A DNA stretch of 64,000 bases from contig NZ_CP040106.1 in NCBI RefSeq assembly GCF_005281475.1, positions 1,865,501 through 1,929,500 of the forward strand, given 5' to 3'. The position numbers and the translations under genes were made by a program. This DNA is from Echinicola rosea (GTDB lineage: Bacteria > Bacteroidota > Bacteroidia > Cytophagales > Cyclobacteriaceae). This document shows, one piece after another, positions 1-64,000 of the stretch (positions within the stretch are counted from its first letter, which is position 1; the number at the start of each line of letters is the position of its first letter). The notes under the pieces are model-generated. The model worked only from the letters and a program-made list of their open reading frames with translations. It was not told the origin of the DNA and did no database searches.

Positions 1-133
1 ATTTGGCCTGGAAAAATACCTAAAAAGGGAATGATCCCCGAATAACAAAAGCTAAAAGAGTCAAGTATCCAGATAAGTCTCACATCTCACTACTCAACAA
101 AAAAATTAACAACCAATTAACCAAATAACAATC

Positions 134-886
134 ATGAGCAATATCTTATCAGACAAGCAATTAAATCAGTTTCAAGAGGATGGCTTTTGCATAGTCAAAG
201 ATGTCATTCCGAAGGAGTTACTAAAACGCCTTCAAGACGAATGTCAACGTTTTATGAAAGAGAAGGATGATGAAATGGACCGCAAAGGGGTGGAAGTGGA
301 CGAGATCAATCACAAAGGCAAGCGTTATTTTATTGCCTTGCGGTACAAGGACAGCGAAACCATGCAGGATTTGATCTTTGGCAAAGAGATGGAAGAGATT
401 ACCCGCAAAATCCTCGGCGAAGATGTTTACCTCTTTTTGGAGCAGTTTGTCGTCAAAGCAGCCGATAAAGGCATGACCTTTAGTTGGCATCAGGACTCAG
501 GCTACCTCGATTTTGAACACAAACCCTATTTGTCGGTTTGGTGTCCGCTGGATGATGTCACCGAAGAGAATGGCACGGTTTACCTACTGCCTTACAAGGA
601 TGCGGGTACCAAAAACAGGATTGACCACGAGCTACAAGAAGGAACCAACGATAAGGTAGGTTATTTTGGTGATAACCCTGGTATCCCTGCCATTCTCAAT
701 GCAGGAGATGTGGCCTTGTTTTCGAGTACTTGTTTTCATCGCAGCGGCTCGAACAAGACAGGAAAATCCAGAAGGGTGCTCTTGATCCAATATTCTGCAG
801 AACCGATCATGAAAGGGGACAAGCCGCTTTATTGGGCTGATCCTTTTGTGGTCAACGGCAATCGTAAAAAGGAAGTGCCTGCATAA
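134..886 (+). CDS. Phytanoyl-CoA dioxygenase (PhyH) family protein
   Basis: 250-residue, probably cytoplasmic Fe(II)/2-oxoglutarate-dependent oxygenase of the PhyH family. The double-stranded beta-helix iron triad is visible: H119 and D121 in the WHQD motif, and H202 in CFHRSGS. R213 (SRRVLL) sits where the family binds the 2-oxoglutarate carboxylate. There is no signal peptide or membrane segment. The length is normal for short bacterial PhyH proteins, which hydroxylate very varied small molecules, so the substrate cannot be named. The sodium symporter gene follows after an 85-bp gap on the same strand, suggesting that the pair imports and oxidises one compound (inference). The ATG start has no recognisable ribosome binding site, as is usual in this phylum. 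Confidence 0.85.
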   Translation: MSNILSDKQLNQFQEDGFCIVKDVIPKELLKRLQDECQRFMKEKDDEMDRKGVEVDEINHKGKRYFIALRYKDSETMQDLIFGKEMEEITRKILGEDVYLFLEQFVVKAADKGMTFSWHQDSGYLDFEHKPYLSVWCPLDDVTEENGTVYLLPYKDAGTKNRIDHELQEGTNDKVGYFGDNPGIPAILNAGDVALFSSTCFHRSGSNKTGKSRRVLLIQYSAEPIMKGDKPLYWADPFVVNGNRKKEVPA

Positions 887-971
887 ACTAAATTTTCATT
901 GCGAGGAGGGGGGCGTGCTGCCGGCTTCTTGCAATGATATTTAATGAAATACAACGACCCAAAAAACACCC

Positions 972-2558
972 ATGGAAATACATGAAATACTTCAACCGCT
1001 GGATTTTGCAGTGGTTGGTCTCTACTTGATCACCCTGATAGGCATCGGCTACTGGGTAAGCTTTAAGAAAAAGAGAGATGCCAATGAGAACCTGTTTTTG
1101 GCAGGCAATACCTTAGGCTGGCCGAGCATAGGCTTCACCATGTGGGGAACCAATGTGGGGCCCTCCATGCTGATCGCTTCAGCGAGTATTGGCTATACCA
1201 CGGGCGTGGTAGCGGGGAATTTTGCTTGGTATGCGTTCATCTTTATTTTCTTACTGGCCGTAGTCTTTGCGCCACGCTATTTGGGTGCTCGGGTGCAGAC
1301 ACTTCCAGAGTTTATGGGGAAGCGTTTTGGCAATTCTACCCAAAATATACTGGCTTGGTACACAATCGTTACCGTGCTGATAAGTTGGCTTTCCCTGACG
1401 CTCTTTGCAGGGGGGATTTTGATTCGGCAGATTCTGGACTTACCCCTTTGGCTTTCGGTGATCATCCTGATACTTATTGCCGCTTTTTTCACCATTGCGG
1501 GAGGACTGAAGGCCATTGCCTACACCAATGTGTTTCAGATGGTGTTGTTGATATTGGTTTCCTTGGTGCTTACGCTTACGGGGCTGTACAAAGTCGGAGG
1601 AATTGGTGAACTCATTGCCCAGACACCTGGGGAATACTGGAACTTGTTGTTGCCGGCCGATGATCCTAATTATCCTTGGATTGCGATTGCGTTGGGCTAT
1701 CCGGTGATGGGGGTGTGGTTTTGGTGTACTGACCAGTCCATGGTGCAGTCTGTTTTGGGGGCTAAAAACCTAAAAGAGGGTCAATTGGGAGCCAATTTTA
1801 CCGGATGGTTGAAAATCTTGGACGTGGCCTTATTCATTATTCCGGGGATCATTTGTTTTGTGTTGTTTCCAGACTTGGACAATCCCGATGAAGCCTATAT
1901 GACCATGGTGACCAAGCTGTTTCCAGTAGGGATGACCGGGCTGGTCATGGCGGTGCTGATCGCCGCATTGGTGAGTACGATTGATTCGGCACTGAATGCC
2001 CTGAGCACCGTGTTTACGATGGATATTTATGTGAAAAAATATAAGCCCGAAGCCACCCAAAAGCAGATTGTTACGATCGGGAGAGTTGTGACCGTTTTGG
2101 GAGCCGTGATAGCCATTTTCCTGACCTTGGCCATTGACAGCATCAAAGGGCTAAACCTGTTTGATGTGTTTCAGTCTATTTTGGGCTTTATTGCTCCACC
2201 GATGTCCGTGGTGTTTTTGTTTGGGGTGCTTTGGAAAAAAACCACCACCAGGGCGGCAAATACCGTATTGCTCTTTGGGACGATTCTGAGCTTGGGAGTT
2301 GGAGTGCTGTACCTTTGGGTATTCCCAAACGCGGAATATGGTTTTTGGCCTCATTTCCTGCTGCTTTCATTCTATATTTTCGTTTTTCTTGCCGTATTGA
2401 TCGTGGTGATTTCCTATTCCGAGCGAAACCGCAAAGACCTTTATGTGAGCACATTGGACTATGGTGCTATTCCCAAGTTGCCGAGTAAGGTCAAATGGCT
2501 ATGGATTGCGCTGATCATTGTGATGGTGGGGATGTATGTGGTGTTTAATGGGAATTAG
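972..2558 (+). CDS. Sodium:solute symporter (SSS family)
   Basis: 528-residue inner-membrane carrier of the SSS/SGLT superfamily, predicted to couple Na+ entry to uptake of a sugar or organic acid. About 13-14 hydrophobic segments run through the whole chain. The N-terminal stretch GNTLGWPSIGFTMWGTNVG (about residues 45-65) and the later ALVSTIDSALNALSTVFTMD region are typical of SGLT-like Bacteroidota transporters that often sit beside sugar catabolic genes. The short C-terminal tail ends just after the last membrane segment. The substrate is unknown; neighbouring PhyH and the glycosidases further downstream make a carbohydrate or hydroxylated acid plausible. Confidence 0.85.
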   Translation: MEIHEILQPLDFAVVGLYLITLIGIGYWVSFKKKRDANENLFLAGNTLGWPSIGFTMWGTNVGPSMLIASASIGYTTGVVAGNFAWYAFIFIFLLAVVFAPRYLGARVQTLPEFMGKRFGNSTQNILAWYTIVTVLISWLSLTLFAGGILIRQILDLPLWLSVIILILIAAFFTIAGGLKAIAYTNVFQMVLLILVSLVLTLTGLYKVGGIGELIAQTPGEYWNLLLPADDPNYPWIAIALGYPVMGVWFWCTDQSMVQSVLGAKNLKEGQLGANFTGWLKILDVALFIIPGIICFVLFPDLDNPDEAYMTMVTKLFPVGMTGLVMAVLIAALVSTIDSALNALSTVFTMDIYVKKYKPEATQKQIVTIGRVVTVLGAVIAIFLTLAIDSIKGLNLFDVFQSILGFIAPPMSVVFLFGVLWKKTTTRAANTVLLFGTILSLGVGVLYLWVFPNAEYGFWPHFLLLSFYIFVFLAVLIVVISYSERNRKDLYVSTLDYGAIPKLPSKVKWLWIALIIVMVGMYVVFNGN

Positions 2559-2993
2559 TCTTGAGTAGTGAGACTTGAGATTTTAGAATCCAAGTTCCCT
2601 CCGGGTTGTGCGGGGTCTCTGCCCCAGCACAGGCAATTTTTGAGTCTCTGACTCAATAAACTGTTCCAGATTTGTAATCCGCTTGGCACCGAGTATGACT
2701 TAGTGGATACCTGTTTTGGACCTTCTACTTAGGGTAAGACCTTCCCGAGAGTAGTCAGTAAGGTTATATCAAAGTCTTGATGATGTGTGTGGGTATAAAT
2801 ATTATTTTATACCTCGATGCAGGTTCAGTGAGATGAAATCACAAAACAATAAATCATTGACTCCGGAAATTACCAGTAACATCATGTTTTGAGAAACCTA
2901 ATGTGCTGATGCCATATCAATGGGAATATCGGATAAATTGAGCAAATTTAAAAAGAAATGATCTTGCTCGTTTCTATACTCTACTTTCACCTT
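2559..2993. other. Intergenic stretch with two stacked short hairpins
   Basis: No convincing coding region. Just after the symporter there is a run of GAGACTTGAGA-like words. Two adjacent hairpins follow: 2608-2630 (a GTGCGGGG arm, a TCTCTG loop and a CCCAGCAC arm) and 2640-2656 (TTGAGTC TCT GACTCAA). The same two-hairpin module recurs at 23018-23066 and 28133-28179. The rest of the stretch is unremarkable. Confidence 0.5.
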
Positions 2994-3356
2994 TTACTCA
3001 AAACCCTTTGTACTTACCTTCAGCGTATCTTCTAGGACTGTCACCCAATATTCATCTTCAGTGCGATGTATTACGCCGTTGGTAAAATATCCTACCGTGT
3101 CTCTGGTATCGGCATGGCCAAACACAAATGTACCTTCCCCGAGTATAGGCGTCCACTCGTAATCAAGGATCTCTCCATTATCCGACAAATGAATGGATGC
3201 AGAGTCAAACGTGCTGACATAATTCGTCGAAATTACCCATAAGTCTGTTTCTCCAATTCCACTTTTTGCATGGATCTTCAAAGACTTGGAAAAGTCGTCG
3301 TTCTCACAGGAAAAGCTCAAAAAAGCAATTAATGCAATTATTATTCTCGTCTTCAT
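2994..3356 (-). CDS. Small hypothetical lipoprotein
   Basis: 120 residues. The N terminus (MKTR, then a hydrophobic core, then LSFSC with C17) is a lipoprotein signal peptide, so the mature protein should be lipid-anchored, probably in the outer membrane. The mature part is beta-rich in appearance, with many T/V/Y/G residues, and no family is recognised. It lies on the minus strand next to the broken DUF6973 lipoprotein gene, with a repeat element copy between the two. The two lipoproteins may once have formed one transcription unit. Confidence 0.55.
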   Translation of the reverse strand: MKTRIIIALIAFLSFSCENDDFSKSLKIHAKSGIGETDLWVISTNYVSTFDSASIHLSDNGEILDYEWTPILGEGTFVFGHADTRDTVGYFTNGVIHRTEDEYWVTVLEDTLKVSTKGFE

Positions 3357-3424
3357 ATCTTTCTTTTATTAATTGGTCATAATTTTTTTAACTCAATAAG
3401 GTAAGGTCAATTGTTTAGATAAAA

Positions 3425-3791
3425 GGTTCTATATGATTTACTATGGGTAACTATTACTTTGCATGTCAAATTCTAGCTTGCCTTTCATCTTGTTGCCTTG
3501 TTACTTTTTTCCTTCAGGTGAAAAACGTAACCAAAAAAACCCGCTGCGGTGAGCTATATGACTAAAATCAAAGCCAGCACTCACGCAGGCAAACTCCTCT
3601 ATTTGTGCAGCATACCAATTTTTTGTACTGATTCACGTCAAACAAGCCTGCGCTTTTTCCAGCCCACTTCTTTGATTTCTTAACGTCAAATACCTCAAGG
3701 CAGAATAGAAAATTGCCTACTGAAAAGGAACATGAATCAACATTAATTTAACCGGAATAATATCTTTACCCACTATAATCCATATAGAGCC
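3425..3791. mobile_element. Inverted-repeat element, copy 1 (367 bp, MITE-like)
   Basis: A non-coding element bounded by imperfect inverted repeats of about 25 bp. The left end starts GGTTCTATATGATTTACTAT. The right end, read on the minus strand, starts GGCTCTATATGGATTATAGT. A perfect 8-bp direct repeat AGATAAAA flanks it at 3417-3424 and 3792-3799, which is the hallmark of a transposition target-site duplication. The interior shares blocks with copies at 4859 and 46325, including a T-rich block, AACCCCGC-type motifs and TTTGATTTCTT. No transposase is encoded, so it would have to move in trans. Confidence 0.75.
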
Positions 3792-3938
3792 AGATAAAAT
3801 CTATCTAAACGTTAGTCTGGGCTAAATCCACTCTCTATAAGCACCTTTGAAGGGTTCAGGAAGAGCCTTCCCTCTTAAGTTCTATAGGAATGGTTTAGCC
3901 GAGACTCATATTGTTTTGTATCTTAGAGCTTGCTTTTT

Positions 3939-5384
3939 CTAGTCCATAAAGTACACCATGGAAGGGTGTGTAGCCAAGACTGCTTCCCTAGATTTACTGA
4001 CTTTGATTGCCTTGTCTGTCTTAGCCTTAATGTCATTTTTGTAGTTATCATCTGACTTGGCATAAAGTGCATTTCGCTTAAACGGCCACTTTCCTACTTT
4101 TTTATAATAAGCAGTATTGGCAAAATGCTCTCTCCCTACCCAGTTGTTACGGTAGTCCATTTCAAGGTCGTAATCGGGGGCACCATCCTCTTCTTTGTTA
4201 CACTGTTCGTGTGCGTCTCCAAACTCTTTTGCCAAATTAACCCCCTTGTTTATGTCATCCTTCTTAGTCCCATAGTATTTGGCGATCAGCACACTCCATA
4301 CTCCATGTCGGAAGGCATCCGCACGATTTTGATGGTGTGGCTTGGGGTATAACTCATCTGTCATTTCAAAAGCGCGATTAGTGGCATCTTTTACTGATGA
4401 GGCGGCTCTTGGCCTGTCAAATACTATCCAAAATTCTTTTTCACAAAGCTCAGTTCCTGCATATCCTGAATATCCTGAAGCATTGGAACTGGCTGAAGTT
4501 TTTTCTTTTTCCATAAGAGCTTGGATAATATCATACTTCATATTCTGTTCGTAATATGCATCGATGGTTTCGAGATTTTTGTCGATATCTTCATCCGTCA
4601 GTCCCGGAAACTGTGCTCGTATGATGTCTGCCTCTTCTGGGCTTGGCGAGTATACATTTGGATAATTCAATTCAATATTACTGACTAAGTCAGCCATTTC
4701 ATCCAACGATGGATGTTGGAAGTCAGCCATTTTCATGTCTTGACCATCTTTTTTATTAAAACCGTCTCTTATTAATTTTTGAAAATCCGCTTTTTTGTAA
4801 TCTAGAATTTCTGGGGGTGTCTTGGCCGTATGCCTGACATCTATTCCTTTAAAATTAAGGTTCTATATGATTTACTATGGGTAGGTGATTTAACCTTATT
4901 GATTCCATTCAACTTACTTTTCATCTTTTACTGTTGCTACTTTTTTTCTACAGGTAAAAAAAGTAGCCAAAAAACCCCGCCGCTGTGCAGCTATTGAGCT
5001 AAAATTAAACCCCGCCCACATGCAGGCAAACTCCTCCTGTTTAGCCGCCAGCAACCTTTTGTTCACCACTTCGTCAAGCAAGCCTGCCTTTTTTCCGCCC
5101 GCTTGTTTAATTTCTTTACGCCCAATAGCTGCAAGGCGGATTAATTCTGTGTGGCCATTTCATCATAAGAGAAATTACCTTTAAAACTTATGATGAAATA
5201 AATTACCCACTATGATCCATGTAGAGCCAAAATTAATAAGATCTTGGGAAATGACTGAAGTAGGTTTATTTTTTGGTGATAATTCCATTTGGTCTTCATG
5301 GGAGCATGAACCGATCGTAACCGCTACAAAAAGAAGTGCGGTACTAGTAGATTTTAAATTAAATGTAGAATGTTTTGTGATTAA
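3939..5384 (-). pseudogene. DUF6973-type lipoprotein gene disrupted by an inverted-repeat element
   Basis: The intact 3' part (3939-4736 from its first ATG, 265 residues) carries a DUF6973-like core: RADAFRHGVWSVLIAKYYG, then AKEFGDAHE and MDYRNNWVGRE with conserved His/Asp/Glu. The frame stays open upstream to 4858, where the element (4859-5228) begins. On the far side, 5229-5384 encodes a lipoprotein signal sequence (TALLFVAVTIGSC) in the frame that joins it. The 8-bp repeat AAAATTAA (4851-4858 and 5229-5236) is the target duplication; removing the element and one repeat gives a continuous frame reading ...DLINFKGIDVRH.... The 5' fragment also lacks an ATG, GTG or TTG start after its upstream stop, so decay has gone beyond the insertion. 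The intact part could still be translated from an internal ATG, but without an export signal. Confidence 0.75.
4859..5228. mobile_element. Inverted-repeat element, copy 2 (370 bp), inserted in a lipoprotein gene
   Basis: Same terminal repeats and interior blocks as copy 1. The left end reads GGTTCTATATGATTTACTAT and the right end, on the minus strand, GGCTCTACATGGATCATAGT. A perfect 8-bp target duplication AAAATTAA lies at 4851-4858 and 5229-5236. It splits the DUF6973-type gene. No transposase is present. Confidence 0.8.
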
Positions 5385-6014
5385 TTAAACAATTAAGTAA
5401 TAATTCAAAACTAATAATTACAAATGGTAATTTCAATACGTTGATTATGAATAGGTTGTAACTGTTTTAAATACTTTTTTTTAACCTAAAACAGGTGTTT
5501 TATCTATGGAAGGATGATCCTTTGATCCAAGGTATTATAAAAGAACCAAGGGCTCATTCTTCATGATTTTGCAGCTCAGCTGCCGTGACAACTACAAAAC
5601 ATTGCTCAAGATTATCCAAAGCAGGAATGTACAGGATAAACGTCTGCCGATATCCTTGCAGTTTTAAAGAGATCGGCCATTGACGTCGCTCAAGAAGGCA
5701 GAAAATGCCTACGGGAAGCGTGCCGGCAGACTGTTGACCGTCATCAGTGGAGGATTTGAAATCCTCCGATTCAATTCGGGAAAAGTAACTATCAAGATTC
5801 AAGATATATGCGGAAAAAGTGAAGTACAAGTCCCCCCTTCAGGGGGATTTAGGGGGTAAAAAGTAACAAGAACCAAGACTTACTTCTAACATCTCACGTC
5901 TAGCATCTCCTTACTCAGTACTAACAACACGGGAATGTGCAGGATGGAGATTTGGGATTAGGATCCCATTTTGAGAATAAATAACCATTTAATACCATAA
6001 ACAATAAACCTCAG
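5385..6014. other. Intergenic stretch, no supported gene
   Basis: A/T-rich up to about 5500, then a mixed segment with an open frame on the minus strand (5554-5829) that shows no recognisable domain, no export signal and contains a repeat hairpin, so I do not call it. Visible features are the hairpin GGAGGATTTGAAATCCTCC at 5749-5767 and a CCCCCTTCAGGGGG motif near 5833. The last 60 bases before the rhamnosidase are A-rich with no clear promoter box. Confidence 0.4.
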
Positions 6015-8204
6015 ATGGAAACCCGAAAATATACCATTCTCTTATTACTTTTCGCGATGTGCTTTGCTACCACAGTGACACAGGCACAAGAAAAAGCCCC
6101 TCAAGCCACTTGGATATGGTATCCCGGTGATTATGAGATTTGGCTCAGTAACAAAATGCAGGCCCGAAGGACAGAGCGTGGTGCTTTTTTGCCTCCCCTT
6201 TGGCGGTATTACAGCCCGTATGCGCTGGTAACGTTCAGGAAAGAATTTACCCTGCCTGCCGAAGATGAAATCGCGATTTACACCGAGGGGCAATTTAAGC
6301 TTCAGATAGACGGTAAGCAGCAGCATGGAACGTCACAAAAAATAACTATTCCTGCAGGCAAGCACAGTATTGTTGTCAAAGTCTATAACCAAGAGCGTGT
6401 GCCGGCGGTGTTTATCGAAGGAGATTATTTGGTGACCGATGAGAGCTGGAAGGTAACCTTTGAAGACAAGGAATGGATAGATGAGTCGGGCAAGGCTAGC
6501 GACCAATCCGGTACCAATTGGGAGGCGGTAGGCACATGGGATTTTAACAGCCCGGAGGACTTGCCCTCGGAATTCAGGTTGGCCACCACGCCCCATTATG
6601 CCAAAACCGTAAAACCTGCTGGCGATGGGGAGTTGGTTGATTTTGGCAAGGAGACCTTTGGCTATATCAAATTTCACGGCTTGAAGGGGGAAGGGAATGT
6701 CAATATCTACTACGGTGAATCCGAAGAAGAAGCCTTGGACAGTGCTTATTGCGAAACATTGGATTACCTCCAATTCGATGGCAGTCAAGAGGAGGATTAT
6801 ACAGTCTCTAATTCCAAAGCTTTCCGTTACATCCAAGTGCAGCATGCCCCGGGAATAAGCTATGATTCTATTTCAATGCTATACGAATACTTGCCGGTAG
6901 AATATAGAGGAGAATGGAATTCTTCTGATGAGTTGCTTAATGAAATTTGGGATGTTTCGGCCTACACCATGCACCTCAATACCCGTGAGTTTTTCTTGGA
7001 TGGCATCAAGCGGGACCGATGGATTTGGTCAGGTGATGCCTACCAAAGCTATTTGATGAACTATTACTTGTTTTTTGACAATGCATCTGTGCGGAGAACG
7101 CTGCTGGCTTTGCGCGGCAAGGAACCGGTATCGAGTCATATGAATACCATCATGGATTATTCTTTTTACTGGTTTGTGGGCATATATGATTATTATCTGT
7201 ACTCCGGTGATGAGGATTTTATAAAGAACTTTTATCCCCGCATGGTCAGTATGATGGAGTTTTGCTTGGGAAGGCGAAACGAGAACGGGATGATGGAAGG
7301 CCTGCCGGGAGATTGGATCTTTATTGATTGGGCCGATGGCTTGAGCAAGCAGGGTGAAGTGAGTTTTGAGCAGATGCTGCTGGCCAGGAGTTTGGAAGCC
7401 ATGGCCGTGAGTGCTGAAATCGCTGGTGATCAGGAAGGGCATGAAAAGTACCAAAAGTTGGCCGACGAAATGAAAGAAAAGCTGTTTAAGGTATTTTGGT
7501 CCGAAGACCGTGAAGCCATCATGCACCAGCGTGTCGATGGTAAAGTGCTTGACAATGTTACGAGGTATGCAAACATGTTCGGGATATTCTTTGATTACTT
7601 CTCAGATGATCAAAAAGAGGCCGTCAAGCATTCCGTGCTGCTTAACGATGATGTACAAAAAATCACGACTCCCTATATGCGTTTTTATGAACTGGAAGCC
7701 CTCTGTGCGATGGGCGAGCAAGCATTTGTCCTTGATGAAATTCGGGATTACTGGGGCGGTATGCTGGACTTGGGAGCGACTTCCTTTTGGGAAAAATATG
7801 ATCCCAGCGAGTCCGGAGCGGAGCATTTGTCGATGTATGGTCGGCCTTATGGCAAGAGCCTTTGCCACGCTTGGGGAGCCAGTCCTATTTACCTTTTTGG
7901 AAAGTACTATCTAGGCGTAAAGCCACTATCCGCAGGATATGGTACGTACGAAATCCGTCCTGAATTGGGCGGGTTGGAGTGGATGGAAGGAAAAGTTCCC
8001 ACGCCGAAAGGAAATGTTTCGGTGTATTGCTCCACCAAGGAAATCAAGGTTTCCTCAGATGAAGGCCAGGGAGTCCTGAAGTTCAAAAGTAAGTCAAAGC
8101 CAAAGACCGACGAAGGTGAGATCAAGGCATTGGGGAATGATGAATATGAATTAGTCCTGTTGGCAGGGAAAGAATATGTGGTGAAGTATAAGGCGGTGAA
8201 GTAG
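6015..8204 (+). CDS. Exported GH78-like alpha-L-rhamnosidase
   Basis: 729 residues. A signal peptide (hydrophobic core followed by TVTQAQ near residue 25) sends it to the periplasm or beyond. Beta-sandwich domains occupy roughly residues 30-300, an (alpha/alpha)6 barrel roughly 310-660, and a C-terminal beta domain follows. The barrel contains D329-GIKRD-RWIWSGD341, the Bacteroidota form of the GH78 catalytic acid motif, plus GDW (D433) and E593 in SFWEKYDP where the family has its general base. GH78 enzymes remove terminal alpha-L-rhamnose from pectin, gums or glycosides. It is followed by a GH2 enzyme and, further on, by a RhaT-type transporter, supporting rhamnose release. Related (alpha/alpha)6 specificities cannot be excluded. 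Confidence 0.8.
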   Translation: METRKYTILLLLFAMCFATTVTQAQEKAPQATWIWYPGDYEIWLSNKMQARRTERGAFLPPLWRYYSPYALVTFRKEFTLPAEDEIAIYTEGQFKLQIDGKQQHGTSQKITIPAGKHSIVVKVYNQERVPAVFIEGDYLVTDESWKVTFEDKEWIDESGKASDQSGTNWEAVGTWDFNSPEDLPSEFRLATTPHYAKTVKPAGDGELVDFGKETFGYIKFHGLKGEGNVNIYYGESEEEALDSAYCETLDYLQFDGSQEEDYTVSNSKAFRYIQVQHAPGISYDSISMLYEYLPVEYRGEWNSSDELLNEIWDVSAYTMHLNTREFFLDGIKRDRWIWSGDAYQSYLMNYYLFFDNASVRRTLLALRGKEPVSSHMNTIMDYSFYWFVGIYDYYLYSGDEDFIKNFYPRMVSMMEFCLGRRNENGMMEGLPGDWIFIDWADGLSKQGEVSFEQMLLARSLEAMAVSAEIAGDQEGHEKYQKLADEMKEKLFKVFWSEDREAIMHQRVDGKVLDNVTRYANMFGIFFDYFSDDQKEAVKHSVLLNDDVQKITTPYMRFYELEALCAMGEQAFVLDEIRDYWGGMLDLGATSFWEKYDPSESGAEHLSMYGRPYGKSLCHAWGASPIYLFGKYYLGVKPLSAGYGTYEIRPELGGLEWMEGKVPTPKGNVSVYCSTKEIKVSSDEGQGVLKFKSKSKPKTDEGEIKALGNDEYELVLLAGKEYVVKYKAVK

Positions 8205-8320
8205 GCAGATAAGGATAAAAGGGGGCATTGCAAATGCCCCGCTTGTGGAATCCTCGTTACAAACCGAATCCTCGTTACAAACGAGGATGAGCGAAAAAGA
8301 AATAAAAAGAAAAAAATAAA
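8205..8320. repeat. Two REP-like hairpins between glycosidase genes
   Basis: 8222-8240 is GGGGCATTGCAAATGCCCC. 8268-8288 has the core CCTCGTTACAAACGAGG, preceded by an imperfect copy of the same sequence. Both have the TTRCAAA centre shared with hairpins near 17.5, 26.7, 31.8 and 46.8 kb, but with different complementary arms. Confidence 0.6.
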
Positions 8321-11173
8321 ATGATCAGATTAAGCGGTATTAATAGGCTGTTTTTGGGGATCTTATCCCTTTTTGCCATGTCGGGATTGAAAGCCCAGGA
8401 AACGGAAATCCAGTACCTATCCGGTAAAGGCTATCAAGACACTAAGGAATGGGAATTTAAGATTTCCGGTGGACGCAACAGCGGGGAGTGGAGTACCATC
8501 AGCGTGCCGTCTGTGTGGGAACAGGAAGGCTTTGGGAAGTATCAATATGGGATAAAGTTTTATGGAAAGCCCTTTCCGGATGGGATTGCTGATGAGGTGG
8601 GGCAGTATAAATATACTTTTGAAGTGCCCAAATCATGGGAAAATAAATTGGTGAGAATCGTTTTTGACGGCTCCATGACCGACACAGAAGTGAGGGTCAA
8701 TGGCCGCTCGGCAGGGGATAAGCACCAAGGCGCATTTTACCGATTTAAGTACGATATTACCGACTTGCTGAAGTATGGAAAAGAGAACCTGCTAGAGGTT
8801 ACGGTAAGTAAGGAGTCCGATAATGCCAGTGTCAATTTGGCGGAGCGCAGGGCCGATTATTGGAACTTTGGCGGCATTTTCCGACCGGTGTTCTTGGAAG
8901 CATACCCCGCAAAATTCATCGATCGCACTGCAATAGATGCGCAGGCCGATGGGCAGTTTAGGGCGGAAGTGTTTTTGGGCAATGCCAGCTCAGAAGACAT
9001 GAAAGTGGTGGCGACCGTCAAGGATGAGGAAGGAAAATCTTGGGGACAGCCCATAGAGCAATCCATTACCGCTGGAGGTGACAAGGTCGTGCTGGAAAGT
9101 GCTTTTGAAGGAATTGACCTGTGGACTGCCGAGACACCGAACTTGTATCATATCCAATTTTCACTGTATGATGGCGATGAGCTAGTGCATCAGACCAAGG
9201 ACCGGTTTGGCTTTCGTACCATTGAGCTGAAAGCCAGTGATGGGATTTATATCAATGGCCAGCGGGTGCTGATGAAGGGGGTTAATAAGCACAGCTTTTG
9301 GCCCGAATCCGGCAGAACCTTGAACAAGGAATTGAATTATGCTGATGCCAAGCTGATCAAGGAAATGAACATGAATGCGGTGCGGCTTTCGCACTATCCT
9401 TCTGATCCGGAATTTTTGGATGCCTGTGATGAATTGGGGCTATATGTGCTCCATGAACTCGGTGGCTGGCATGGACACTATGACGAGAATATAGGGATGA
9501 AGTTGGTGGAGTCTTTGGTAACCCGTGACGTCAACCATCCAAGTGTGATCTTCTGGGACAATGGTAACGAAGGAGGATGGAACACGGAATTGGATGATGA
9601 ATTTGCGAAGTGGGATCCCCAAAACCGGCCAGTGCTTCACCCGCAGCAATTGCTCAATGGAGTGGAAACCATGCACTATCGATCGTATGGGGAGACAGAA
9701 GAATACTTTAGGGGGGATTATATCTTTATGCCAACGGAATTTTTACATGGATTGTATGATGGTGGGCATGGAGCAGGCTTATACGATTACTGGGAGATGA
9801 TGCGCAGCCACCCTAGAAGTGGTGGCGGCTTCTTGTGGGTATTTGCAGATGAGGGCATCGCCCGTACGGATCAGGATGGCAGAATCGATAACCAAGGAAA
9901 TTATGGGGCAGATGGCATCGTCGGTCCTCACCATGAAAAAGAGGGAAGTTTCTTCACCATCAAGGAAGTCTGGTCGCCAGTGATGGTGATGCATGAGGAC
10001 AAGTTGGCAAGTGATTTTGATGGGACTTTTCCAGTAGAAAACAGGTATGATTTCACCAACTTGAATGCCTGTACTTTCGAATGGGCTCTGGCGGAATTCT
10101 ACGGCCCGGAGGCAGGCCAAAGTGGCCACGAGGTAACCAAGTCTGGAGAACTGAAAGGCCCTGATGTGGCACCACATGAAGCGGGGAACGTGTCCATTCC
10201 CTTGCCGTCAAATTGGCAATCGGCCGATGTACTTTACCTTACCGCAAAGGATCCGGAAGGCAAGGAGCTATGGACATGGCATTTTACATGGGAGCAGCCC
10301 CAGCAGTATTTGCAGGCAGGTGCTGGAGCAGTGGATTTGGAAGAGGATGCCGCCCATTTTAGGGTGTCATCTGGGGATTTGAAGGTGGCATTCAGCAAAG
10401 AAAATGGGCAAATAGCGGCTGTTTCAGAAGGAGGACAAAGCATTGATTTTGCAGGGGGACCGCGTTTTGTGGCGGCTAGAAGAGGTGATCGAACACTGGA
10501 TGGAACGGTAAATCCTGATTTTGAAAAAGGGATGGACAGGATTTACAAGAAACTGGATTTGGAGCAGGAGCTAAGGTCGATCACTGCCGCCAAGGACGGT
10601 GACAATGTAGTGATCAGCGCCAGCTATTTTGGCCCACTGCAAGAAGTAACCTGGACCATTCAGCCCGGAGGATTGGTTCAGCTGGATTATACGTATGCAT
10701 ACAACGGCGTGGTGGAATTGATGGGGGTGAGTTTTGATTATCCAGAGGAGAAAGTAAAGGCAATCCGCTGGCTGGGAGAGGGGCCATACCGCTCTTGGCA
10801 AAACCGTGTTCACGGCACTACTTTGGATATCTGGGGAAATGATTACAATGACCCTATTCCCGGAGAGTCGTTTACCTACCCAGAGTTCAAAGGCTATTTC
10901 CATGATTGGCACTGGGCTGCATTGGAAACAGAAGAAGGTCACATCTACATGGCCAATGACCAGCCGGATAATTACCTGGGCGTCTTTACCCCTAGGGATG
11001 GCAGGGATGCCCTTTTGTACACCTTGCCTCAGACTGGGCTAGCTGTCTTTGATGTGATTCCCGGAGTGAGAAACAAGGTGAATGCTACCGATCTGGTCGG
11101 TCCATCATCTCAGCCACAGCATGTGAGCGGTCCGAAGCCAGGCAGGGTTTATTTTAAATTTAAGGCACGTTGA
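8321..11173 (+). CDS. Exported glycoside hydrolase family 2 enzyme
   Basis: 950 residues with a signal peptide ending about residue 25 (GLKAQ). Domain order is a GH2 sugar-binding jelly roll (about 30-200), an immunoglobulin-like domain (200-300), a TIM barrel (about 305-560) and C-terminal beta domains. The acid/base is E417 in WDNGNEGG and the nucleophile is probably E473 in MPTEFLHG; both are where GH2 enzymes need them. The barrel motif RLSHYPSDPEFLDACDELG is also typical. GH2 covers beta-galactosidases, beta-glucuronidases, beta-mannosidases and others. This one lacks the LacZ-type Asn-His signature of the 28.3-kb gene, so specificity is open. It probably acts in the periplasm on oligosaccharides trimmed by the upstream GH78. 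Confidence 0.82.
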   Translation: MIRLSGINRLFLGILSLFAMSGLKAQETEIQYLSGKGYQDTKEWEFKISGGRNSGEWSTISVPSVWEQEGFGKYQYGIKFYGKPFPDGIADEVGQYKYTFEVPKSWENKLVRIVFDGSMTDTEVRVNGRSAGDKHQGAFYRFKYDITDLLKYGKENLLEVTVSKESDNASVNLAERRADYWNFGGIFRPVFLEAYPAKFIDRTAIDAQADGQFRAEVFLGNASSEDMKVVATVKDEEGKSWGQPIEQSITAGGDKVVLESAFEGIDLWTAETPNLYHIQFSLYDGDELVHQTKDRFGFRTIELKASDGIYINGQRVLMKGVNKHSFWPESGRTLNKELNYADAKLIKEMNMNAVRLSHYPSDPEFLDACDELGLYVLHELGGWHGHYDENIGMKLVESLVTRDVNHPSVIFWDNGNEGGWNTELDDEFAKWDPQNRPVLHPQQLLNGVETMHYRSYGETEEYFRGDYIFMPTEFLHGLYDGGHGAGLYDYWEMMRSHPRSGGGFLWVFADEGIARTDQDGRIDNQGNYGADGIVGPHHEKEGSFFTIKEVWSPVMVMHEDKLASDFDGTFPVENRYDFTNLNACTFEWALAEFYGPEAGQSGHEVTKSGELKGPDVAPHEAGNVSIPLPSNWQSADVLYLTAKDPEGKELWTWHFTWEQPQQYLQAGAGAVDLEEDAAHFRVSSGDLKVAFSKENGQIAAVSEGGQSIDFAGGPRFVAARRGDRTLDGTVNPDFEKGMDRIYKKLDLEQELRSITAAKDGDNVVISASYFGPLQEVTWTIQPGGLVQLDYTYAYNGVVELMGVSFDYPEEKVKAIRWLGEGPYRSWQNRVHGTTLDIWGNDYNDPIPGESFTYPEFKGYFHDWHWAALETEEGHIYMANDQPDNYLGVFTPRDGRDALLYTLPQTGLAVFDVIPGVRNKVNATDLVGPSSQPQHVSGPKPGRVYFKFKAR

Positions 11174-11246
11174 TCGCAACGCTAAATTAGGAGTCAGAGA
11201 CAACGGGACAACCAACAATTTTCAAATCTTTTAATTTTCCATTGAT

Positions 11247-12128
11247 ATGATCAAAAACACCAACGACGGAACGAACACAGCGCCTTATCTGAGGGTGGAC
11301 ATGAATTATGGCGGGTGCAATGATTTGCCGGGCTTTTCAGCGGGTCCCAAAGGGGATGATAGGGAGAAGCACCAGGCCATCAAGCAAGCAGGTTTTAAGG
11401 GGATTCAGGATGGAGATCCGACCCTTTGTAAGGAGCTGGGCTTGGAGTTGACTGCTCACGCACGGATGAATGAAGTGGGAGAGCTGGATGATTTACTGCC
11501 CACGTGGAAGAATGGGGGCTATGATTGTGCCACGCTCCATGTCGGCTGGGGAATGGAAAGTGACGATGAGGTGAATCGATTGGTAGAATATGTACTTAGC
11601 AGCTCGGTAAAATATGACTTGCCGATCTATATCGAAACCCACCGGGCTACGATCACCCAAGACATGTGGCGGACAGTGGAGCTGACCAAGCGATTTCCAG
11701 AGATCCGTTTTAACGGGGACTTTTCCCACTGGTACACGGGTCAGGAGATGGTTTATGGAGGGATCGAAAATAAATGGGAGTTTATCCAGCCGGTATTTGA
11801 CAGGGTGCGGTTTATGCACGGAAGGATTGGGAATCCTGGAAGTATCCAAGTGGATGTGGGCGACGGCCAAGGCCAAAGTTACGTAGATCACTTTAAGGAA
11901 ATGTGGACGCGAGCTTTTCAAGGCTTTTTGCGATCTGCTGATCCCGGTGACTACATCTGTTTTGCAGTGGAGTTGCTCCAAGCGGATATATTCTATGCTC
12001 GGACTTTTAAGAATGCCAATGGTCAGCCGCAAGAAGAAGGCGATCGATGGCAGCAGGCATTACGCTATAAGCAACTGGCGGAGGAATGCTGGAAAAAGGC
12101 ATTGGAGCGGGAAGAACAAGGACAATAG
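11247..12128 (+). CDS. Xylose-isomerase-like TIM-barrel (sugar phosphate isomerase/epimerase family)
   Basis: 293-residue cytoplasmic protein of the AP-endonuclease-2/xylose-isomerase fold. A full divalent-metal site can be traced: E130 (IYIETHR), D158 and H161 (GDFSHW), H191 (FMHGRIG) and E242 (AVELL). Such proteins isomerise, epimerise or decarboxylate sugars and sugar acids; one decarboxylase of D-apionate catabolism (OiaC) has this fold, but sequence alone does not identify this protein with it. It lies 73 bp after the GH2 gene and ends before a probable terminator at 12178-12212, so it probably closes the first glycosidase operon. Confidence 0.75.
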   Translation: MIKNTNDGTNTAPYLRVDMNYGGCNDLPGFSAGPKGDDREKHQAIKQAGFKGIQDGDPTLCKELGLELTAHARMNEVGELDDLLPTWKNGGYDCATLHVGWGMESDDEVNRLVEYVLSSSVKYDLPIYIETHRATITQDMWRTVELTKRFPEIRFNGDFSHWYTGQEMVYGGIENKWEFIQPVFDRVRFMHGRIGNPGSIQVDVGDGQGQSYVDHFKEMWTRAFQGFLRSADPGDYICFAVELLQADIFYARTFKNANGQPQEEGDRWQQALRYKQLAEECWKKALEREEQGQ

Positions 12129-12177
12129 CCTGAGTTTTTAGGTCTTGGATAGAGGATTTTAGACAATAGATTTTTAG

Positions 12178-12212
12178 AAAAGGGAAAGCCAATAATCTGA
12201 CTTTCCCTTTTT
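12178..12212 (+). terminator. Probable Rho-independent terminator after the TIM-barrel gene
   Basis: Arms AAAAGGGAAAG and CTTTCCCTTTTT surround a 12-base loop. The 3' arm ends in a run of T, as expected for plus-strand termination before the MaoC operon. Confidence 0.6.
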
Positions 12213-12403
12213 ACATGTGGACGAGCATTTACTCAAGGTTTAAGTTTCCATCATCGGCCAACCTTTGTAGCCTTTCAATATTTCAACTTTTAATACCCAT
12301 GATACCACAGGAAGGTGTTTTCACACAGGAAAGTAACTTTATCGATGTATTTAAATAATGAATGACAGCTGTTGATCAATTGTCGTAAACCAAATAGCCT
12401 ATC

Positions 12404-12844
12404 ATGTTCATAAAAAAATATTACGAAGAATTTGAGTTGGAAGAAAGCAGGGAGACGCTTGGCCGGACCATCACCGAGACAGATATCGTGATGCACGCAG
12501 GACAAACGGGAGATTTTTTTCCACATCATATGGATGCAGAATGGTGCAAAACCCAGCCGTTCAAAGAGCGCATAGCGCACGGGACCTTGATCTTTTCGGT
12601 GGCGGTGGGCATGACCGCTCAAGTGATCAATGAAGTGGCCATGACCTATGGCTATGAAAGGCTCCGGTTTACCAAGCCTGTTTTTATTGGTGACACGATA
12701 AGGGTAAACGTATCGATCAAAGACAAAAAGGACCACAAAAGACCAAAATATGGCCTCGTCACGGAGTTGGTGGAGGTGTTTAACCAAAAGGACGAACTGG
12801 TAATGCTCTGTGAGCATATTTTATTGACCGAAAAGAAAAAATAA
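12404..12844 (+). CDS. MaoC-like hot-dog dehydratase
   Basis: 146-residue single hot-dog-fold protein of the MaoC/(R)-specific enoyl-CoA hydratase family, cytoplasmic. The hydratase-2 Asp/His pair is present as D37 and H42 in TGDFFPHH, followed by the family AHG motif (IAHGTLIF). These enzymes add or remove water on 2-enoyl-CoA thioesters. The gene starts a tight operon: 9 bp separate it from the solute-binding-like gene, which is followed by two family III CoA-transferases. The context therefore supports chemistry on an acyl-CoA made by transfer of CoA from another thioester. The acyl group is unknown. Confidence 0.8.
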
Positions 12845-12853
12845 ATAGAGATC

Positions 12854-14017
12854 ATGGCAAAGAAAATACTAAAAGGGATGACTTGGGGGCATAGCAGAGG
12901 GATATCTCCCTTGCAGGCTTTTGCCCAGCGGTTTAACCAACTCTATCCTGATATAGAAATCCAATGGCGGCAACGGACCTTGCAGGAGTTTGCCGATTAT
13001 CCAATAGAAAAACTGACAGAAACGTACGATTTGCTCATCATTGACCACCCTTGGGTGGGCTGCGCTGCGGCGACCAATTGCGTATTGGCACTTGATGAGC
13101 ATTTGCCTGAACAGTTTTTGGAAAATCAGGCTGAAAATCACGTGGGAAGGTCGCATCAAAGTTACCATTATGGAGGGCACCAGTGGGCACTGGCCATCGA
13201 TGCGGCTGCTCCAGTGCCCAGCTTCCGAAAGGATTTATTGGATGAGAATGGTACGAAGGTTCCCAAGAACTGGGAGGAGGTGATGGCTTTGGCCAAGCGA
13301 GGAAAAGTGGCTGCTCCTGCCATACCCATTGATCTGCTGATGAATTTTTATATGTTTTGCCAAGCGCATGGTCAGGAGCCCTTTCTGAGTACCGAGCAGG
13401 TCATCGATAAACCAACAGGACTGAAAGCTTTGGAGACGATGAAGGCCTTTTACAGCCTGCTGGACAGAAAACTGTTTGATGCCAATCCCATTCGTGTAGC
13501 TGAATACATGTCCATGGGAAATGAATATTGGTACTGTCCTTTTGCTTATGGTTATTCCAATTATGCACGGGATGGTTACAGTGACCATTTGTTGACCTAT
13601 GGCAATTTAGTGGACTTTGTTCCCGGGAAGAAATTGAGGAGTACCATTGGAGGGACAGGGTTGGCGGTTTCTGCTTTTTGTGAGCATAAAAAGGAAGCAT
13701 TGTCTTTTGCGCAGATGATCATGTCCGAAAAATACCAGTCCACTGAGTACGTGCTCAATGGCGGTCAACCTGGGCATCGTAAGGCTTGGCTGAGTGAGCA
13801 GGCCAATACCATTTCCCATAATTATTTTAAAAATACCCTAGACTCATTGGATGCGTCCTACATGCGTCCAAGGTACAATGGCTACCTGTATTTTCAGGAC
13901 CATGCGGGGGATCCTATCCGGGAGTACATGATGGGAGAGAGCAACCCAGAGGCAGTCCTTGACCGCATCAATGAACTATATCAAGCTTCCCAGCGACCTG
14001 TTGCCCATGAGTCTTGA
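12854..14017 (+). CDS. Family 1 solute-binding-protein homologue without export signal
   Basis: 387 residues resembling the sugar-type extracellular solute-binding proteins of ABC importers: two alpha/beta lobes with recognisable patterns such as YDLLIIDHPW, ALAIDAAAPVPSFRKDLL and GGTGLAVSAF. The N terminus (MAKKILKGMTWGHSRG) has no hydrophobic core and no lipobox cysteine, so it should stay in the cytoplasm. No ABC permease or ATPase gene lies in the window. The gene overlaps the next CoA-transferase gene by 11 bp and follows MaoC by 9 bp, so it is translationally embedded in a CoA-thioester operon. A cytoplasmic ligand-sensing or enzyme-partner role is possible, but this is inference. Confidence 0.75.
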   Translation: MAKKILKGMTWGHSRGISPLQAFAQRFNQLYPDIEIQWRQRTLQEFADYPIEKLTETYDLLIIDHPWVGCAAATNCVLALDEHLPEQFLENQAENHVGRSHQSYHYGGHQWALAIDAAAPVPSFRKDLLDENGTKVPKNWEEVMALAKRGKVAAPAIPIDLLMNFYMFCQAHGQEPFLSTEQVIDKPTGLKALETMKAFYSLLDRKLFDANPIRVAEYMSMGNEYWYCPFAYGYSNYARDGYSDHLLTYGNLVDFVPGKKLRSTIGGTGLAVSAFCEHKKEALSFAQMIMSEKYQSTEYVLNGGQPGHRKAWLSEQANTISHNYFKNTLDSLDASYMRPRYNGYLYFQDHAGDPIREYMMGESNPEAVLDRINELYQASQRPVAHES

Positions 14018-15170
14018 GAGCACGAAAAAACTCCAACGCTTGCCGCTGGAAGGGGTGATGGTGCTGGAATTTTGCCAGTATCTATCAGGTCCTTCCGCAG
14101 GGCTAAGGCTGGCAGATCTCGGGGCGAGGGTCATCAAAATAGAAAATCCCGGCAAAGGCGATCTTTGTCGGATCCTTCCGATCAAAAACCAGTGGATAGA
14201 GGAGAGTTCACTGCTTTTCCATACGATCAATAGAAACAAGGAAAGTTATACGGCCAATCTCAAATCAGCAACCGAACTGGCTGATATCAAAAAGCTGATC
14301 AAAAAAGCGGACGTAATGATGCATAATTTTCGCCCGGGTGTGATGGAAAAACTCGGGCTGGACTATGGATCAGTGAGTGCGGTTAATCCTGGACTTGTTT
14401 TTGCCGAGATCAGCGGATACGGAGCAGAAGGGCCTTGGGCACGAAAGCCCGGACAAGACCTCTTGCTCCAGGCGATGAGCGGCCTGATGTATGCCAGTGG
14501 AAACCAGCTGGATGGGCCTATGCCATTTGGACTGGCGATTGGGGATATGCTCTGCGGGGCTCAGGCGGTACAGGGGATTTTGGCCGCCTTGGTACACCGA
14601 AAGAGGACGGGCAAAGGCAGCAAGATTTCGTTGAGTTTGTTGGAGTCGTTATTGGATATGCAGTTTGAGGTGCTGACGACCTACTTTGCTAGCGGAAAGC
14701 GACCGCTCCGCTCCGCGGTAAATGGCGCCCATGCATTATTGGGAGCTCCTTACGGGATTTATTGCACCAAGGACAGTCATTTGGCCATTGCGATGATCCC
14801 TATTTTATCCCTCCGGGAGGCATTGGGTTGTGCAGGTCTGGATCCGTATGACCAGTCGATGGTGTTTTCGCATCGCGACGAGATCAAGCAGGTGTTGGCT
14901 GATTTTCTTAAGACCGAAACGACCAGTTATTGGCTTGAAAAGCTTCGGAAAAGTGGCCTTTGGGCTATGGACGTCAAGGACTGGAAGCGCTTGAAGGAAT
15001 CGGATGGCTACCGACATGCAGCACTGGAGCAATCTCTGAAATTGACCAATGGTCAGTCTATCAAAACAAATCGCTGCCCGATTAGGATAGACGGAAAAGT
15101 GCTGTTCAGTGAAAAGCCTGCACCGGGATTGGGCGAGCATACCGCGTTAATCAAAGAAGAATTTAAATGA
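14007..15170 (+). CDS. Family III CoA-transferase (CaiB/BaiF type), first copy
   Basis: 387 residues from the ATG at 14007, which overlaps the stop of the previous gene by 11 bp; an upstream in-frame TTG at 13959 is a less likely start. Family III transferases move CoA between carboxylic acids using an aspartyl-CoA intermediate. The N-terminal block (VMVLEFCQYLSGPSAGLRLADLGARVIKIE) and the catalytic region PGQDLLLQAMSG with D151 are clear. A second, related transferase follows 86 bp downstream. The substrate is unknown; neighbours imply a sugar-derived or hydroxylated acid. Confidence 0.85.
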   Translation: MSLESTKKLQRLPLEGVMVLEFCQYLSGPSAGLRLADLGARVIKIENPGKGDLCRILPIKNQWIEESSLLFHTINRNKESYTANLKSATELADIKKLIKKADVMMHNFRPGVMEKLGLDYGSVSAVNPGLVFAEISGYGAEGPWARKPGQDLLLQAMSGLMYASGNQLDGPMPFGLAIGDMLCGAQAVQGILAALVHRKRTGKGSKISLSLLESLLDMQFEVLTTYFASGKRPLRSAVNGAHALLGAPYGIYCTKDSHLAIAMIPILSLREALGCAGLDPYDQSMVFSHRDEIKQVLADFLKTETTSYWLEKLRKSGLWAMDVKDWKRLKESDGYRHAALEQSLKLTNGQSIKTNRCPIRIDGKVLFSEKPAPGLGEHTALIKEEFK

Positions 15171-15256
15171 TCCATTGGCATCCAAGATCCCCTGCGTCTG
15201 GCCATGTTTATTATTGACCAATAATCATCCAATAACTCATCATTCTCGAACCAACT

Positions 15257-16399
15257 ATGTCATTATTAAAAGGAATTACGGTTATCGACTTCTCCCAATT
15301 CTTGTCCGGTCCCTCCGCAAGCTTGCGGTTGGCGGATTTTGGCGCGCGGGTGATCAAGGTCGAAAAGCCAGTGACTGGGGATATCTGCCGGCAGCTGTAT
15401 GTTTCCGAGGTGAAAATAGCCGAGGAATCCACCATTTTCCACACGATTAATCGGAACAAGGAGAGTTTTGCCGCAGACCTGAAAAATAAGGAAGACCAAG
15501 AAGCCATTTGGAAACTGATCAGCTCGGCAGATGTAGTGATGCACAACTTCCGTCCAGGTGTAATGGCACGATTGGGCTTTTCATATGACGAGGTAAAGGC
15601 AGTGCATCCAGAAGTCATCTATGCTGAAATCAGCGGCTACGGCCAAGATGGTCCATGGGCAGACTTGCCCGGGCAGGACCTGTTGCTTCAGGCAATGACA
15701 GGCTTGCCCCATCTCAATGGAGAGCAGGAAAAAGCTCCCACGCCCATGGGGATTTCGGTGGTGGATTTATTGGCGGGAACCCAATTGGCACAAGGGATTT
15801 TGGCAGCTTTGTACCAAAAAGAAGAAACCGGCCAAGGGAGTTTGGTACAAGTGAGTATGCTGGAGTCAGCGATGGATTTTCAGTTTGAGGTGTTTACCAC
15901 CTTTTTGAATGACGGGGAGGAGTTGCCCCAGCGAAGCTATTCCAACCATGGTCATTGCTACATCGCAGCTCCCTATGGGGTTTATGCCACTAAAGATGGC
16001 TATTTGGCCTTGGCAATGGGGGATATTGTCACGTTAGGAGGGCTATTGAAATGCGATGATTTGGCCGTTTTTGATGATCCGAAAGGATGGTTTGATCGGC
16101 GCGATGAGATCAAAGCATTGCTGGCAGCTCATCTGATCACCCAAGATACCCGGCATTGGCTGGATATATTGGAGCCAGCGGATATTTGGTGCGCGAAGGT
16201 GCTGGACATGGAAGCAATGATGGAAGAAGAAGGCTATCAGATCTTGGAAATGGAGATGGAGGTCAAGACCACTCATGGCGACCGTATAAAAACTACACGG
16301 TGCCCTGTACGGGTGAATGGTGAGCGATTAACGCCAGAGCGGGGCGCACCGTTTTTGGGAGAGCATAATGATGCCATAGTTCGGGAGTTTGGCCTGTAA
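15257..16399 (+). CDS. Family III CoA-transferase (CaiB/BaiF type), second copy
   Basis: 380 residues, ATG start. It is colinear with the preceding transferase: both share SQFLSGPSAxLRLADxGARVIK-type N termini, FHTINRNKES, MHNFRPGVM, AEISGYG and PGQDLLLQAM, with D141 here as the probable catalytic aspartate. The two are diverged enough to be functionally distinct, so they may form a hetero-oligomer or use different acids. The protein is cytoplasmic and the length normal. It probably closes the MaoC / binding-protein-like / CoA-transferase operon. Confidence 0.85.
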   Translation: MSLLKGITVIDFSQFLSGPSASLRLADFGARVIKVEKPVTGDICRQLYVSEVKIAEESTIFHTINRNKESFAADLKNKEDQEAIWKLISSADVVMHNFRPGVMARLGFSYDEVKAVHPEVIYAEISGYGQDGPWADLPGQDLLLQAMTGLPHLNGEQEKAPTPMGISVVDLLAGTQLAQGILAALYQKEETGQGSLVQVSMLESAMDFQFEVFTTFLNDGEELPQRSYSNHGHCYIAAPYGVYATKDGYLALAMGDIVTLGGLLKCDDLAVFDDPKGWFDRRDEIKALLAAHLITQDTRHWLDILEPADIWCAKVLDMEAMMEEEGYQILEMEMEVKTTHGDRIKTTRCPVRVNGERLTPERGAPFLGEHNDAIVREFGL

Positions 16400-16593
16400 G
16401 GTAATCGGAGGAGTAGCTAGTAAACAGGAAAAACCAATTAGTGTCAAGTCAAACCTGCTTTGACGCATTACTACTACTACCGCGTCCCTGACCTGCCTCG
16501 GTGGGACGTTCCTGTGCGCTGGACACCCACGCCACGGGCAGAGTGGTGAGCAAAGGAGAGTGTCATTTAACCTTTAACTTAACATTAGTAAGC

Positions 16594-17445
16594 ATGAACA
16601 TCATTGATACACATATTCACATCTGGGATTTCGGAAGGGCTGAATATGCCTGGCTGGAAGGCGATACTTCTATTTTGAAGCAAAATTATCATTTAGAAGA
16701 CTTGGAAGAAGAGCGCAAGAAGGCCGGGATTACAGCGGGAATTTTGGTGCAGGCAGCCAATAATTTTGAAGATACCAATTGGATGCTCGAAAATGCCGCT
16801 GCCCATGACTGGATCAAGGGCGTGGTGGGATGGATGCCGCTGATGGATCCTGATGCCACTGCACAGGCACTGGAAGGGCATTATCTAAACAATCCCTATT
16901 TCCGGGGAGTGCGGCACCTGATCCACGAAGAGCCCGATCCAAAGTGGCTGCTACAGCCAGCTGTGCTGGAGAGCTTAAAGCTGCTGGCCGACCATAGCCT
17001 CACTTATGACCTGGTAGGGGTGTTGCCGGAACATATTGATACGGCACTGAAAGTGGCGAAAAAAGTACCCGATCTGAAAATGGTCTTTGATCACCTCAAC
17101 CAACCTCCGATCAAGGAGGGGCTCCATTTTGGAGAGTGGGGCAATAAAATGCGCGAAGCTGCCGAACATCCGCAATTCCATGTAAAAATCTCCGGGATGG
17201 GCACTACATCCGGAAAACTGTTTGAATGGGGGCGATACGATATTTTACCTTATGTCGAATTTGTTTTGGACACTTTCGGTATGCATCGCTGCTTTTGTGG
17301 AGGGGATTGGCCAGTCTCGCTATTGGCAGGCAGTTATGAATATTCTTGGAAACGCTATCGAGAAGTGTTGGAAACGCTTTTGTATGAAAAAGAACAGGGC
17401 AAGGTCTTGTATGACAATGCATTGGAATTTTATGGGATCAAATGA
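16594..17445 (+). CDS. Amidohydrolase-2 (COG3618), lactonase-like
   Basis: 283 residues from the ATG at 16594; the frame is open further upstream but that part is not protein-like and the family begins with MNIIDTHIHIWD. Metal-site residues of the TIM-barrel amidohydrolases are visible: H7 and H9 (HIH), H167 (FDHLNQP) and D238 (GGDWP). COG3618 contains L-rhamnono-1,4-lactonases and L-fuconolactone hydrolases, which open sugar lactones to sugar acids. A RhaT-type transporter comes next and a Gfo/Idh dehydrogenase follows it, so an oxidise-to-lactone then hydrolyse route is plausible. Exact substrate not determined. Confidence 0.8.
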   Translation: MNIIDTHIHIWDFGRAEYAWLEGDTSILKQNYHLEDLEEERKKAGITAGILVQAANNFEDTNWMLENAAAHDWIKGVVGWMPLMDPDATAQALEGHYLNNPYFRGVRHLIHEEPDPKWLLQPAVLESLKLLADHSLTYDLVGVLPEHIDTALKVAKKVPDLKMVFDHLNQPPIKEGLHFGEWGNKMREAAEHPQFHVKISGMGTTSGKLFEWGRYDILPYVEFVLDTFGMHRCFCGGDWPVSLLAGSYEYSWKRYREVLETLLYEKEQGKVLYDNALEFYGIK

Positions 17446-17527
17446 AGAGAAAAGAAGATAGAGGATAGAATAAAGAGGAAAGAGGAAAGAAGATAGGACG
17501 CAGAAGCTGTTCAGTATTTTGACGCTG

Positions 17528-17575
17528 TTCGGGATTTGCAATCCCGAAATACAAATAATAGGGATTTGTAATCCC
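17528..17575. repeat. Pair of REP-like hairpins
   Basis: 17530-17546 has CGGGATTTGCAATCCCG and 17561-17575 has GGGATTTGTAATCCC. Both have the ATTTGYAAT centre (minus-strand ATTRCAAAT) of the family seen throughout the region. They sit in the 200-bp gap before rhaT, next to a purine-rich AGAGGAAAGA tract. Confidence 0.6.
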
Positions 17576-17645
17576 AGAATTCTTCCAATTTGCCAAACTT
17601 TTTCCTTATTCTAAGCCTAAAAACTTTAAACCAAAATAACCAGAA

Positions 17646-18680
17646 ATGAGTGTAATCGGAGGAGTGATGTTTCATGCTGTGGGTGCTTCCTTTGCAGCGC
17701 TATGTTATACGCCGCAAAAGAAAGTGACCAACTGGTCTTGGCAGACCTATTGGTTGGCACAGGCATTTTTTTGCTGGTTTCTACTGCCCATAGTGGGAGC
17801 ATGGCTGACGATTCCGGAGCTGATGAAAGTACTGGAAGAGGCTCCAACAGATGCGATGTGGAAAGCATTTGGCTTAGGGATGGCCTATGGTGTAGGAGGT
17901 ACTGCCTTTGGTATTGCCATTCGCTATATTGGTTTTTCGCTTACCTATGCCATCTCGATCGGGATTTCCTGCGTCGTGGGAACCTTGCTGCCCCCTTTAG
18001 TGAAGGGGGAATTGGCCGCAGTCCTACAGCAGGAAGGCGCTGGCTGGATTGTAATCGGGATGGTCTTGGGAGTAATCGGAATAGCGCTTTGTGGGCTAGC
18101 CGGACGGTACAAGGAACTGGACCTGGCCAAACTGGAGAAAGGAGCCGAGTCAAATTTTTCAGTATCAAAAGGATTGCCACTTTGTATTTTAGCAGGGGTA
18201 CTTTCTGCTTTGTACGGTTTTTCGATCGATCAGGGACAGCCCATTGCCGATGTGGCTGCGGAGCACGGTGCCGGCGGATTCCAGAGCAATGTGGTCTATA
18301 TATTTTCCAATACCGGAGCATTTATTGTTACCTTAGCCTATTGCCTATCCCTTCATCGTAAGCAAGGCACATTCAAAGAATTTACCCTAAAGGCCGGATC
18401 TCCATTGACCAAGAATTATTTGCTGGCAATCATGACCGGTTTTATGTGGTATTCGCAGTTTTTCTTTTATGGATTGGGACATGTCCGCATGGGAGATTAT
18501 AAATTTACCAGTTGGGCAGTCCATATGATCATGCTGGTGATGTTCAGTACGGTGGCAGGTTTGGCGATGAAAGAATGGATTCATGCCAAGGGAAAGACCG
18601 TTTGGGCATTAGTGTTGGCATTAGCGGTTTTGTTGGTTGCTGTTTTGGCACTGACGGTGGGAAATGCCATTGGGGGATAA
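17646..18680 (+). CDS. rhaT: RhaT-family L-rhamnose/proton symporter
   Basis: 344-residue inner-membrane protein with about ten hydrophobic segments and the RhaT/DMT pattern. The N-terminal block (FHAVGASFAALCYTPQKKV, then WSWQTYWLAQAFFCWFLLP) resembles the RhaT start, and GFMWYSQFFFYGLGHVRMG near residue 265 matches its C-terminal half. RhaT imports L-rhamnose with a proton. Two rhamnosidase-type glycosidases in the same region (6.0 and 31.9 kb) make L-rhamnose the natural cargo, although the classical rhaB/rhaA/rhaD genes are not in this window. A related deoxysugar or the substrate of the neighbouring oxidative genes is the alternative. Confidence 0.82.
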   Translation: MSVIGGVMFHAVGASFAALCYTPQKKVTNWSWQTYWLAQAFFCWFLLPIVGAWLTIPELMKVLEEAPTDAMWKAFGLGMAYGVGGTAFGIAIRYIGFSLTYAISIGISCVVGTLLPPLVKGELAAVLQQEGAGWIVIGMVLGVIGIALCGLAGRYKELDLAKLEKGAESNFSVSKGLPLCILAGVLSALYGFSIDQGQPIADVAAEHGAGGFQSNVVYIFSNTGAFIVTLAYCLSLHRKQGTFKEFTLKAGSPLTKNYLLAIMTGFMWYSQFFFYGLGHVRMGDYKFTSWAVHMIMLVMFSTVAGLAMKEWIHAKGKTVWALVLALAVLLVAVLALTVGNAIGG

Positions 18681-18922
18681 TGAGTCTCCTGGAACAGTCG
18701 TTTGGGAAACGCGTACTAAGCAAGGCTGGATGGGGACAGATTGGCTGTATTGCCTTAAAAAAAACTTTCTGAAGAGGATTTGTCTTTATATTTTGAAATG
18801 AAATCGGGCATAAAAACGTAAAGACATAATCCATTTTGCCGAAGCGAAGAGGGCTGAAGTTAAACCGTCTAGGCTGTCATTTCACTGGTCGTCTTCTCAT
18901 TGACATTTATGAAAATAGGAAT

Positions 18923-19954
18923 ATGAAAATTCAACTTATCGGGGCAGGAGGCATTGTGAAGGACGCGCATTTGCCGGCGTACAAAATCGCCGGATATGAA
19001 GTAGAAGGGATCTTTGATCTTAATAAAGAGAAGGCCACCGCGCTGGCCAATGCGTTTGGAATACCGACTGTGTTTTCTTCGCTGGAGGAATTGGTGACCA
19101 AGGCTGGCCAAGACACGATTTTTGATGTGGCCGTACCGGGGAGCGCTGTGCTTCAGGTATTGGAAAAGCTTCCAAAAGGATCGGTGGTCTTGATTCAGAA
19201 ACCTATGGGAGAAGACCTTAAGGTCGCCAAAGCCATTCTGGACCTATGCAGGAAGAAGCAGCTAAAGGCCGGTGTCAATTTTCAGATGCGCTATACACCT
19301 TTTATTCAGAGAGCACGGGAGATCATCCACTCTGGCTTAATAGGGGAGTTGTGCGATATCGAAATCAAAATCAATGTCTATACTCCCTGGCATTTGTGGG
19401 ATTTTCTTTTTTCGGCAGATCGAGTGGAAATTTTGTATCACAGTATCCATTATGTGGATTTGATCCGGTCCTTTTATGGCAATCCTGAAAAAGTATATGC
19501 CAAGACCATCAAGCATCCCAAAATGGCACAATTGGCATCGGTCAAGACCAATATCATCATGGATTATGGAGACTTGAAAGGAGCCAATATCCTGACCAAT
19601 CATGCCCATGAGTTTGGCCTGAAGCATCAACAGTCGTATGTGAAATTGGAAGGGACCAAGGGAGCCATCATGATCGAAATGGGTCTTTTGAAGAATTATC
19701 CAAAAGGTGCTGCGGACAAATTTGAATATGTGGTGCTGGAAGAAGGAAAAGCTCCAGAGTGGCAGGAAGTACCGATCGAGGGAACCTGGTTCCCACATGC
19801 TTTCATAGGGGCCATGGCAGAGATGAAAAAGACGTTGGAAAATCCGGCATATATTCCTGACAACAGCGTGGAAGATTGCATCCATACCATGGCCTGCGTG
19901 GAGGCCGCACACCAATCCAGCGAGCAGGGAGGGGTGGAACTGTCCACGGATTGA
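18923..19954 (+). CDS. Gfo/Idh/MocA-family NAD(P)-dependent dehydrogenase
   Basis: 343 residues from the ATG at 18923; a TTG-initiated extension upstream is unlikely because the Rossmann motif GAGGIVKDAHLP begins right after MKIQLI. An N-terminal nucleotide-binding domain is followed by the family alpha/beta sheet domain. K93 (QKPMGED, the EKP-type motif) and H176 (YHSIHYVDLIR) occupy the catalytic positions. These enzymes oxidise sugars, polyols or sugar acids; D-apiose dehydrogenase is, to my recollection, also of this family. It is the first of a plus-strand series with the RuBisCO-like protein and kinase, separated from them by a hairpin-rich gap. Confidence 0.85.
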   Translation: MKIQLIGAGGIVKDAHLPAYKIAGYEVEGIFDLNKEKATALANAFGIPTVFSSLEELVTKAGQDTIFDVAVPGSAVLQVLEKLPKGSVVLIQKPMGEDLKVAKAILDLCRKKQLKAGVNFQMRYTPFIQRAREIIHSGLIGELCDIEIKINVYTPWHLWDFLFSADRVEILYHSIHYVDLIRSFYGNPEKVYAKTIKHPKMAQLASVKTNIIMDYGDLKGANILTNHAHEFGLKHQQSYVKLEGTKGAIMIEMGLLKNYPKGAADKFEYVVLEEGKAPEWQEVPIEGTWFPHAFIGAMAEMKKTLENPAYIPDNSVEDCIHTMACVEAAHQSSEQGGVELSTD

Positions 19955-20170
19955 CAGGAATGGTAGCATGATGGACTTCGACTCCGCTCCGGTTGTACCA
20001 AGTCCCAAGTCTCTGACTTGGTACAATGAAACATTGAGTCTCCGACGCAAAAACATATTATAGTCCCGTGTCACAGACAGCGGGAAAATTGGGGCAAGTT
20101 TTCAAACTTGAACCAATCTTTAAATCCACAAAGCAGGTAAGTTCAGGATGCTGATATAAAGTGTCTTAAT

Positions 20171-20178
20171 TACATTTG
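20171..20178 (+). promoter_or_regulatory. Promoter -7 box candidate for the RuBisCO-like operon
   Basis: TACATTTG matches the Bacteroidota -7 consensus TAnnTTTG. A clear TTTG box about 20 bp upstream is missing, so the call is weak. It would give a leader of about 95 nt containing the hairpin at 20205. Confidence 0.35.
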
Positions 20179-20204
20179 TCATAATAGGGTTTTATTAGGT
20201 TTTT

Positions 20205-20242
20205 AAGTAGGATGGGAGGATTTCTCCCGTCTTACTTTTTTT
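20205..20242 (+). terminator. Terminator- or attenuator-like hairpin in front of the RuBisCO-like gene
   Basis: Arms built on AAGTAGGATGGGAG and CTCCCGTCTTACTT pair around a GATTT loop and run into TTTTTTT. It lies 36 bp before the ATG of the RuBisCO-like gene and downstream of the TACATTTG box. It either ends readthrough from the dehydrogenase gene or acts as an attenuator. Confidence 0.55.
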
Positions 20243-20278
20243 ATCACCAACCTAGACACCTTTTCCCTCCTTTATTTT

Positions 20279-21523
20279 ATGGAAAGAATTTCAGCAACAT
20301 ACTATATCGAAACGCCCTTTACAGTGGAAGCGGCAGCGGAAGTATTGGCAGGAGAGCAGTCATCAGGGACTTTTGTGGCGGTGCCGGGTGAAACGGCTGA
20401 ACTGAAGCAGCGTTTTGCTGCTCGTGTAGAGTCCATCGAGAAGTTGGAAACCGTCAGTCAGCCTGCCATTCCTGGGGCAGTATCGAAAAACAGCACGTAC
20501 CAACGGGCGATGATCACCGTTTCCTGGTCCATCGAAAACTTCGGCTATAACCTGCCGACGATGGTATCGACATTGCAGGGAAATCTCTATGAAATTACCC
20601 AGTTTACGGGGCTGAAGTTGATGGACATAGAGGTTCCGGCATCTTTTTCGAAGCACTTCACTGGGCCGGCATTTGGGATAAAAGGCTGTAGGGAATTGAC
20701 AGGAGTGGAAGCGGGGAGACCTTTGATCGGGACGATCATCAAGCCAAGTATCGGAATGAGTCCAGAAGAGACTGCCGGGTTGGTCGAGACTTTGGTGGAA
20801 GCTGGGATTGATTTTATCAAAGACGATGAACTGATGGGGGCAGCGGCCAATTCTCCATTTGAGGATCGGGTGACCGCCGTCATGAAGGTGATCAATAGCC
20901 ATGCCGATAAAACGGGAAAAAAGGTAATGTATGCCTTTAATATATCGGATGAAATAGACCTGATGCAGCGCAATTACGACACTGTATTGCAGCATGGAGG
21001 CACTTGTGCCATGATGAGCATCAACAGCGTTGGCTTGGCGGGCGTGAAGAAAATTTGCGACCGTAGGGAGCTGGCCGTCCATGCCCACAGAAACGGTTGG
21101 GGAATGCTCAACAGGCATCCGCTGCTGGGCATAGATTTCCGGGCATACCAAAAGCTGTGGAGACTGGCAGGTGTGGATCAGCTCCATGTAAACGGCATTC
21201 AGAATAAATTTTGGGAATCGGATGATTCGGTAGTCCGGTCGATAGAAGGTTGTCTGGCACCGATGCTGGGAGGATATCAGGTGCTGCCGGTGGTTTCTTC
21301 CGGCCAGTGGGGAGGCCAGGCACCAGAGACGTACCGTCGGACGAAAACTACCGATTTGCTTTACATGGCAGGTGGCGGCATTATGGCACATCCTGCCGGC
21401 CCTGCCGGAGGAGTAAAAGCCTTGCAGCAGGCATGGAAGGCAGCGGTGGAAGGACGTTCGGTACAGGAGGCAGCAGCGATGTATGAGGAATTTGGATTGT
21501 CTGTACAGAAATTTGGGAAATAA
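20279..21523 (+). CDS. RuBisCO-like protein (RLP)
   Basis: 414 residues of the RuBisCO large-chain superfamily, cytoplasmic. The metal-binding KDDE motif is intact (K181, the lysine carbamylated in RuBisCO, with D183 and E184, in GIDFIKDDELMG). The first active-site lysine is present (K155, in GTIIKPSIG) but the second lysine of KPK is serine. H268 and H270 lie in VHAHRNG. A loop-6-like lysine, K310, lies in GIQNKFWES. The phosphate-binding SSGQWGG and GGGIMAHPAGPAGG loops are present. Changed residues and the absence of a small subunit argue against CO2 fixation. The kinase gene starts 2 bp later, an arrangement like OiaK with OiaX or OiaT, where an RLP decarboxylates or cleaves 3-oxoisoapionate 4-phosphate. 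Other RLP functions, such as methionine-salvage enolase, fit the context less well. Confidence 0.88.
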   Translation: MERISATYYIETPFTVEAAAEVLAGEQSSGTFVAVPGETAELKQRFAARVESIEKLETVSQPAIPGAVSKNSTYQRAMITVSWSIENFGYNLPTMVSTLQGNLYEITQFTGLKLMDIEVPASFSKHFTGPAFGIKGCRELTGVEAGRPLIGTIIKPSIGMSPEETAGLVETLVEAGIDFIKDDELMGAAANSPFEDRVTAVMKVINSHADKTGKKVMYAFNISDEIDLMQRNYDTVLQHGGTCAMMSINSVGLAGVKKICDRRELAVHAHRNGWGMLNRHPLLGIDFRAYQKLWRLAGVDQLHVNGIQNKFWESDDSVVRSIEGCLAPMLGGYQVLPVVSSGQWGGQAPETYRRTKTTDLLYMAGGGIMAHPAGPAGGVKALQQAWKAAVEGRSVQEAAAMYEEFGLSVQKFGK

Positions 21524-21525
21524 AT

Positions 21526-22920
21526 ATGCGAGAAGGAGCATCTCCATTACTACTGGCCTATTATGGCGATGATTTTACCGGCTCATCCGATGCACTGGAT
21601 TTTTTGAGCAAAGCGGGTGTGAAGACCGTGTTGTTCATAGCGCCTCCATCCCCGGGACAATTGGCAAAATATAAAGGAATTCAGGCCATTGGTATTGCCG
21701 GAATGACCCGCTCCATGGGGCCATCGGCAATGGGAAAAGAACTTCAAGAAGCATTCATAGCCTTAAAAAAATCAGGCGCTCGCCAGGTGCATTATAAAGT
21801 CTGTTCTACCTTTGATTCTTCGCCTGAAATTGGCAATATCGGCAAGGCGGTGGAAGTGGGGTTGCGCGTATTTCAAGCGCCTTACGCCTCTCTTTTGGTG
21901 GCGGCACCTGAACTAGGCCGCTATTGTGCTTTTGGTAACTTGTTTGCCCGGATGGGCATCGGGAGCAAAGGGGAAATCCATCGCCTAGACAGGCATCCTT
22001 CCATGAGCAAGCACCCGACCACGCCAGCGAATGAAAGCGACTTGCGCCTTCATTTGTCCAAGCAGACCGATTTGAATATCGGATTGGTGGATTTGCTGGA
22101 GGTGGAAAGCGGTGGGGATGTGCTGGATGATGCCTTAAAACGTGAGCTAAAGGCCGGTGCGAAGGTGGTGCTTTACGATGCGATGTATTCCCGCCAGCTG
22201 ACCGAGATAGGACGAATGCTTGATCAAGCAGGTAAGGAAAAAATTCATTTTTCCGTAGGATCATCGGGTATAGAGATGGCTTTGGGGGCTTTCTGGAAGA
22301 CTAACAATACGCTTCAGGGCCAGAAGACTTGGGAAAAACCTGCAAAGGCTTCGCCCATGCTGGTGCTATCAGGGAGCTGTTCCCCGGTCACTGAAGGACA
22401 GATAGCCTATGCAAGGATGCATGGATTTGATGAAATAGCCTTGGATCCAAGGAAGCTGGCAGCAGTCCCCAAGCTGACCCAAAACTACGCTGAAAGTGCT
22501 GTTCAGATGATGAAGGCCGGAAAAAGTGTCATCGTCCATACCGCTTGTGGAGCGGAAGACTCCAGGAGGAAGGCGACAAGGGAAGTACTGGTCAAACAAG
22601 GCATTTCTCCAGAAGATGTCAATGCCAAAACTGCAGATTTTTTTGGAACAGCATTAGGGGAAATTGCCCGTAAAGCAGCTGAGCAATTTCCCTTTAAAAG
22701 GCTCTTGATTGCAGGAGGAGACACTTCCAGCAAAGTGGCCAGAGTCCTTGGAATAGAGGCTGTCGAAATGCTCGCCCCTTTGGTGCCAGGAGCACCATTG
22801 TGCAAAGCCCATGCTCCCAACTCTCCCATTGACGGAAAAGAGGTCAATTTCAAAGGAGGCCAAGTAGGTGCGGAAGATTACTTTGTGAAGGTGATGGAGG
22901 GGAGGATGAATTTGGAATGA
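21526..22920 (+). CDS. DUF1537 four-carbon acid sugar kinase family protein
   Basis: 464 residues with the two-domain DUF1537 fold. The N-terminal substrate-binding domain opens with YYGDDFTGSSDAL (D15, D16), the family signature. The C-terminal nucleotide-binding domain has LSGSCSPVTEGQI and a LLIAGGDTSSKVARVLG loop. Family members phosphorylate erythronate, threonate or 3-oxoisoapionate. The gene begins 2 bp after the RuBisCO-like stop codon, so they are translationally coupled and probably act in sequence, the kinase giving a phosphorylated oxo-acid to the RLP (inference). Length and motifs are normal. Confidence 0.87.
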   Translation: MREGASPLLLAYYGDDFTGSSDALDFLSKAGVKTVLFIAPPSPGQLAKYKGIQAIGIAGMTRSMGPSAMGKELQEAFIALKKSGARQVHYKVCSTFDSSPEIGNIGKAVEVGLRVFQAPYASLLVAAPELGRYCAFGNLFARMGIGSKGEIHRLDRHPSMSKHPTTPANESDLRLHLSKQTDLNIGLVDLLEVESGGDVLDDALKRELKAGAKVVLYDAMYSRQLTEIGRMLDQAGKEKIHFSVGSSGIEMALGAFWKTNNTLQGQKTWEKPAKASPMLVLSGSCSPVTEGQIAYARMHGFDEIALDPRKLAAVPKLTQNYAESAVQMMKAGKSVIVHTACGAEDSRRKATREVLVKQGISPEDVNAKTADFFGTALGEIARKAAEQFPFKRLLIAGGDTSSKVARVLGIEAVEMLAPLVPGAPLCKAHAPNSPIDGKEVNFKGGQVGAEDYFVKVMEGRMNLE

Positions 22921-23017
22921 TGAATAAAGTACCAAGCCTAATCCGTCATAGTGGGTAGCTGGTAGTAAGATAGAGCAAAGAGTATAGAGCAAAGAATAAA
23001 GAAGAACACACCGTGTT

Positions 23018-23066
23018 GTGCTGGGCCTCCGTCCCAGCACTAATAGAATTGAGTCTCCGACTCAAT
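23018..23066. repeat. Two-hairpin repeat module
   Basis: 23018-23040 is GTGCTGGG with a CCTCCGT loop and CCCAGCAC. 23048-23066 is ATTGAGTC TCC GACTCAAT. It is the same module as at 2608 and 28133, in the gap after the kinase gene. Confidence 0.6.
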
Positions 23067-23093
23067 AATATAGAAACGCAATAACCATAAAAC

Positions 23094-23750
23094 ATGAAAA
23101 CATTAGGACTTATTCACACTTCAGCCACATTGGTACCGATTTTTCAGGCACTTTGTGATGAACATTTGCCGGGGGTAAAGGTATTCAATATTGTAGATGA
23201 CAGCCTGATCAAAGATGTCATCAGCAAAGGAAAGCTCACGCCCCATACCGCAAGAAGAGTGGTCGATTACGTAGGTTCGGCCGAGGCGGCTGGGGCCGAT
23301 CAAATCATGGTGACCTGTTCTTCTATCGGGGCAGCCGTGGAGGCAGCGGCCGGCTTGACCCAAGTGCCCGTGCTTCGTGTGGATCAGCCCATGGCGGACT
23401 TAGCGGTCCAGACGGGGGTAAAAATCGGAGTGGTAGCCACCTTGCCCACGACATTGGAACCGACTTCCGATTTGGTGAGGAGAAGGGCTGATGTGCTGGG
23501 AAAAGATATCGTGTTGACTTCCAAACTGTGTGAGGGGGCTTTTGAAGCCTTGATGGGCGGTTCTCCTGACAAGCATGATGAAATGGTGGCCAATGCTCTG
23601 AAAGAACTGGCCTCTGAAGTGGATGTTATTCTCTTGGCGCAAGCCTCCATGGCCAGGGTCGTGGAAAAGCTCGATGAAGCAGACAAAAAGATTCCCATCG
23701 TGGCCAGTCCGCCTGAATCGGTGAGATACTTGGCGCGGAGCATGAAATAG
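23094..23750 (+). CDS. Asp/Glu racemase-fold protein with one catalytic cysteine
   Basis: 218 residues of the aspartate/glutamate/hydantoin racemase superfamily, cytoplasmic. The N-terminal catalytic cysteine is C75 in MVTCSSIG. In the second half, where racemases carry a second cysteine in an LxCTE-like loop, this protein has LLAQASM (A182 to S185); another cysteine, C146 in KLCEG, is not in an obvious equivalent place. Losing one of the two cysteines usually means a non-racemase activity, such as decarboxylation or isomerisation. Position between the RLP/kinase pair and a carboxylate carrier suggests a role with a branched or dicarboxylic acid (inference). Confidence 0.75.
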   Translation: MKTLGLIHTSATLVPIFQALCDEHLPGVKVFNIVDDSLIKDVISKGKLTPHTARRVVDYVGSAEAAGADQIMVTCSSIGAAVEAAAGLTQVPVLRVDQPMADLAVQTGVKIGVVATLPTTLEPTSDLVRRRADVLGKDIVLTSKLCEGAFEALMGGSPDKHDEMVANALKELASEVDVILLAQASMARVVEKLDEADKKIPIVASPPESVRYLARSMK

Positions 23751-23817
23751 AACCATTAAGCTGATTCCAAACCTCCAAACCTGATAACATTCCACCCTTA
23801 ACCCAATAACCTAACCC

Positions 23818-25128
23818 ATGCAGCGGATTCGGAAGTTTCTATTATTCAGTTTACCTGTCATCTTCATCATTTTTAGCATTGCCTTGACGATGGGATTCAC
23901 CGATGTCTGGAAAATCAGTGCAGTAGCCTGCAGTGGGGCATTTTCGGTGGGGCTTGGTGCTTCCAAGCGGTTTGGTGGGTACCAATATACCGCATGGATC
24001 GTGACCGCCGTAGTAGCAGGGATGGTTTATCCGAATGCCTTTTTGCAGTGGGGTGAGATCGATTTACGAAACAAATGGTTGATCTTGATTGTCGTGCAGG
24101 CAGTGATGTTTGGGATGGGAATACAGATGAGCTTGCGAGATTTTTCTAATTTGGCCAGCACAGGAAAAGGTGTTTTGGTGGGGTTGCTTAGCCAGTTCAG
24201 CATCATGCCACTAGTGGGCTTTTTGCTGACCAAGTTGTTTGATTTTGATCCGGAGATTGCCGCAGGCATTATCCTGATGGGAGCCTGCAGCAGTGGCTTG
24301 GCGTCAAATGTGATGGTGTATTTGGCTCGTGCAAATTTAGTGCTTTCGGTGACGGTGACCGCGATGGCGACCATGCTGGCGCCGCTGATGACGCCTTTTT
24401 GGATGAAGACGCTGGCGGGGACATTGATCGATATTAAGTTTCTGGATATGATGTTCAATATCATCAAAATTGTACTCGTGCCCATAGGAGCTGCCTTACT
24501 GCATGATTACTTGAAGATGGCAGGAAAAGGAATGAAAAACCGTATTTATGTGCTAGCAACGCTTTTTCTTGTTTACCTGCTGGCATTACCTCTGGGGCTT
24601 TGGCAAGTCTTTGTGGACATGTTTCCAGCAGAAACCTTACAGTCCGTGGAAATTTTGAGCTTTTTTGTGGGAGCAGTAGTGTTTGGTGCAGGCTATCATT
24701 TATGCACACGCCAATTTAAAAACTTGGATAAACTGATGCCTTATATTTCGATGTTTGGCATTGTGTATTTTACTACGGTAACCACTGCTGCCGGCAGGGA
24801 CAATCTACTGCAAGTTGGAGGGCTGCTGTTTATGGCATCGGTGATACATAATGGATTGGGCTATTTCTTTGGCTACTGGTTCAGTAGGTTGCTTGGCTTG
24901 GGCATTCCTTCCGCCAGGGCCATGGCTTTGGAAGTAGGCCTCCAAAATGGAGGGATGGCTTCTGGCCTCGCCGGCTCAATGGGCAAGCTGGGGACAGTGG
25001 GCTTGGCTCCGGCGGTGTTCAGTCCATGGATGAATATCACGGGGTCTATTTTGGCCAATTATTGGCGAAAGAAGTCCATGAAAGAAAATGCTGGGATTGG
25101 AAAATTTAAGGGGAATGATACGCCTTGA
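23818..25128 (+). CDS. Bile acid:sodium symporter (BASS) family transporter
   Basis: 436-residue inner-membrane protein with about eleven or twelve hydrophobic segments, two of them forming an N-terminal extension before the BASS core. Core signatures are visible: IILMGACSSGLASNVMVYLA (about residues 150-170), the unwound-helix region in transporters of this fold, and MALEVGLQNGGMASGLA (about residues 365-380). BASS proteins import organic anions such as bile acids, pyruvate and pantoate with sodium. Following the RLP, kinase and racemase-like genes, it probably brings in, or exports, the carboxylate these enzymes handle. Substrate not determined. Confidence 0.83.
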   Translation: MQRIRKFLLFSLPVIFIIFSIALTMGFTDVWKISAVACSGAFSVGLGASKRFGGYQYTAWIVTAVVAGMVYPNAFLQWGEIDLRNKWLILIVVQAVMFGMGIQMSLRDFSNLASTGKGVLVGLLSQFSIMPLVGFLLTKLFDFDPEIAAGIILMGACSSGLASNVMVYLARANLVLSVTVTAMATMLAPLMTPFWMKTLAGTLIDIKFLDMMFNIIKIVLVPIGAALLHDYLKMAGKGMKNRIYVLATLFLVYLLALPLGLWQVFVDMFPAETLQSVEILSFFVGAVVFGAGYHLCTRQFKNLDKLMPYISMFGIVYFTTVTTAAGRDNLLQVGGLLFMASVIHNGLGYFFGYWFSRLLGLGIPSARAMALEVGLQNGGMASGLAGSMGKLGTVGLAPAVFSPWMNITGSILANYWRKKSMKENAGIGKFKGNDTP

Positions 25129-25321
25129 TAAATGTGTACATAAAAGTGCAGGAAATGTTAAGCGTTAGGCATTTCTAGATTTGGAAGGAAGTGTATTCGC
25201 AGATAACTGGTTGATATGTTGCTTATTTCGTTATTTTTTACGTTTTTTTAGTGAGCGTTTTTTAATATCCTTAGCACTTACTGTCTTTAGACTTGCATCA
25301 GAGCAATTTTAAAGCTGAAAA

Positions 25322-26419
25322 ATGAATTCTGTACAAAAATTTAGTCAAATGATCCGCGTTTTCCTGTTGTCTTTTTGTTTTTTAATCTTTTGTAATAGCA
25401 CCATTGCCCAGACCGAGGGTGATTCCGTCATCCAGGTAGGATTTACAGGCTCCCAGCCTTTTGTTATTCCGGGTACGGATTCCGAAGGTATTTCAGTGGA
25501 TTTATGGAGAGAGGTGGCGTTTCAAGGAGACTTGAATTATGAGCTGACCCACTTCAAGAATGTAACTGCAGGCCTTGATGCGGTCAAGAGTCAAACGGTG
25601 GATGTATTGGTAGGCCCCATAACTATAAATTCTGATCGTGCCGCTAATGTGACATTTTCACAACCGTTTTTTGAGACAGAGATGGCCATATTGGCACCGA
25701 AGATCGAGCAAGGTTTTTGGGATTATGTCAAGCCGATTTTCAGCACCACTTTTCTTTTTGGGGTGCTGGGGCTATTTTTTTTACTTTCTATTGTGGGCGT
25801 CCTGCTGTGGGTGGTGGAGCGAAAAACCCTTACCCCGGAAGGGAAAAACGGCACCGTCCGAGGAATCGGAAATGGCATCTGGCTGGCCATTGTGACGATG
25901 ACCACCGTTGGGTATGGGGATTTTGCCCCTAGGACTCTTTCTGGCCGGGTCATCGTGGGGATATGGATGATCGTTTCCCTGATTACAGCGACGTCCTTTG
26001 TGGCGGGCATCGCCACGACCATTTCCCAGATCAAGGGCGAAGATGAGACCATTACCTCCCTTCTTCATTTGGAGGGCAAAGAAGTGGCTGTGCCCGATAA
26101 TGAAAAGATCATTGATAACATCACCACTGTGGGAGGCAGACCTACGCCAGTAAGCAATATTGACGAAGGGTTTGATCGACTGGCAAATGGGGAAGTAGAT
26201 GCGCTGGTATATGATGTGATTGCACTGGAATACACTTTTAATCAACATGGAGGGGATGAATTTGTCCTTAGCAAAAAGAATATCCTTCCCCAAAATTATG
26301 GATTTGCCTTTTTTGAGGCCACCAGTCTGAAAAAATTGGTTGATATCGAAATCCTAAAGCTCAAAGAATCCGGTGAAATCCAAAAAGTCATTGACAGGTG
26401 GGTCAATAGCGGTGAGTAG
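25322..26419 (+). CDS. GluR0-like ionotropic receptor / ligand-gated potassium channel
   Basis: 365 residues with the layout of prokaryotic ionotropic glutamate receptors: signal peptide (to about residue 30), ligand-lobe S1 (about 35-138), membrane helix M1 (about 142-166), pore loop, membrane helix M2 (about 209-233) and ligand-lobe S2 (about 240-360). The pore carries the potassium-selective filter TVGYGD (T195-D200). S1 contains VGPITINSDR with R106, matching the arginine that binds the alpha-carboxyl of amino-acid ligands in this superfamily. It should sit in the inner membrane with its ligand domain in the periplasm. It is monocistronic, after a 193-bp gap. The ligand is unknown. Confidence 0.85.
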   Translation: MNSVQKFSQMIRVFLLSFCFLIFCNSTIAQTEGDSVIQVGFTGSQPFVIPGTDSEGISVDLWREVAFQGDLNYELTHFKNVTAGLDAVKSQTVDVLVGPITINSDRAANVTFSQPFFETEMAILAPKIEQGFWDYVKPIFSTTFLFGVLGLFFLLSIVGVLLWVVERKTLTPEGKNGTVRGIGNGIWLAIVTMTTVGYGDFAPRTLSGRVIVGIWMIVSLITATSFVAGIATTISQIKGEDETITSLLHLEGKEVAVPDNEKIIDNITTVGGRPTPVSNIDEGFDRLANGEVDALVYDVIALEYTFNQHGGDEFVLSKKNILPQNYGFAFFEATSLKKLVDIEILKLKESGEIQKVIDRWVNSGE

Positions 26420-26918
26420 TTGTTGGTTTTTTTCCAGAATCTAAGACATCGAAAAAGAATAGCGTAAGGATTTGATAACCACATTAGGGGGGATGCATCT
26501 AATCAGCTTGCTGTACCTTCAGTGCTTTTGTTGGATCAATAGGGTGCCCCCAAGCCACCAAGACGCTAACTTTTCAGGAATATAACAGACCAAGTACACG
26601 AAAAACCCCAATCCACCCCCTTCGTTACTTCGTGTCTTCGTGGCAAAAAGGTAAGCCCCCAAGCCACTAAGACGCTAAGTTTTCAGGGATAACAGACTAA
26701 GTACACGAAAAGCTCCAATCCAAACCCCTTGTATCTGGATTCAGGATTGCAAATCCTGAATAGCTCGGAGCAACTACCTTCTAACATTCAAACCTTCCCA
26801 CTTGCTAACCCAGGGTTAACTCCCAACACCATGATAGCACAGGAAGGTAAAAACAGGGTGTTTTGTAATTTTATTGAGCAAAATGAGAAGTCCGCTTTGG
26901 GCAATTTCAATAAACTCG
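26420..26918. other. Intergenic stretch with a tandem duplication and a REP-like hairpin
   Basis: 26546-26654 and 26655 to about 26735 are imperfect tandem copies of a unit starting GCCCCCAAGCCAC(C/T)AAGACG, joined by a CTTCGTGTCTTCGTGGC block. A hairpin with AGGATTGCAAATCCT follows at 26743-26757. No gene is supported. Confidence 0.5.
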
Positions 26919-28079
26919 ATGATGAATAGACAAATAACCTTCCTGTTTTTCTTTGCCCTGTTGATAGGGTTAGGAAGCAGCTGCTCCTCTGAAAAATCCA
27001 ATCAATCCACTTCTTCCAAAAAGGCAACCTTGCCGGCAGTGACCGATTCGGTGATGCAACAGGTTTATGAGGAGGTCAAGACTCCCCATAAATACGGTTT
27101 GGTGAAAATCCCGCCAAGCAACGATTTGAAAATGGATTGTCCCAGCATTTTCAGGGAAGGGGGCAAATGGTACATGACTTACCTGATTTATGGCGGGCGC
27201 GGCTATGAGACCTGGCTGGCCGAAAGTGATGATCTACTGCACTGGGAGGACAAGGGGAAACTCATGTCCTTTTCAGATACTACGGATTGGGATATGAACC
27301 AAAAGGCCGGATATATCGCACTCCAGGACATGGAATGGGGCGGAAGCTATGAATGGGATACTTACGAGGGAAAGCATTGGATGAGCTATTTTGGGGGCAA
27401 TACTCGTGGCTATGAAGCTGGTGTGCTATCCATTGGAATGGCCTATACAGACCAAGACCCGACGACAGCCCACGAATGGCAGCGGATCGAAAAGCCGGTC
27501 TTGACCCCCCATGATGAAGATGCACGTTGGTGGGACAATAGCACCATGTACAAAAACTCCATTATTCGGGATGAGCATGAGTTTACCGGACACCCTTTTA
27601 TCATGTACTATAATGCCCGCGGTGACAGTATCAATCCCGGTAAAGGTGCCGAAAGAATTGCCATGGCCGTGTCGGATGACATGGTCCATTGGGAGCGTTA
27701 TGGTGATGCCCCGCTGATCAACCATCACAAGGGCATTTCCGGTGACGCCTATATCCAGCAGATGGGGGGGCTTTACGTGATGTTTTACTTTGGTGCTTTT
27801 TGGCCGGACAGGGAGAATACAACTGCCTTTAACCGATTTGCTGTTTCCAACAACTTGGTGGATTGGGTGGACTGGGAAGGAGAAGACCTGATCAGCCCTT
27901 CTGAGCCTTATGATAATTTATTTGCCCATAAATCTTTTGTGGTCAAGCACGACGGAGTGGTTTACCATTACTACTGTGCGGTCAATAAGGACGGCCAGCG
28001 GGGCATTGCAGTGGCCACTTCCAGGGATCTCGGTATAAGTGAACTGGAGTTTCTTCCTCTGGAAGGGGAAAAGAAATGA
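26919..28079 (+). CDS. Lipoprotein five-bladed beta-propeller glycosidase (GH43/GH130-like)
   Basis: 386 residues from the ATG at 26919, chosen because the signal peptide begins there (MMNRQ, a hydrophobic stretch, then GLGSSC lipobox); in-frame starts upstream would only lengthen the N terminus. The body repeats propeller-blade patterns such as DCPSIFREGGKWYMTYLIYGG, GYETWLAESDDLLHW, RIAMAVSDDMVHWE and NLVDWVDWEG, as in GH43, GH32 and GH130-type enzymes. Acidic residues D(CPS), D(NSTM) and E(RIAM) are candidates for the active site but I cannot assign them. It precedes the LacZ-type gene and is probably part of the same glycan-degrading set, lipid-anchored at the cell envelope. Confidence 0.7.
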   Translation: MMNRQITFLFFFALLIGLGSSCSSEKSNQSTSSKKATLPAVTDSVMQQVYEEVKTPHKYGLVKIPPSNDLKMDCPSIFREGGKWYMTYLIYGGRGYETWLAESDDLLHWEDKGKLMSFSDTTDWDMNQKAGYIALQDMEWGGSYEWDTYEGKHWMSYFGGNTRGYEAGVLSIGMAYTDQDPTTAHEWQRIEKPVLTPHDEDARWWDNSTMYKNSIIRDEHEFTGHPFIMYYNARGDSINPGKGAERIAMAVSDDMVHWERYGDAPLINHHKGISGDAYIQQMGGLYVMFYFGAFWPDRENTTAFNRFAVSNNLVDWVDWEGEDLISPSEPYDNLFAHKSFVVKHDGVVYHYYCAVNKDGQRGIAVATSRDLGISELEFLPLEGEKK

Positions 28080-28132
28080 GATGCTAGATTTGAGACCTGA
28101 GTAATGAGTCTTGAGATAAAGAAGTCCGGGTT

Positions 28133-28179
28133 GTGCTGGGTCTCTGCCCCAGCACTGGCAAGTTTTGAGTCTCTGACTC
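28133..28179. repeat. Two-hairpin repeat module
   Basis: 28133-28155 is GTGCTGGG TCTCTGC CCCAGCAC. 28167-28179 is GAGTC TCT GACTC. It is the third copy of the module found after the symporter and kinase genes. Confidence 0.6.
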
Positions 28180-28238
28180 TATTAAGCTGTTCCAGCCTTG
28201 AAATCGTAAACAGTTAGCCATCATGAAACCACTTTTAA

Positions 28239-31529
<3,291 letters not shown>

Positions 31530-31908
31530 AGAATCAAGACTGATTAGGGTTTAGGAGGGTGAAAAAGTAGCAAGTACCAAGACGTGAGTATCAAGAGCCA
31601 AGATTCCTCCCCTTAAAGGGGAGGTTAGGAGAGGTTTTAATAGAGCGAAGAAATCCACCCATTGCGCGCCAGTATGATGAAATGGAGTTCTTTTAACTCC
31701 GTTAATTGAGCTAGAAGCTCAACTATTGAAATGCCGAGGCTCAGCCTGCGGCATAACCAAGGAGAGTGTCTAAAAAGTCCCCCTTTTAGGGGGATTCAGG
31801 GGGTGAGCTGTTCGGGATTTGTAATCCCGAACAAGAAATAAAGGTGGATTACAAATCCACCCGTAACTAGTAAAATAACCGGCATGAATGCCTAAAATTT
31901 TAAATCTA
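31530..31908. other. Intergenic repeat cluster
   Basis: No gene supported up to the chosen start of the GH106-like gene. It contains CAAGTACCAAGA-type words, the palindrome CCTCCCCTTAAAGGGGAGG at 31606-31624, a CCCCCTTTTAGGGGG motif near 31779 and two REP-like hairpins (31813-31829 and 31843-31861, the second GGTGGATTACAAATCCACC). Confidence 0.5.
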
Positions 31909-34900
31909 ATGTCTTTAACCAAGACCCTAACCAACATTTGCTTTTTGCTTTTAGGCTTGCTTACCGTGGCATGTGGTCGCTCAGAGCAGAAAGGTAAAGA
32001 TGCAGCAGACGCCTTTAAACCCACCTACGAGAGTTCTCAGCCATGGGTGTATTGGTATTGGATGTATTCGACGTATTCTAAGGAAGGCATCACGGCAGAT
32101 CTGGAAGCCATGAAAGAAGTGGGGATAGGCGGGGCATTTTTGATGTCCATTAAAGGCCCCGCTGAGCCGCCCTTGACCGATCGGCCTACTTTGCAGGGAT
32201 CGGATGAGTGGTGGGAGATGGTGCGTCATGCGATGGAAGAGGCTGATCGGCTTGGGCTTCGATTGGCCATGCATGCTTGTGATGGATTTGCAGTGGCCGG
32301 TGGACCATGGATTACCCCAGAAAAATCCATGCAAAAGGTGGTGTGGACGGATACCTTGATTCAAGGTGGAAGCAAGGTTGATTTGCAGCTCAGGCAACCC
32401 GAAAGTTATGAAGATTATTATCGGGAGCTGGCGGTATTTGCCGTTCCTGCGAAGGAAGAGTTTGAGCAAACTTCCGAGGCACTTCGTCCAGCAGTCACCA
32501 ATAGCTTGGGCGAAACAGGGCTGGAATTTTTGTTGGATGATGCAGGTGACGAGCGTTTTGGGACCAATGATGAAGCATGGGTTCAGTATGCTTTTGACAA
32601 GCCTTTTTCCTGTCGCTCTATCCGGATCAAGACCAGTGGAAATAGTTATCAGGCACACCGGCTAAAAATAGCTGTTAGCGACGATGGGGAGCATTTTGAG
32701 GAAGTGGTCCGGCTCCACCCACCTCGCCATGGCTGGCAGGATTGGGATTATGATTATACGCACAGCATTCCTGCTACGACGGCCAAATATTTCCGGTTTA
32801 TTTACGATAAATCCGGTACAGAGCCAGGAGCAGAAGACCTGGATGCCGCTAAGTGGAAGCCTTCTTTAAAAGTCAAGACCATTGCCCTTTCGGCGAGCCC
32901 AGTCATCAATCAATATGAGGGCAAGTCTGCCGCAGTTTGGCGGGTGAGCGAACGCAGCACGGCTGATGTGTTGCCAAATAACTCGTGTGTGCCAATGGAC
33001 AAAATCGTGAACATTTCCGACCAGGTGGATGCAGGTGGAAGGTTGACCTGGGAAGCTCCAGAAGGTCAATGGAAAATCATGCGGTTTGGCTATACATCCA
33101 CGGGGCATACTAACTACACTGGAGGAGGAGCCAAAGGCCTGGAGGTAGATAAGTTCAATGCATCAGCGGTGAAGTTTCAGTTTGACCAATGGTTCGGTGA
33201 GGCTTTGCGGACGGCTGGGCCTGATTTGGCCGAGGAAGTTCTGAAGATTTTTCACATAGACAGCTGGGAAGCCGGTAGCCAAAATTGGTCGCCCGTTTTC
33301 AGGGAAGAATTCAAAAAACGTAGGGGCTATGACATTGTCGATTATTTGCCAGTATTGGCCGGAATTCCATTGGAAAGCGCAGAGACCTCAGAAAAGCTAC
33401 TGTATGACTTTCGTCGGACGATTTCCGAGGTGGTGATGGACAATTTTTTTGGGACCTTGCAAAAGGAAGCTTCTAAAAATGGTGTGAAATTCAGCTCCGA
33501 AAATGTAGCTCCCACCATGGTGAGTGATGGCATGGAGCATTTTAAGTACATCGACTATCCTTCTGGAGAATTTTGGCTGAACAGCCCCACACATGACAAG
33601 CCCAACGATATGCGGGATGCGATTTCCGGAGGGCACATTTATGGAAAGCAGATCATTCAAGCAGAGGCCTATACCGAGCTGAGGATGGACTGGGACGAAT
33701 ATCCGGGCATGCTGAAAGCCCTTGGAGATCGAAATTTTGCCTTGGGCATCAACAGGTTTTTTTACCATGTGTTTGTTCATAATCCTTGGCTCGATCGGAA
33801 GCCCGGCATGACCTTGGATGTGATCGGTCTTTATTTTCAGCGGGACCAAACTTGGTGGAAGCCCGGCAAGGCCATGGTGGATTACCACCAGCGCGTCCAA
33901 TACCAGCTTCAAAAGGGCAATCCTGTGATTGACCTGGCGGTGTTTACGGGTGAAGACCTGCCCAGTAGGTCGGTGCTGCCCGAACGCTTGGCCCCCTTTG
34001 TGCCTGGGCTGGTAGGGACGGAGAAAATGGCTGCTGAAAGACGTCGTTGGGCCAATGAAGGCCAGCCTACAAGGGTCATTCCCAAAGGCGTGAAGCATTC
34101 TGCAAATATGGCTGATGCAGAAGATTGGACGGATCCATTGAGGGGCTATCACTATGACTCTTTTAACAAAGATGCCTTGTTGAGGCTAGCAAAGGTGGAA
34201 GATGGCAAGGTGGTATTTGGCGATGGTACCCGTTATGCTTTTTTGATTTTTCCTGGCCAGCGAAAGATGAACCCCAATGCCAGCCTGATGTCCGTGGAGG
34301 TAGCCGAAAAATTGTTGCAACTGGTAAAGGAAGGAGCGACTGTTTTGGTGGATGAAAAGCCGACAGGTACTTTGGGCTATCGAGAAGAAGAACAGCGATT
34401 GGCCGCAGTGGTGGAAGCACTTTGGAGTGGAGAAAAAGATGCACCAACAGATCGTGATGGCCCCAAAGTCTGGCAGGTCGGTAAAGGAAAGGTTGTACAG
34501 TTGCCCTATGAACAAAGGACATTGGAAACGATAGGCTTGGCGCCAGATGTGGTGGCGATTGACCAAGACGGCAAGCGTAATATAGGTTTTGCCTTTGCCC
34601 ATCGAAAAAGTCAGAAAGAGGATGTTTATTTTGTGTCAAACCAATTGGAAAAAGCACGGCAATTGGATGTTACTTTTCGTGTCAAGGGTAAGAAGCCGCT
34701 TTTTTACGATCCTGTTTTGGACAGGGAGTATCCCGTCTCTAGTTGGAAAATAAGTACCGGAGGAACGCAGATGACGATAAAACTGCCTGCAAACGGATCT
34801 CTATTTGTGATTTTTCGGGAAGAGACGTCTGAAAAATCGATGGACGAAAACGTCAATTGGCCAATATACAAGACGCAAAAGACATTGGATAGGCCTTGGA

Positions 34901-35370
34901 AGGTAGCTTTTGACCCTGAGTACCGAGGTCCTAAAGCAGTGCAGGAAATGGCTGTATTGGAAGATTGGACCCAGCATCACAATGACAGTATCAGGTACTA
35001 TTCCGGTACGGCAGATTACCGTACTACTTTTGATTGGAATGGAGAGCTTGATGGGGTATTTTGGCTTCACTTGGGCAAGGTCGCCAACATCGCTTCAGTA
35101 AAAGTGAATGGCCAGGACTGCGGTGTAGCTTGGACATTTCCCTATCAAGTGGATATTTCAGATGCCCTAAGAAAGGGGCAAAACGAATTGGAAATAGCTG
35201 TGACCAACACTTGGGCAAATCGCATCATTGGCGACCTGAAGCTCCCAAAAGAGCAGCGGTTTGCCAATACCATCGCCGACTTGGAGCGGATGGAAGGCAG
35301 GGAGCCGATGGAAGCTGGCCTGCTTGGACCCGTGAGGGTTTTGAAGGAGAGGGGGATGGACCACAGATGA
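31909..35370 (+). CDS. GH106-like alpha-L-rhamnosidase, lipoprotein
   Basis: 1153 residues from the ATG at 31909; an ATG 21 bp upstream at 31888 is equally possible. A lipoprotein signal ends LLTVAC. The start of the catalytic domain, QPWVYWYWMYSTYSKEGI with DLEAMKEVGIGGAFL, is the GH106 hallmark, followed by DSWEAGSQNWSPVF and the RRGYD motif. A carbohydrate-binding F5/8-like sandwich seems inserted at about residues 200-330, and a galactose-binding-like sandwich closes the protein. GH106 enzymes cut alpha-L-rhamnose from rhamnogalacturonans and similar glycans. The protein is probably anchored in the outer membrane or periplasm. Catalytic residues were not assigned. Confidence 0.8.
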   Translation: MSLTKTLTNICFLLLGLLTVACGRSEQKGKDAADAFKPTYESSQPWVYWYWMYSTYSKEGITADLEAMKEVGIGGAFLMSIKGPAEPPLTDRPTLQGSDEWWEMVRHAMEEADRLGLRLAMHACDGFAVAGGPWITPEKSMQKVVWTDTLIQGGSKVDLQLRQPESYEDYYRELAVFAVPAKEEFEQTSEALRPAVTNSLGETGLEFLLDDAGDERFGTNDEAWVQYAFDKPFSCRSIRIKTSGNSYQAHRLKIAVSDDGEHFEEVVRLHPPRHGWQDWDYDYTHSIPATTAKYFRFIYDKSGTEPGAEDLDAAKWKPSLKVKTIALSASPVINQYEGKSAAVWRVSERSTADVLPNNSCVPMDKIVNISDQVDAGGRLTWEAPEGQWKIMRFGYTSTGHTNYTGGGAKGLEVDKFNASAVKFQFDQWFGEALRTAGPDLAEEVLKIFHIDSWEAGSQNWSPVFREEFKKRRGYDIVDYLPVLAGIPLESAETSEKLLYDFRRTISEVVMDNFFGTLQKEASKNGVKFSSENVAPTMVSDGMEHFKYIDYPSGEFWLNSPTHDKPNDMRDAISGGHIYGKQIIQAEAYTELRMDWDEYPGMLKALGDRNFALGINRFFYHVFVHNPWLDRKPGMTLDVIGLYFQRDQTWWKPGKAMVDYHQRVQYQLQKGNPVIDLAVFTGEDLPSRSVLPERLAPFVPGLVGTEKMAAERRRWANEGQPTRVIPKGVKHSANMADAEDWTDPLRGYHYDSFNKDALLRLAKVEDGKVVFGDGTRYAFLIFPGQRKMNPNASLMSVEVAEKLLQLVKEGATVLVDEKPTGTLGYREEEQRLAAVVEALWSGEKDAPTDRDGPKVWQVGKGKVVQLPYEQRTLETIGLAPDVVAIDQDGKRNIGFAFAHRKSQKEDVYFVSNQLEKARQLDVTFRVKGKKPLFYDPVLDREYPVSSWKISTGGTQMTIKLPANGSLFVIFREETSEKSMDENVNWPIYKTQKTLDRPWKVAFDPEYRGPKAVQEMAVLEDWTQHHNDSIRYYSGTADYRTTFDWNGELDGVFWLHLGKVANIASVKVNGQDCGVAWTFPYQVDISDALRKGQNELEIAVTNTWANRIIGDLKLPKEQRFANTIADLERMEGREPMEAGLLGPVRVLKERGMDHR

Positions 35371-35451
35371 CGCAGATTTGACGGATAGTTCCGGATTTGT
35401 GGCTGGATATAATGCTGCTCCTGAGTTATAATCAGGAACACTCGAATAAGG

Positions 35452-35466
35452 GGGATTTGTCATCCC
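35452..35466. repeat. Degenerate REP-like hairpin
   Basis: GGGATTTGTCATCCC, a slightly altered member of the GATTTGTAATC hairpin family, lies in the 185-bp gap before the acetylesterase gene. TCCTGAGTTATAATCAGGA just upstream is a similar stem. Confidence 0.4.
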
Positions 35467-35555
35467 AAAGAACATTACAGCCTAAATGAAGGGGGGTAAT
35501 CCCCCCAAAAAGTATAAATTAGTCAAACCTTAAAACATTACCACCTTTTAACCCA

Positions 35556-36986
35556 ATGATCTCCATGAAAAATATTATCGCCTTACTAGGGCTATGCTTG
35601 TTTGCGAATGTTTCAATAGCGGAAGTGACCATGCCTGCGATTTTTACGGACAATATGGTACTCCAACAGCAGATGGAGGCTCCTATCTGGGGCTGGGCAA
35701 GTCCCAATGCGACGGTAAATATCACCACCAGCTGGGATGGCAAGGAATATACTGCCGCAGCCAACAGTGATGGCGAATGGAAGGCCAAGATGAGCACTCC
35801 TGAGGCAGGTGGTCCCTATACCATAAGGATCAGCGATGGTGACCAATTGGAGCTCGAAAATGTACTGATTGGGGAAGTTTGGCTTTGCTCTGGGCAGTCA
35901 AATATGGAAATGCCGCTAAAGGGATTTCCCGGCCAGCCCATCCTTGGGGGCAATGAGGCCATCATCAACAGCAGGAATGATCGCATCAGGCTGATTACGG
36001 TTCCTCGAAAATCTACGGTTCAGCCACAGGACAACTTCGAGGGCAAATGGGAGCAAGCCGCCCCTGCTGTGGTGTCCAATTTTAGCGCCACGGCTTGGTT
36101 CTTCGGGACGCAGCTGTATGATGTGTTAGGTGTGCCGATCGGCTTGGTGCATGTGTCGTGGGGAGGTTCCAGTATTGAAGCTTGGATGAGTGAGCAAATG
36201 CTGGCAGACTTTAAAGATGAAATAAAGATCCCACAAAGTGAAGATGAAATTGATGTGCCAAACCGCACCGCTACAGCGCTTTATAATGGTATGATCACCC
36301 CTGTGGCGGGTTACGGGATCAAAGGAGCAATTTGGTACCAAGGAGAATCCAATAATGGGCGACCAGACCAATATGAGGAACTGATGGTGACCATGGTTCG
36401 GGAATGGAGAAGCCTTTGGGGAGAAGGCCAATTTCCCTTTTACTACGCCCAAATAGCCCCATTCAATTATGGGATGTTCAGCCCAAATGAGGTGATCGAA
36501 AAAAATAACTCGGCCTATCTCCGGGAGGCCCAGCTACAAGCCATGGAGAGGATTCCCAATAGCGGTATGGCGGTGCTGATGGATATAGGAGAGAAGGAAA
36601 ATATCCACCCAGCCGATAAAGCGGCCGGTGGTCACCGACTGGCCTATTGGGCCTTGGCAGAGACCTATGGCATAGAAGGTTTTGAATATAAGGGGCCTGC
36701 TTTTGAAGCCATGGAAATCAAAGGCAGTACGGTTATCGTGGCGTTTGAAAATGTTCCGGTAGGTATTACCTCATACGGAAAGGAAGTGACCAGTTTTGAA
36801 GTGGCAGGAGAAGATAAAAAGTTCTATCCGGCCACGGCCGTTTTAAGAAGAAAGTCAGTGATGCTTTCTTCGCCGCATGTGGACAAGCCCGTGGCGGTGC
36901 GCTATGCATTTGAGGATTTTGTGGTTGGCGAGATTTTCAGCACCGGAGGCATACCGATGAGTTCTTTCAGAACGGACGATTGGTAA
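35556..36986 (+). CDS. Sialate O-acetylesterase-like SGNH esterase
   Basis: 476 residues with a signal peptide (cleavage near VSIAE, residue 23; start is either the first ATG or the one 9 bp later). An Ig-like domain (about 25-105) is followed by an SGNH-type esterase domain. The nucleophile is S115 in CSGQSNME, the SASA-family signature. Other blocks (VSWGGSSIEAWMS, AIWYQGESN) match the oxyanion-hole Gly and Asn blocks. Such enzymes remove acetyl groups from sialic acids or from acetylated plant and algal glycans, exposing them to glycosidases. Being last in the glycosidase series, it probably deacetylates the same glycan. A terminator follows at 37053. Confidence 0.85.
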   Translation: MISMKNIIALLGLCLFANVSIAEVTMPAIFTDNMVLQQQMEAPIWGWASPNATVNITTSWDGKEYTAAANSDGEWKAKMSTPEAGGPYTIRISDGDQLELENVLIGEVWLCSGQSNMEMPLKGFPGQPILGGNEAIINSRNDRIRLITVPRKSTVQPQDNFEGKWEQAAPAVVSNFSATAWFFGTQLYDVLGVPIGLVHVSWGGSSIEAWMSEQMLADFKDEIKIPQSEDEIDVPNRTATALYNGMITPVAGYGIKGAIWYQGESNNGRPDQYEELMVTMVREWRSLWGEGQFPFYYAQIAPFNYGMFSPNEVIEKNNSAYLREAQLQAMERIPNSGMAVLMDIGEKENIHPADKAAGGHRLAYWALAETYGIEGFEYKGPAFEAMEIKGSTVIVAFENVPVGITSYGKEVTSFEVAGEDKKFYPATAVLRRKSVMLSSPHVDKPVAVRYAFEDFVVGEIFSTGGIPMSSFRTDDW

Positions 36987-37052
36987 AATGATAGCGGTAA
37001 TGGCACGTAAACAACCGTGATTGGTCCCGAAGGGCGCAGTGCATTTTAAATG

Positions 37053-37082
37053 AGGCCGGAGTCTTCTGATTTCGGCCTTTTG
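37053..37082 (+). terminator. Probable terminator after the acetylesterase gene
   Basis: Arms AGGCCG and CGGCCT with a 14-base loop followed by TTTTG. The stem is short, 66 bp after the stop codon, and probably marks the end of the glycosidase region. Confidence 0.5.
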
Positions 37083-37252
37083 CTTATTCAAGTGTAAACA
37101 GGAGGAATCGCTATTTGCGCGACGCGACGCAGTAAGGCAATTGCGCATTTTGGGTTAAAAATACCTGATCGAAAAATAGACCTTTCCATAATAGACCGTA
37201 AATTTGCGCCGTTCTAACGTAAGACCACAGCAAAAAGCTTAAATACCAATTC

Positions 37253-37834
37253 ATGAAAAAGATACTGCTATTGTTTGTCCTTAGCTTGCCGATAGCGGCA
37301 TTTGCACAGGAACAATCCATCGGCTTGAGAATCGGAGAGCCCATCAGCATTACCTACAAGACCTTCTTGGACGATAAAATCTCCTTTGAAGGAATGATCG
37401 GCCGGGGCAGTGCCAATAGCTCGGCCTATTATCGAAAAGTTTTCGACAGCAACCGGCCTTCACCTGAAGCTTTTTACCTTAACCACAGTGCTGGAGGAGG
37501 AGTGTCCTTTAATGGCAGAGTGGCCTATCACGAAGATGTTACGGCTGAATTCGACATTACCGAAGGGAACCTGTTGGCCTTTGGAGGGGCAGGACTCCAG
37601 CTGAGAAGTATCAATGTAGAATATGCGTATCAGGAAACAGCTGATGTAACGGCCGTTTTTTATGAAAGCAAAAATAACATCGACTTTGGCCTCGAAGTCT
37701 TTGGTGGTGGAGAATACTACTTCGAAGACCAGCCGGTCAGTGTCTTCGCAGAATTGGGGCTTATGATGGAAATCGCTGACCGGCCCGGTCATGTGAAGCT
37801 ACAGGGAGGCATTGGAGCCAGGTATCATTTTTGA
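37253..37834 (+). CDS. Outer-membrane beta-barrel-like protein
   Basis: 193 residues. A clear signal peptide (cleavage near AAFAQ, residue 19) is followed by alternating polar and hydrophobic strands typical of a small eight-stranded barrel. The chain ends in GARYHF; a C-terminal phenylalanine is the usual outer-membrane insertion signal. No specific family recognised. A TAAATTTG box at 37199-37206 could be its promoter. Function unknown; many such small barrels are structural or adhesion-related. Confidence 0.65.
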   Translation: MKKILLLFVLSLPIAAFAQEQSIGLRIGEPISITYKTFLDDKISFEGMIGRGSANSSAYYRKVFDSNRPSPEAFYLNHSAGGGVSFNGRVAYHEDVTAEFDITEGNLLAFGGAGLQLRSINVEYAYQETADVTAVFYESKNNIDFGLEVFGGGEYYFEDQPVSVFAELGLMMEIADRPGHVKLQGGIGARYHF

Positions 37835-38052
37835 GTAGTGAGGTTTGAGTAGTGAGATTTGAGACTTGAGTATTGAGACAAATTCCTCCCCTTGCACGGG
37901 AGGTTAGGTGAGGTAGATAGGCGCATAATGGGAATTGGGTTGTGCTGATGGTCATGTGCCAATACGATCAGCTTTGAAGTGACACCCCAAACAGGCTTTG
38001 CCTGGTGCAAAACAGGTTCAATAAGGCCATGGACAATCACGGAGTTAGTAAA

Positions 38053-38571
38053 ATGAAAAAAACGTTAATTATCATCGGCATAGTGGCCGTTTTGGGTTTT
38101 GGTGTATTTGCTTATTTGGGTGGTTTTAAAGACTACTCCATTACGGTAATGGAGCAGAAAAGTCTCCACCTTTACGGCCTCACCTATAGGGGCACACCCC
38201 AAGATGAGGGATTAAAAAACACCTTCCAAAAAATAGAAGCGGCCTTGACGGACCAAGCTGAAGCCACCTTGCACACCATTTATTATATAGAGCCTGCCGG
38301 CAAGCTGGACACCATGAACGTCTTCGTGGGGCTGGACAAGGTAAATGATGATGTGAAAGTAAACTGGGAAGAAAAAGTCATCCAAGGAGAACAATTTCTG
38401 ATGGCCGATCTAAGGTACAATAAGCTGGTCATGCCTCGGCCAGCAACCATCAAAGAAGATATGCAGGATTATGCCGAGGAGCACCGCCTCACCCTATCCG
38501 GCATCTTCATCGATCGCCTGCTCCGTGAAGACCATGTTCAAGTCTGGGCACCTATTTCCAAAAAGAAATAG
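38053..38571 (+). CDS. Membrane-anchored GyrI-like small-molecule-binding protein
   Basis: 172 residues from the ATG at 38053; in-frame GTG/ATG codons up to 48 bp upstream would only add a polar stretch before the anchor. One N-terminal hydrophobic segment (LIIIGIVAVLGFGVFAYLGG) tethers a soluble domain whose pattern (KSLHLYGLTYRGT, KIEAAL, YYIEPAG, MNVFVGLD) resembles the GyrI-like/SOUL ligand-binding fold. Such domains bind hydrophobic small molecules or act with gyrase inhibitors. The anchored form suggests an envelope role. Ligand unknown. Confidence 0.6.
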   Translation: MKKTLIIIGIVAVLGFGVFAYLGGFKDYSITVMEQKSLHLYGLTYRGTPQDEGLKNTFQKIEAALTDQAEATLHTIYYIEPAGKLDTMNVFVGLDKVNDDVKVNWEEKVIQGEQFLMADLRYNKLVMPRPATIKEDMQDYAEEHRLTLSGIFIDRLLREDHVQVWAPISKKK

Positions 38572-38696
38572 GAAACTGGTGATTTTTGGTATGATTTTGG
38601 TAAAATGAATTTTATAGGCGATCTTATCGGATGATATAAATCATATTTTCGAATTGGCCGTCTAATAAGAATGTCGTGAAACTAACCCCCTCAGAT

Positions 38697-39224
38697 ATGA
38701 GAAAATTATTGTTGCTTTTGTTTGTTGCTACCACCTTTATGATCCAAGGTTGTGAAGGCCCTCCAGGCCCGCAGGGTGAACCGGGCGTTAATATCGTTGG
38801 AGATGCTTATGAAGTCGAGGTTTCCTTTAGTTCAGGAAACGATTATATAGAAGTTTTTGACTTTGATGATTTTGGAGGGGCGCTATTTGAAGGGGATGCT
38901 GTCCTGATATATATGTATGAGGCTTCACCTGTAGATTCAGAATTTTATGCATGGCGACTCTTACCCCAAACCTTTTACTTACAGGAAGGTACTCTAGTTT
39001 ATAATTTTGACTATACACCAAATGATTTTTCTATATTCTTAGACAATTCTCCAATCAACTTCAATGATTTAGTGCCTCATTGGACAGATAATATCTTGTT
39101 CAGAGTGGTTGTCGTGCCTGCCGATCTATTATCCGCAAGTGGAAGAATGGATTTCTCAAATTATGATGCTACAATGGAATATCTGGATATAGAAGAAAGT
39201 GACTTTGTGAAAATTCAAAAATAG
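38697..39224 (+). CDS. Lipoprotein with a short collagen-like motif
   Basis: 175 residues from the ATG at 38697; a GTG 21 bp upstream is the alternative. The signal peptide ends MIQGC, so the cysteine is lipidated. Right after it comes GPPGPQGEPG, a short run of collagen Gly-X-Y triplets, then a beta-rich domain with many Asp, Phe and Tyr. This layout recurs in Bacteroidota lipoproteins of unknown function. A good terminator follows at 39248. Confidence 0.65.
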   Translation: MRKLLLLLFVATTFMIQGCEGPPGPQGEPGVNIVGDAYEVEVSFSSGNDYIEVFDFDDFGGALFEGDAVLIYMYEASPVDSEFYAWRLLPQTFYLQEGTLVYNFDYTPNDFSIFLDNSPINFNDLVPHWTDNILFRVVVVPADLLSASGRMDFSNYDATMEYLDIEESDFVKIQK

Positions 39225-39247
39225 CATTGATAAAATATATGATTACA

Positions 39248-39277
39248 GCCACCGAGAGTGATTTCGGTGGCTTTTTT
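39248..39277 (+). terminator. Rho-independent terminator after the collagen-motif lipoprotein
   Basis: Arms GCCACCGA and TCGGTGGC around an 8-base loop, followed by TTTTTT. A classic strong terminator 23 bp after the stop codon. Confidence 0.8.
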
Positions 39278-39575
39278 ATTTTCACTACTCATCAACACCT
39301 TTGCGTTCTTCATCATTCCATATTTTATAGATTGATTATACGCTTTCATGCCAGTAGATTATATTTCTCACTGACTGAATGCACAGAATCCCCAGAATGA
39401 AACAAGGCATTGCTGAGATTTCCGTGGTTTCTGTGAGCACTTGTACAAATGCGGCCATACATAGTTTATAATGACAATACCACAAAGACCAGAAGACACC
39501 ATGTTTTTTTCAGAACCAAAATCCATTTCCCCAATACAGTTCGTATAATTTAGCGCAATCAACTATCTTTGCGCC
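39278..39575. other. Intergenic stretch before hemE
   Basis: No gene seen. It is ordinary mixed sequence with a promoter box directly in front of hemE. Confidence 0.4.
39564..39571 (+). promoter_or_regulatory. -7 promoter box abutting the hemE start codon
   Basis: TATCTTTG matches the Bacteroidota -7 consensus TAnnTTTG and ends only 4 bp before the hemE ATG at 39576. If used, the transcript would begin at or very near the start codon, giving a leaderless or nearly leaderless message. The upstream -33 box is not a clear TTTG. Confidence 0.5.
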
Positions 39576-40622
39576 ATGCAATTGAAGAACGACTTGTTAT
39601 TGAGAGCGGCCCGCGGCGAGCAGGTGGAACGCACCCCTGTTTGGCTGATGCGTCAGGCCGGAAGGATTTTGCCCGAATACAGGGAAGTACGAAGCAGCGT
39701 AAGTGGCTTTATCGAACTCGCCCAGACCCCATCGCTGGCAGCAGAAGTCACCTTGCAGCCAGTAGACTTGCTGGGTGTGGATGCGGCCATTATTTTTTCG
39801 GATATATTGGTCATTCCAGAAGCCATGGGGCTGCCCTATGAGATGATCGAAAAACGGGGGCCAAGATTCCCCAACACTGTTTCTTCAGCAGCAGACCTCG
39901 ACAAACTGAGGATTGCAGATGGCGTGGATGACCTTAGCTATGTCATCGAAGCCATCAAGATTACCAAAAAAGCCCTTAACGGACGAGTACCATTGATCGG
40001 CTTTGCCGGTGCACCTTGGACGATCTTCGCCTATATGGTCGAGGGATCGGGAAGCAAAACTTTCTCTAAATCCAGGGCCATGCTGTATCAGGAGCCGGTA
40101 TTGGCAGAGCGACTTTTGGATATGATTACCAAATCCACCATCAACTACCTCAAGGCCCAAATAGCCGCGGGGGCGGATATTGTGCAGATTTTTGACAGCT
40201 GGGCAGGCATCTTACCGCCAGACCATTATCAAAAATACGCCCTGAAATACATTTCCGAAATCTGCGATGCCATTACGGAAGTACCTGTAACGGTATTTGC
40301 CAAAGGTGCCTTCTTTGCACGAGAGGAAATGGCCAAGCTGAACTGTGAAACCATCGGCCTCGACTGGAACATGGGCATTGCCGAATCCAGAAGGCTCATT
40401 GGCGACCAGAAGACACTTCAGGGTAACTTAGACCCAGCAGCTCTATATGGTTCGGCAGCAGAAGTGGAAGCCGCCACCAAAAGAATGCTGGACCAATTCG
40501 GTACCGGTAGGCACATTGCCAACCTCGGTCATGGTGTGTACCCGGATATTGATCCCGAAAAAGTAAGGGTGTTCATTAATACGGTCAAGGAATACAGCAG
40601 TCAGCTTAGGGAAAAAGTATAA
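39576..40622 (+). CDS. hemE: Uroporphyrinogen decarboxylase
   Basis: 348 residues. It catalyses the four decarboxylations of uroporphyrinogen III to coproporphyrinogen III in heme synthesis, in the cytoplasm. The near-invariant substrate motif [18 protein letters not shown] is at about residues 20-37, [12 protein letters not shown] follows at about 73, GFAGAPWT at about 146, and [13 protein letters not shown] near the C terminus. The length matches the family (about 340-350). No other heme genes lie nearby. Convergent with the following minus-strand gene. Confidence 0.97.
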
Positions 40623-40642
40623 CCAAGGCCCTCCGTTTTATA

Positions 40643-40677
40643 GAAAAGAAAAAGGGCTGTCACGTATTGACAGCCCT
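40643..40677 (-). terminator. Terminator for the minus-strand secreted protein gene
   Basis: A perfect stem AGGGCTGTCA / TGACAGCCCT at 40653-40677. Read on the minus strand it is followed by TTTTTCTTTTC, so it ends transcription of the gene at 40708-41304. It may also stop hemE readthrough. Confidence 0.75.
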
Positions 40678-40707
40678 ATGCCCAAACCTATGCTAATTTG
40701 TGGGATC

Positions 40708-41304
40708 TTAGAAATAAATATACTTCTTTCTCCCTTGGGCATCCTTTATCCGCACATAAAGGCCTTCTACGTCTCTGTTGGTGAATCGGTAATTTCGCTC
40801 AAATCCTTCTTCTACATTTACCGCATCAGAAGCGATTCGTTTGTTGGTTTCGTCAAAAATGTCCACTTGAGTTCCGGGAACCTTTATTCCCAGTACCTTT
40901 AAGTTGATCGTGTTTTGATCCTTTGCACGTCCGTAGGCTACGATGGGCATGTCCATTACCACCTTTTTTTCTTCGGTCAATACCTCATATGTGATCTCTT
41001 CGTCCTTGGTTTTGATCTTGATCTTATAAGCCCCTTCTGGTAGGTCGTCCAGGTTGTAAGGTATTTTCAATGCTTTGTTTGCTCTATACCTGTTGACGGC
41101 TAGTATCTTATTGTCCTCATTTAGTATGAGGATCTTTACCTTGCCTACCGGGGCACCCAAAGTGACTGACACATGCTTGTCAGTGGCCTCAACCATGGTG
41201 TTGGCCATTAAACTTTCTTTTTTTGCCAAGGTATCGGGGTTAGCGGATGCATTGGCCAGGAAAATCATTCCTAATACAAAAACGGATGTGAATAATGCTT
41301 TCAT
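40708..41304 (-). CDS. Small secreted beta-rich protein (divergent paralogue of the 42.7/44.0-kb genes)
   Basis: 198 residues with a signal peptide (cleavage after ANASA, about residue 21). No cysteine, no known domain. The order of segments matches the two proteins at 42700 and 43970: VSVTLGAPVGKVKILI, then LPYNLDDLPEGAYKIKI, then a second half of strands ending in an aromatic or charged tail (KKYIYF). Two repeated beta-sandwich-like halves are likely. No sorting domain is seen, so it probably stays in the periplasm. Function unknown. Confidence 0.6.
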   Translation of the reverse strand: MKALFTSVFVLGMIFLANASANPDTLAKKESLMANTMVEATDKHVSVTLGAPVGKVKILILNEDNKILAVNRYRANKALKIPYNLDDLPEGAYKIKIKTKDEEITYEVLTEEKKVVMDMPIVAYGRAKDQNTINLKVLGIKVPGTQVDIFDETNKRIASDAVNVEEGFERNYRFTNRDVEGLYVRIKDAQGRKKYIYF

Positions 41305-41913
41305 GACGGTATTTGTTATGTTAATTGTAAGTTTTAAATTTTGATTGTGTTTGTGTTTTCCTATACACTAATCGCATACCACAACCATTTTTCTCCCTTT
41401 GGCACAGTAAAAAACGCCACTCAGAAAGAGAGCTGAACATTAAAAAATCATAAATCAAACGATATTGGCATCAGGTTTTTGGACCGAAAGTGTATCAAAA
41501 TCAAAAAGGTGTTCGGGCAAATGATCGGAAACAATACAGTTTTTTTATTTTTCATGGTCCGTTGCACTACCTGTATTATTGTATCATGATGAATAAAGAA
41601 ATTTAAAAAAATATTTTTTCATCCTTCCATTCGGCTGGAGTCCAAATAATTGATCGTTCAGAACTGTACTATTCCGAACACCTGAATGTACCATTCTGAC
41701 ACAAGCCCCACCTAATATCATTAAAAATGTGCTCCACACATTATCCAAAAGCACCACAAATTCCGGTGTTGAAATCAGTATATAAAAATCCACCGCTCTT
41801 TAACAACTCGTTTATACACGCTTTGAGGGCGTTTTATTGCTTTGGATTGCATAAAAGGACTCTTGGCACCCTGCTTGGAAGGTAATGCTGACAAACCAAC
41901 TATTAATGAGATT
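41305..41913. other. Intergenic stretch, divergent promoter region
   Basis: A/T-rich gap between divergently transcribed genes (minus strand at 40708, plus strand at 41914). I see no supported gene; the frames that are open are short, A/T-driven and lack domain features. Promoters for both sides must lie here but no clear TAnnTTTG plus TTTG pair was found. Confidence 0.4.
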
Positions 41914-42636
41914 ATGAAAAAGCAATTATTGGTAATCGGACTATTCACTGCCGGTACATTGGGATTATTTTCCTGTAATAATGAAGATCAGGACGAAGCA
42001 CCCAATGCTACGGTGAATGTAAAAGCCAGGGCAATAGCCGAAAACAGTGTCTTGGAGGAAGGCAATCCTGAAGAAAATGCCAGGACCATCGCAGGTGCCA
42101 ATATCATCAGCACAGCACTGAGTATTGACAATGTTAGCCTGCAGGCATCAGGCGAAACCACCACTTCCGCCTCCATACCACTCGAGCAGCCGTCAATCAT
42201 CGACCTTAGCTTAATAGAAAGTGCTCTGCCCATGACCAAAGCCATGGGGACGGTAAACCTGAAACAAGGAGACTATACAGGAATCACCCTACAGTTTAAA
42301 GAGGACACTGAGCTTACCGAAACCAATTCCATGTATGGAAAAACCTTAAAGATAGAAGGGAATGTCAATAGCCAGTTGATGTCCATCCATACAGATACGG
42401 AGGAAATGCTCTCTGCAGCTGCCACCTCGGGAGCCATCAGCATTTCAGGTGATCAAGAAGTTTTTCTTAATTTCGATTTAAATCGATTATTGGAAAACGT
42501 GGACTTGACCTTAGCCATGGACGGCAACGGGAATGGGACGGTTGAAATTGAACCGGACAATTTAGACGGAAACAGAGACATTTACCTGACCATTATCGGT
42601 AATCTTGAAAATGCACTTTACGTTTCTTCTGAATAA
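41914..42636 (+). CDS. DUF4382-like lipoprotein, first of two
   Basis: 240 residues from the ATG at 41914 (an upstream TTG-initiated frame is not protein-like). The lipobox is LGLFSC. The mature protein has a beta-sandwich pattern with SMYGKTLKIEGNV, a FDLNRLLENVDL stretch and an acidic DGNGNGTVEIEPDNLDGN loop that looks calcium-binding. It is homologous to the minus-strand lipoprotein at 46810-47544, which has matching blocks. A bidirectional terminator follows. The DUF4382 assignment is by pattern only; role unknown. Confidence 0.6.
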   Translation: MKKQLLVIGLFTAGTLGLFSCNNEDQDEAPNATVNVKARAIAENSVLEEGNPEENARTIAGANIISTALSIDNVSLQASGETTTSASIPLEQPSIIDLSLIESALPMTKAMGTVNLKQGDYTGITLQFKEDTELTETNSMYGKTLKIEGNVNSQLMSIHTDTEEMLSAAATSGAISISGDQEVFLNFDLNRLLENVDLTLAMDGNGNGTVEIEPDNLDGNRDIYLTIIGNLENALYVSSE

Positions 42637-42642
42637 AAAATA

Positions 42643-42677
42643 AAAAGGGTGCTTCCAATAGATGGAAACACCCTTTT
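42643..42677. terminator. Bidirectional terminator between convergent genes
   Basis: Stem AAAAGGGTG, C, TTCCA against TGGAA, A, CACCCTTTT, with A- and T-rich flanks on both sides. It lies between the plus-strand lipoprotein (ends 42636) and the minus-strand gene (ends 42700), so it can serve both. Confidence 0.75.
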
Positions 42678-42699
42678 CTTCGTCTATTAAATATTTTGC

Positions 42700-43284
42700 T
42701 TACAGGGCAGAGATGTATTCTCCATCACCTGCTTCATTCCTTACTTCGAATACCAAATCGTCCAAAGAAGCTACTTTTTCGAATTTAAATACTTTACCGA
42801 ATTTGTCGCCTTCAAAGGTTTCTTCGAAGATCACATTTCCTTGGTCAATGATTCTAACGAACTTCTTGCTGTCATCTGAAGACTTCACCAAGAAAGCTAC
42901 ATTGGTTTGGTCTAGAACCTTCACTTTTGTGAAATAGTTAGCTTTCACTTTTTTGGTACCTACGAAAAGGTCTTTGTTTTGGATAGTGCCTTGCTCAGGG
43001 GTAAATACTTCAAAGTGGTACTCACCATCAGCCAGTGCTGTAAGGTCATACTTTTTGGCAAATAATTTATCACTTGAGATGATGTCCTTGAAGATCACAG
43101 TGCTGTTTTCATCTTTGATTCTTAGCAGTACTTTGCTGCTAGGTACAGCCATGAACTTAAGTTCTACCTTTTTGTCTCCTACTTTCTCGATTTTAACGGT
43201 TTTCTCGTCCAGGTCAGATCCTGTCTTTGCGAATGTACTTACTGAAATACAGAACGCTACTAGTGTTGCAATAATTAATCTCAT
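42700..43284 (-). CDS. Small secreted beta-rich protein, paralogue A
   Basis: 194 residues; signal peptide ends near STFAK, residue 19. It aligns along its length with the protein at 43970-44575: KIEKVGDKKVELKFMA, YDLTALADGEYHFEVFT, ANYFTKVKVLDQ and a nearly identical C terminus (EKVASLDDLVFEVRNEAG...GEYISAL). Two beta-sandwich-like halves are likely and there is no cysteine. The conserved C-terminal third is the strongest constraint. It has a good promoter at 43415-43447 and a conserved leader motif. Function unknown. Confidence 0.65.
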   Translation of the reverse strand: MRLIIATLVAFCISVSTFAKTGSDLDEKTVKIEKVGDKKVELKFMAVPSSKVLLRIKDENSTVIFKDIISSDKLFAKKYDLTALADGEYHFEVFTPEQGTIQNKDLFVGTKKVKANYFTKVKVLDQTNVAFLVKSSDDSKKFVRIIDQGNVIFEETFEGDKFGKVFKFEKVASLDDLVFEVRNEAGDGEYISAL

Positions 43285-43370
43285 AACTAGAAAATTTTAT
43301 AGAGTTTTTAGATTTCTTTTTTTCCCTTCAGCCTTCGTTGACTTTCCAGGTGGTTAGTTTTTTTTGAGCT

Positions 43371-43384
43371 TAATTATTTTGGGC
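43371..43384 (-). promoter_or_regulatory. Leader motif conserved upstream of paralogue A
   Basis: TAATTATTTTGGGC (minus-strand reading GCCCAAAATAATTA) lies in the 5' leader, about 90 nt before the start codon. The identical 14 bases occur at 44652-44665 in the leader of paralogue B. Confidence 0.5.
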
Positions 43385-43414
43385 GTGTAATTGCTTTTCT
43401 TTTTGATTACACTA

Positions 43415-43447
43415 CAAATGTAATATGTAAGTGATATAATTACCAAA
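43415..43447 (-). promoter_or_regulatory. Bacteroidota promoter of paralogue A
   Basis: On the minus strand: TTTG (43447-43444), 21-bp spacer, TACATTTG (43422-43415). It fits the TTTG / TAnnTTTG consensus. The transcript would have a leader of about 120 nt. Confidence 0.65.
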
Positions 43448-43969
43448 TATTCAAAGAAAAATATTTATAATTAACGATTCAGTAATATTAGTGCTAAAGT
43501 GTTAATTATATCGTATTTGTTGATTTGATTCCCAGACCAAAATGACAAAATTAATTTTGAAGAATATTATTTTGTATTATAGACTAAATATAAAATTTAA
43601 ATCTTGATAAATTTTTTTAAAATAAATGAAGCTACTAAAATTCGGATTTTATTTCAAACGATTGCATAAAAGCAATTTCGTTTCATGGTGATTGGTGGTC
43701 AATAATGAAAGGCAGGAAACAGCCAACTGTAAATATTGGTTTATGGATTTCTAAATTTTGTAAAGTGCATATCAATGCCCGTTTGCTTTTGGGACGATGT
43801 GGCATTTTTGTGTATTCGTGGAGGTACCATTATGAAAACTGGCTGTCCTTAACTATTACGCTTGGGCAGAAGTATGACTTGATCTGTAAGCTTCATATTG
43901 GCGTTTGTTCAAAAAGAAGACCGACTCTTTCGAGCCGGTCCTTATAAATACTTAGCTAAGAAGTGTAAA
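43448..43969. other. Very A/T-rich intergenic stretch
   Basis: No gene is supported. A short plus-strand frame at 43705-43947 has no recognisable features and runs into the terminator of the next minus-strand gene at 43911-43940. Confidence 0.4.
43911..43940 (-). terminator. Terminator of paralogue B
   Basis: Stem GACCG...CGGTC with an inner CTC/GAG, followed on the minus strand by TCTTCTTTTT. It lies 30 bp after the stop codon of the gene at 43970-44575. Confidence 0.65.
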
Positions 43970-44575
43970 TCAAAGGGCGGAGAGGTACTCTCCTGTACCC
44001 TTTTCGTCCCGTACCTCAAAAACAAGGTCATCTAAGGACGCGACTCTTTCGAAAGTAAATAATTTCCCGTATTTATCCCCCTCGAAAGTATCTTCAAAGA
44101 TCACATGGCCTTCATCCAAGATACGGACGTATTTTTTATTAGCGCCCTTGGCCTTTACGAGCAGCGCCACTTTTTTGGAGTCAATTACTTTTACCTTTGT
44201 AAAATAATTGGATCCGGCAGACTTTTTCTCGCCTAATGTGATTTCAAAATTGTTGATCGTGCCATCCTGGCGGGTGAAAATTTCAAATTCATAATCACCC
44301 TCTGCCAGTGCAGATAGATCATAGTTCTTTTTAAATTCCTTTTCAGTTTTGATGATCTCTTTAAAGATCACTCCGCTGTCAGCATTCTTGATCCTCACCA
44401 AGACATTTCCTTTTGGTTCAGTCAAAAACTTTAGCTGCACTTTTTTGTCCCCGATTTTTTCAAGGATTGCTTTAGCTTCTTTTTCTTCTTTCTTGAGGTC
44501 GGTATGACCTGCAGTTACGGCCGATGCACCAAATGAAATGCTCAAAGCCAACAATGTTACAATAATTAATCTCAT
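43970..44575 (-). CDS. Small secreted beta-rich protein, paralogue B
   Basis: 201 residues; signal peptide ends near GASAV, residue 19. Close paralogue of the 42700-43284 product: both start MRLIIVTLLA/MRLIIATLVA, both carry IGDKKVQLKF-type and YDLSALAEGDYEFEIFT-type blocks, and both end VASLDDLVFEVRDE...GEYLSAL. A charged KKEEKEAKA insert follows the signal peptide. Its own promoter and terminator make it monocistronic. Duplication of single-gene units is likely. Function unknown. Confidence 0.65.
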   Translation of the reverse strand: MRLIIVTLLALSISFGASAVTAGHTDLKKEEKEAKAILEKIGDKKVQLKFLTEPKGNVLVRIKNADSGVIFKEIIKTEKEFKKNYDLSALAEGDYEFEIFTRQDGTINNFEITLGEKKSAGSNYFTKVKVIDSKKVALLVKAKGANKKYVRILDEGHVIFEDTFEGDKYGKLFTFERVASLDDLVFEVRDEKGTGEYLSAL

Positions 44576-44651
44576 GGTTTTAGTGATTAAAGGGTTAACA
44601 ATCTAACTCTTGTAAAAACCTCCCGATGGACTTCACCGGATTTTCTGAGGC

Positions 44652-44665
44652 TAATTATTTTGGGC
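44652..44665 (-). promoter_or_regulatory. Leader motif conserved upstream of paralogue B
   Basis: Same 14 bases, TAATTATTTTGGGC, as at 43371-43384, and at the same relative place between promoter and start codon. Confidence 0.5.
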
Positions 44666-44701
44666 AGGTACTATTAATTAATGAATCACGTGATTATACT
44701 T

Positions 44702-44733
44702 CAAACGTAAAAAAGAGAATTCGTTATTGCAAA
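44702..44733 (-). promoter_or_regulatory. Bacteroidota promoter of paralogue B
   Basis: On the minus strand: TTTG (44733-44730), 20-bp spacer, TACGTTTG (44709-44702). An excellent match to the phylum consensus; leader about 120 nt. Confidence 0.7.
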
Positions 44734-45014
44734 TACATTAATGAAAAATATATTAAATTAACATTTTGGCAATATATATGTTTCATGGTTAATGATTCAA
44801 TATTTTCAATACGAAATCGTTTGCGTTGCTTAAATACCGCTTGCTTTAGCGGGTATTGAGGCGAATATTTACATTTTTGGTAATTTTGACCTCGAAAAAG
44901 CTTTTTTTGACACTGATCTTTTTTTTATCAATGGCTATAGCTCAAATGCAGATTGGCAAGTCAAATTAAGCTGTTCCAGTAAAATCTCCCTCTTGTGTTC
45001 CCTAAAAACAGGTT
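44734..45014. other. A/T-rich intergenic stretch
   Basis: Nothing coding seen between the promoter of paralogue B and the stop codon of the propeller pseudogene. Confidence 0.4.
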
Positions 45015-46207
45015 TTAGTCCTTCACCTTAAGTTTATAAAATACGTTATAATTCCTTTCCTCTTTAGGGTCTTGGTTGTCGTTGACATAGATAATCCCGT
45101 CTTCATCAGCAAAATTAATCCCTCCATGCACGGGCAATTCATCAATTACCCCCACTTGCTCCCCTCCTTGGACAAGCATATAATGGGGCTTGGCGTATTG
45201 TGCTGAAGCTTCCTTAAACTCTGGCAGCTTATAATACTCCTCGCTTTTGGCCCTGAGCTCCTTGAGGACATCGGAAGGAATCCGTGTATAAAAACCCACC
45301 AAAAAACCCTCTCCACACACCCTTAAGTCCGTGAATAAAGGATAATCCTCAAGCCATCTCTGGGCATCTAAGTTTACTTCCGGGGCTACTTCTGGTCGGT
45401 ATCTGTGGGTGAGCTGTACTGTGTCCTCCAGCACGGGACGTTCTCCTGAAAAATCAAAAATGAACAGCTGATTGCCGACTGTTGGCAACAATGCCATTTT
45501 CAGTGATTTCCGATTGATAGTCACCAAAGGGAACGCCTGCCCTACAAAACGATTGGATTTTAGAGGTTCCCAGGATTTCGGGTAGGAAGTGATCAATTCG
45601 CTTTCACCGGTTTCTACCTCATATTCAAAGATCGTTTTTGCGTTGTATAAAAATCTGCCCCCAATTTCTCCGGATCAATTGCCTTATGGTCAAAAGCATT
45701 GGATTCTTCCCCCAAAATGTACGCAGCACCATTTTTCATAAAGGGATGAAAAGTAGTCCGGTTTGTGTTGATTGTAATGGAGAATATTCCTTTCTGAAGT
45801 GAAGGCAAGTGCTTCTTTCGTTTACCCTGATAATCATATAGGTAAAATCCGGTCATTAGGTTTTGTGCCACCCAGCTGGTGTCATTCAGCAAACGGTATC
45901 CTGTACCAAAGCTACCAATTCCATCAGGCCCCTCGTTTAGAATGTCAAATTCCTGGATCACTGTTCCCTGTTCATCCACCAATAAGGGTTGGCGGCTTTT
46001 GGTATTTCGAAGCAAGTAGTATCCCAAATCACTCCGATGGTCATCCATTACCAAAGGCTCCAATTCATCTACTATTAAGGAATCTACCACCTCCAGTTTC
46101 AGCTTGGCAGTCGGTCCTGTGGGGTTGCGCTTTTCGGATTTTCCACAAGAAACCAAACTTATCAAAACAGTTGCAGTACATATTAGGATAATTCTTAACG
46201 GTCTCAA
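45015..46207 (-). pseudogene. Frameshifted DUF4221-like beta-propeller lipoprotein
   Basis: Two consecutive minus-strand frames belong to one gene of about 397 codons. The 5' part (46207-45614) begins at a TTG, carries a lipoprotein signal (ISLVSC) and propeller-blade patterns, then ends with the out-of-frame tail TTQKRSLNMR. The 3' part (down to 45015) continues in another frame as NAKTIFEYEVETGESELITSYPKSWEP. The frames join if one T is added to the five-T run (coding strand) at 45653-45649, giving ADFLYNAKTIFEYE. So a single-base deletion, or a sequencing error in a homopolymer, is likely. DUF4221-type proteins are outer-membrane propellers of unknown role. Confidence 0.7.
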
Positions 46208-46324
46208 TTGATATGTCTATTTTTAGGTGCTGAATACTATTCAAAGGGGCAATTCGGTGCCACCGATATGGATGTTATACCATATGGCAAAGCGAGCGCC
46301 AATGGTCGTCCAAGATAAATAAAA
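46208..46324. other. Short spacer left of repeat element copy 3
   Basis: Upstream region of the propeller pseudogene; no clear promoter seen. An in-frame TAG lies 9 bp before its TTG start, so no upstream extension is possible. Confidence 0.35.
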
Positions 46325-46711
46325 GGTCCTATATGATTTACTGTAGGTAACTTTTATTTTGTTTGCCAAATTATAGCGTGACTATCACATTGTTACCTTG
46401 TTGTTTTTTTGCTTCAGGTCAAAAAAGTACCCCAAACCTGTCCGCCGGTGGTGGAAACCCCGCTTCGGTGAGGTGTTTGACTAAATTCAAGGCCAGCACT
46501 CTCGCAGGCAAGCTCCTCCATTCGAGCAGCAAACCAACTTTTTGTGCCGATTCACGTCAAACAATCCTGCGCCTTTTCCAGCTCATTTCTTTGATTTCCT
46601 GACGTCAAATACCTCAAGGCAGAACCGAAAATTCTTCATTAAAAAAAGATTATGAATCAACGATGCAATAGCTGATATTTTATCTTTACCCACTATAATC
46701 CATATAGAGCC
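46325..46711. mobile_element. Inverted-repeat element, copy 3 (387 bp)
   Basis: Same ends (left GGTCCTATATGATTTACTGT, right on the minus strand GGCTCTATATGGATTATAGT) and the same interior blocks as the copies at 3425 and 4859, about 42 kb away. It is slightly longer because of an extra block near 46440. No matching 8-bp flanking repeat is seen (AAATAAAA left, TAAAAAGA right), so the duplication has decayed or one flank was rearranged. Confidence 0.75.
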
Positions 46712-46809
46712 TAAAAAGAGTCACAATTCAAGATCATGACTCCTTTTATTTCCAAAATTAGTACATAGCTTTCGTTACAAACGAAGGCGAGATTGAGCGA
46801 TGTGTGTTT

Positions 46810-47544
46810 TTATTTGAATTCGCCATTTTTCAGTCGAAGTGCTTCTTCAAGGTGGGCTTCGATCATGTTGTAAACCGCTTCATTACCATCTTCGTTATGA
46901 GGGCCGACGATGATCATGCCGTCACCATCGCCATCTTGGACAAGTCCCGGATCGATGCCCATAAGGAGCTTGTCCATGTAGAGTTCAAGCACCAGTTCTT
47001 GTGTGCCGTTTACTTCCGTTCCAGGGTTGAATTTGATGTTGATGTTTTCTTCGATGTCCAGGTACATCATAGATGGGATACCTTTCCAATCTGCCTTGAT
47101 CAGTACTGATTTTCCATACATTTCACTGTCTTCAGGAAGGTGGTCAGCCTTGGTGAGGTCAAAACTCATGTGTGTATAAAAACCATTTGGAGCCAGGAAA
47201 CTTCCCATTCTGGATAGAAGGATATGTTCATCCGTAACCAGGGGCACTACAAACTTGGGTCCCTTATTTGGGGTAATCAGTGTAATCGGGAATGTTTTGC
47301 TGTCGGCAATTTTAAGGATCATTTTAACGTCCTTTACCGAGATGTTGACATCGGTGACTGTCACGTTCCTGAATACCAAGCTTCCATCGTCTCCTTCTGA
47401 TGGAATATTAGTGCTTACTTTGGCTGAGAGGGTCACTTCGCTCTCTTGGACTTCTTGTGACTCTTCTGTTTGGTTACAGGATACTAGCAAGGCAGAAGTG
47501 GAAATTGCCAGTAAAAGATTTCTAAAAGTTGTTTTTTGATACAT
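46810..47544 (-). CDS. DUF4382-like lipoprotein, second of two
   Basis: 244 residues; lipobox LLVSC. Homologous in order and motif to the 41914 lipoprotein: EMYGKSVLIKADWKG, a MYLDIEENINIKF stretch, LELYMDKLLMGID and an acidic DGDGDGMIIVGPHNEDGNEA loop like a calcium-binding motif, ending in a helix (LEEALRLKNGEFK). Lipid-anchored, beta-sandwich by appearance. A REP-like hairpin at 46771-46785 lies just downstream. Role unknown; DUF4382 assignment by pattern. Confidence 0.62.
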   Translation of the reverse strand: MYQKTTFRNLLLAISTSALLVSCNQTEESQEVQESEVTLSAKVSTNIPSEGDDGSLVFRNVTVTDVNISVKDVKMILKIADSKTFPITLITPNKGPKFVVPLVTDEHILLSRMGSFLAPNGFYTHMSFDLTKADHLPEDSEMYGKSVLIKADWKGIPSMMYLDIEENINIKFNPGTEVNGTQELVLELYMDKLLMGIDPGLVQDGDGDGMIIVGPHNEDGNEAVYNMIEAHLEEALRLKNGEFK

Positions 47545-48004
47545 AATTGTAAAGTTTTGGTTAGTAATGAAATAGTGCTTGTTTATACTGTCGATATTAC
47601 TTTAATAATCGCTGAAGAGAATATTGTTTGTAGCCAATTGTAAATTATCTGTATTTTCTATGGTAAATACCTGGTCATTAAAAATATGAGGTATAAATAA
47701 AAGGCAAATTTCAACGAAATGATGAACTGCTGCCTTGGGACAGTTTTCAATGTTGGTATATAGCTTATCCGCTTTCTTGCCAGTAACAACGGTTCTCGCA
47801 GATATATTGACGATTTACTTATCAACCCAAATCCCTCAAAATCAGGTGTGTTACAAGGATAGGTCATGTTGGGTGAAAGGCTTGGTGTACAAATAATCCT
47901 TTTAAGCGTACAAAAACGGGTTGTTTGTTTTTATAGTGTTGAATGTCATTGCTTTAGGGGGTATATTCGATTGTTTTAATATTCACTAGCCTTATTTTAA
48001 AGTC
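47545..48004. other. Divergent intergenic region
   Basis: Separates the minus-strand lipoprotein from the plus-strand one at 48005. A/T-rich; no supported gene and no clear paired promoter boxes. Confidence 0.4.
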
Positions 48005-48496
48005 ATGAAACCGTTTTCTTATTTTTACCTGTTTGGAATAGCCACCATTTTGTTTTTATCCTGTAATAATGGCGACGAAGAGCCAGACCCAGTGAGTGGA
48101 GGCGGCGGTACCTTGACGTTGAGCGGAGATGAAGCCCATTATACGTCTGGAAAACTCGAAGTCAGCGAGACGGCCTATGGTCGGGCGGATTTGACTGGTC
48201 TGGAAGAGTCCTTGGTGGCGGTGTCCAGTGGAATTTCCATTCCCAATACTCCAGATGAAGAGCTGGTTCCCGAAGGAGGTGATCTGGAACAGCAGTTCGT
48301 CATAGTGGCGTCTGAATTGGCGATTTCCATGAGCATTTTTGCCGATGGTACCAAGCGGGATTACGTTTCCAATGTTACCAATCCCATCAATGTGACCATC
48401 AACCAAGAAGCCAAGGAAGTGGTTTTTAATGATGCTGCGGTGGTCAATGCTGATAATGGTTCTGTGCTGACCCTAAACGGCACCTTGACATGGTGA
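48005..48496 (+). CDS. Small hypothetical lipoprotein
   Basis: 163 residues with lipobox ILFLSC, then an acidic and glycine linker (NNGDEEPDPVSGGGG) that separates the anchor from a beta-rich domain. No family recognised. It is convergent with sbcC, whose stop codon is 31 bp away. The exported, anchored nature is well supported; the function is not. Confidence 0.6.
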   Translation: MKPFSYFYLFGIATILFLSCNNGDEEPDPVSGGGGTLTLSGDEAHYTSGKLEVSETAYGRADLTGLEESLVAVSSGISIPNTPDEELVPEGGDLEQQFVIVASELAISMSIFADGTKRDYVSNVTNPINVTINQEAKEVVFNDAAVVNADNGSVLTLNGTLTW

Positions 48497-48526
48497 TTTT
48501 CCCTAAAAGGATAAGCTAGCTGCCCG

Positions 48527-51500
48527 TCAAAACGAATAGCTTACCTGGCTTCCTTTTTCTGAATCGAGTGCTACTTCTGCATAAACTCCGATTTCCTGCT
48601 GTAGTTCTTCGACATGGGAAATTATTCCGACGACCCTTTTTTCATGCCTGAGGGATTTTAGGGTTTCGAATACTGTTCTAAGTGCATTTTTGTCCAGTGC
48701 TCCAAATCCTTCGTCCAGAAAGAAAAAGCTCTGGTCTGCGCGGTTCAGTGATTTTACTTTTTCTGCCAAGGCCAATGCCAGACAGAGGGATGCCTGAAAA
48801 GTCTGGCCACCTGAAAGGGTCTTGAGCAGCCTTTTTTTGCCCCCATTGAGGTGGTCTTTGACCCAGAAGGTGTTGCTGTCATCTACTGATAAAGTAAGGC
48901 TGTTTTTGGCCAATTGCATAAACCTGATATTGGCTGTTTGTACGAGCTCCTTTAGGTAGATATTGGATACATACTTGACAAACCCGCTGCCCTGAAATAG
49001 TCCATAAAGTTCTTTTAGGTTACTTTCTCTGTTTTCTACCAATTGGAAATCCTTCTTCAGTCGGGCTTTTTCCTCCAGTTTGGTATGAATGTCGTCGATT
49101 TCCTTCTGAAGCAGCGCCACATGTTTTTGAGTGGCCTCCAAGGTGGTTTTGGCCGTTTGGAAGGCGGTTTGGACGGTTTTAAACTGTTCTTGGTCAAATC
49201 CGGCGACCGCTTCTTCAGCTTGCAGGGCTTGTATTTTGTCCTGCATGATGTCTCGTTGCCTGTCAAAAACCTTGATTTGTTCTTGCAGCCTTTCGGGATC
49301 AAGTTGTTTTTCCAAGAGCTCTTTGACGGTTTGGATATTGGTGAAATCATGCTCCGCCATAGCTAGGGAAAGCGACTCATCGGTTTTTTCCAGCTTGGCT
49401 TTCACCTCGGTCAGCCGCTCATGGTATGTTTTCAGGTTTGCCAAGTTGGTGGTTTGTTGTTGGCGTATTTCATTCAAGGCATCCTGCGCCCTTGGCAAGT
49501 TTACTTCCAAGTCATCCAAATAGCGCTTTACCTTGGCAATATCCTCATCAATTTTCTGGGCACGTGCTGTCCTGTATTTTTCCAGAAGATCGGGAAAATT
49601 TACTTCAGCGAGTTTGGTTTCGATTTTGGTCTGTAGGGTTTTGACGTGTTGGTTGGTTTCTTGGTATTTGACCAGATCTTGCTCTGATCTAGCCAAAAAT
49701 TCCTTTTGATCAGCTAGGAGGGATTTAAGCTGCTGTTGAAGTGTTTTTTCTTGTTTGAGGACTGCTTTGGCAGTTTGTAATTTCTGCTCAAGGTCCGACG
49801 AATCTTTTGCATCACCATTTCCTGTAAGCAGCACTTGGATACGTTGCTTTAGGCGATCCGCCTCCTGTTGTTTTTCGACTTGGCCTTTTTGGGTGTTTTC
49901 CAAGGTCAGATGTAGCTTTTCATAGCTGGATTGTGCCGCCCGCAACGTTTCCAATCGTTGACTGTGTCGCTGGATGGAATCATCGGTTTTTTCCAGTTTT
50001 TGGTCATCGAACTGATGTTCTAGCGGCTCGGGATGATCCAGGGCACCACATAGCGGACAGGGATCTCCTGCTTTCAACTGGCGGGCATAGGTGAACAAGC
50101 CCTGTTGCTGCAGGAGGTGCTCGCGGTCTTTTTGTCCTTGATGGAGTTGGTCGGTCGCTTGTTGGATTGCTGGAGCAAAATCAGCTTCCTGTAACCCGAC
50201 TTCTTTTAGCAATTGTTCTATAGCGGATTGGGTAGCCGTTATCTCTTCCGAAAATGTGTTTGATTGTTGGGCAAGCAGGGCAGCCCTTTCATCCAGTTGC
50301 TTGATCTCCAGATAGGAAGATTCCAGTAGGCTTACCTTGTCCATTTCGGGAACATCCAAGTGCTCAATCGCTTTTCCTACCTTTTCTATTTGGTGTGCCA
50401 GCTTGTCTTTTTGTTCCTGCTGTGTACTGTTTTGGTGTTCAAGCTGATTGAGTTCTTGCTGTAAAGCAGATTTTTCAGCGGAAAGTTTGTTGAGTTCTTT
50501 GATTTGGAGCAGGTCTCTGATCCGTGCCTCTTTTTCTCCTTTCGTGCTATAGTCCTTATAAAGCTTTTGATAGCGGGTGTTTTTTTCTTCGATTTCTTGT
50601 TCGAACCGCGTTTTGAAGCGCTCACAGTCGGTTACGCTCACCCGGTATTTTTCCAGGTCAATTTCCAGTTCTTGAAATTGGTCAAGGAGGGGTTTTACAT
50701 GGATGAGCGCCTTTTGGTATTGCTGGAGCAAAGTGCTTTTTTGTTGGAATTCAGGCAATTGTCGGTCCGATTCGGCCATCTGTTTTTTGAGCTGGATGAG
50801 CTGTTCTGCCTTTTCCTTTACCGCGAGGATACTGTTGAGCTGCTGTTCTTTTTCAGCGAGCTGTTTGGCCTCTTTTTCCCTTTGGGTCGTAAGCTGCTTC
50901 AATTGCCCTTCGGTGGTTTGGAGAGCCTCTTTAGAAAATGCCGCCAATCCCTCCAATTGGGTTTCGAGCTTGATCTTCTTTTCTTTTTCGATCGAAAGCA
51001 GCTGCTTGGTTTTTCCCGCCAGGTCAAAGCGCTCCAAGCCAAAAAGTTCTTTCATCATCTCGGCACGGTCTTTTGGTTTTTGCTCGATAAACTCCCTGAA
51101 TTTTCCTTGGGGAATGATGACCGTCTGGCGGAAGTGGTCCATTTTCATGCCGATCAGCGCTTCGCCTTTGGCTTCCAGCGGAATCCAGCCATCGCTAGAC
51201 TTTTCATAAAAAGTATGTGTAGCCGGCTTTACATCATCAAAATTCTTGGTATTTCGCTTGGCGATATAGGAAGCCTTATATTGCCGGGCATTGTTTTTTC
51301 CTGCTAGGAATTCAAAGTGGATGGCGATGCCGGGGCTTTGGAGGTTGACCATGCTGTTTTTTTCGCCTTTGCTGGCGAGCCTTTCGGTGGTGCCATAAAG
51401 TGCCAGCAAGATGGCTTCCAGTATGGAGGATTTGCCGCTCCCTACCGCTCCGAAAATACCAAAAAGCCCTGCGCCGGTCAGTTGGGTAAAGTCTATGGTC

Positions 51501-51553
51501 TGCTTTTCCTTGTAGGAATATAATCCTTCAATTTCCAGTTTTACAGGAATCAT
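48527..51553 (-). CDS. sbcC: Nuclease SbcCD subunit C (SMC-like ATPase)
   Basis: 1008 residues. With SbcD it forms the Rad50/Mre11-type complex that cuts hairpins and protein-blocked DNA ends. Walker A is GAVGSGKSS (residues 35-43). Two long coiled coils (about 180-480 and 520-800) flank the zinc hook C499-PL-C502 (CPLC) that dimerises the arms. The ABC signature is LSGGQTFQASL and Walker B FFFLDEGFGALD near the C terminus. Length is in the normal range. The gene starts 2 bp after the sbcD stop codon, so the two are co-translated. Confidence 0.95.
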   Translation of the reverse strand: MIPVKLEIEGLYSYKEKQTIDFTQLTGAGLFGIFGAVGSGKSSILEAILLALYGTTERLASKGEKNSMVNLQSPGIAIHFEFLAGKNNARQYKASYIAKRNTKNFDDVKPATHTFYEKSSDGWIPLEAKGEALIGMKMDHFRQTVIIPQGKFREFIEQKPKDRAEMMKELFGLERFDLAGKTKQLLSIEKEKKIKLETQLEGLAAFSKEALQTTEGQLKQLTTQREKEAKQLAEKEQQLNSILAVKEKAEQLIQLKKQMAESDRQLPEFQQKSTLLQQYQKALIHVKPLLDQFQELEIDLEKYRVSVTDCERFKTRFEQEIEEKNTRYQKLYKDYSTKGEKEARIRDLLQIKELNKLSAEKSALQQELNQLEHQNSTQQEQKDKLAHQIEKVGKAIEHLDVPEMDKVSLLESSYLEIKQLDERAALLAQQSNTFSEEITATQSAIEQLLKEVGLQEADFAPAIQQATDQLHQGQKDREHLLQQQGLFTYARQLKAGDPCPLCGALDHPEPLEHQFDDQKLEKTDDSIQRHSQRLETLRAAQSSYEKLHLTLENTQKGQVEKQQEADRLKQRIQVLLTGNGDAKDSSDLEQKLQTAKAVLKQEKTLQQQLKSLLADQKEFLARSEQDLVKYQETNQHVKTLQTKIETKLAEVNFPDLLEKYRTARAQKIDEDIAKVKRYLDDLEVNLPRAQDALNEIRQQQTTNLANLKTYHERLTEVKAKLEKTDESLSLAMAEHDFTNIQTVKELLEKQLDPERLQEQIKVFDRQRDIMQDKIQALQAEEAVAGFDQEQFKTVQTAFQTAKTTLEATQKHVALLQKEIDDIHTKLEEKARLKKDFQLVENRESNLKELYGLFQGSGFVKYVSNIYLKELVQTANIRFMQLAKNSLTLSVDDSNTFWVKDHLNGGKKRLLKTLSGGQTFQASLCLALALAEKVKSLNRADQSFFFLDEGFGALDKNALRTVFETLKSLRHEKRVVGIISHVEELQQEIGVYAEVALDSEKGSQVSYSF

Positions 51554-51555
51554 AT

Positions 51556-52779
51556 CTATTCGTTTTGACTGATGATTTCGTTAAAAAGTGCACTGATCTC
51601 TTTGTTTGGGGCTACACCTTTGGCGCTTTGGTAAAAGCGGGCGAAGAGCGTCCCCATGTCTTTGCCCAAGTCCGCTGCCTGCAGACCTGTCCCATCCCTG
51701 TCCTGTTGGCCGGTAAGTCGGGGGATCAGATTGACAATGCCATCGTGGGCTTTCATGATGGTCTTTCGGGTTTCCGCATCGATCGAGGTGGCGGTTTCAT
51801 AGATGATTTCTACGAAGCAGTAAGGGTTTTCTTCCAGCCAAGTGAGTGTATCGGCCAAATCGGAAAACGTCTTCTGATAAAGTGGTCGTCCTTTCTTGAG
51901 GGCAATAGGATGGTATTGGGCGGGGTTATTGGGTTTGACTTCTACCAAAACCACCTGTTTTTCCTGATTGGCTTCGCTAAAGCTATAGGCTAAGGGAGAA
52001 CTACTGTACACCACAGGACAGGGCTGCTTGTCCACGGCATGATAGCGGTGAAGGTGGCCTAGCGCCGCATACTGGATACTGTCGGGGATCATGTGGGTGT
52101 AAAGGGCTTGGGTCCCTCCCACGTGTAAGATAGGTCGTTCACTTTCGGGTTCGGCTTCGGGTTTTTCACCTTCCCTCATAAAGAAGAAGTGGCCCATAAA
52201 AAGATTGACCCCGGCATCATCACAGTACTGGTTTGCGAGAGCATTCCACTTTTTGTCCAGCACTTCCCGTAAAGCAGCCTCTTTGTCTTCTTCTCCCAAG
52301 TATGTTTTCAAGAGCACTTCGTTGGCATAGGGCGCCAGGATAATGCGCACTGGAAAAGGGTGGTGTGGCAATTTAAGCTCCACAAATCCTGGGGAAGACT
52401 GCTTGATTTCCAGGCCGCTGTCCAACTTCCCAGGCGTGACCACTTGCTCATAGCTGCTGTAAAAAAGAATGCCCAATTCCCTGGCCAGCGGATCAGGGGC
52501 ACTGATGAACTGGGTGCTGTCGTGGTTGCCAGAGATAGCGATCACCGGCCTTTTACCGTCCTTGGAGAGTCTGCGAAGGGTTTTGTAAAGCAGCTCTACC
52601 GCCTCATGGCTGGGATTGAAACTGTCAAAGATGTCTCCGGCCAGCAAGACCAAGTCCACCGCTTCACGATCTGCAATGGCGATCATCTCCTCCAGTACCA
52701 GCTGTTGCTCCGGCAGTCTGGAATATTCTTGAAGGCGTTTTCCTAAATGCCAATCAGCTGAATGTAAGAGCTTTAACAT
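51556..52779 (-). CDS. sbcD: Nuclease SbcCD subunit D (Mre11-like exonuclease)
   Basis: 407 residues. It is the manganese-dependent nuclease of the SbcCD complex. Calcineurin-like phosphoesterase motifs are in order: SADWHLGKRL (D8, H10), LAGDIFDSFNPSHEA, SGNHDS, then GHFF and ALGHLHRYH later in the domain. A C-terminal region binds the SbcC coiled-coil base. It is the first gene of the sbcDC operon on the minus strand. Confidence 0.95.
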   Translation of the reverse strand: MLKLLHSADWHLGKRLQEYSRLPEQQLVLEEMIAIADREAVDLVLLAGDIFDSFNPSHEAVELLYKTLRRLSKDGKRPVIAISGNHDSTQFISAPDPLARELGILFYSSYEQVVTPGKLDSGLEIKQSSPGFVELKLPHHPFPVRIILAPYANEVLLKTYLGEEDKEAALREVLDKKWNALANQYCDDAGVNLFMGHFFFMREGEKPEAEPESERPILHVGGTQALYTHMIPDSIQYAALGHLHRYHAVDKQPCPVVYSSSPLAYSFSEANQEKQVVLVEVKPNNPAQYHPIALKKGRPLYQKTFSDLADTLTWLEENPYCFVEIIYETATSIDAETRKTIMKAHDGIVNLIPRLTGQQDRDGTGLQAADLGKDMGTLFARFYQSAKGVAPNKEISALFNEIISQNE

Positions 52780-53265
52780 ATTTTAAAAAGGTCGGTTTTT
52801 CGTTTTAATAGAAAATCAGATTAAATTTAGGGGCTTAAATATTGGTAAGCAAACCAAATAGTGGATCAAAAGTGCGAAAAGCCCAATATATTCACTGTCC
52901 AGAATATACTGCATTACATGGCCGTTTTGTCCAGGGCAAACGTATTTATGACGTCATGGAGTTGTTTAATTCAGGCAAAAAGCGTCAGACCGAACGGAGT
53001 CGAGGTCCAACGTCTAGTCTTCGACTTTAGTTTATCCTGAGCTTGTCGAGGGGCTCAGGCTGACATGTCCTTACTAATAGTTTAAAAGCGATTTCCCTGC
53101 TGTTTTGTCCGCTCCAAGCAGTAATGGCGAGGCATTTCTGTAGCAGGGAAAGTTTGCTTGTCTTTGGGACAGTAGGCAAGTATTGGTCATTTGCGTACGG
53201 TTTGTGCATGTGGGTTTATGATACCCGTTTGAAAATCTGGCATTTAAATTGTGAAGCCGATGTTT
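52780..53265. other. Divergent intergenic region between sbcD and rlpA
   Basis: No gene supported. It contains the hairpin CCTGAGC...GCTCAGG at 53036-53059, with the CTTGTCGA core that is a widely scattered short intergenic sequence in bacteria. Confidence 0.45.
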
Positions 53266-53793
53266 ATGAGGAAAATATTGTTTTTGTCCCTGTTATTGAG
53301 TGTGTTAGGGATAGGGAGATTGTTGGCGCAGCCGACCGATTTGGGAGTGGATTCTACATTGGTGATAGAAGAGGGGATAGCAAGTTACTATGGTCGCTTT
53401 TTCCATAACAGGAAGACAGCCAATGGTGAGATCTTTGACATGGAAGGAATGACTGCGGCGCATAAAAACCTGCCCTTTGGCACGATGGTACGGGTGACAA
53501 ATCTCCGAAACGGTAAGGAAATCATCGTGAAGGTAAATGACCGCCTGCCCCAAAACTCCAAGCGCACCATCGACTTGGCAAAGGGTGCCGCAAGAAAGCT
53601 CGGCATGATCCAGATGGGGCTGGCACCCGTGGCCATCAGTGTATTAAAACCGCAGGGGATAGCCCGGCTGATGGATTATTATGAAGATGATGTCCCCACC
53701 GGCCTAAGGCTGAGAATGTACCTCAAGCCCATCGCGGTCGAAAAAGATACTACCGTGATTTTTGCTTGGCCTTTTGACCCCCTGGCCTTTTGA
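53266..53793 (+). CDS. rlpA: RlpA-like septal ring lytic transglycosylase (double-psi beta-barrel)
   Basis: 175 residues from the ATG at 53266 (in-frame GTG and ATG codons lie 15 and 6 bp upstream). A signal peptide ending near LLAQ is followed by the RlpA double-psi beta-barrel: GIASYYGRFFHNRKTANGE, MTAAHKNLPFGTMVRVTN, VNDRLP with the conserved Asp, and RTIDLAKGAARKLG. RlpA cuts naked peptidoglycan strands at the septum. There is no C-terminal SPOR domain, so septal targeting would have to come from elsewhere. A tandem repeat array begins right after it. Confidence 0.85.
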   Translation: MRKILFLSLLLSVLGIGRLLAQPTDLGVDSTLVIEEGIASYYGRFFHNRKTANGEIFDMEGMTAAHKNLPFGTMVRVTNLRNGKEIIVKVNDRLPQNSKRTIDLAKGAARKLGMIQMGLAPVAISVLKPQGIARLMDYYEDDVPTGLRLRMYLKPIAVEKDTTVIFAWPFDPLAF

Positions 53794-53808
53794 TCCCCTG
53801 GCTTTTTA

Positions 53809-54450
53809 CCCCCTGGCCCCCTAAAAGGGGGGAGTTGCTTGGCTAAGGGAGTTTCTTGTCGATATGGCGGCTTCACCTTCAAACTTTTCTACATTGAACC
53901 TTTCGACTTGTTCTTACCCCCTGGCCTCCTAAAAGGGGGAATAGTTGCTTGACTAAGGGAGTTTCTTGTCGATATGGCGGCTTCACCTTCAAACTTTTCT
54001 ACATTGAAACCTTTCGACTTGTTCTTCCCCCTGGCCTCCTAAAAGGGGGGGTAGTTGCTTGACTAAGGGAGTTTCTAACGATATATTGGCTCCACCTTCC
54101 AACCTATCTACATTGAAACCTTTCGACTTGTTCTTACCCCCTGGCCCCCTAAAAGGGGGGGAGTTGCTTGACTAAGGGAGTTTCTTGTCGATATGGCGGC
54201 TTCACCTTCAAACTTTTCTACATTGAACCTTTCGACTTGTTCTTACCCCTGGCCCCCTAAAAGGGGGGATAGTTGCCTAGCTAAGGGAGTTTCTAACGAT
54301 ATATTGGCTTCACCTTCAAACTTTTCTACATTGAAACCTTTCGACTTGTTCTTCCCCCTGGCCTCCTAAAAGGGGGGGTAGTTGCTTGACTAAGGGAGTT
54401 TCTAACGATATATTGGCTCCACCTTCCAACCTATCTACATTGAAACCTTC
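53809..54450. repeat. Tandem array, six units of about 108-110 bp
   Basis: Unit starts at 53809, 53917, 54027, 54137, 54246 and 54354. Each begins with a CCCCCTGGCC(T/C)CCTAAAAGGGGG palindrome-like block and ends with TTTCGACTTGTTCTT. Two internal variants occur: one with GTCGATATGGCGGC, the other with AACGATATATTGGCT. Order is A, A, B, A, mixed, B. It fills the gap between rlpA and the convergent bestrophin gene. There are no unique spacers, so it is not CRISPR. Confidence 0.85.
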
Positions 54451-54463
54451 CAACCTTTCCCCC

Positions 54464-55378
54464 TTACATCACATATTCGTCATTGATGGGGCTGACGGGA
54501 TCGGGGATGTGTTCTTCATGGATCATTTCCAGTAGATTGATTTCGATGGTACGGGTGATCTGGTCCAGGGGGATTCCGGTGGGGATGGGCTCAAATGGAT
54601 TTAAAATGGCTTGGCCGATAAAGTGAATGGTATGGAAGACATAGCCAATGATGGTGCCAAAAAGAATGGCGCGCCAGCCTACCGTGGGCGCTACTGCCAG
54701 TGTAAAGGCAATGTTAAAAAGCCAAATAAAGGCCTTGGTATAGTAATTATAGGAAGTGGGGAAGACGGTGTTTTTGATCCGTTCTGATTTGCCCATCTCG
54801 TCGCAGAACCGGGTGATTTCCCTGTTGAGCTCCAAAAATTCGAAACCATCTATAAGTTTTTCTTTTCGCCAGGTTTTGAGTTCCATAGTCTGAAGACTTA
54901 GGATGGCATTGTGTATATTACTTTCGTTTTTGATGATATCGAGATCGCTTTGTATGAGGTATTTTTTGTACTCATGGTCGTTTGTTCCACGCAGCTTTTC
55001 CTTTAGAGCATACAGGAAGGCAATATGACGTTTGATGGCATATTCTTTCATCAGCTGTAAGTGCTGCCCTTTGATTTGGTCTGTGGGGATGGGGAACAGG
55101 AGGGCATGTCTTGCCCACGTGCGAGAGCTATTGACCATGGCACCCCATATTTTTCGTGCTTCCCACCAGCGGTCATAGGACTGGTTATTGTTAAAACCTA
55201 TAAAAAAGGCCAGGGCCGTGCCCAGGATAGAGGGGATGATGGAGGGCATTTCGAAGTGGTACTGGATAAAATACCGGTAGAAGAAATAAGCCATCGAGCA
55301 GGTCAAGGCGACCAAAATCGTGTTTTTCCAGGTCCCCCTGACTATGCGGCTCAACCTGATGTCATGTGTAATGATCAT
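54464..55378 (-). CDS. Bestrophin-family anion channel (UPF0187)
   Basis: 304 residues from the ATG at 55378; a longer upstream extension lacks family sequence. Membrane helices are at the N terminus (LVALTCSMAYFFYRYFI, IIPSILGTALAFFIGFNNN) and near the middle to C terminus (AFIWLFNIAFTLAVAPTVGW). YDRWWEARKIWGAMVNSSR is the bestrophin signature between the second helix and the cytoplasmic part. Bacterial bestrophins form pentameric chloride or cation channels. It is on the minus strand and the tandem array separates it from rlpA. Confidence 0.85.
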   Translation of the reverse strand: MIITHDIRLSRIVRGTWKNTILVALTCSMAYFFYRYFIQYHFEMPSIIPSILGTALAFFIGFNNNQSYDRWWEARKIWGAMVNSSRTWARHALLFPIPTDQIKGQHLQLMKEYAIKRHIAFLYALKEKLRGTNDHEYKKYLIQSDLDIIKNESNIHNAILSLQTMELKTWRKEKLIDGFEFLELNREITRFCDEMGKSERIKNTVFPTSYNYYTKAFIWLFNIAFTLAVAPTVGWRAILFGTIIGYVFHTIHFIGQAILNPFEPIPTGIPLDQITRTIEINLLEMIHEEHIPDPVSPINDEYVM

Positions 55379-55711
55379 GGTGGGAGTCTTTTTTGGTAAT
55401 GTAAACAATTTACGAAAAAGTTGATGGAAAGAAAGGGAGGCAAATGGGGGAAGTGCGGATTCAGCTTGCTGCAAACGAAGAGGATTTTTTGGGTGTGCCA
55501 AGTCCAGTCCTCTTCGTTATGCTTGGTAAAAAATTTCATACTACAAGCTTTTAATGTTTTGAAAAATTGTTTTTTGATGATTGTAAAAGTATATAATATT
55601 ACATATGCTTATGATTTATTTGTTTTTTCTTAAAATACCCCACATGGGGTATTTGCTACTATCGTTTTTTTTTTTCTTGTATGAGAATTTATCTAATCCA
55701 AAACAAAATAT
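55379..55711. other. Divergent intergenic region with homopolymer tracts
   Basis: Contains a long T tract near 55665 and an ATG at 55681 that could start a LytTR frame if the seven-T run at 55721-55727 had one T less. No other gene seen. Confidence 0.45.
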
Positions 55712-56059
55712 TTGGAACAACTTTTTTTGAGAAACGAAACAAGTGCTGCCAACATCCCATTGGAACGGATACTTTCTCTGGAGGTGAAAGATTACTATTT
55801 GGTCTGTCATACCGTCTGTGGCAAGGACTTTTGCTGTAGTAAGCCGTTAAATGAAATAGAGGGAGAATTGCCGCCGTACTTTATACGGATCAATAGAAAC
55901 ACCATCGTGAATTTACAAAAGGTAAGGTTGGTGGATTTTAAGGAGAGAACCATTTTTATGAATGAAAAATTGGCCTATCAGTTAGCTGTTAGGAGAATGA
56001 AAGCAATACGTAAAGCAATCAATGAATATGAAGCATTTAGAAGGGATATTGGCGAGTAA
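55712..56059 (+). CDS. Stand-alone LytTR DNA-binding domain regulator
   Basis: 115 residues covering a LytTR DNA-binding domain: IPLERILSLEVKDYYLVCHT, then the PPYFIRINRNTIVNLQKV block that contacts DNA, then RRMKAIRKAI. No receiver domain precedes it. The frame has no ATG; TTG at 55712 is the only usual start after the upstream stop. The alternative is an ATG at 55681 (MRIYLIQNKIFGTT) that would enter this frame after loss of one T from the run at 55721-55727. The last 38 bp overlap the sulfotransferase gene, so they are co-transcribed. It probably controls the neighbouring genes, though targets are not visible. Confidence 0.65.
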   Translation: MEQLFLRNETSAANIPLERILSLEVKDYYLVCHTVCGKDFCCSKPLNEIEGELPPYFIRINRNTIVNLQKVRLVDFKERTIFMNEKLAYQLAVRRMKAIRKAINEYEAFRRDIGE

Positions 56060-56948
56060 GCATTTTCTACCAGAGGATAGCCTGGTAATTTTCGGCGAAG
56101 CCAGAAGTGGGAGTACCTGGCTAATGGAACTCCTCGGTCATATCCCCGGTTCCATTATCAATTGGGAACCGCTACATGAGGAAAGGGGAGTAGTTCCTGT
56201 CGCTTTGAATTGGGGAGACCGGCCTTATATTCCAATTGAAGATAAGCATGCAGAATATGTGGACTGTATCAGGGATATATTGTCCCTCAGAAAGTATTCC
56301 GATTGGACGATTGGCAAGAATTCCATAGAAGACTTAGTAAGTGGAAAATTGGTTCTGACCAAATTTGTCAGGGCCAACTTGCTGCTCCCTTGGATGTGCC
56401 AACACGTCAAGTTCAAGCATAAACCTGTGCTACTGGTGAGGCATCCTTTAGATACCAGTCTTTCGCAGCTTATGGCGTTTGGAAGCGGAGTCAATGATTA
56501 TGGTGAAATTCCGCCGTGTATTAACAATGCCCGTTTCACACAACATAGGGAGATGATGCAACAAGCTCAAAATGATTTGGAGTATAAGATCGTCCTTTGG
56601 TGCATCAATAATATGCCGGTTTTGGAAAATCCAGGATTACGGGATATGGTAGATGTGGTCTATTATGAAGATTTGATCATCGATCCCCGGAAACAACTCC
56701 GTTCGCTTTTAGGACGGATCATTCCCTATAAACATATTTCGAAAGTAATGTCACGCATTCCATTAAGGGCTCCCAGCGAGACGAATTTGCGGGGACGACT
56801 GGAAAACAGTCCTATAAAACAACTTTACAAAAATATTGATGGCATTGATTATAGCCAAAAGGAGCGGATTCAAAATATTTTTGACCACTTTGGATTGAAG
56901 CTGTACAATGCCTTTGATCCTTTTAGGTTCTGTAACAAACCTTGGTGA
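56022..56948 (+). CDS. Sulfotransferase family protein
   Basis: 308 residues, cytoplasmic by appearance. The 5'-phosphosulfate-binding loop is GEARSGSTWL (residues 25-34), and the 3'-phosphate-binding motif VRHPLDTSLSQL is near residue 140, so PAPS should be the sulfate donor. The acceptor is unknown; bacterial members sulfate lipids, sugars or small molecules. The gene overlaps the LytTR gene by 38 bp. Nothing nearby makes PAPS. Confidence 0.8.
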   Translation: MNMKHLEGILASKHFLPEDSLVIFGEARSGSTWLMELLGHIPGSIINWEPLHEERGVVPVALNWGDRPYIPIEDKHAEYVDCIRDILSLRKYSDWTIGKNSIEDLVSGKLVLTKFVRANLLLPWMCQHVKFKHKPVLLVRHPLDTSLSQLMAFGSGVNDYGEIPPCINNARFTQHREMMQQAQNDLEYKIVLWCINNMPVLENPGLRDMVDVVYYEDLIIDPRKQLRSLLGRIIPYKHISKVMSRIPLRAPSETNLRGRLENSPIKQLYKNIDGIDYSQKERIQNIFDHFGLKLYNAFDPFRFCNKPW

Positions 56949-57188
56949 TTAACCCCCGTCCCCTTAGCGGAGCCGAAAGGGACTGGGTAGTAGCGGGACG
57001 GAAAGAAACCTACCAATGTTTGTATTTAGTAAATGCAAAGAGCTGATTTAACATCATCTAAGATTTCTACGTTCACGAGTTGAAACCCTACGCTCACGGG
57101 TTATACCGGTACACTGTCCCTTTTGTATTGATATTTTGTTTAGGTTGTCGGTGTAAATCAATTCTTTAACCAAAAAACAATTTAAAAG

Positions 57189-57395
57189 ATGAAAAAGAAA
57201 AGAATGTTACCAAAAGTAGTGATGGCTGCGAGTGTAGCTGCCATGGGCGTAGGTGTTTTTCAGACTTTTGATGCGGAGGCTCAGACCACTGGAGGAGGAG
57301 TATGTTGTCAAATGAAGGATAAGACATGCTATCATCCTGACAATATATCCTTCGCCGATTCCATTTGGAAAAGTGGAGCGAGTACCTGTAGTTAA
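57189..57395 (+). CDS. Tiny exported cysteine-rich peptide (NVEALA-like)
   Basis: 68 residues. A basic N terminus (MKKKRMLPK) and hydrophobic core (VVMAASVAAMGVGVF) are followed by FDAEAQTTGGGV and a short mature region with four cysteines: VCC, TCY and a C-terminal TCS. The layout matches NVEALA-type exported peptides of Bacteroidota, which are usually beside 6-bladed beta-propeller lipoproteins, as here. The role of the family is not established. A strong terminator separates it from the propeller gene. Confidence 0.65.
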   Translation: MKKKRMLPKVVMAASVAAMGVGVFQTFDAEAQTTGGGVCCQMKDKTCYHPDNISFADSIWKSGASTCS

Positions 57396-57406
57396 TTTGA
57401 ATGCTT

Positions 57407-57446
57407 GCCCGACTAGAAAGTACTTTTGTTCTGGTCGGGCTTTTTT
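57407..57446 (+). terminator. Strong terminator between the peptide gene and the propeller gene
   Basis: A 12-bp stem (GCCCGACTAGAA with TTCTGGTCGGGC, one G-T wobble) and TTTTTT directly after it. It begins 11 bp after the peptide stop codon and ends 12 bp before the propeller ATG, so expression of the latter depends on readthrough or another promoter. Confidence 0.85.
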
Positions 57447-57458
57447 AAACAAAAAATA

Positions 57459-58520
57459 ATGAGAAAATTAAGTTTATTGATGTGTCTTTTGCTTCTTTTT
57501 TCTTGCACGCAAGAGAAAGAAGAAGTATTCCCTAACTATGAAGTCAAGGTTTTTATGAGGGATGATATTCTAAATACAAAGTTCCTGAAAGGAGAAAAAC
57601 TTGATTTTGGGGAATTCTTGGAGCCTCGGTACATTATGGTAAATGAGGACTATATCTTAGTTTGCGAAAACGGCTTGAACGATATTTTCTATGTATATGA
57701 CAAAGAAGCACTAACCTATGTGAAGAGCATGGGGAAAGATGGCTTTGGTCCTGGAGAGATATCCAGAAGTAATTTTTTGCACAAGGGGCTGAGCAAGGGG
57801 GATTTTTGGGTGTATGATAATGAAGGAAGAACCTTCAATAAATTTAATCTCTACAATGATACCAGTAAACTCGCCGTAAACCAGATAAAACAAACGGACG
57901 CCTTGGCATCAGCAACGAATTTCGTCCCCATCACAGACTCGACCTTTATGGCGATGGCAATGGATAGCGAATACAAATTTTTGGAATATAACTGGAATGG
58001 GGATTTAATAAACACTTATGGTAAGTGGGAGCATATGTCAGAGGAAAGTTTCTCTTCATTTATCCTGTTTGTTGTAAACCAAGGAAAGCTAATTGGATCT
58101 GCGGATAGAATTTTTTTTGGAATCTGTGGAGTTCAGAGAGACTATATAGATATCCTAAATCGTGAAACGGGTAAGGTTTTGTCCATAAGAGGGCCAGAAA
58201 ATATAGACCCTGAATTCGAAATTGATAATAGTCGAGGATTTGATTATCCATTAATGAAATCAGACGAGACCCATTATAGAGGCTTGTTTTTTGGAAAGTC
58301 TTCGATTTTTGCGCTGTATTGCGGATTTACCGATAAGGAGAGCATAGAAAAGCAGGAATCTAGAATATTTGAATTTGATTATAATGGAAATGTTCGAAAT
58401 GAATATATCCTGGATTATTCGATACTGTCGTTTACAGTGGATGAGGAGGAGAAGATGTTTTATTGCGTGAGCTTCCACGAAGAAGACCCTAATGTAGTAC
58501 TATTTTCATATGACGAATAA
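57459..58520 (+). CDS. 6-bladed beta-propeller lipoprotein (BF3526/TolB-like)
   Basis: 353 residues from the ATG at 57459, where the signal peptide starts (MRKLSLL..., lipobox LLFSC); the open frame upstream is inside the terminator. The body shows repeated beta-propeller blades, with GDFWVYDNEGRTFNKFNL, FLEYNWNGDLINTYGKW and IFEFDYNGNVRNEYIL. The pattern fits outer-membrane propellers that pair with NVEALA-like peptides. It is lipid-anchored at the cell surface or in the periplasm. Function not known. Confidence 0.7.
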   Translation: MRKLSLLMCLLLLFSCTQEKEEVFPNYEVKVFMRDDILNTKFLKGEKLDFGEFLEPRYIMVNEDYILVCENGLNDIFYVYDKEALTYVKSMGKDGFGPGEISRSNFLHKGLSKGDFWVYDNEGRTFNKFNLYNDTSKLAVNQIKQTDALASATNFVPITDSTFMAMAMDSEYKFLEYNWNGDLINTYGKWEHMSEESFSSFILFVVNQGKLIGSADRIFFGICGVQRDYIDILNRETGKVLSIRGPENIDPEFEIDNSRGFDYPLMKSDETHYRGLFFGKSSIFALYCGFTDKESIEKQESRIFEFDYNGNVRNEYILDYSILSFTVDEEEKMFYCVSFHEEDPNVVLFSYDE

Positions 58521-58824
58521 AGTAGAATTGATTTCTGGAAAAATATTGTTTAGGAAATATCTCCACCAGAACACTTCCTTTTCAGATAAATTAGGTCTAA
58601 TAAATGGCAAAAGCGTATCCATCCTATATTTTTCCAGTTTGGAAGATCCGATATATTGCGAAAATAGAAGCTAAATATAAAACATGAAATGAACCTTATG
58701 TTTGGCATAGGAGGAGTCGGGACATTAAAATCATCCTTTCTTCTTTAGAAAAGCCACAAATCTCCCTTTGCTTTTAATTAAAATTTTAGTTAATTGAAGA
58801 AGTCAACATTTTATTATCTTTTCC
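58521..58824. other. Intergenic stretch before the RND operon
   Basis: A/T-rich and non-coding as far as I can see; no clear promoter pair. Base composition changes sharply just after the following start codon. Confidence 0.4.
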
Positions 58825-59898
58825 ATGAATGCAAACAGTTTATTTTTACTGCTGGTTTTACCGTTTCTTTTTTCCTGTGAAAACAGTACGGAGAAACAAG
58901 AGGAAATCCCCCTCGAATCCATGCGCAATGAAGTGTCCGCCACCAAGGTGACGGTGGCCAAGGCCGAGAAGCGCTCTTTTGACTACCTGATCAATGCCTC
59001 GGGGAAGGTGGAGGCAGGCCAGCAGGTAATGGTGGTCATCGAGCGGCAGGGTTACCTCAAGGAGCTGAACGTCCAGGAGGGCCAGTATGTGGAGGCCGGG
59101 ACGGTCATCGCCCGTCTGGACAATACTGACAATGTTTTCAGAAAGGAAAAGGCCCTGGTGCAGCTCAAAAATGCGCAGGCATCCTACAACAGCGAAAAGC
59201 TGGGTTTCGGCTCCATCCTGGAGGGAGAGGACCAAGATCATATTGGCCAGCTTGACGAGCAGTTGAAGGCCAGTAGCGGCCTGCTGTCCGCAGAGATCGA
59301 ACTGAAGGAAGCGGAGCTGGAGCTGGCCAAGGCCACCATCAAGGCTCCCATCTCCGGCAAGGTGGCCGACCTGCAGTTGAAGCCCGGCAGCCTCGTCAAT
59401 GCGGGAGAGGAACTTTGCGAAGTGCTCAATACCCATAACCTGCTGCTCAGTGTAAAGGTGCTCGAATCCGACATTCCCTTTATTTCCCTCGGCCAGACGG
59501 CGGAGGTCTATCCCGTTTCTGCCGGCACGGGCACACTGTCCGGCAAGGTGGGCAGCATCAACCCCAAGGTGGACGAAAATGGCTTGGTGGAAGTGGGCAT
59601 CAAGCTGGCAGGTACCCAGAAACTGCTTCCCGGCATGAACGCTCGCGCAGTGATCCGTGCCCCGCAGTCGGACAATGTGGTGGTGCCCAAGCAGGCACTG
59701 GTCTATCGCTCCGGTCGCCCGGTGGTCTTTACCGTCAACGGCCAGGAGGCCAAGTGGAACTACGTGGAGGTAGGCAAGGACAATGGCCGCGAGATAGAAG
59801 TTCTTGACGGCGTCAAGGACGGGGAAACCGTCATCACCAGCAACAACCTGCAGCTGGGGCACCAGGCACAGATCCAGATCACAAAAGAAAACGAATAG
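58825..59898 (+). CDS. RND efflux periplasmic adaptor (HlyD/MFP family)
   Basis: 357 residues with a lipoprotein signal (lipobox PFLFSC, C18). The adaptor bridges an RND pump to an outer-membrane channel. The lipoyl half-motifs flank a coiled-coil hairpin: GYLKELNVQEGQYVEAGTVI, coiled coil about residues 110-165, then IKAPISGKVADLQLKPGSLV. A beta-barrel domain with LPGMNARAVI and a C-terminal membrane-proximal domain follow. The permease starts 3 bp after its stop codon. The coding sequence is much richer in G+C than the genes before it. Confidence 0.9.
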   Translation: MNANSLFLLLVLPFLFSCENSTEKQEEIPLESMRNEVSATKVTVAKAEKRSFDYLINASGKVEAGQQVMVVIERQGYLKELNVQEGQYVEAGTVIARLDNTDNVFRKEKALVQLKNAQASYNSEKLGFGSILEGEDQDHIGQLDEQLKASSGLLSAEIELKEAELELAKATIKAPISGKVADLQLKPGSLVNAGEELCEVLNTHNLLLSVKVLESDIPFISLGQTAEVYPVSAGTGTLSGKVGSINPKVDENGLVEVGIKLAGTQKLLPGMNARAVIRAPQSDNVVVPKQALVYRSGRPVVFTVNGQEAKWNYVEVGKDNGREIEVLDGVKDGETVITSNNLQLGHQAQIQITKENE

Positions 59899-59901
59899 CC
59901 C

Positions 59902-62900
59902 ATGGTCAGATTTTTATTGGCGCGGCCGATTGCGGTGACCATGGTCTTTGTGGCCCTGATGGTGTTCAGCCTGATCGCCTTCACGAAGCTTCCTGTCTCG
60001 CTGCTGCCGCCCATCGATGTGCCGCAGATTGTGGTCAAGGTGAACTACCCCAATGCCTCGCCCGAGGCCATCGAACAGAACGTGCTGCGCCCGGTGCGGG
60101 AAAGCCTTATTACCCTGAACGGTCTGGAGGACATGCAGAGCAAGGCCGGCAGCGAAACGGGCACTGTACGGCTGCAGTTTGCCTACGGCACTTCCATGGA
60201 GCTGGCCTATATCGAAGTGAACGAAAAGATCGACCGATTGACCAACAGCCTTCCCGAAGAACTTTCCCGCCCCCAGGTCATCCGCATCAACACCAATGAC
60301 ATTCCCATGGTCCGCATCCAAGTGGTGCCCAAGGAAGGAACAGACTACGCCGAGGTGACCAAGCTGGCCGAAAATGTCCTTAAAAAGCGCATCGAACAGC
60401 TGGAAGGGATTTCCCTGGTGGACATCAACGGCAAGCAGGAACGGGTGATCACCGTCCGCCCGGACAAGGCCGTGCTGGCAGGGCTGGGCCTGGGCGAGCA
60501 GGATGTGGTCAATGCCATCACCTCCGGCAACCGCGAGCTCCCCGGCATCAGTGTCAGGGACGGCCAGTACCGCTACTTCCTGCGGCTGGCCACACGCGTA
60601 GATACGCCGGAGGACATCGAAAACCTTCCTGTCAGTGGGCCGGAAGGCCGCTCTGTACAGTTGGGCAAGGTGGCCGAGGTAGGATACCGTATGGGAGAGA
60701 CGTTGGGGTACCACCTTTATGGACCCAAGGAAGGATTGGTGATCACGGTCCACAAGCAGGCGGCGGCCAAGATGAACGAACTCATGGAAAAGGTCCGGGG
60801 ATCTGTGGACCATTTCAAGCAGGATTATCCGCAGGTGGATTTTGCCATGACCCAGGACCAGAGCACCCTGCTCAATGCCGGGATCACCAATCTGCAGACC
60901 AGCCTGCTCTTTGGGGGGATCTTCGCTTTTGGGGTGCTCTTTATCTTTATGGGCAACTACCGCATGCCGGTAATCATTGGCCTGAGCCTGCCTACATCGC
61001 TGGTGATCAGTTTTTTGGTCTTCCAGGCGGCAGGTATCTCCATCAACGTCATCTCCCTGAGCGGCCTGGCCCTTGGGCTGGGCATGCTGATCGACAACGC
61101 CATCATCGTCCTGGACAATATCACCCGAAAGCGCCAAGAGGGACTTCCCCTTTTCGAGGCCTGCGTGCAGGGGGTGAACGAGGTGATGTCCGCACTGATC
61201 AGCTCGGTGCTGACCACCTTGGCGGTCTTTGTGCCGCTGGTATTTCTGAGCGGGATTTCCGGCGCCCTGTTCCTGGACCAGGCGGTCTCGGTGGCGGCGA
61301 TCCTGTTCGTGTCGCTGGTGGTGGCCTTTGTGCTGCTGCCACTGCTGTACCGGGTGTTCTTTGCCCGTAAAGCCTGGGAAGGCAACCGCGAGGACAGCCC
61401 ATTTTTCAGGAAGATCACAAAGCTGTACAAAATGGGCTACCAAATGGTCATGGCCAACAGGAAGTGGAGTTTGGCACTGCTCTTTGCGCTGATCCCGGTG
61501 TTTTTGTTGGTGGGGACCGTTTTGCCCACGGAAGGGCTGCCGCCCATTGCCAAGAAGGATGCCGTGCTGGAGGTGGACTGGAACGAGCCCATCGGCGTGG
61601 AGGAAAACCGTGACCGCGTAAAGGGCGTCATGGCCAGCTTGGAAGGGGATTTTGAACAGGCAGAAGCGGATGTGGGCGTGCGGCAGTTTTTGCTCTTTGA
61701 CGGGGAGAATTCCGTGCAACAGGCCACGGTGTACCTGGATTTCAAGGACGAGCTGTCCAAGGAGAAACAGACGGCCCGTTTGGAAAAAATGCTGGCGAGG
61801 GACTATCCCCGGGCCGCCGTGGAGATCAGCGATGCCCCCAATGCCTTTGACCAGTTGTTTGCTTCTGACATTCCCCATTACGAAATGCGCTGGAAGGAGC
61901 TGGAAAGCAAGCGGCCGGTTCCCGCAGCGGAGATGGGGCCCTGGCTGGAAGAGCTGCCGGTGACCCATTGGAAAAAAGGGCCCGGGCTGCAGGAGGAATC
62001 CGCGGTGCTGTTCCGCATTGACCTGGAAAGGCTGGCCCTGTACGGGATCGATATCGGTGCGCTGACCGGTGAGATCGAAAGGCTGTTTGGCCGCTATACC
62101 ATCGATGAGATCAAGCGTTTCAGTGAGGTGACGCCCATCCGGCTGGAAGGCAATACATCGGATTTTATGGACATTCTCCGCAGCAACCACCTGGAAGGCA
62201 AGGAAGGCCAGCGCTACGCGCTCGACAATTTTATCAGGGTAGGTTATGAAAGCCACTACAAGTATGTCACCGCGGACAAGACGGGCATCTATCAATCGGT
62301 CAGTTTGACGGGCGCCCATCCGGAGAAGCAGGAAAGCAAACTGAGGGAATGGGGTCGTGGAAAGAATTTAAGCGTGTCCTTTGCAGGACAATACTTCAGG
62401 GACCGGGAAAATATCCGGCAGTTGATGGGGATCCTTGGCGTGTCGGTGCTGCTGCTGTACTTCATCCTGGCCGCACAGTTTGAGAGTTTTGTACAGCCGC
62501 TGATCGTGATCTTTACCCTGCCGTTGGGCATTGGCGGGGCGCTGCTGATGCTCTGGCTGACGGGCACTTCCCTGAACGTGATGTCCGCTATTGGCCTGGT
62601 GGTCATGCTGGGCATCATGGTCAATGACGCCATCCTGAAGATCGATACCGTCAACCGGCTGCGGGAGCGCTATGCCTCGGAGCATTCAGGAGAAACCGAC
62701 ACGGAAATCCTTGACCGGGCACTGTACAAGGCCGGGGAAATCCGCCTAAAGCCCATCCTGATGACCTCGATCACCACCATCCTGGCGCTGCTACCGGTGG
62801 TGTTCAGCTCCGGACTTGGAGCAGACCTGCAGCGGCCCTTGGTCTTCAGTGTCATCGGCGGCCTCACCATCGGCACGCTGACGGCACTGTATTTTGTGCC

Positions 62901-62946
62901 GCTGGCGTATTGGGCAGTAAGTAGGGAGAAAGTAGCAAGTAGCTAG
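59902..62946 (+). CDS. RND efflux permease, first
   Basis: 1014 residues with the RND layout: N-terminal helix, periplasmic porter domain, helices 2-6, second porter domain, helices 8-12. Starts ARPIAVTMVFVALMVFS and LPVSLLPPIDVPQIVV, as RND pumps do. In helix 4 the usual Asp-Asp pair is GMLIDNAIIVLDN (Asp-Asn), and in helix 10 the Lys-Asn pair of AcrB is VNDAILKID (Asn-Asp). Proton coupling therefore uses a shifted set of charges, as in several Bacteroidota and Gram-positive relatives. Substrate not known; an outer-membrane channel is not in the window. Confidence 0.9.
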   Translation: MVRFLLARPIAVTMVFVALMVFSLIAFTKLPVSLLPPIDVPQIVVKVNYPNASPEAIEQNVLRPVRESLITLNGLEDMQSKAGSETGTVRLQFAYGTSMELAYIEVNEKIDRLTNSLPEELSRPQVIRINTNDIPMVRIQVVPKEGTDYAEVTKLAENVLKKRIEQLEGISLVDINGKQERVITVRPDKAVLAGLGLGEQDVVNAITSGNRELPGISVRDGQYRYFLRLATRVDTPEDIENLPVSGPEGRSVQLGKVAEVGYRMGETLGYHLYGPKEGLVITVHKQAAAKMNELMEKVRGSVDHFKQDYPQVDFAMTQDQSTLLNAGITNLQTSLLFGGIFAFGVLFIFMGNYRMPVIIGLSLPTSLVISFLVFQAAGISINVISLSGLALGLGMLIDNAIIVLDNITRKRQEGLPLFEACVQGVNEVMSALISSVLTTLAVFVPLVFLSGISGALFLDQAVSVAAILFVSLVVAFVLLPLLYRVFFARKAWEGNREDSPFFRKITKLYKMGYQMVMANRKWSLALLFALIPVFLLVGTVLPTEGLPPIAKKDAVLEVDWNEPIGVEENRDRVKGVMASLEGDFEQAEADVGVRQFLLFDGENSVQQATVYLDFKDELSKEKQTARLEKMLARDYPRAAVEISDAPNAFDQLFASDIPHYEMRWKELESKRPVPAAEMGPWLEELPVTHWKKGPGLQEESAVLFRIDLERLALYGIDIGALTGEIERLFGRYTIDEIKRFSEVTPIRLEGNTSDFMDILRSNHLEGKEGQRYALDNFIRVGYESHYKYVTADKTGIYQSVSLTGAHPEKQESKLREWGRGKNLSVSFAGQYFRDRENIRQLMGILGVSVLLLYFILAAQFESFVQPLIVIFTLPLGIGGALLMLWLTGTSLNVMSAIGLVVMLGIMVNDAILKIDTVNRLRERYASEHSGETDTEILDRALYKAGEIRLKPILMTSITTILALLPVVFSSGLGADLQRPLVFSVIGGLTIGTLTALYFVPLAYWAVSREKVASS

Positions 62947-62960
62947 TATCAAGATTGGAG

Positions 62961-63606
62961 TAAAGAGTCAAGAGGAAAGAACAAAGATTGATTGGAGAAG
63001 AGAGAGTGCGAAAAGTTCCTCTTTTAGGGGATTGAGAGAGTGAAAAAATATCAAGTAGTGAGATACGAGTATTGACATTGTTCCTCCCCTTGTAGGGGAG
63101 GTTAGGAGGGGTTAATTGTATGGCGACGAACAGCGAATTTTGATGATGGATAAAAATCAGCCCACTCCCTGCTCTTATCTCACTACTAAAGCCTAACAGC
63201 TGACAAAGTATCAAGTAGCAAAATAATTAGTATAAAGATTAATCGAGCAGTTTATTAGAAGAAAGAATAAAGAGCCAAGAGGAAAGAACAAAGATTGATT
63301 GGAGAAGAGAGAGTGCGAAAAGTTCCTCTTTTAGGGGGATTGAGAGAGTGAAAAAGTATCAAGTATCAAGTAGTGAGATACGAGTATTGACATTGTTCCT
63401 CCCCTTGTAGGGGAGGTTAGGAGGGGTTAATTGTATGGCGACGAACAGCGAATTTTGATGATAGATAGAAATCAGCCCACTCACTGTTCTTATCTCACTA
63501 CTAAAGCCTAACAGATGACAAAGTATCAATTAGCAAAATATTAGTATAAAGATTAATCGAGCAGTTTATAAGAAGAAAGAGTAAAGAGCCAAGAGGAAAG
63601 AACAAA
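62961..63606. repeat. Tandem duplication of a 307/314-bp intergenic unit
   Basis: Unit 1 starts at 62961, unit 2 at 63268, and a partial third at about 63582. Each holds the same purine-rich words, CCTCCCCTTGTAGGGGAGG, ATGGCGACGAACAGCG and AAGTATCAAGTAGC-like sequence. Differences between the copies are few. The array separates the first RND permease from the second and contains no gene. Confidence 0.85.
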
Positions 63607-63655
63607 GAGAAAAGATTTGTCTTGATTCTTTCATCTTGAATCTTCTATCTAAAAA

Positions 63656-64000
63656 ATGAGTCCATTCAGGATCACGATATCGTTTTTTGTGCTGGCCATC
63701 ATCGGCTTTGCGCTGGTGCCACGGCTGACCGTGGAGCTGAACCCGCGTGAACAGCAGCCTGTGCTGAGTGTCTCGTTTGCCGTGCCGCAGGCAGCACCGG
63801 AGCTGGTGGAGAAGCTCGGTACGGCCCCGCTGGAAGGGCTGTTTTCACAGTTGTCCGAGCTGAAGAAGATCGAGTCGGTGTCCAACTATAACAACGGCCG
63901 GATCACCTTGCGCTTTGACAAGCACACGGACATGGAGTTCAAGAAATTCGAGGTGGCCGCCCTGATCCGGCAGGTATATCCGTCCCTGGACCAAAAGGTA
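63656..64000 (+). CDS. RND efflux permease, second (partial, runs off the window)
   Basis: First 115 codons from the ATG at 63656. The N terminus MSPFRITISFFVLAIIGFALVPRL is a first RND transmembrane helix, and the following LNPREQQPVLSVSFAVPQAAPELVEKL is the start of the porter domain, matching the LLPP...NYPNASPEAIE block of the first permease. Only the beginning lies in the window. High G+C as in the preceding operon, although the spacer between them is A-rich. It probably works with the same adaptor, as heterodimeric or alternate permease (inference). Confidence 0.8.
   Translation, partial: MSPFRITISFFVLAIIGFALVPRLTVELNPREQQPVLSVSFAVPQAAPELVEKLGTAPLEGLFSQLSELKKIESVSNYNNGRITLRFDKHTDMEFKKFEVAALIRQVYPSLDQKV

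Follow-up and report, generated by a model that had tools for sequence, protein, structure and literature searches.

Described systems closest to the locus

Rhamnogalacturonan-II (RG-II), a plant pectin of great complexity, carries the rare branched sugar acid aceric acid (3-C-carboxy-5-deoxy-L-xylose) on its side chain B. Among the RG-II enzymes of Bacteroides thetaiotaomicron, which free monosaccharides from this polymer, we take BT1020 to be GH143 and BT0996 to be GH137/GH2. OiaK and OiaX of D-apiose catabolism, a DUF1537 kinase acting on 3-oxo-isoapionate and a RuBisCO-like protein (RLP) that decarboxylates 3-oxo-isoapionate-4-phosphate, are the closest characterized relatives of two of the proteins considered here; their chemistry, with that of OiaT (3-oxo-isoapionate-4-phosphate transcarboxylase/hydrolase), was reportedly described by Carter et al. 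in 2018. Part of this chemistry is given in PMC6302742. The hydrolase that frees aceric acid from RG-II is already known, BT1003 being described as the aceric acid hydrolase in PMC5698469 and PMC10850190. Among the matches listed, no description of the bacterial fate of the released sugar was found in the open-access literature.

Here we examined a window, the whole 64,000-nucleotide stretch of DNA analysed, in which an RLP, a DUF1537 kinase, an Asp/Glu-racemase-fold protein and a BASS-family carrier are encoded in succession. It is somewhat probable, in our view, that these four proteins form a pathway for L-aceric acid, a substrate suggested by context and chemistry. The module resembles OiaK/OiaX in that the RLP and kinase genes lie in the same order, nearly touching, with the metal/carbamate and loop-6 residues kept, and the proposed chemistry is likewise that of a beta-keto branched acid phosphate. 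It differs in having a racemase-fold protein and a BASS carrier, whereas the Oia system has an ABC importer. A likeness to OiaT, known here by its reaction and not by its sequence, possibly extends to the type of reaction, but the operon partners of OiaT are unlike those of the module.

The RLP and its partners

The RLP (positions 20279 to 21523, forward strand; 414 residues; RuBisCO_large PF00016, 216 bits) carries the KDDE motif (K181, D183, E184) and the loop-6-like K310 that the first-pass annotation had read in it, and these residues, together with K155, H270, R271 and H303, are invariant in 79 module RLPs, the window's included (RuBisCO equivalents were assigned by motif). The loss of the second lysine of the RuBisCO motif KPK was also read correctly: K155-P-S157 is KPS in 79 of 79 module RLPs, again including the window's, versus KPA in R. 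etli OiaX. KPS occurs as well in the RLPs of all four ApnO operons without TIM/RpiB matches and in several RLPs of other operons. Against the OiaX model (NF042437) the protein scored 514.5 bits, below the NCBIfam equivalog cut-off of 700, while R. etli OiaX gave 785.5 bits in the same library; scores of 138.2 bits for the MtnW enolase model (TIGR03332, cut-off 513.6) and 233.7 bits for type III RuBisCO (TIGR03326, cut-off 497) likewise place it outside both families. Members of this RLP clade are annotated at source as 'ribulose-bisphosphate carboxylase'. In a midpoint-rooted tree that took 22 of the 79 module RLPs, these formed one group with 96/96 support, separate from R. etli OiaX and 14 others and also apart from the RLPs of ApnO-containing operons; on this rooting, the sequences suggest that OiaX may be the sister group. 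By the MtnW model the RLP does not belong to methionine salvage, and neither the OiaX model nor the tree places it with OiaX.

The kinase ATG at 21526 follows the RLP stop by 2 bp, as had been noted. Both PF07005 (192.8 bits) and PF17042 (120.4 bits) exceed their cut-offs in the encoded protein (21526 to 22920, forward strand), a member of DUF1537, the four-carbon acid sugar kinase family. Its 414.4 bits on the OiaK model (NF042436) lie below the cut-off of 700, but this cut-off is strict, since even the kinase encoded in the oiaX operon of R. etli reaches only 475.7 bits.

The third protein (23094 to 23750, forward strand) belongs to the Asp/Glu racemase superfamily, by PF01177 over cut-off and a fold match. 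In alignments to allantoin and hydantoin racemases the first catalytic cysteine is kept as C75 and the second position is Gln183, so that the protein lacks the two catalytic cysteines of a two-base Asp/Glu racemase and differs in this from aspartate and allantoin racemases. The description 'single-Cys' therefore holds for the catalytic pair but fails for the whole protein, which carries a further conserved cysteine, C146. Arylmalonate decarboxylase keeps just the other cysteine of the pair. Relatives lie within 8 kb of a DUF1537 kinase in four of seven plasmid regions (L142 to L145 of L139 to L145), such a kinase being absent from three of the seven, and members of this group are seen near DUF1537 kinases in Pseudomonadota, Actinomycetota and haloarchaea. 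The fourth protein (23818 to 25128, forward strand) shares the SBF/BASS family match (PF01758, 106 bits) with PanS and other BASS carriers, but scores 190.3 bits on the PanS model (NF047939), whose cut-off is 400.

The families assigned to these three partners at first pass were thus confirmed. The racemase-fold protein and the carrier had, however, been regarded as non-standard partners, and our survey indicates otherwise: of the 69 related loci that could be tested, mostly from Bacteroidota, 67 have both of them and the kinase alongside this RLP (66 by ORF clusters). The kinase gene adjoins the RLP gene in the same orientation in 60 of the 69, and the carrier is present in 68; L049 has no kinase beside the RLP, and L048 has none of the three partners.

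A Gfo/Idh/MocA dehydrogenase (18923 to 19954, forward strand; PF01408, 50.5 bits), previously counted in one unit with these genes, is better described as a neighbour. A gap of 324 bp separates its end from the RLP, its cluster is shared by the window and just 10 of the 81 related loci, and a terminator-like hairpin (20205 to 20237, forward strand; 15 pairs, 6 of them GC, then a T-run) lies between the two genes, although this hairpin comes from a consensus scan alone and terminator-like sites in the region are at chance level (8 versus 7.6 in shuffles). The dehydrogenase is probably a separate unit outside the core module. The lactonase-like gene and RhaT are probably also outside the module because they are seen with it in so few loci, both in L033 and L103 and the lactonase-like gene, at 29% identity, in L093.

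Substrates suggested by the neighbourhood

The surroundings of the module point to RG-II. Downstream of the carrier, all on the forward strand, lie genes for a stand-alone GH137-like protein of the RG-II beta-L-arabinofuranosidase type (26874 to 28079), a GH2 enzyme of beta-galactosidase type (28287 to 31529; NF052611, 987 versus a cut-off of 999) and a GH106 alpha-L-rhamnosidase (31888 to 35370; PF17132, 566.5 bits), the last two fitting an RG-II/pectin context, followed by a SASA-family carbohydrate acetylesterase (35556 to 36986; PF03629, 58.9 bits) as part of the locus context. The GH137-like protein, whose cluster occurs in 15 of 81 loci, scores 535 bits over residues 15 to 359 of the 1,400-residue NF049877, the cut-off of 1,800 applying to the whole two-domain GH137/GH2 model. 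The GH137-like, GH106 and GH2 enzymes are presumably of the RG-II chain-B type, going by the order of chain B. Module loci are generally rich in glycoside hydrolase genes. Relatives of the B. thetaiotaomicron RG-II enzymes are found in the same genomes and often in the same loci as the module, but where those enzymes free monosaccharides the module would metabolize one inside the cell.

A GH127 gene is present in 35 of 81 loci within the flanking sequence retrieved, which reaches no more than 10 kb to either side. Among the 78 loci in which an RLP ORF was called, 21 have it immediately upstream of the RLP, with a gap of 0 to 124 bp; these 21 include Sphingobacteriaceae, Chitinophagaceae, Flavobacteriaceae, a Flectobacillus and a Fodinibius. 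The 35 proteins are 46 to 63% identical to a copy in the host genome, outside the window, to which four further clear members of the GH127 family in the host show 23 to 27% identity over 233 to 431 residues. That copy scores 1118.5 bits on the 'aceric acid hydrolase' model (NF049879, cut-off 950), and the best PDB match is 5mqo, which is BT_1003. Ten of the 35 neighbourhood proteins were scanned with the model: seven exceeded the cut-off and three scored 899 to 943.

It could be argued that the module and GH127 merely share residence in pectin loci, the module having an unrelated role and GH127 lying nearby by chance. The general abundance of glycoside hydrolases would fit this, as would the whole-genome survey in one respect: a hydrolase-like GH127 (at least 818 bits) was found in 12 of 395 genomes of the class, and 7 of these 12 are without the RLP clade and its module, so the hydrolase does not require the RLP. 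The same 12 genomes have a BT_1020-like domain over cut-off (PF24067, which we take to represent the RG-II enzyme GH143). The RLP clade, however, occurs in 5 of the 395 genomes, all five among the 12, and in none of the remaining 383 (hypergeometric, 1e-8; 1e-7 when counted by genus). With three further RLP genomes added, the hydrolase is over cut-off in 8 of 8, separated from the RLP by 36 bp to 54.5 kb (45 to 55 kb in the three RLP genomes of genus g15, which is Flavobacterium by a contig match). Against this distribution, and the short GH127-RLP gaps in 21 loci across several families, we consider a chance association very unlikely.

Association with RG-II alone cannot tell aceric acid from apiose as the substrate, because apiosidase-type (GH140) clusters are also present in four loci (one cluster in three loci and a weaker-matching one in three). 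The pairing of RLP and kinase had indeed been read as a sign of D-apionate catabolism acting on 3-oxo-isoapionate. Such a route would lead from RG-II apiose, through oxidation by the Gfo/Idh enzyme, hydrolysis by the lactonase-like enzyme and an unrecognized replacement for ApnO, to the kinase and RLP. The relatedness to OiaK and OiaX fits this route, the module is preceded by the dehydrogenase, the lactonase-like gene and RhaT in the window, L033 and L103, and apiose is also an RG-II sugar according to PMC12282258. However, ApnO and ApnL gave no match in 81 loci (tblastn, E<=1e-3), and neither did TIM and RpiB, the two isomerase genes that the oiaX operon of R. etli carries; with blastp, the ApnO query (from L113) and the ApnL query (from L116) found ApnO in L115, L116, L148 and L149 and ApnL in L115 and L116. 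ApnO and ApnL were also without a match in 8 of 8 whole RLP genomes, a weaker result as no control genome gave a match either. Apiose is neutral whereas BASS carriers transport anions, its catabolism requires an oxidation and a rearrangement while the module has no dehydrogenase as a constant member, and the directly adjacent hydrolase is of the aceric acid type and not an apiosidase. Given the separate RLP clade, the sub-cut-off OiaX score and the lack of ApnO and ApnL matches in the 81 loci, the apionate reading appears quite unlikely.

It is also conceivable that the module degrades another acid freed from RG-II or a different pectin, such as a tetronate or a branched acid yet to be described; the racemase-fold protein could then be an epimerase or a 2-oxo/3-oxo isomerase resembling OtnI. 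Related RLP-kinase pairs on other replicons are accompanied by TRAP carriers, SDR or VOC proteins, so the RLP group probably has several substrates; relatives of the racemase-fold protein lie near OtnK/OtnC-type genes, and among 62 full-length loci, 25 lack every one of the GH127, GH137, GH143, GH141 and GH140 clusters within 10 kb. We nonetheless regard another acid as unlikely, in view of the presence of the aceric acid hydrolase in 8 of 8 RLP genomes, its place immediately ahead of the RLP gene in 21 loci and the use of class II aldolase-type decarboxylases, not RLPs, in tetronate pathways.

A proposed route for aceric acid

In the pathway that we favour for aceric acid, the GH127 hydrolase, matched at the level of a model and encoded beside or near the module, would with companion enzymes release the sugar from RG-II side chain B, and the BASS carrier would import it. 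The racemase-fold protein, with its one catalytic cysteine, would then act as an aldose-ketose isomerase, shifting the carbonyl from C1 to C2 to give HOCH2-CO-C(OH)(COOH)-CHOH-CH3, which is 3-oxo-isoapionate plus one methyl. No dehydrogenase would be needed since the carboxylate is already on C3. We know of no precedent for aldose-ketose isomerization by a protein with the Asp/Glu racemase fold. The kinase, judging from its family, would phosphorylate the C1 hydroxyl as OiaK does with 3-oxo-isoapionate. The RLP may act as OiaX, producing CO2 and a 5-deoxypentulose 1-phosphate that an aldolase would cleave to dihydroxyacetone phosphate and acetaldehyde, or as OiaT on the beta-keto acid phosphate, producing 3-phosphoglycerate and lactate. 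We lean slightly toward the OiaT-type reaction because no dedicated aldolase or isomerase was seen conserved with the module. The fullest form of the proposal is tentative and, taken as a whole, rather doubtful: one carrier and three enzymes would make up a complete, dehydrogenase-free aceric acid pathway, the racemase-fold protein would be a one-base aldose-ketose isomerase, catalysing a type of reaction new to its fold and generally providing DUF1537 kinases with beta-keto acids, and the RLP would form 3-phosphoglycerate and lactate in a third RLP-dependent sugar-acid reaction.

In summary, our results support the first-pass suggestion of a variant RLP/DUF1537 system for a branched sugar acid, mainly in Bacteroidota, while shifting the substrate away from apionate. 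If aceric acid is correct, a large RLP clade that now bears a RuBisCO label would gain a substrate, the RuBisCO fold would gain one more reaction and an isomerase role would be indicated for the racemase-fold proteins near DUF1537 kinases in other phyla. Context and chemistry predict that plant-degrading bacteria probably consume aceric acid via these four genes.

Gene content and boundaries of the module

The RLP (20279-21523), the DUF1537 kinase (21526-22920), the Asp/Glu-racemase-fold protein (23094-23750) and the BASS carrier (23818-25128) each have a clear Pfam match, and on sequence grounds we consider all four ORFs to be real genes. The gap between the RLP and kinase genes is 2 bp, and the following two gaps are 173 and 67 bp. 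The host genome is a single contig of 6.06 Mb, and the nearest named relatives of the RLP come from Echinicola, with 89% identity to the protein of E. strongylocentroti. The RLP motifs described in the first-pass annotation are borne out: K155-P-S157, K181-D-D-E184 and K310 are invariant across 79 RLPs. Its inclusion of a dehydrogenase in the same unit was not confirmed, as the Gfo/Idh gene ends 324 bp upstream of the RLP gene with a 15-pair terminator-like hairpin between them, and we therefore treat this gene as a neighbour outside the module; promoter and terminator scans overall gave hits at no more than chance level. The Gfo/Idh dehydrogenase, the lactonase-like enzyme, RhaT, the CoA transferases and MaoC were each considered as core parts and rejected, since fewer than half of the loci have any given one of them clustered with the module.

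Several features of the surrounding DNA were observed. The lactonase-like ORF (16501-17445) probably starts at 16594 rather than at the GTG at 16501. A gene set at 11247-16399 begins with a protein that has no Pfam match (11247-12128) and includes a MaoC hydratase, two consecutive class III CoA transferases and an SBP_bac_1 solute-binding-type protein that lacks an obvious signal peptide; some of these genes are again found close to the module in the related loci L033, L052 and L103 and in Pedobacter-type loci. Directly after the BASS gene lies a ligand-gated ion channel-like protein (25322-26419; SBP_bac_3, Lig_chan and Ion_trans_2). An intergenic repeat with the core GAGTCTCCGAC is present at 20036, 23051, 2642 and 28167; two of the four copies are exact and two have one mismatch, where 0.3 copies would be expected.

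Constancy and relationships of the module

The comparison covered the best 80 loci of a longer list from a scan of GTDB species genomes, with RLPs 64-85% identical, and an added Rufibacter plasmid, giving 81 loci. Genes were called as longest ORFs, so that some may be missed or given too early a start; an RLP ORF was called in 78 of the 81 loci listed (none in L038, L106 and L109). Among the 69 testable loci listed, those in which an RLP ORF was called and the sequence continues for 4.5 kb or more beyond it, all three partners were detected in 67 by tblastn and in 66 by ORF clusters, the racemase gene of L108 being absent from the clustering and recovered by tblastn. The exceptions among these 69 are L049, without the kinase, and L048, without all three partners; the kinase is directly adjacent to the RLP on the same strand in 60. 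The hosts among the loci listed are mostly Bacteroidota, along with Fodinibius, several Verrucomicrobiota and one planctomycete. Two module loci, from MAGs of Akkermansia muciniphila (L110) and Williamsia sp. (L111), are probably mis-binned metagenome pieces, given their place in the tree and their neighbours.

A tree of 22 module RLPs, R. etli OiaX and 14 RLPs of other operons was built without four distant RLPs (L010, L011, L018 and L029) that formed extreme branches in a first tree. The 22 sampled module RLPs form one side of a branch with support of 96/96, and OiaX is possibly their sister group. Assignment to methionine salvage (MtnW type) or to true RuBisCO was rejected, the model scores being far under the cut-offs. 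Eighteen alignment columns separate the module RLPs from five apionate-operon RLPs. KPS, at the position of the RuBisCO KPK motif, is common to the module RLPs, to the RLPs of four ApnO operons without TIM or RpiB matches and to those of several other operons, so we give its serine little weight; the corresponding residues are KPA in R. etli OiaX and in the related L152 protein.

The L152 stretch, from a Sinorhizobium fredii plasmid, encodes an OiaX-like RLP with 69% identity to R. etli OiaX. Its gene is flanked by genes for an aldo/keto reductase and an oxidoreductase, and no DUF1537 kinase gene adjoins it. Other RLP-DUF1537 pairs occur on proteobacterial plasmids (L146, L150, L151, L153, L154 and L155), accompanied by carriers of the TRAP or another type and by SDR or VOC proteins, and we regard these as candidate further RLP pathways. 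A haloarchaeal plasmid of Natronosalvus rutilus (L143) carries an RLP, a DUF1537 kinase, VOC, SDR and a racemase-fold relative.

Association with rhamnogalacturonan-II degradation

A GH127 gene is present in the flanks of 35 of the 81 loci listed; in 21 of the 78 with a called RLP ORF it precedes the RLP by 0-124 bp. The GH127 copies were typed further because the family is described, in a table of PMC8565777, as spanning several activities. The host copy, 45 kb downstream of the RLP and just beyond the window, scores 839 bits to structure 5mqo (BT_1003) against 394 for the next structure, and 1118.5 bits on the NCBI aceric acid hydrolase equivalog model (cut-off of 950). Ten neighbourhood copies of the 35 listed were scanned with this model: seven exceed the cut-off, and three (one planctomycete and two Verrucomicrobiota) score 899-943 bits.

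Clusters of other RG-II families near the module, counted among the 81 loci listed, comprise GH137-like (15 loci), GH141 (12), GH143 (7) and GH140 (3), the families being typed from scans of one or a few members per cluster. In the neighbour clustering the window was represented by its positions 7000-36000, and the counts from it cover window genes within that stretch. In B. thetaiotaomicron, BT1020 is a GH143 enzyme and BT0996 a GH137/GH2 enzyme of RG-II degradation. At least one of GH127, GH137, GH143, GH141 and GH140 is found in 45 of the 81 loci listed; counted over the 62 full-length loci, the figure is 37. The window itself encodes a GH137-like protein together with GH2 enzymes, a rhamnosidase of family GH106 and an esterase of the SASA type, and a GH141-type protein is encoded in the stretch immediately upstream (L127). 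The GH137-like domain (26874-28079) stands alone, while the matched model protein is a two-domain beta-glucuronidase/beta-L-arabinofuranosidase. A DUF5703 protein (L125:5755-8091) adjoins the host aceric acid hydrolase, and members of its cluster lie close to the module in 15 of the loci listed; it is possibly an uncharacterised RG-II enzyme. The host also has a BT_1020-like (GH143-type) gene at G000:C1:1318504-1319211, about 0.57 Mb from the module locus, and hence a second RG-II locus is likely.

Co-occurrence was assessed against a base rate, for which the host GH127 protein served as query against 395 genomes of the class; model NF049879 was applied to a chosen set of 21 genomes. Hydrolase-like GH127 proteins at 818 bits or more are present in 12 of the 395 (next best at most 551 bits), and the BT_1020-like domain PF24067 exceeds its cut-off in the same 12, with weak sub-threshold matches in three more. 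The RLP clade (at least 72% identity) occurs in five genomes, all among these 12 and none in the remaining 383, which corresponds to a hypergeometric probability of 1e-8, or 1e-7 by genus, with shared ancestry ignored. Three more genomes have distant RLPs only (about 30%), and no such GH127 was found in them. Three further RLP-clade genomes, from a phylum sample, also have the hydrolase; in all eight it exceeds the NF049879 cut-off and shares a contig with the RLP, at a distance of 36 bp to 54.5 kb. The hydrolase also occurs in seven genomes that lack the RLP clade, so this RLP is a marker for part of the RG-II degraders.

Candidate substrates and reaction outcome

The first-pass annotation had likened the unit to D-apionate catabolism. 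This pathway was not borne out: the window RLP and kinase score 514 and 414 bits on the NCBI OiaX and OiaK models (cut-offs of 700), and ApnO, ApnL, TIM and RpiB had no match in the 81 module loci listed. Annotated plasmid operons with an ApnO-type gene (L113, L115, L116 and L149) also encode an ABC importer and a Gfo/Idh protein, and L113, whose RLP exceeds the OiaX cut-off, has TIM and RpiB genes too. Neither ApnO, TIM nor RpiB was found near the OiaX-like RLP in the L152 stretch, which counts against this argument from context. ApnO and ApnL were also not found in eight whole module genomes, a weak result, as control genomes likewise gave no match. The ApnL label rests on NF049900; we presume R. 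etli ApnO to be such from PF16896 and its operon. Apionate is thus an unlikely substrate.

Among the RG-II sugars given in PMC6353982, aceric acid is the sole branched one with a carboxyl already on the branch carbon. As a C2 ketose it is HOCH2-CO-C(OH)(COOH)-CHOH-CH3. The OiaK substrate, 3-oxo-isoapionate, is HOCH2-CO-C(OH)(COOH)-CH2OH. One carbonyl shift would therefore convert aceric acid to a homologue of the closest known kinase/RLP substrate with no redox step, whereas apiose would require an oxidation plus a rearrangement. A module with near-constant racemase-fold and anion-carrier-family proteins and no constant dehydrogenase fits such a redox-free route; the four Gfo, SDR and ADH clusters counted, which omit rarer clusters, occur in 27 of the 81 loci listed. 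No description of aceric acid catabolism was found in the open-access papers searched.

If aceric acid is the substrate, an OiaX-type RLP would decarboxylate the phosphorylated intermediate to a 5-deoxypentulose 1-phosphate, for which an aldolase would then be needed, while an OiaT-type RLP would cleave it to 3-phosphoglycerate and lactate. Among the loci listed, neither an aldolase nor an isomerase was seen as a conserved neighbour of the module. The KPS motif shared with ApnO operons that have no TIM or RpiB may favour the OiaT type, just weakly since other operons have it as well.

The module is a real, widespread and uncharacterised variation on the known RLP/DUF1537 pathways. From chemistry and context, aceric acid of RG-II is its best-supported candidate substrate, a reading that we hold with slightly more confidence than doubt.
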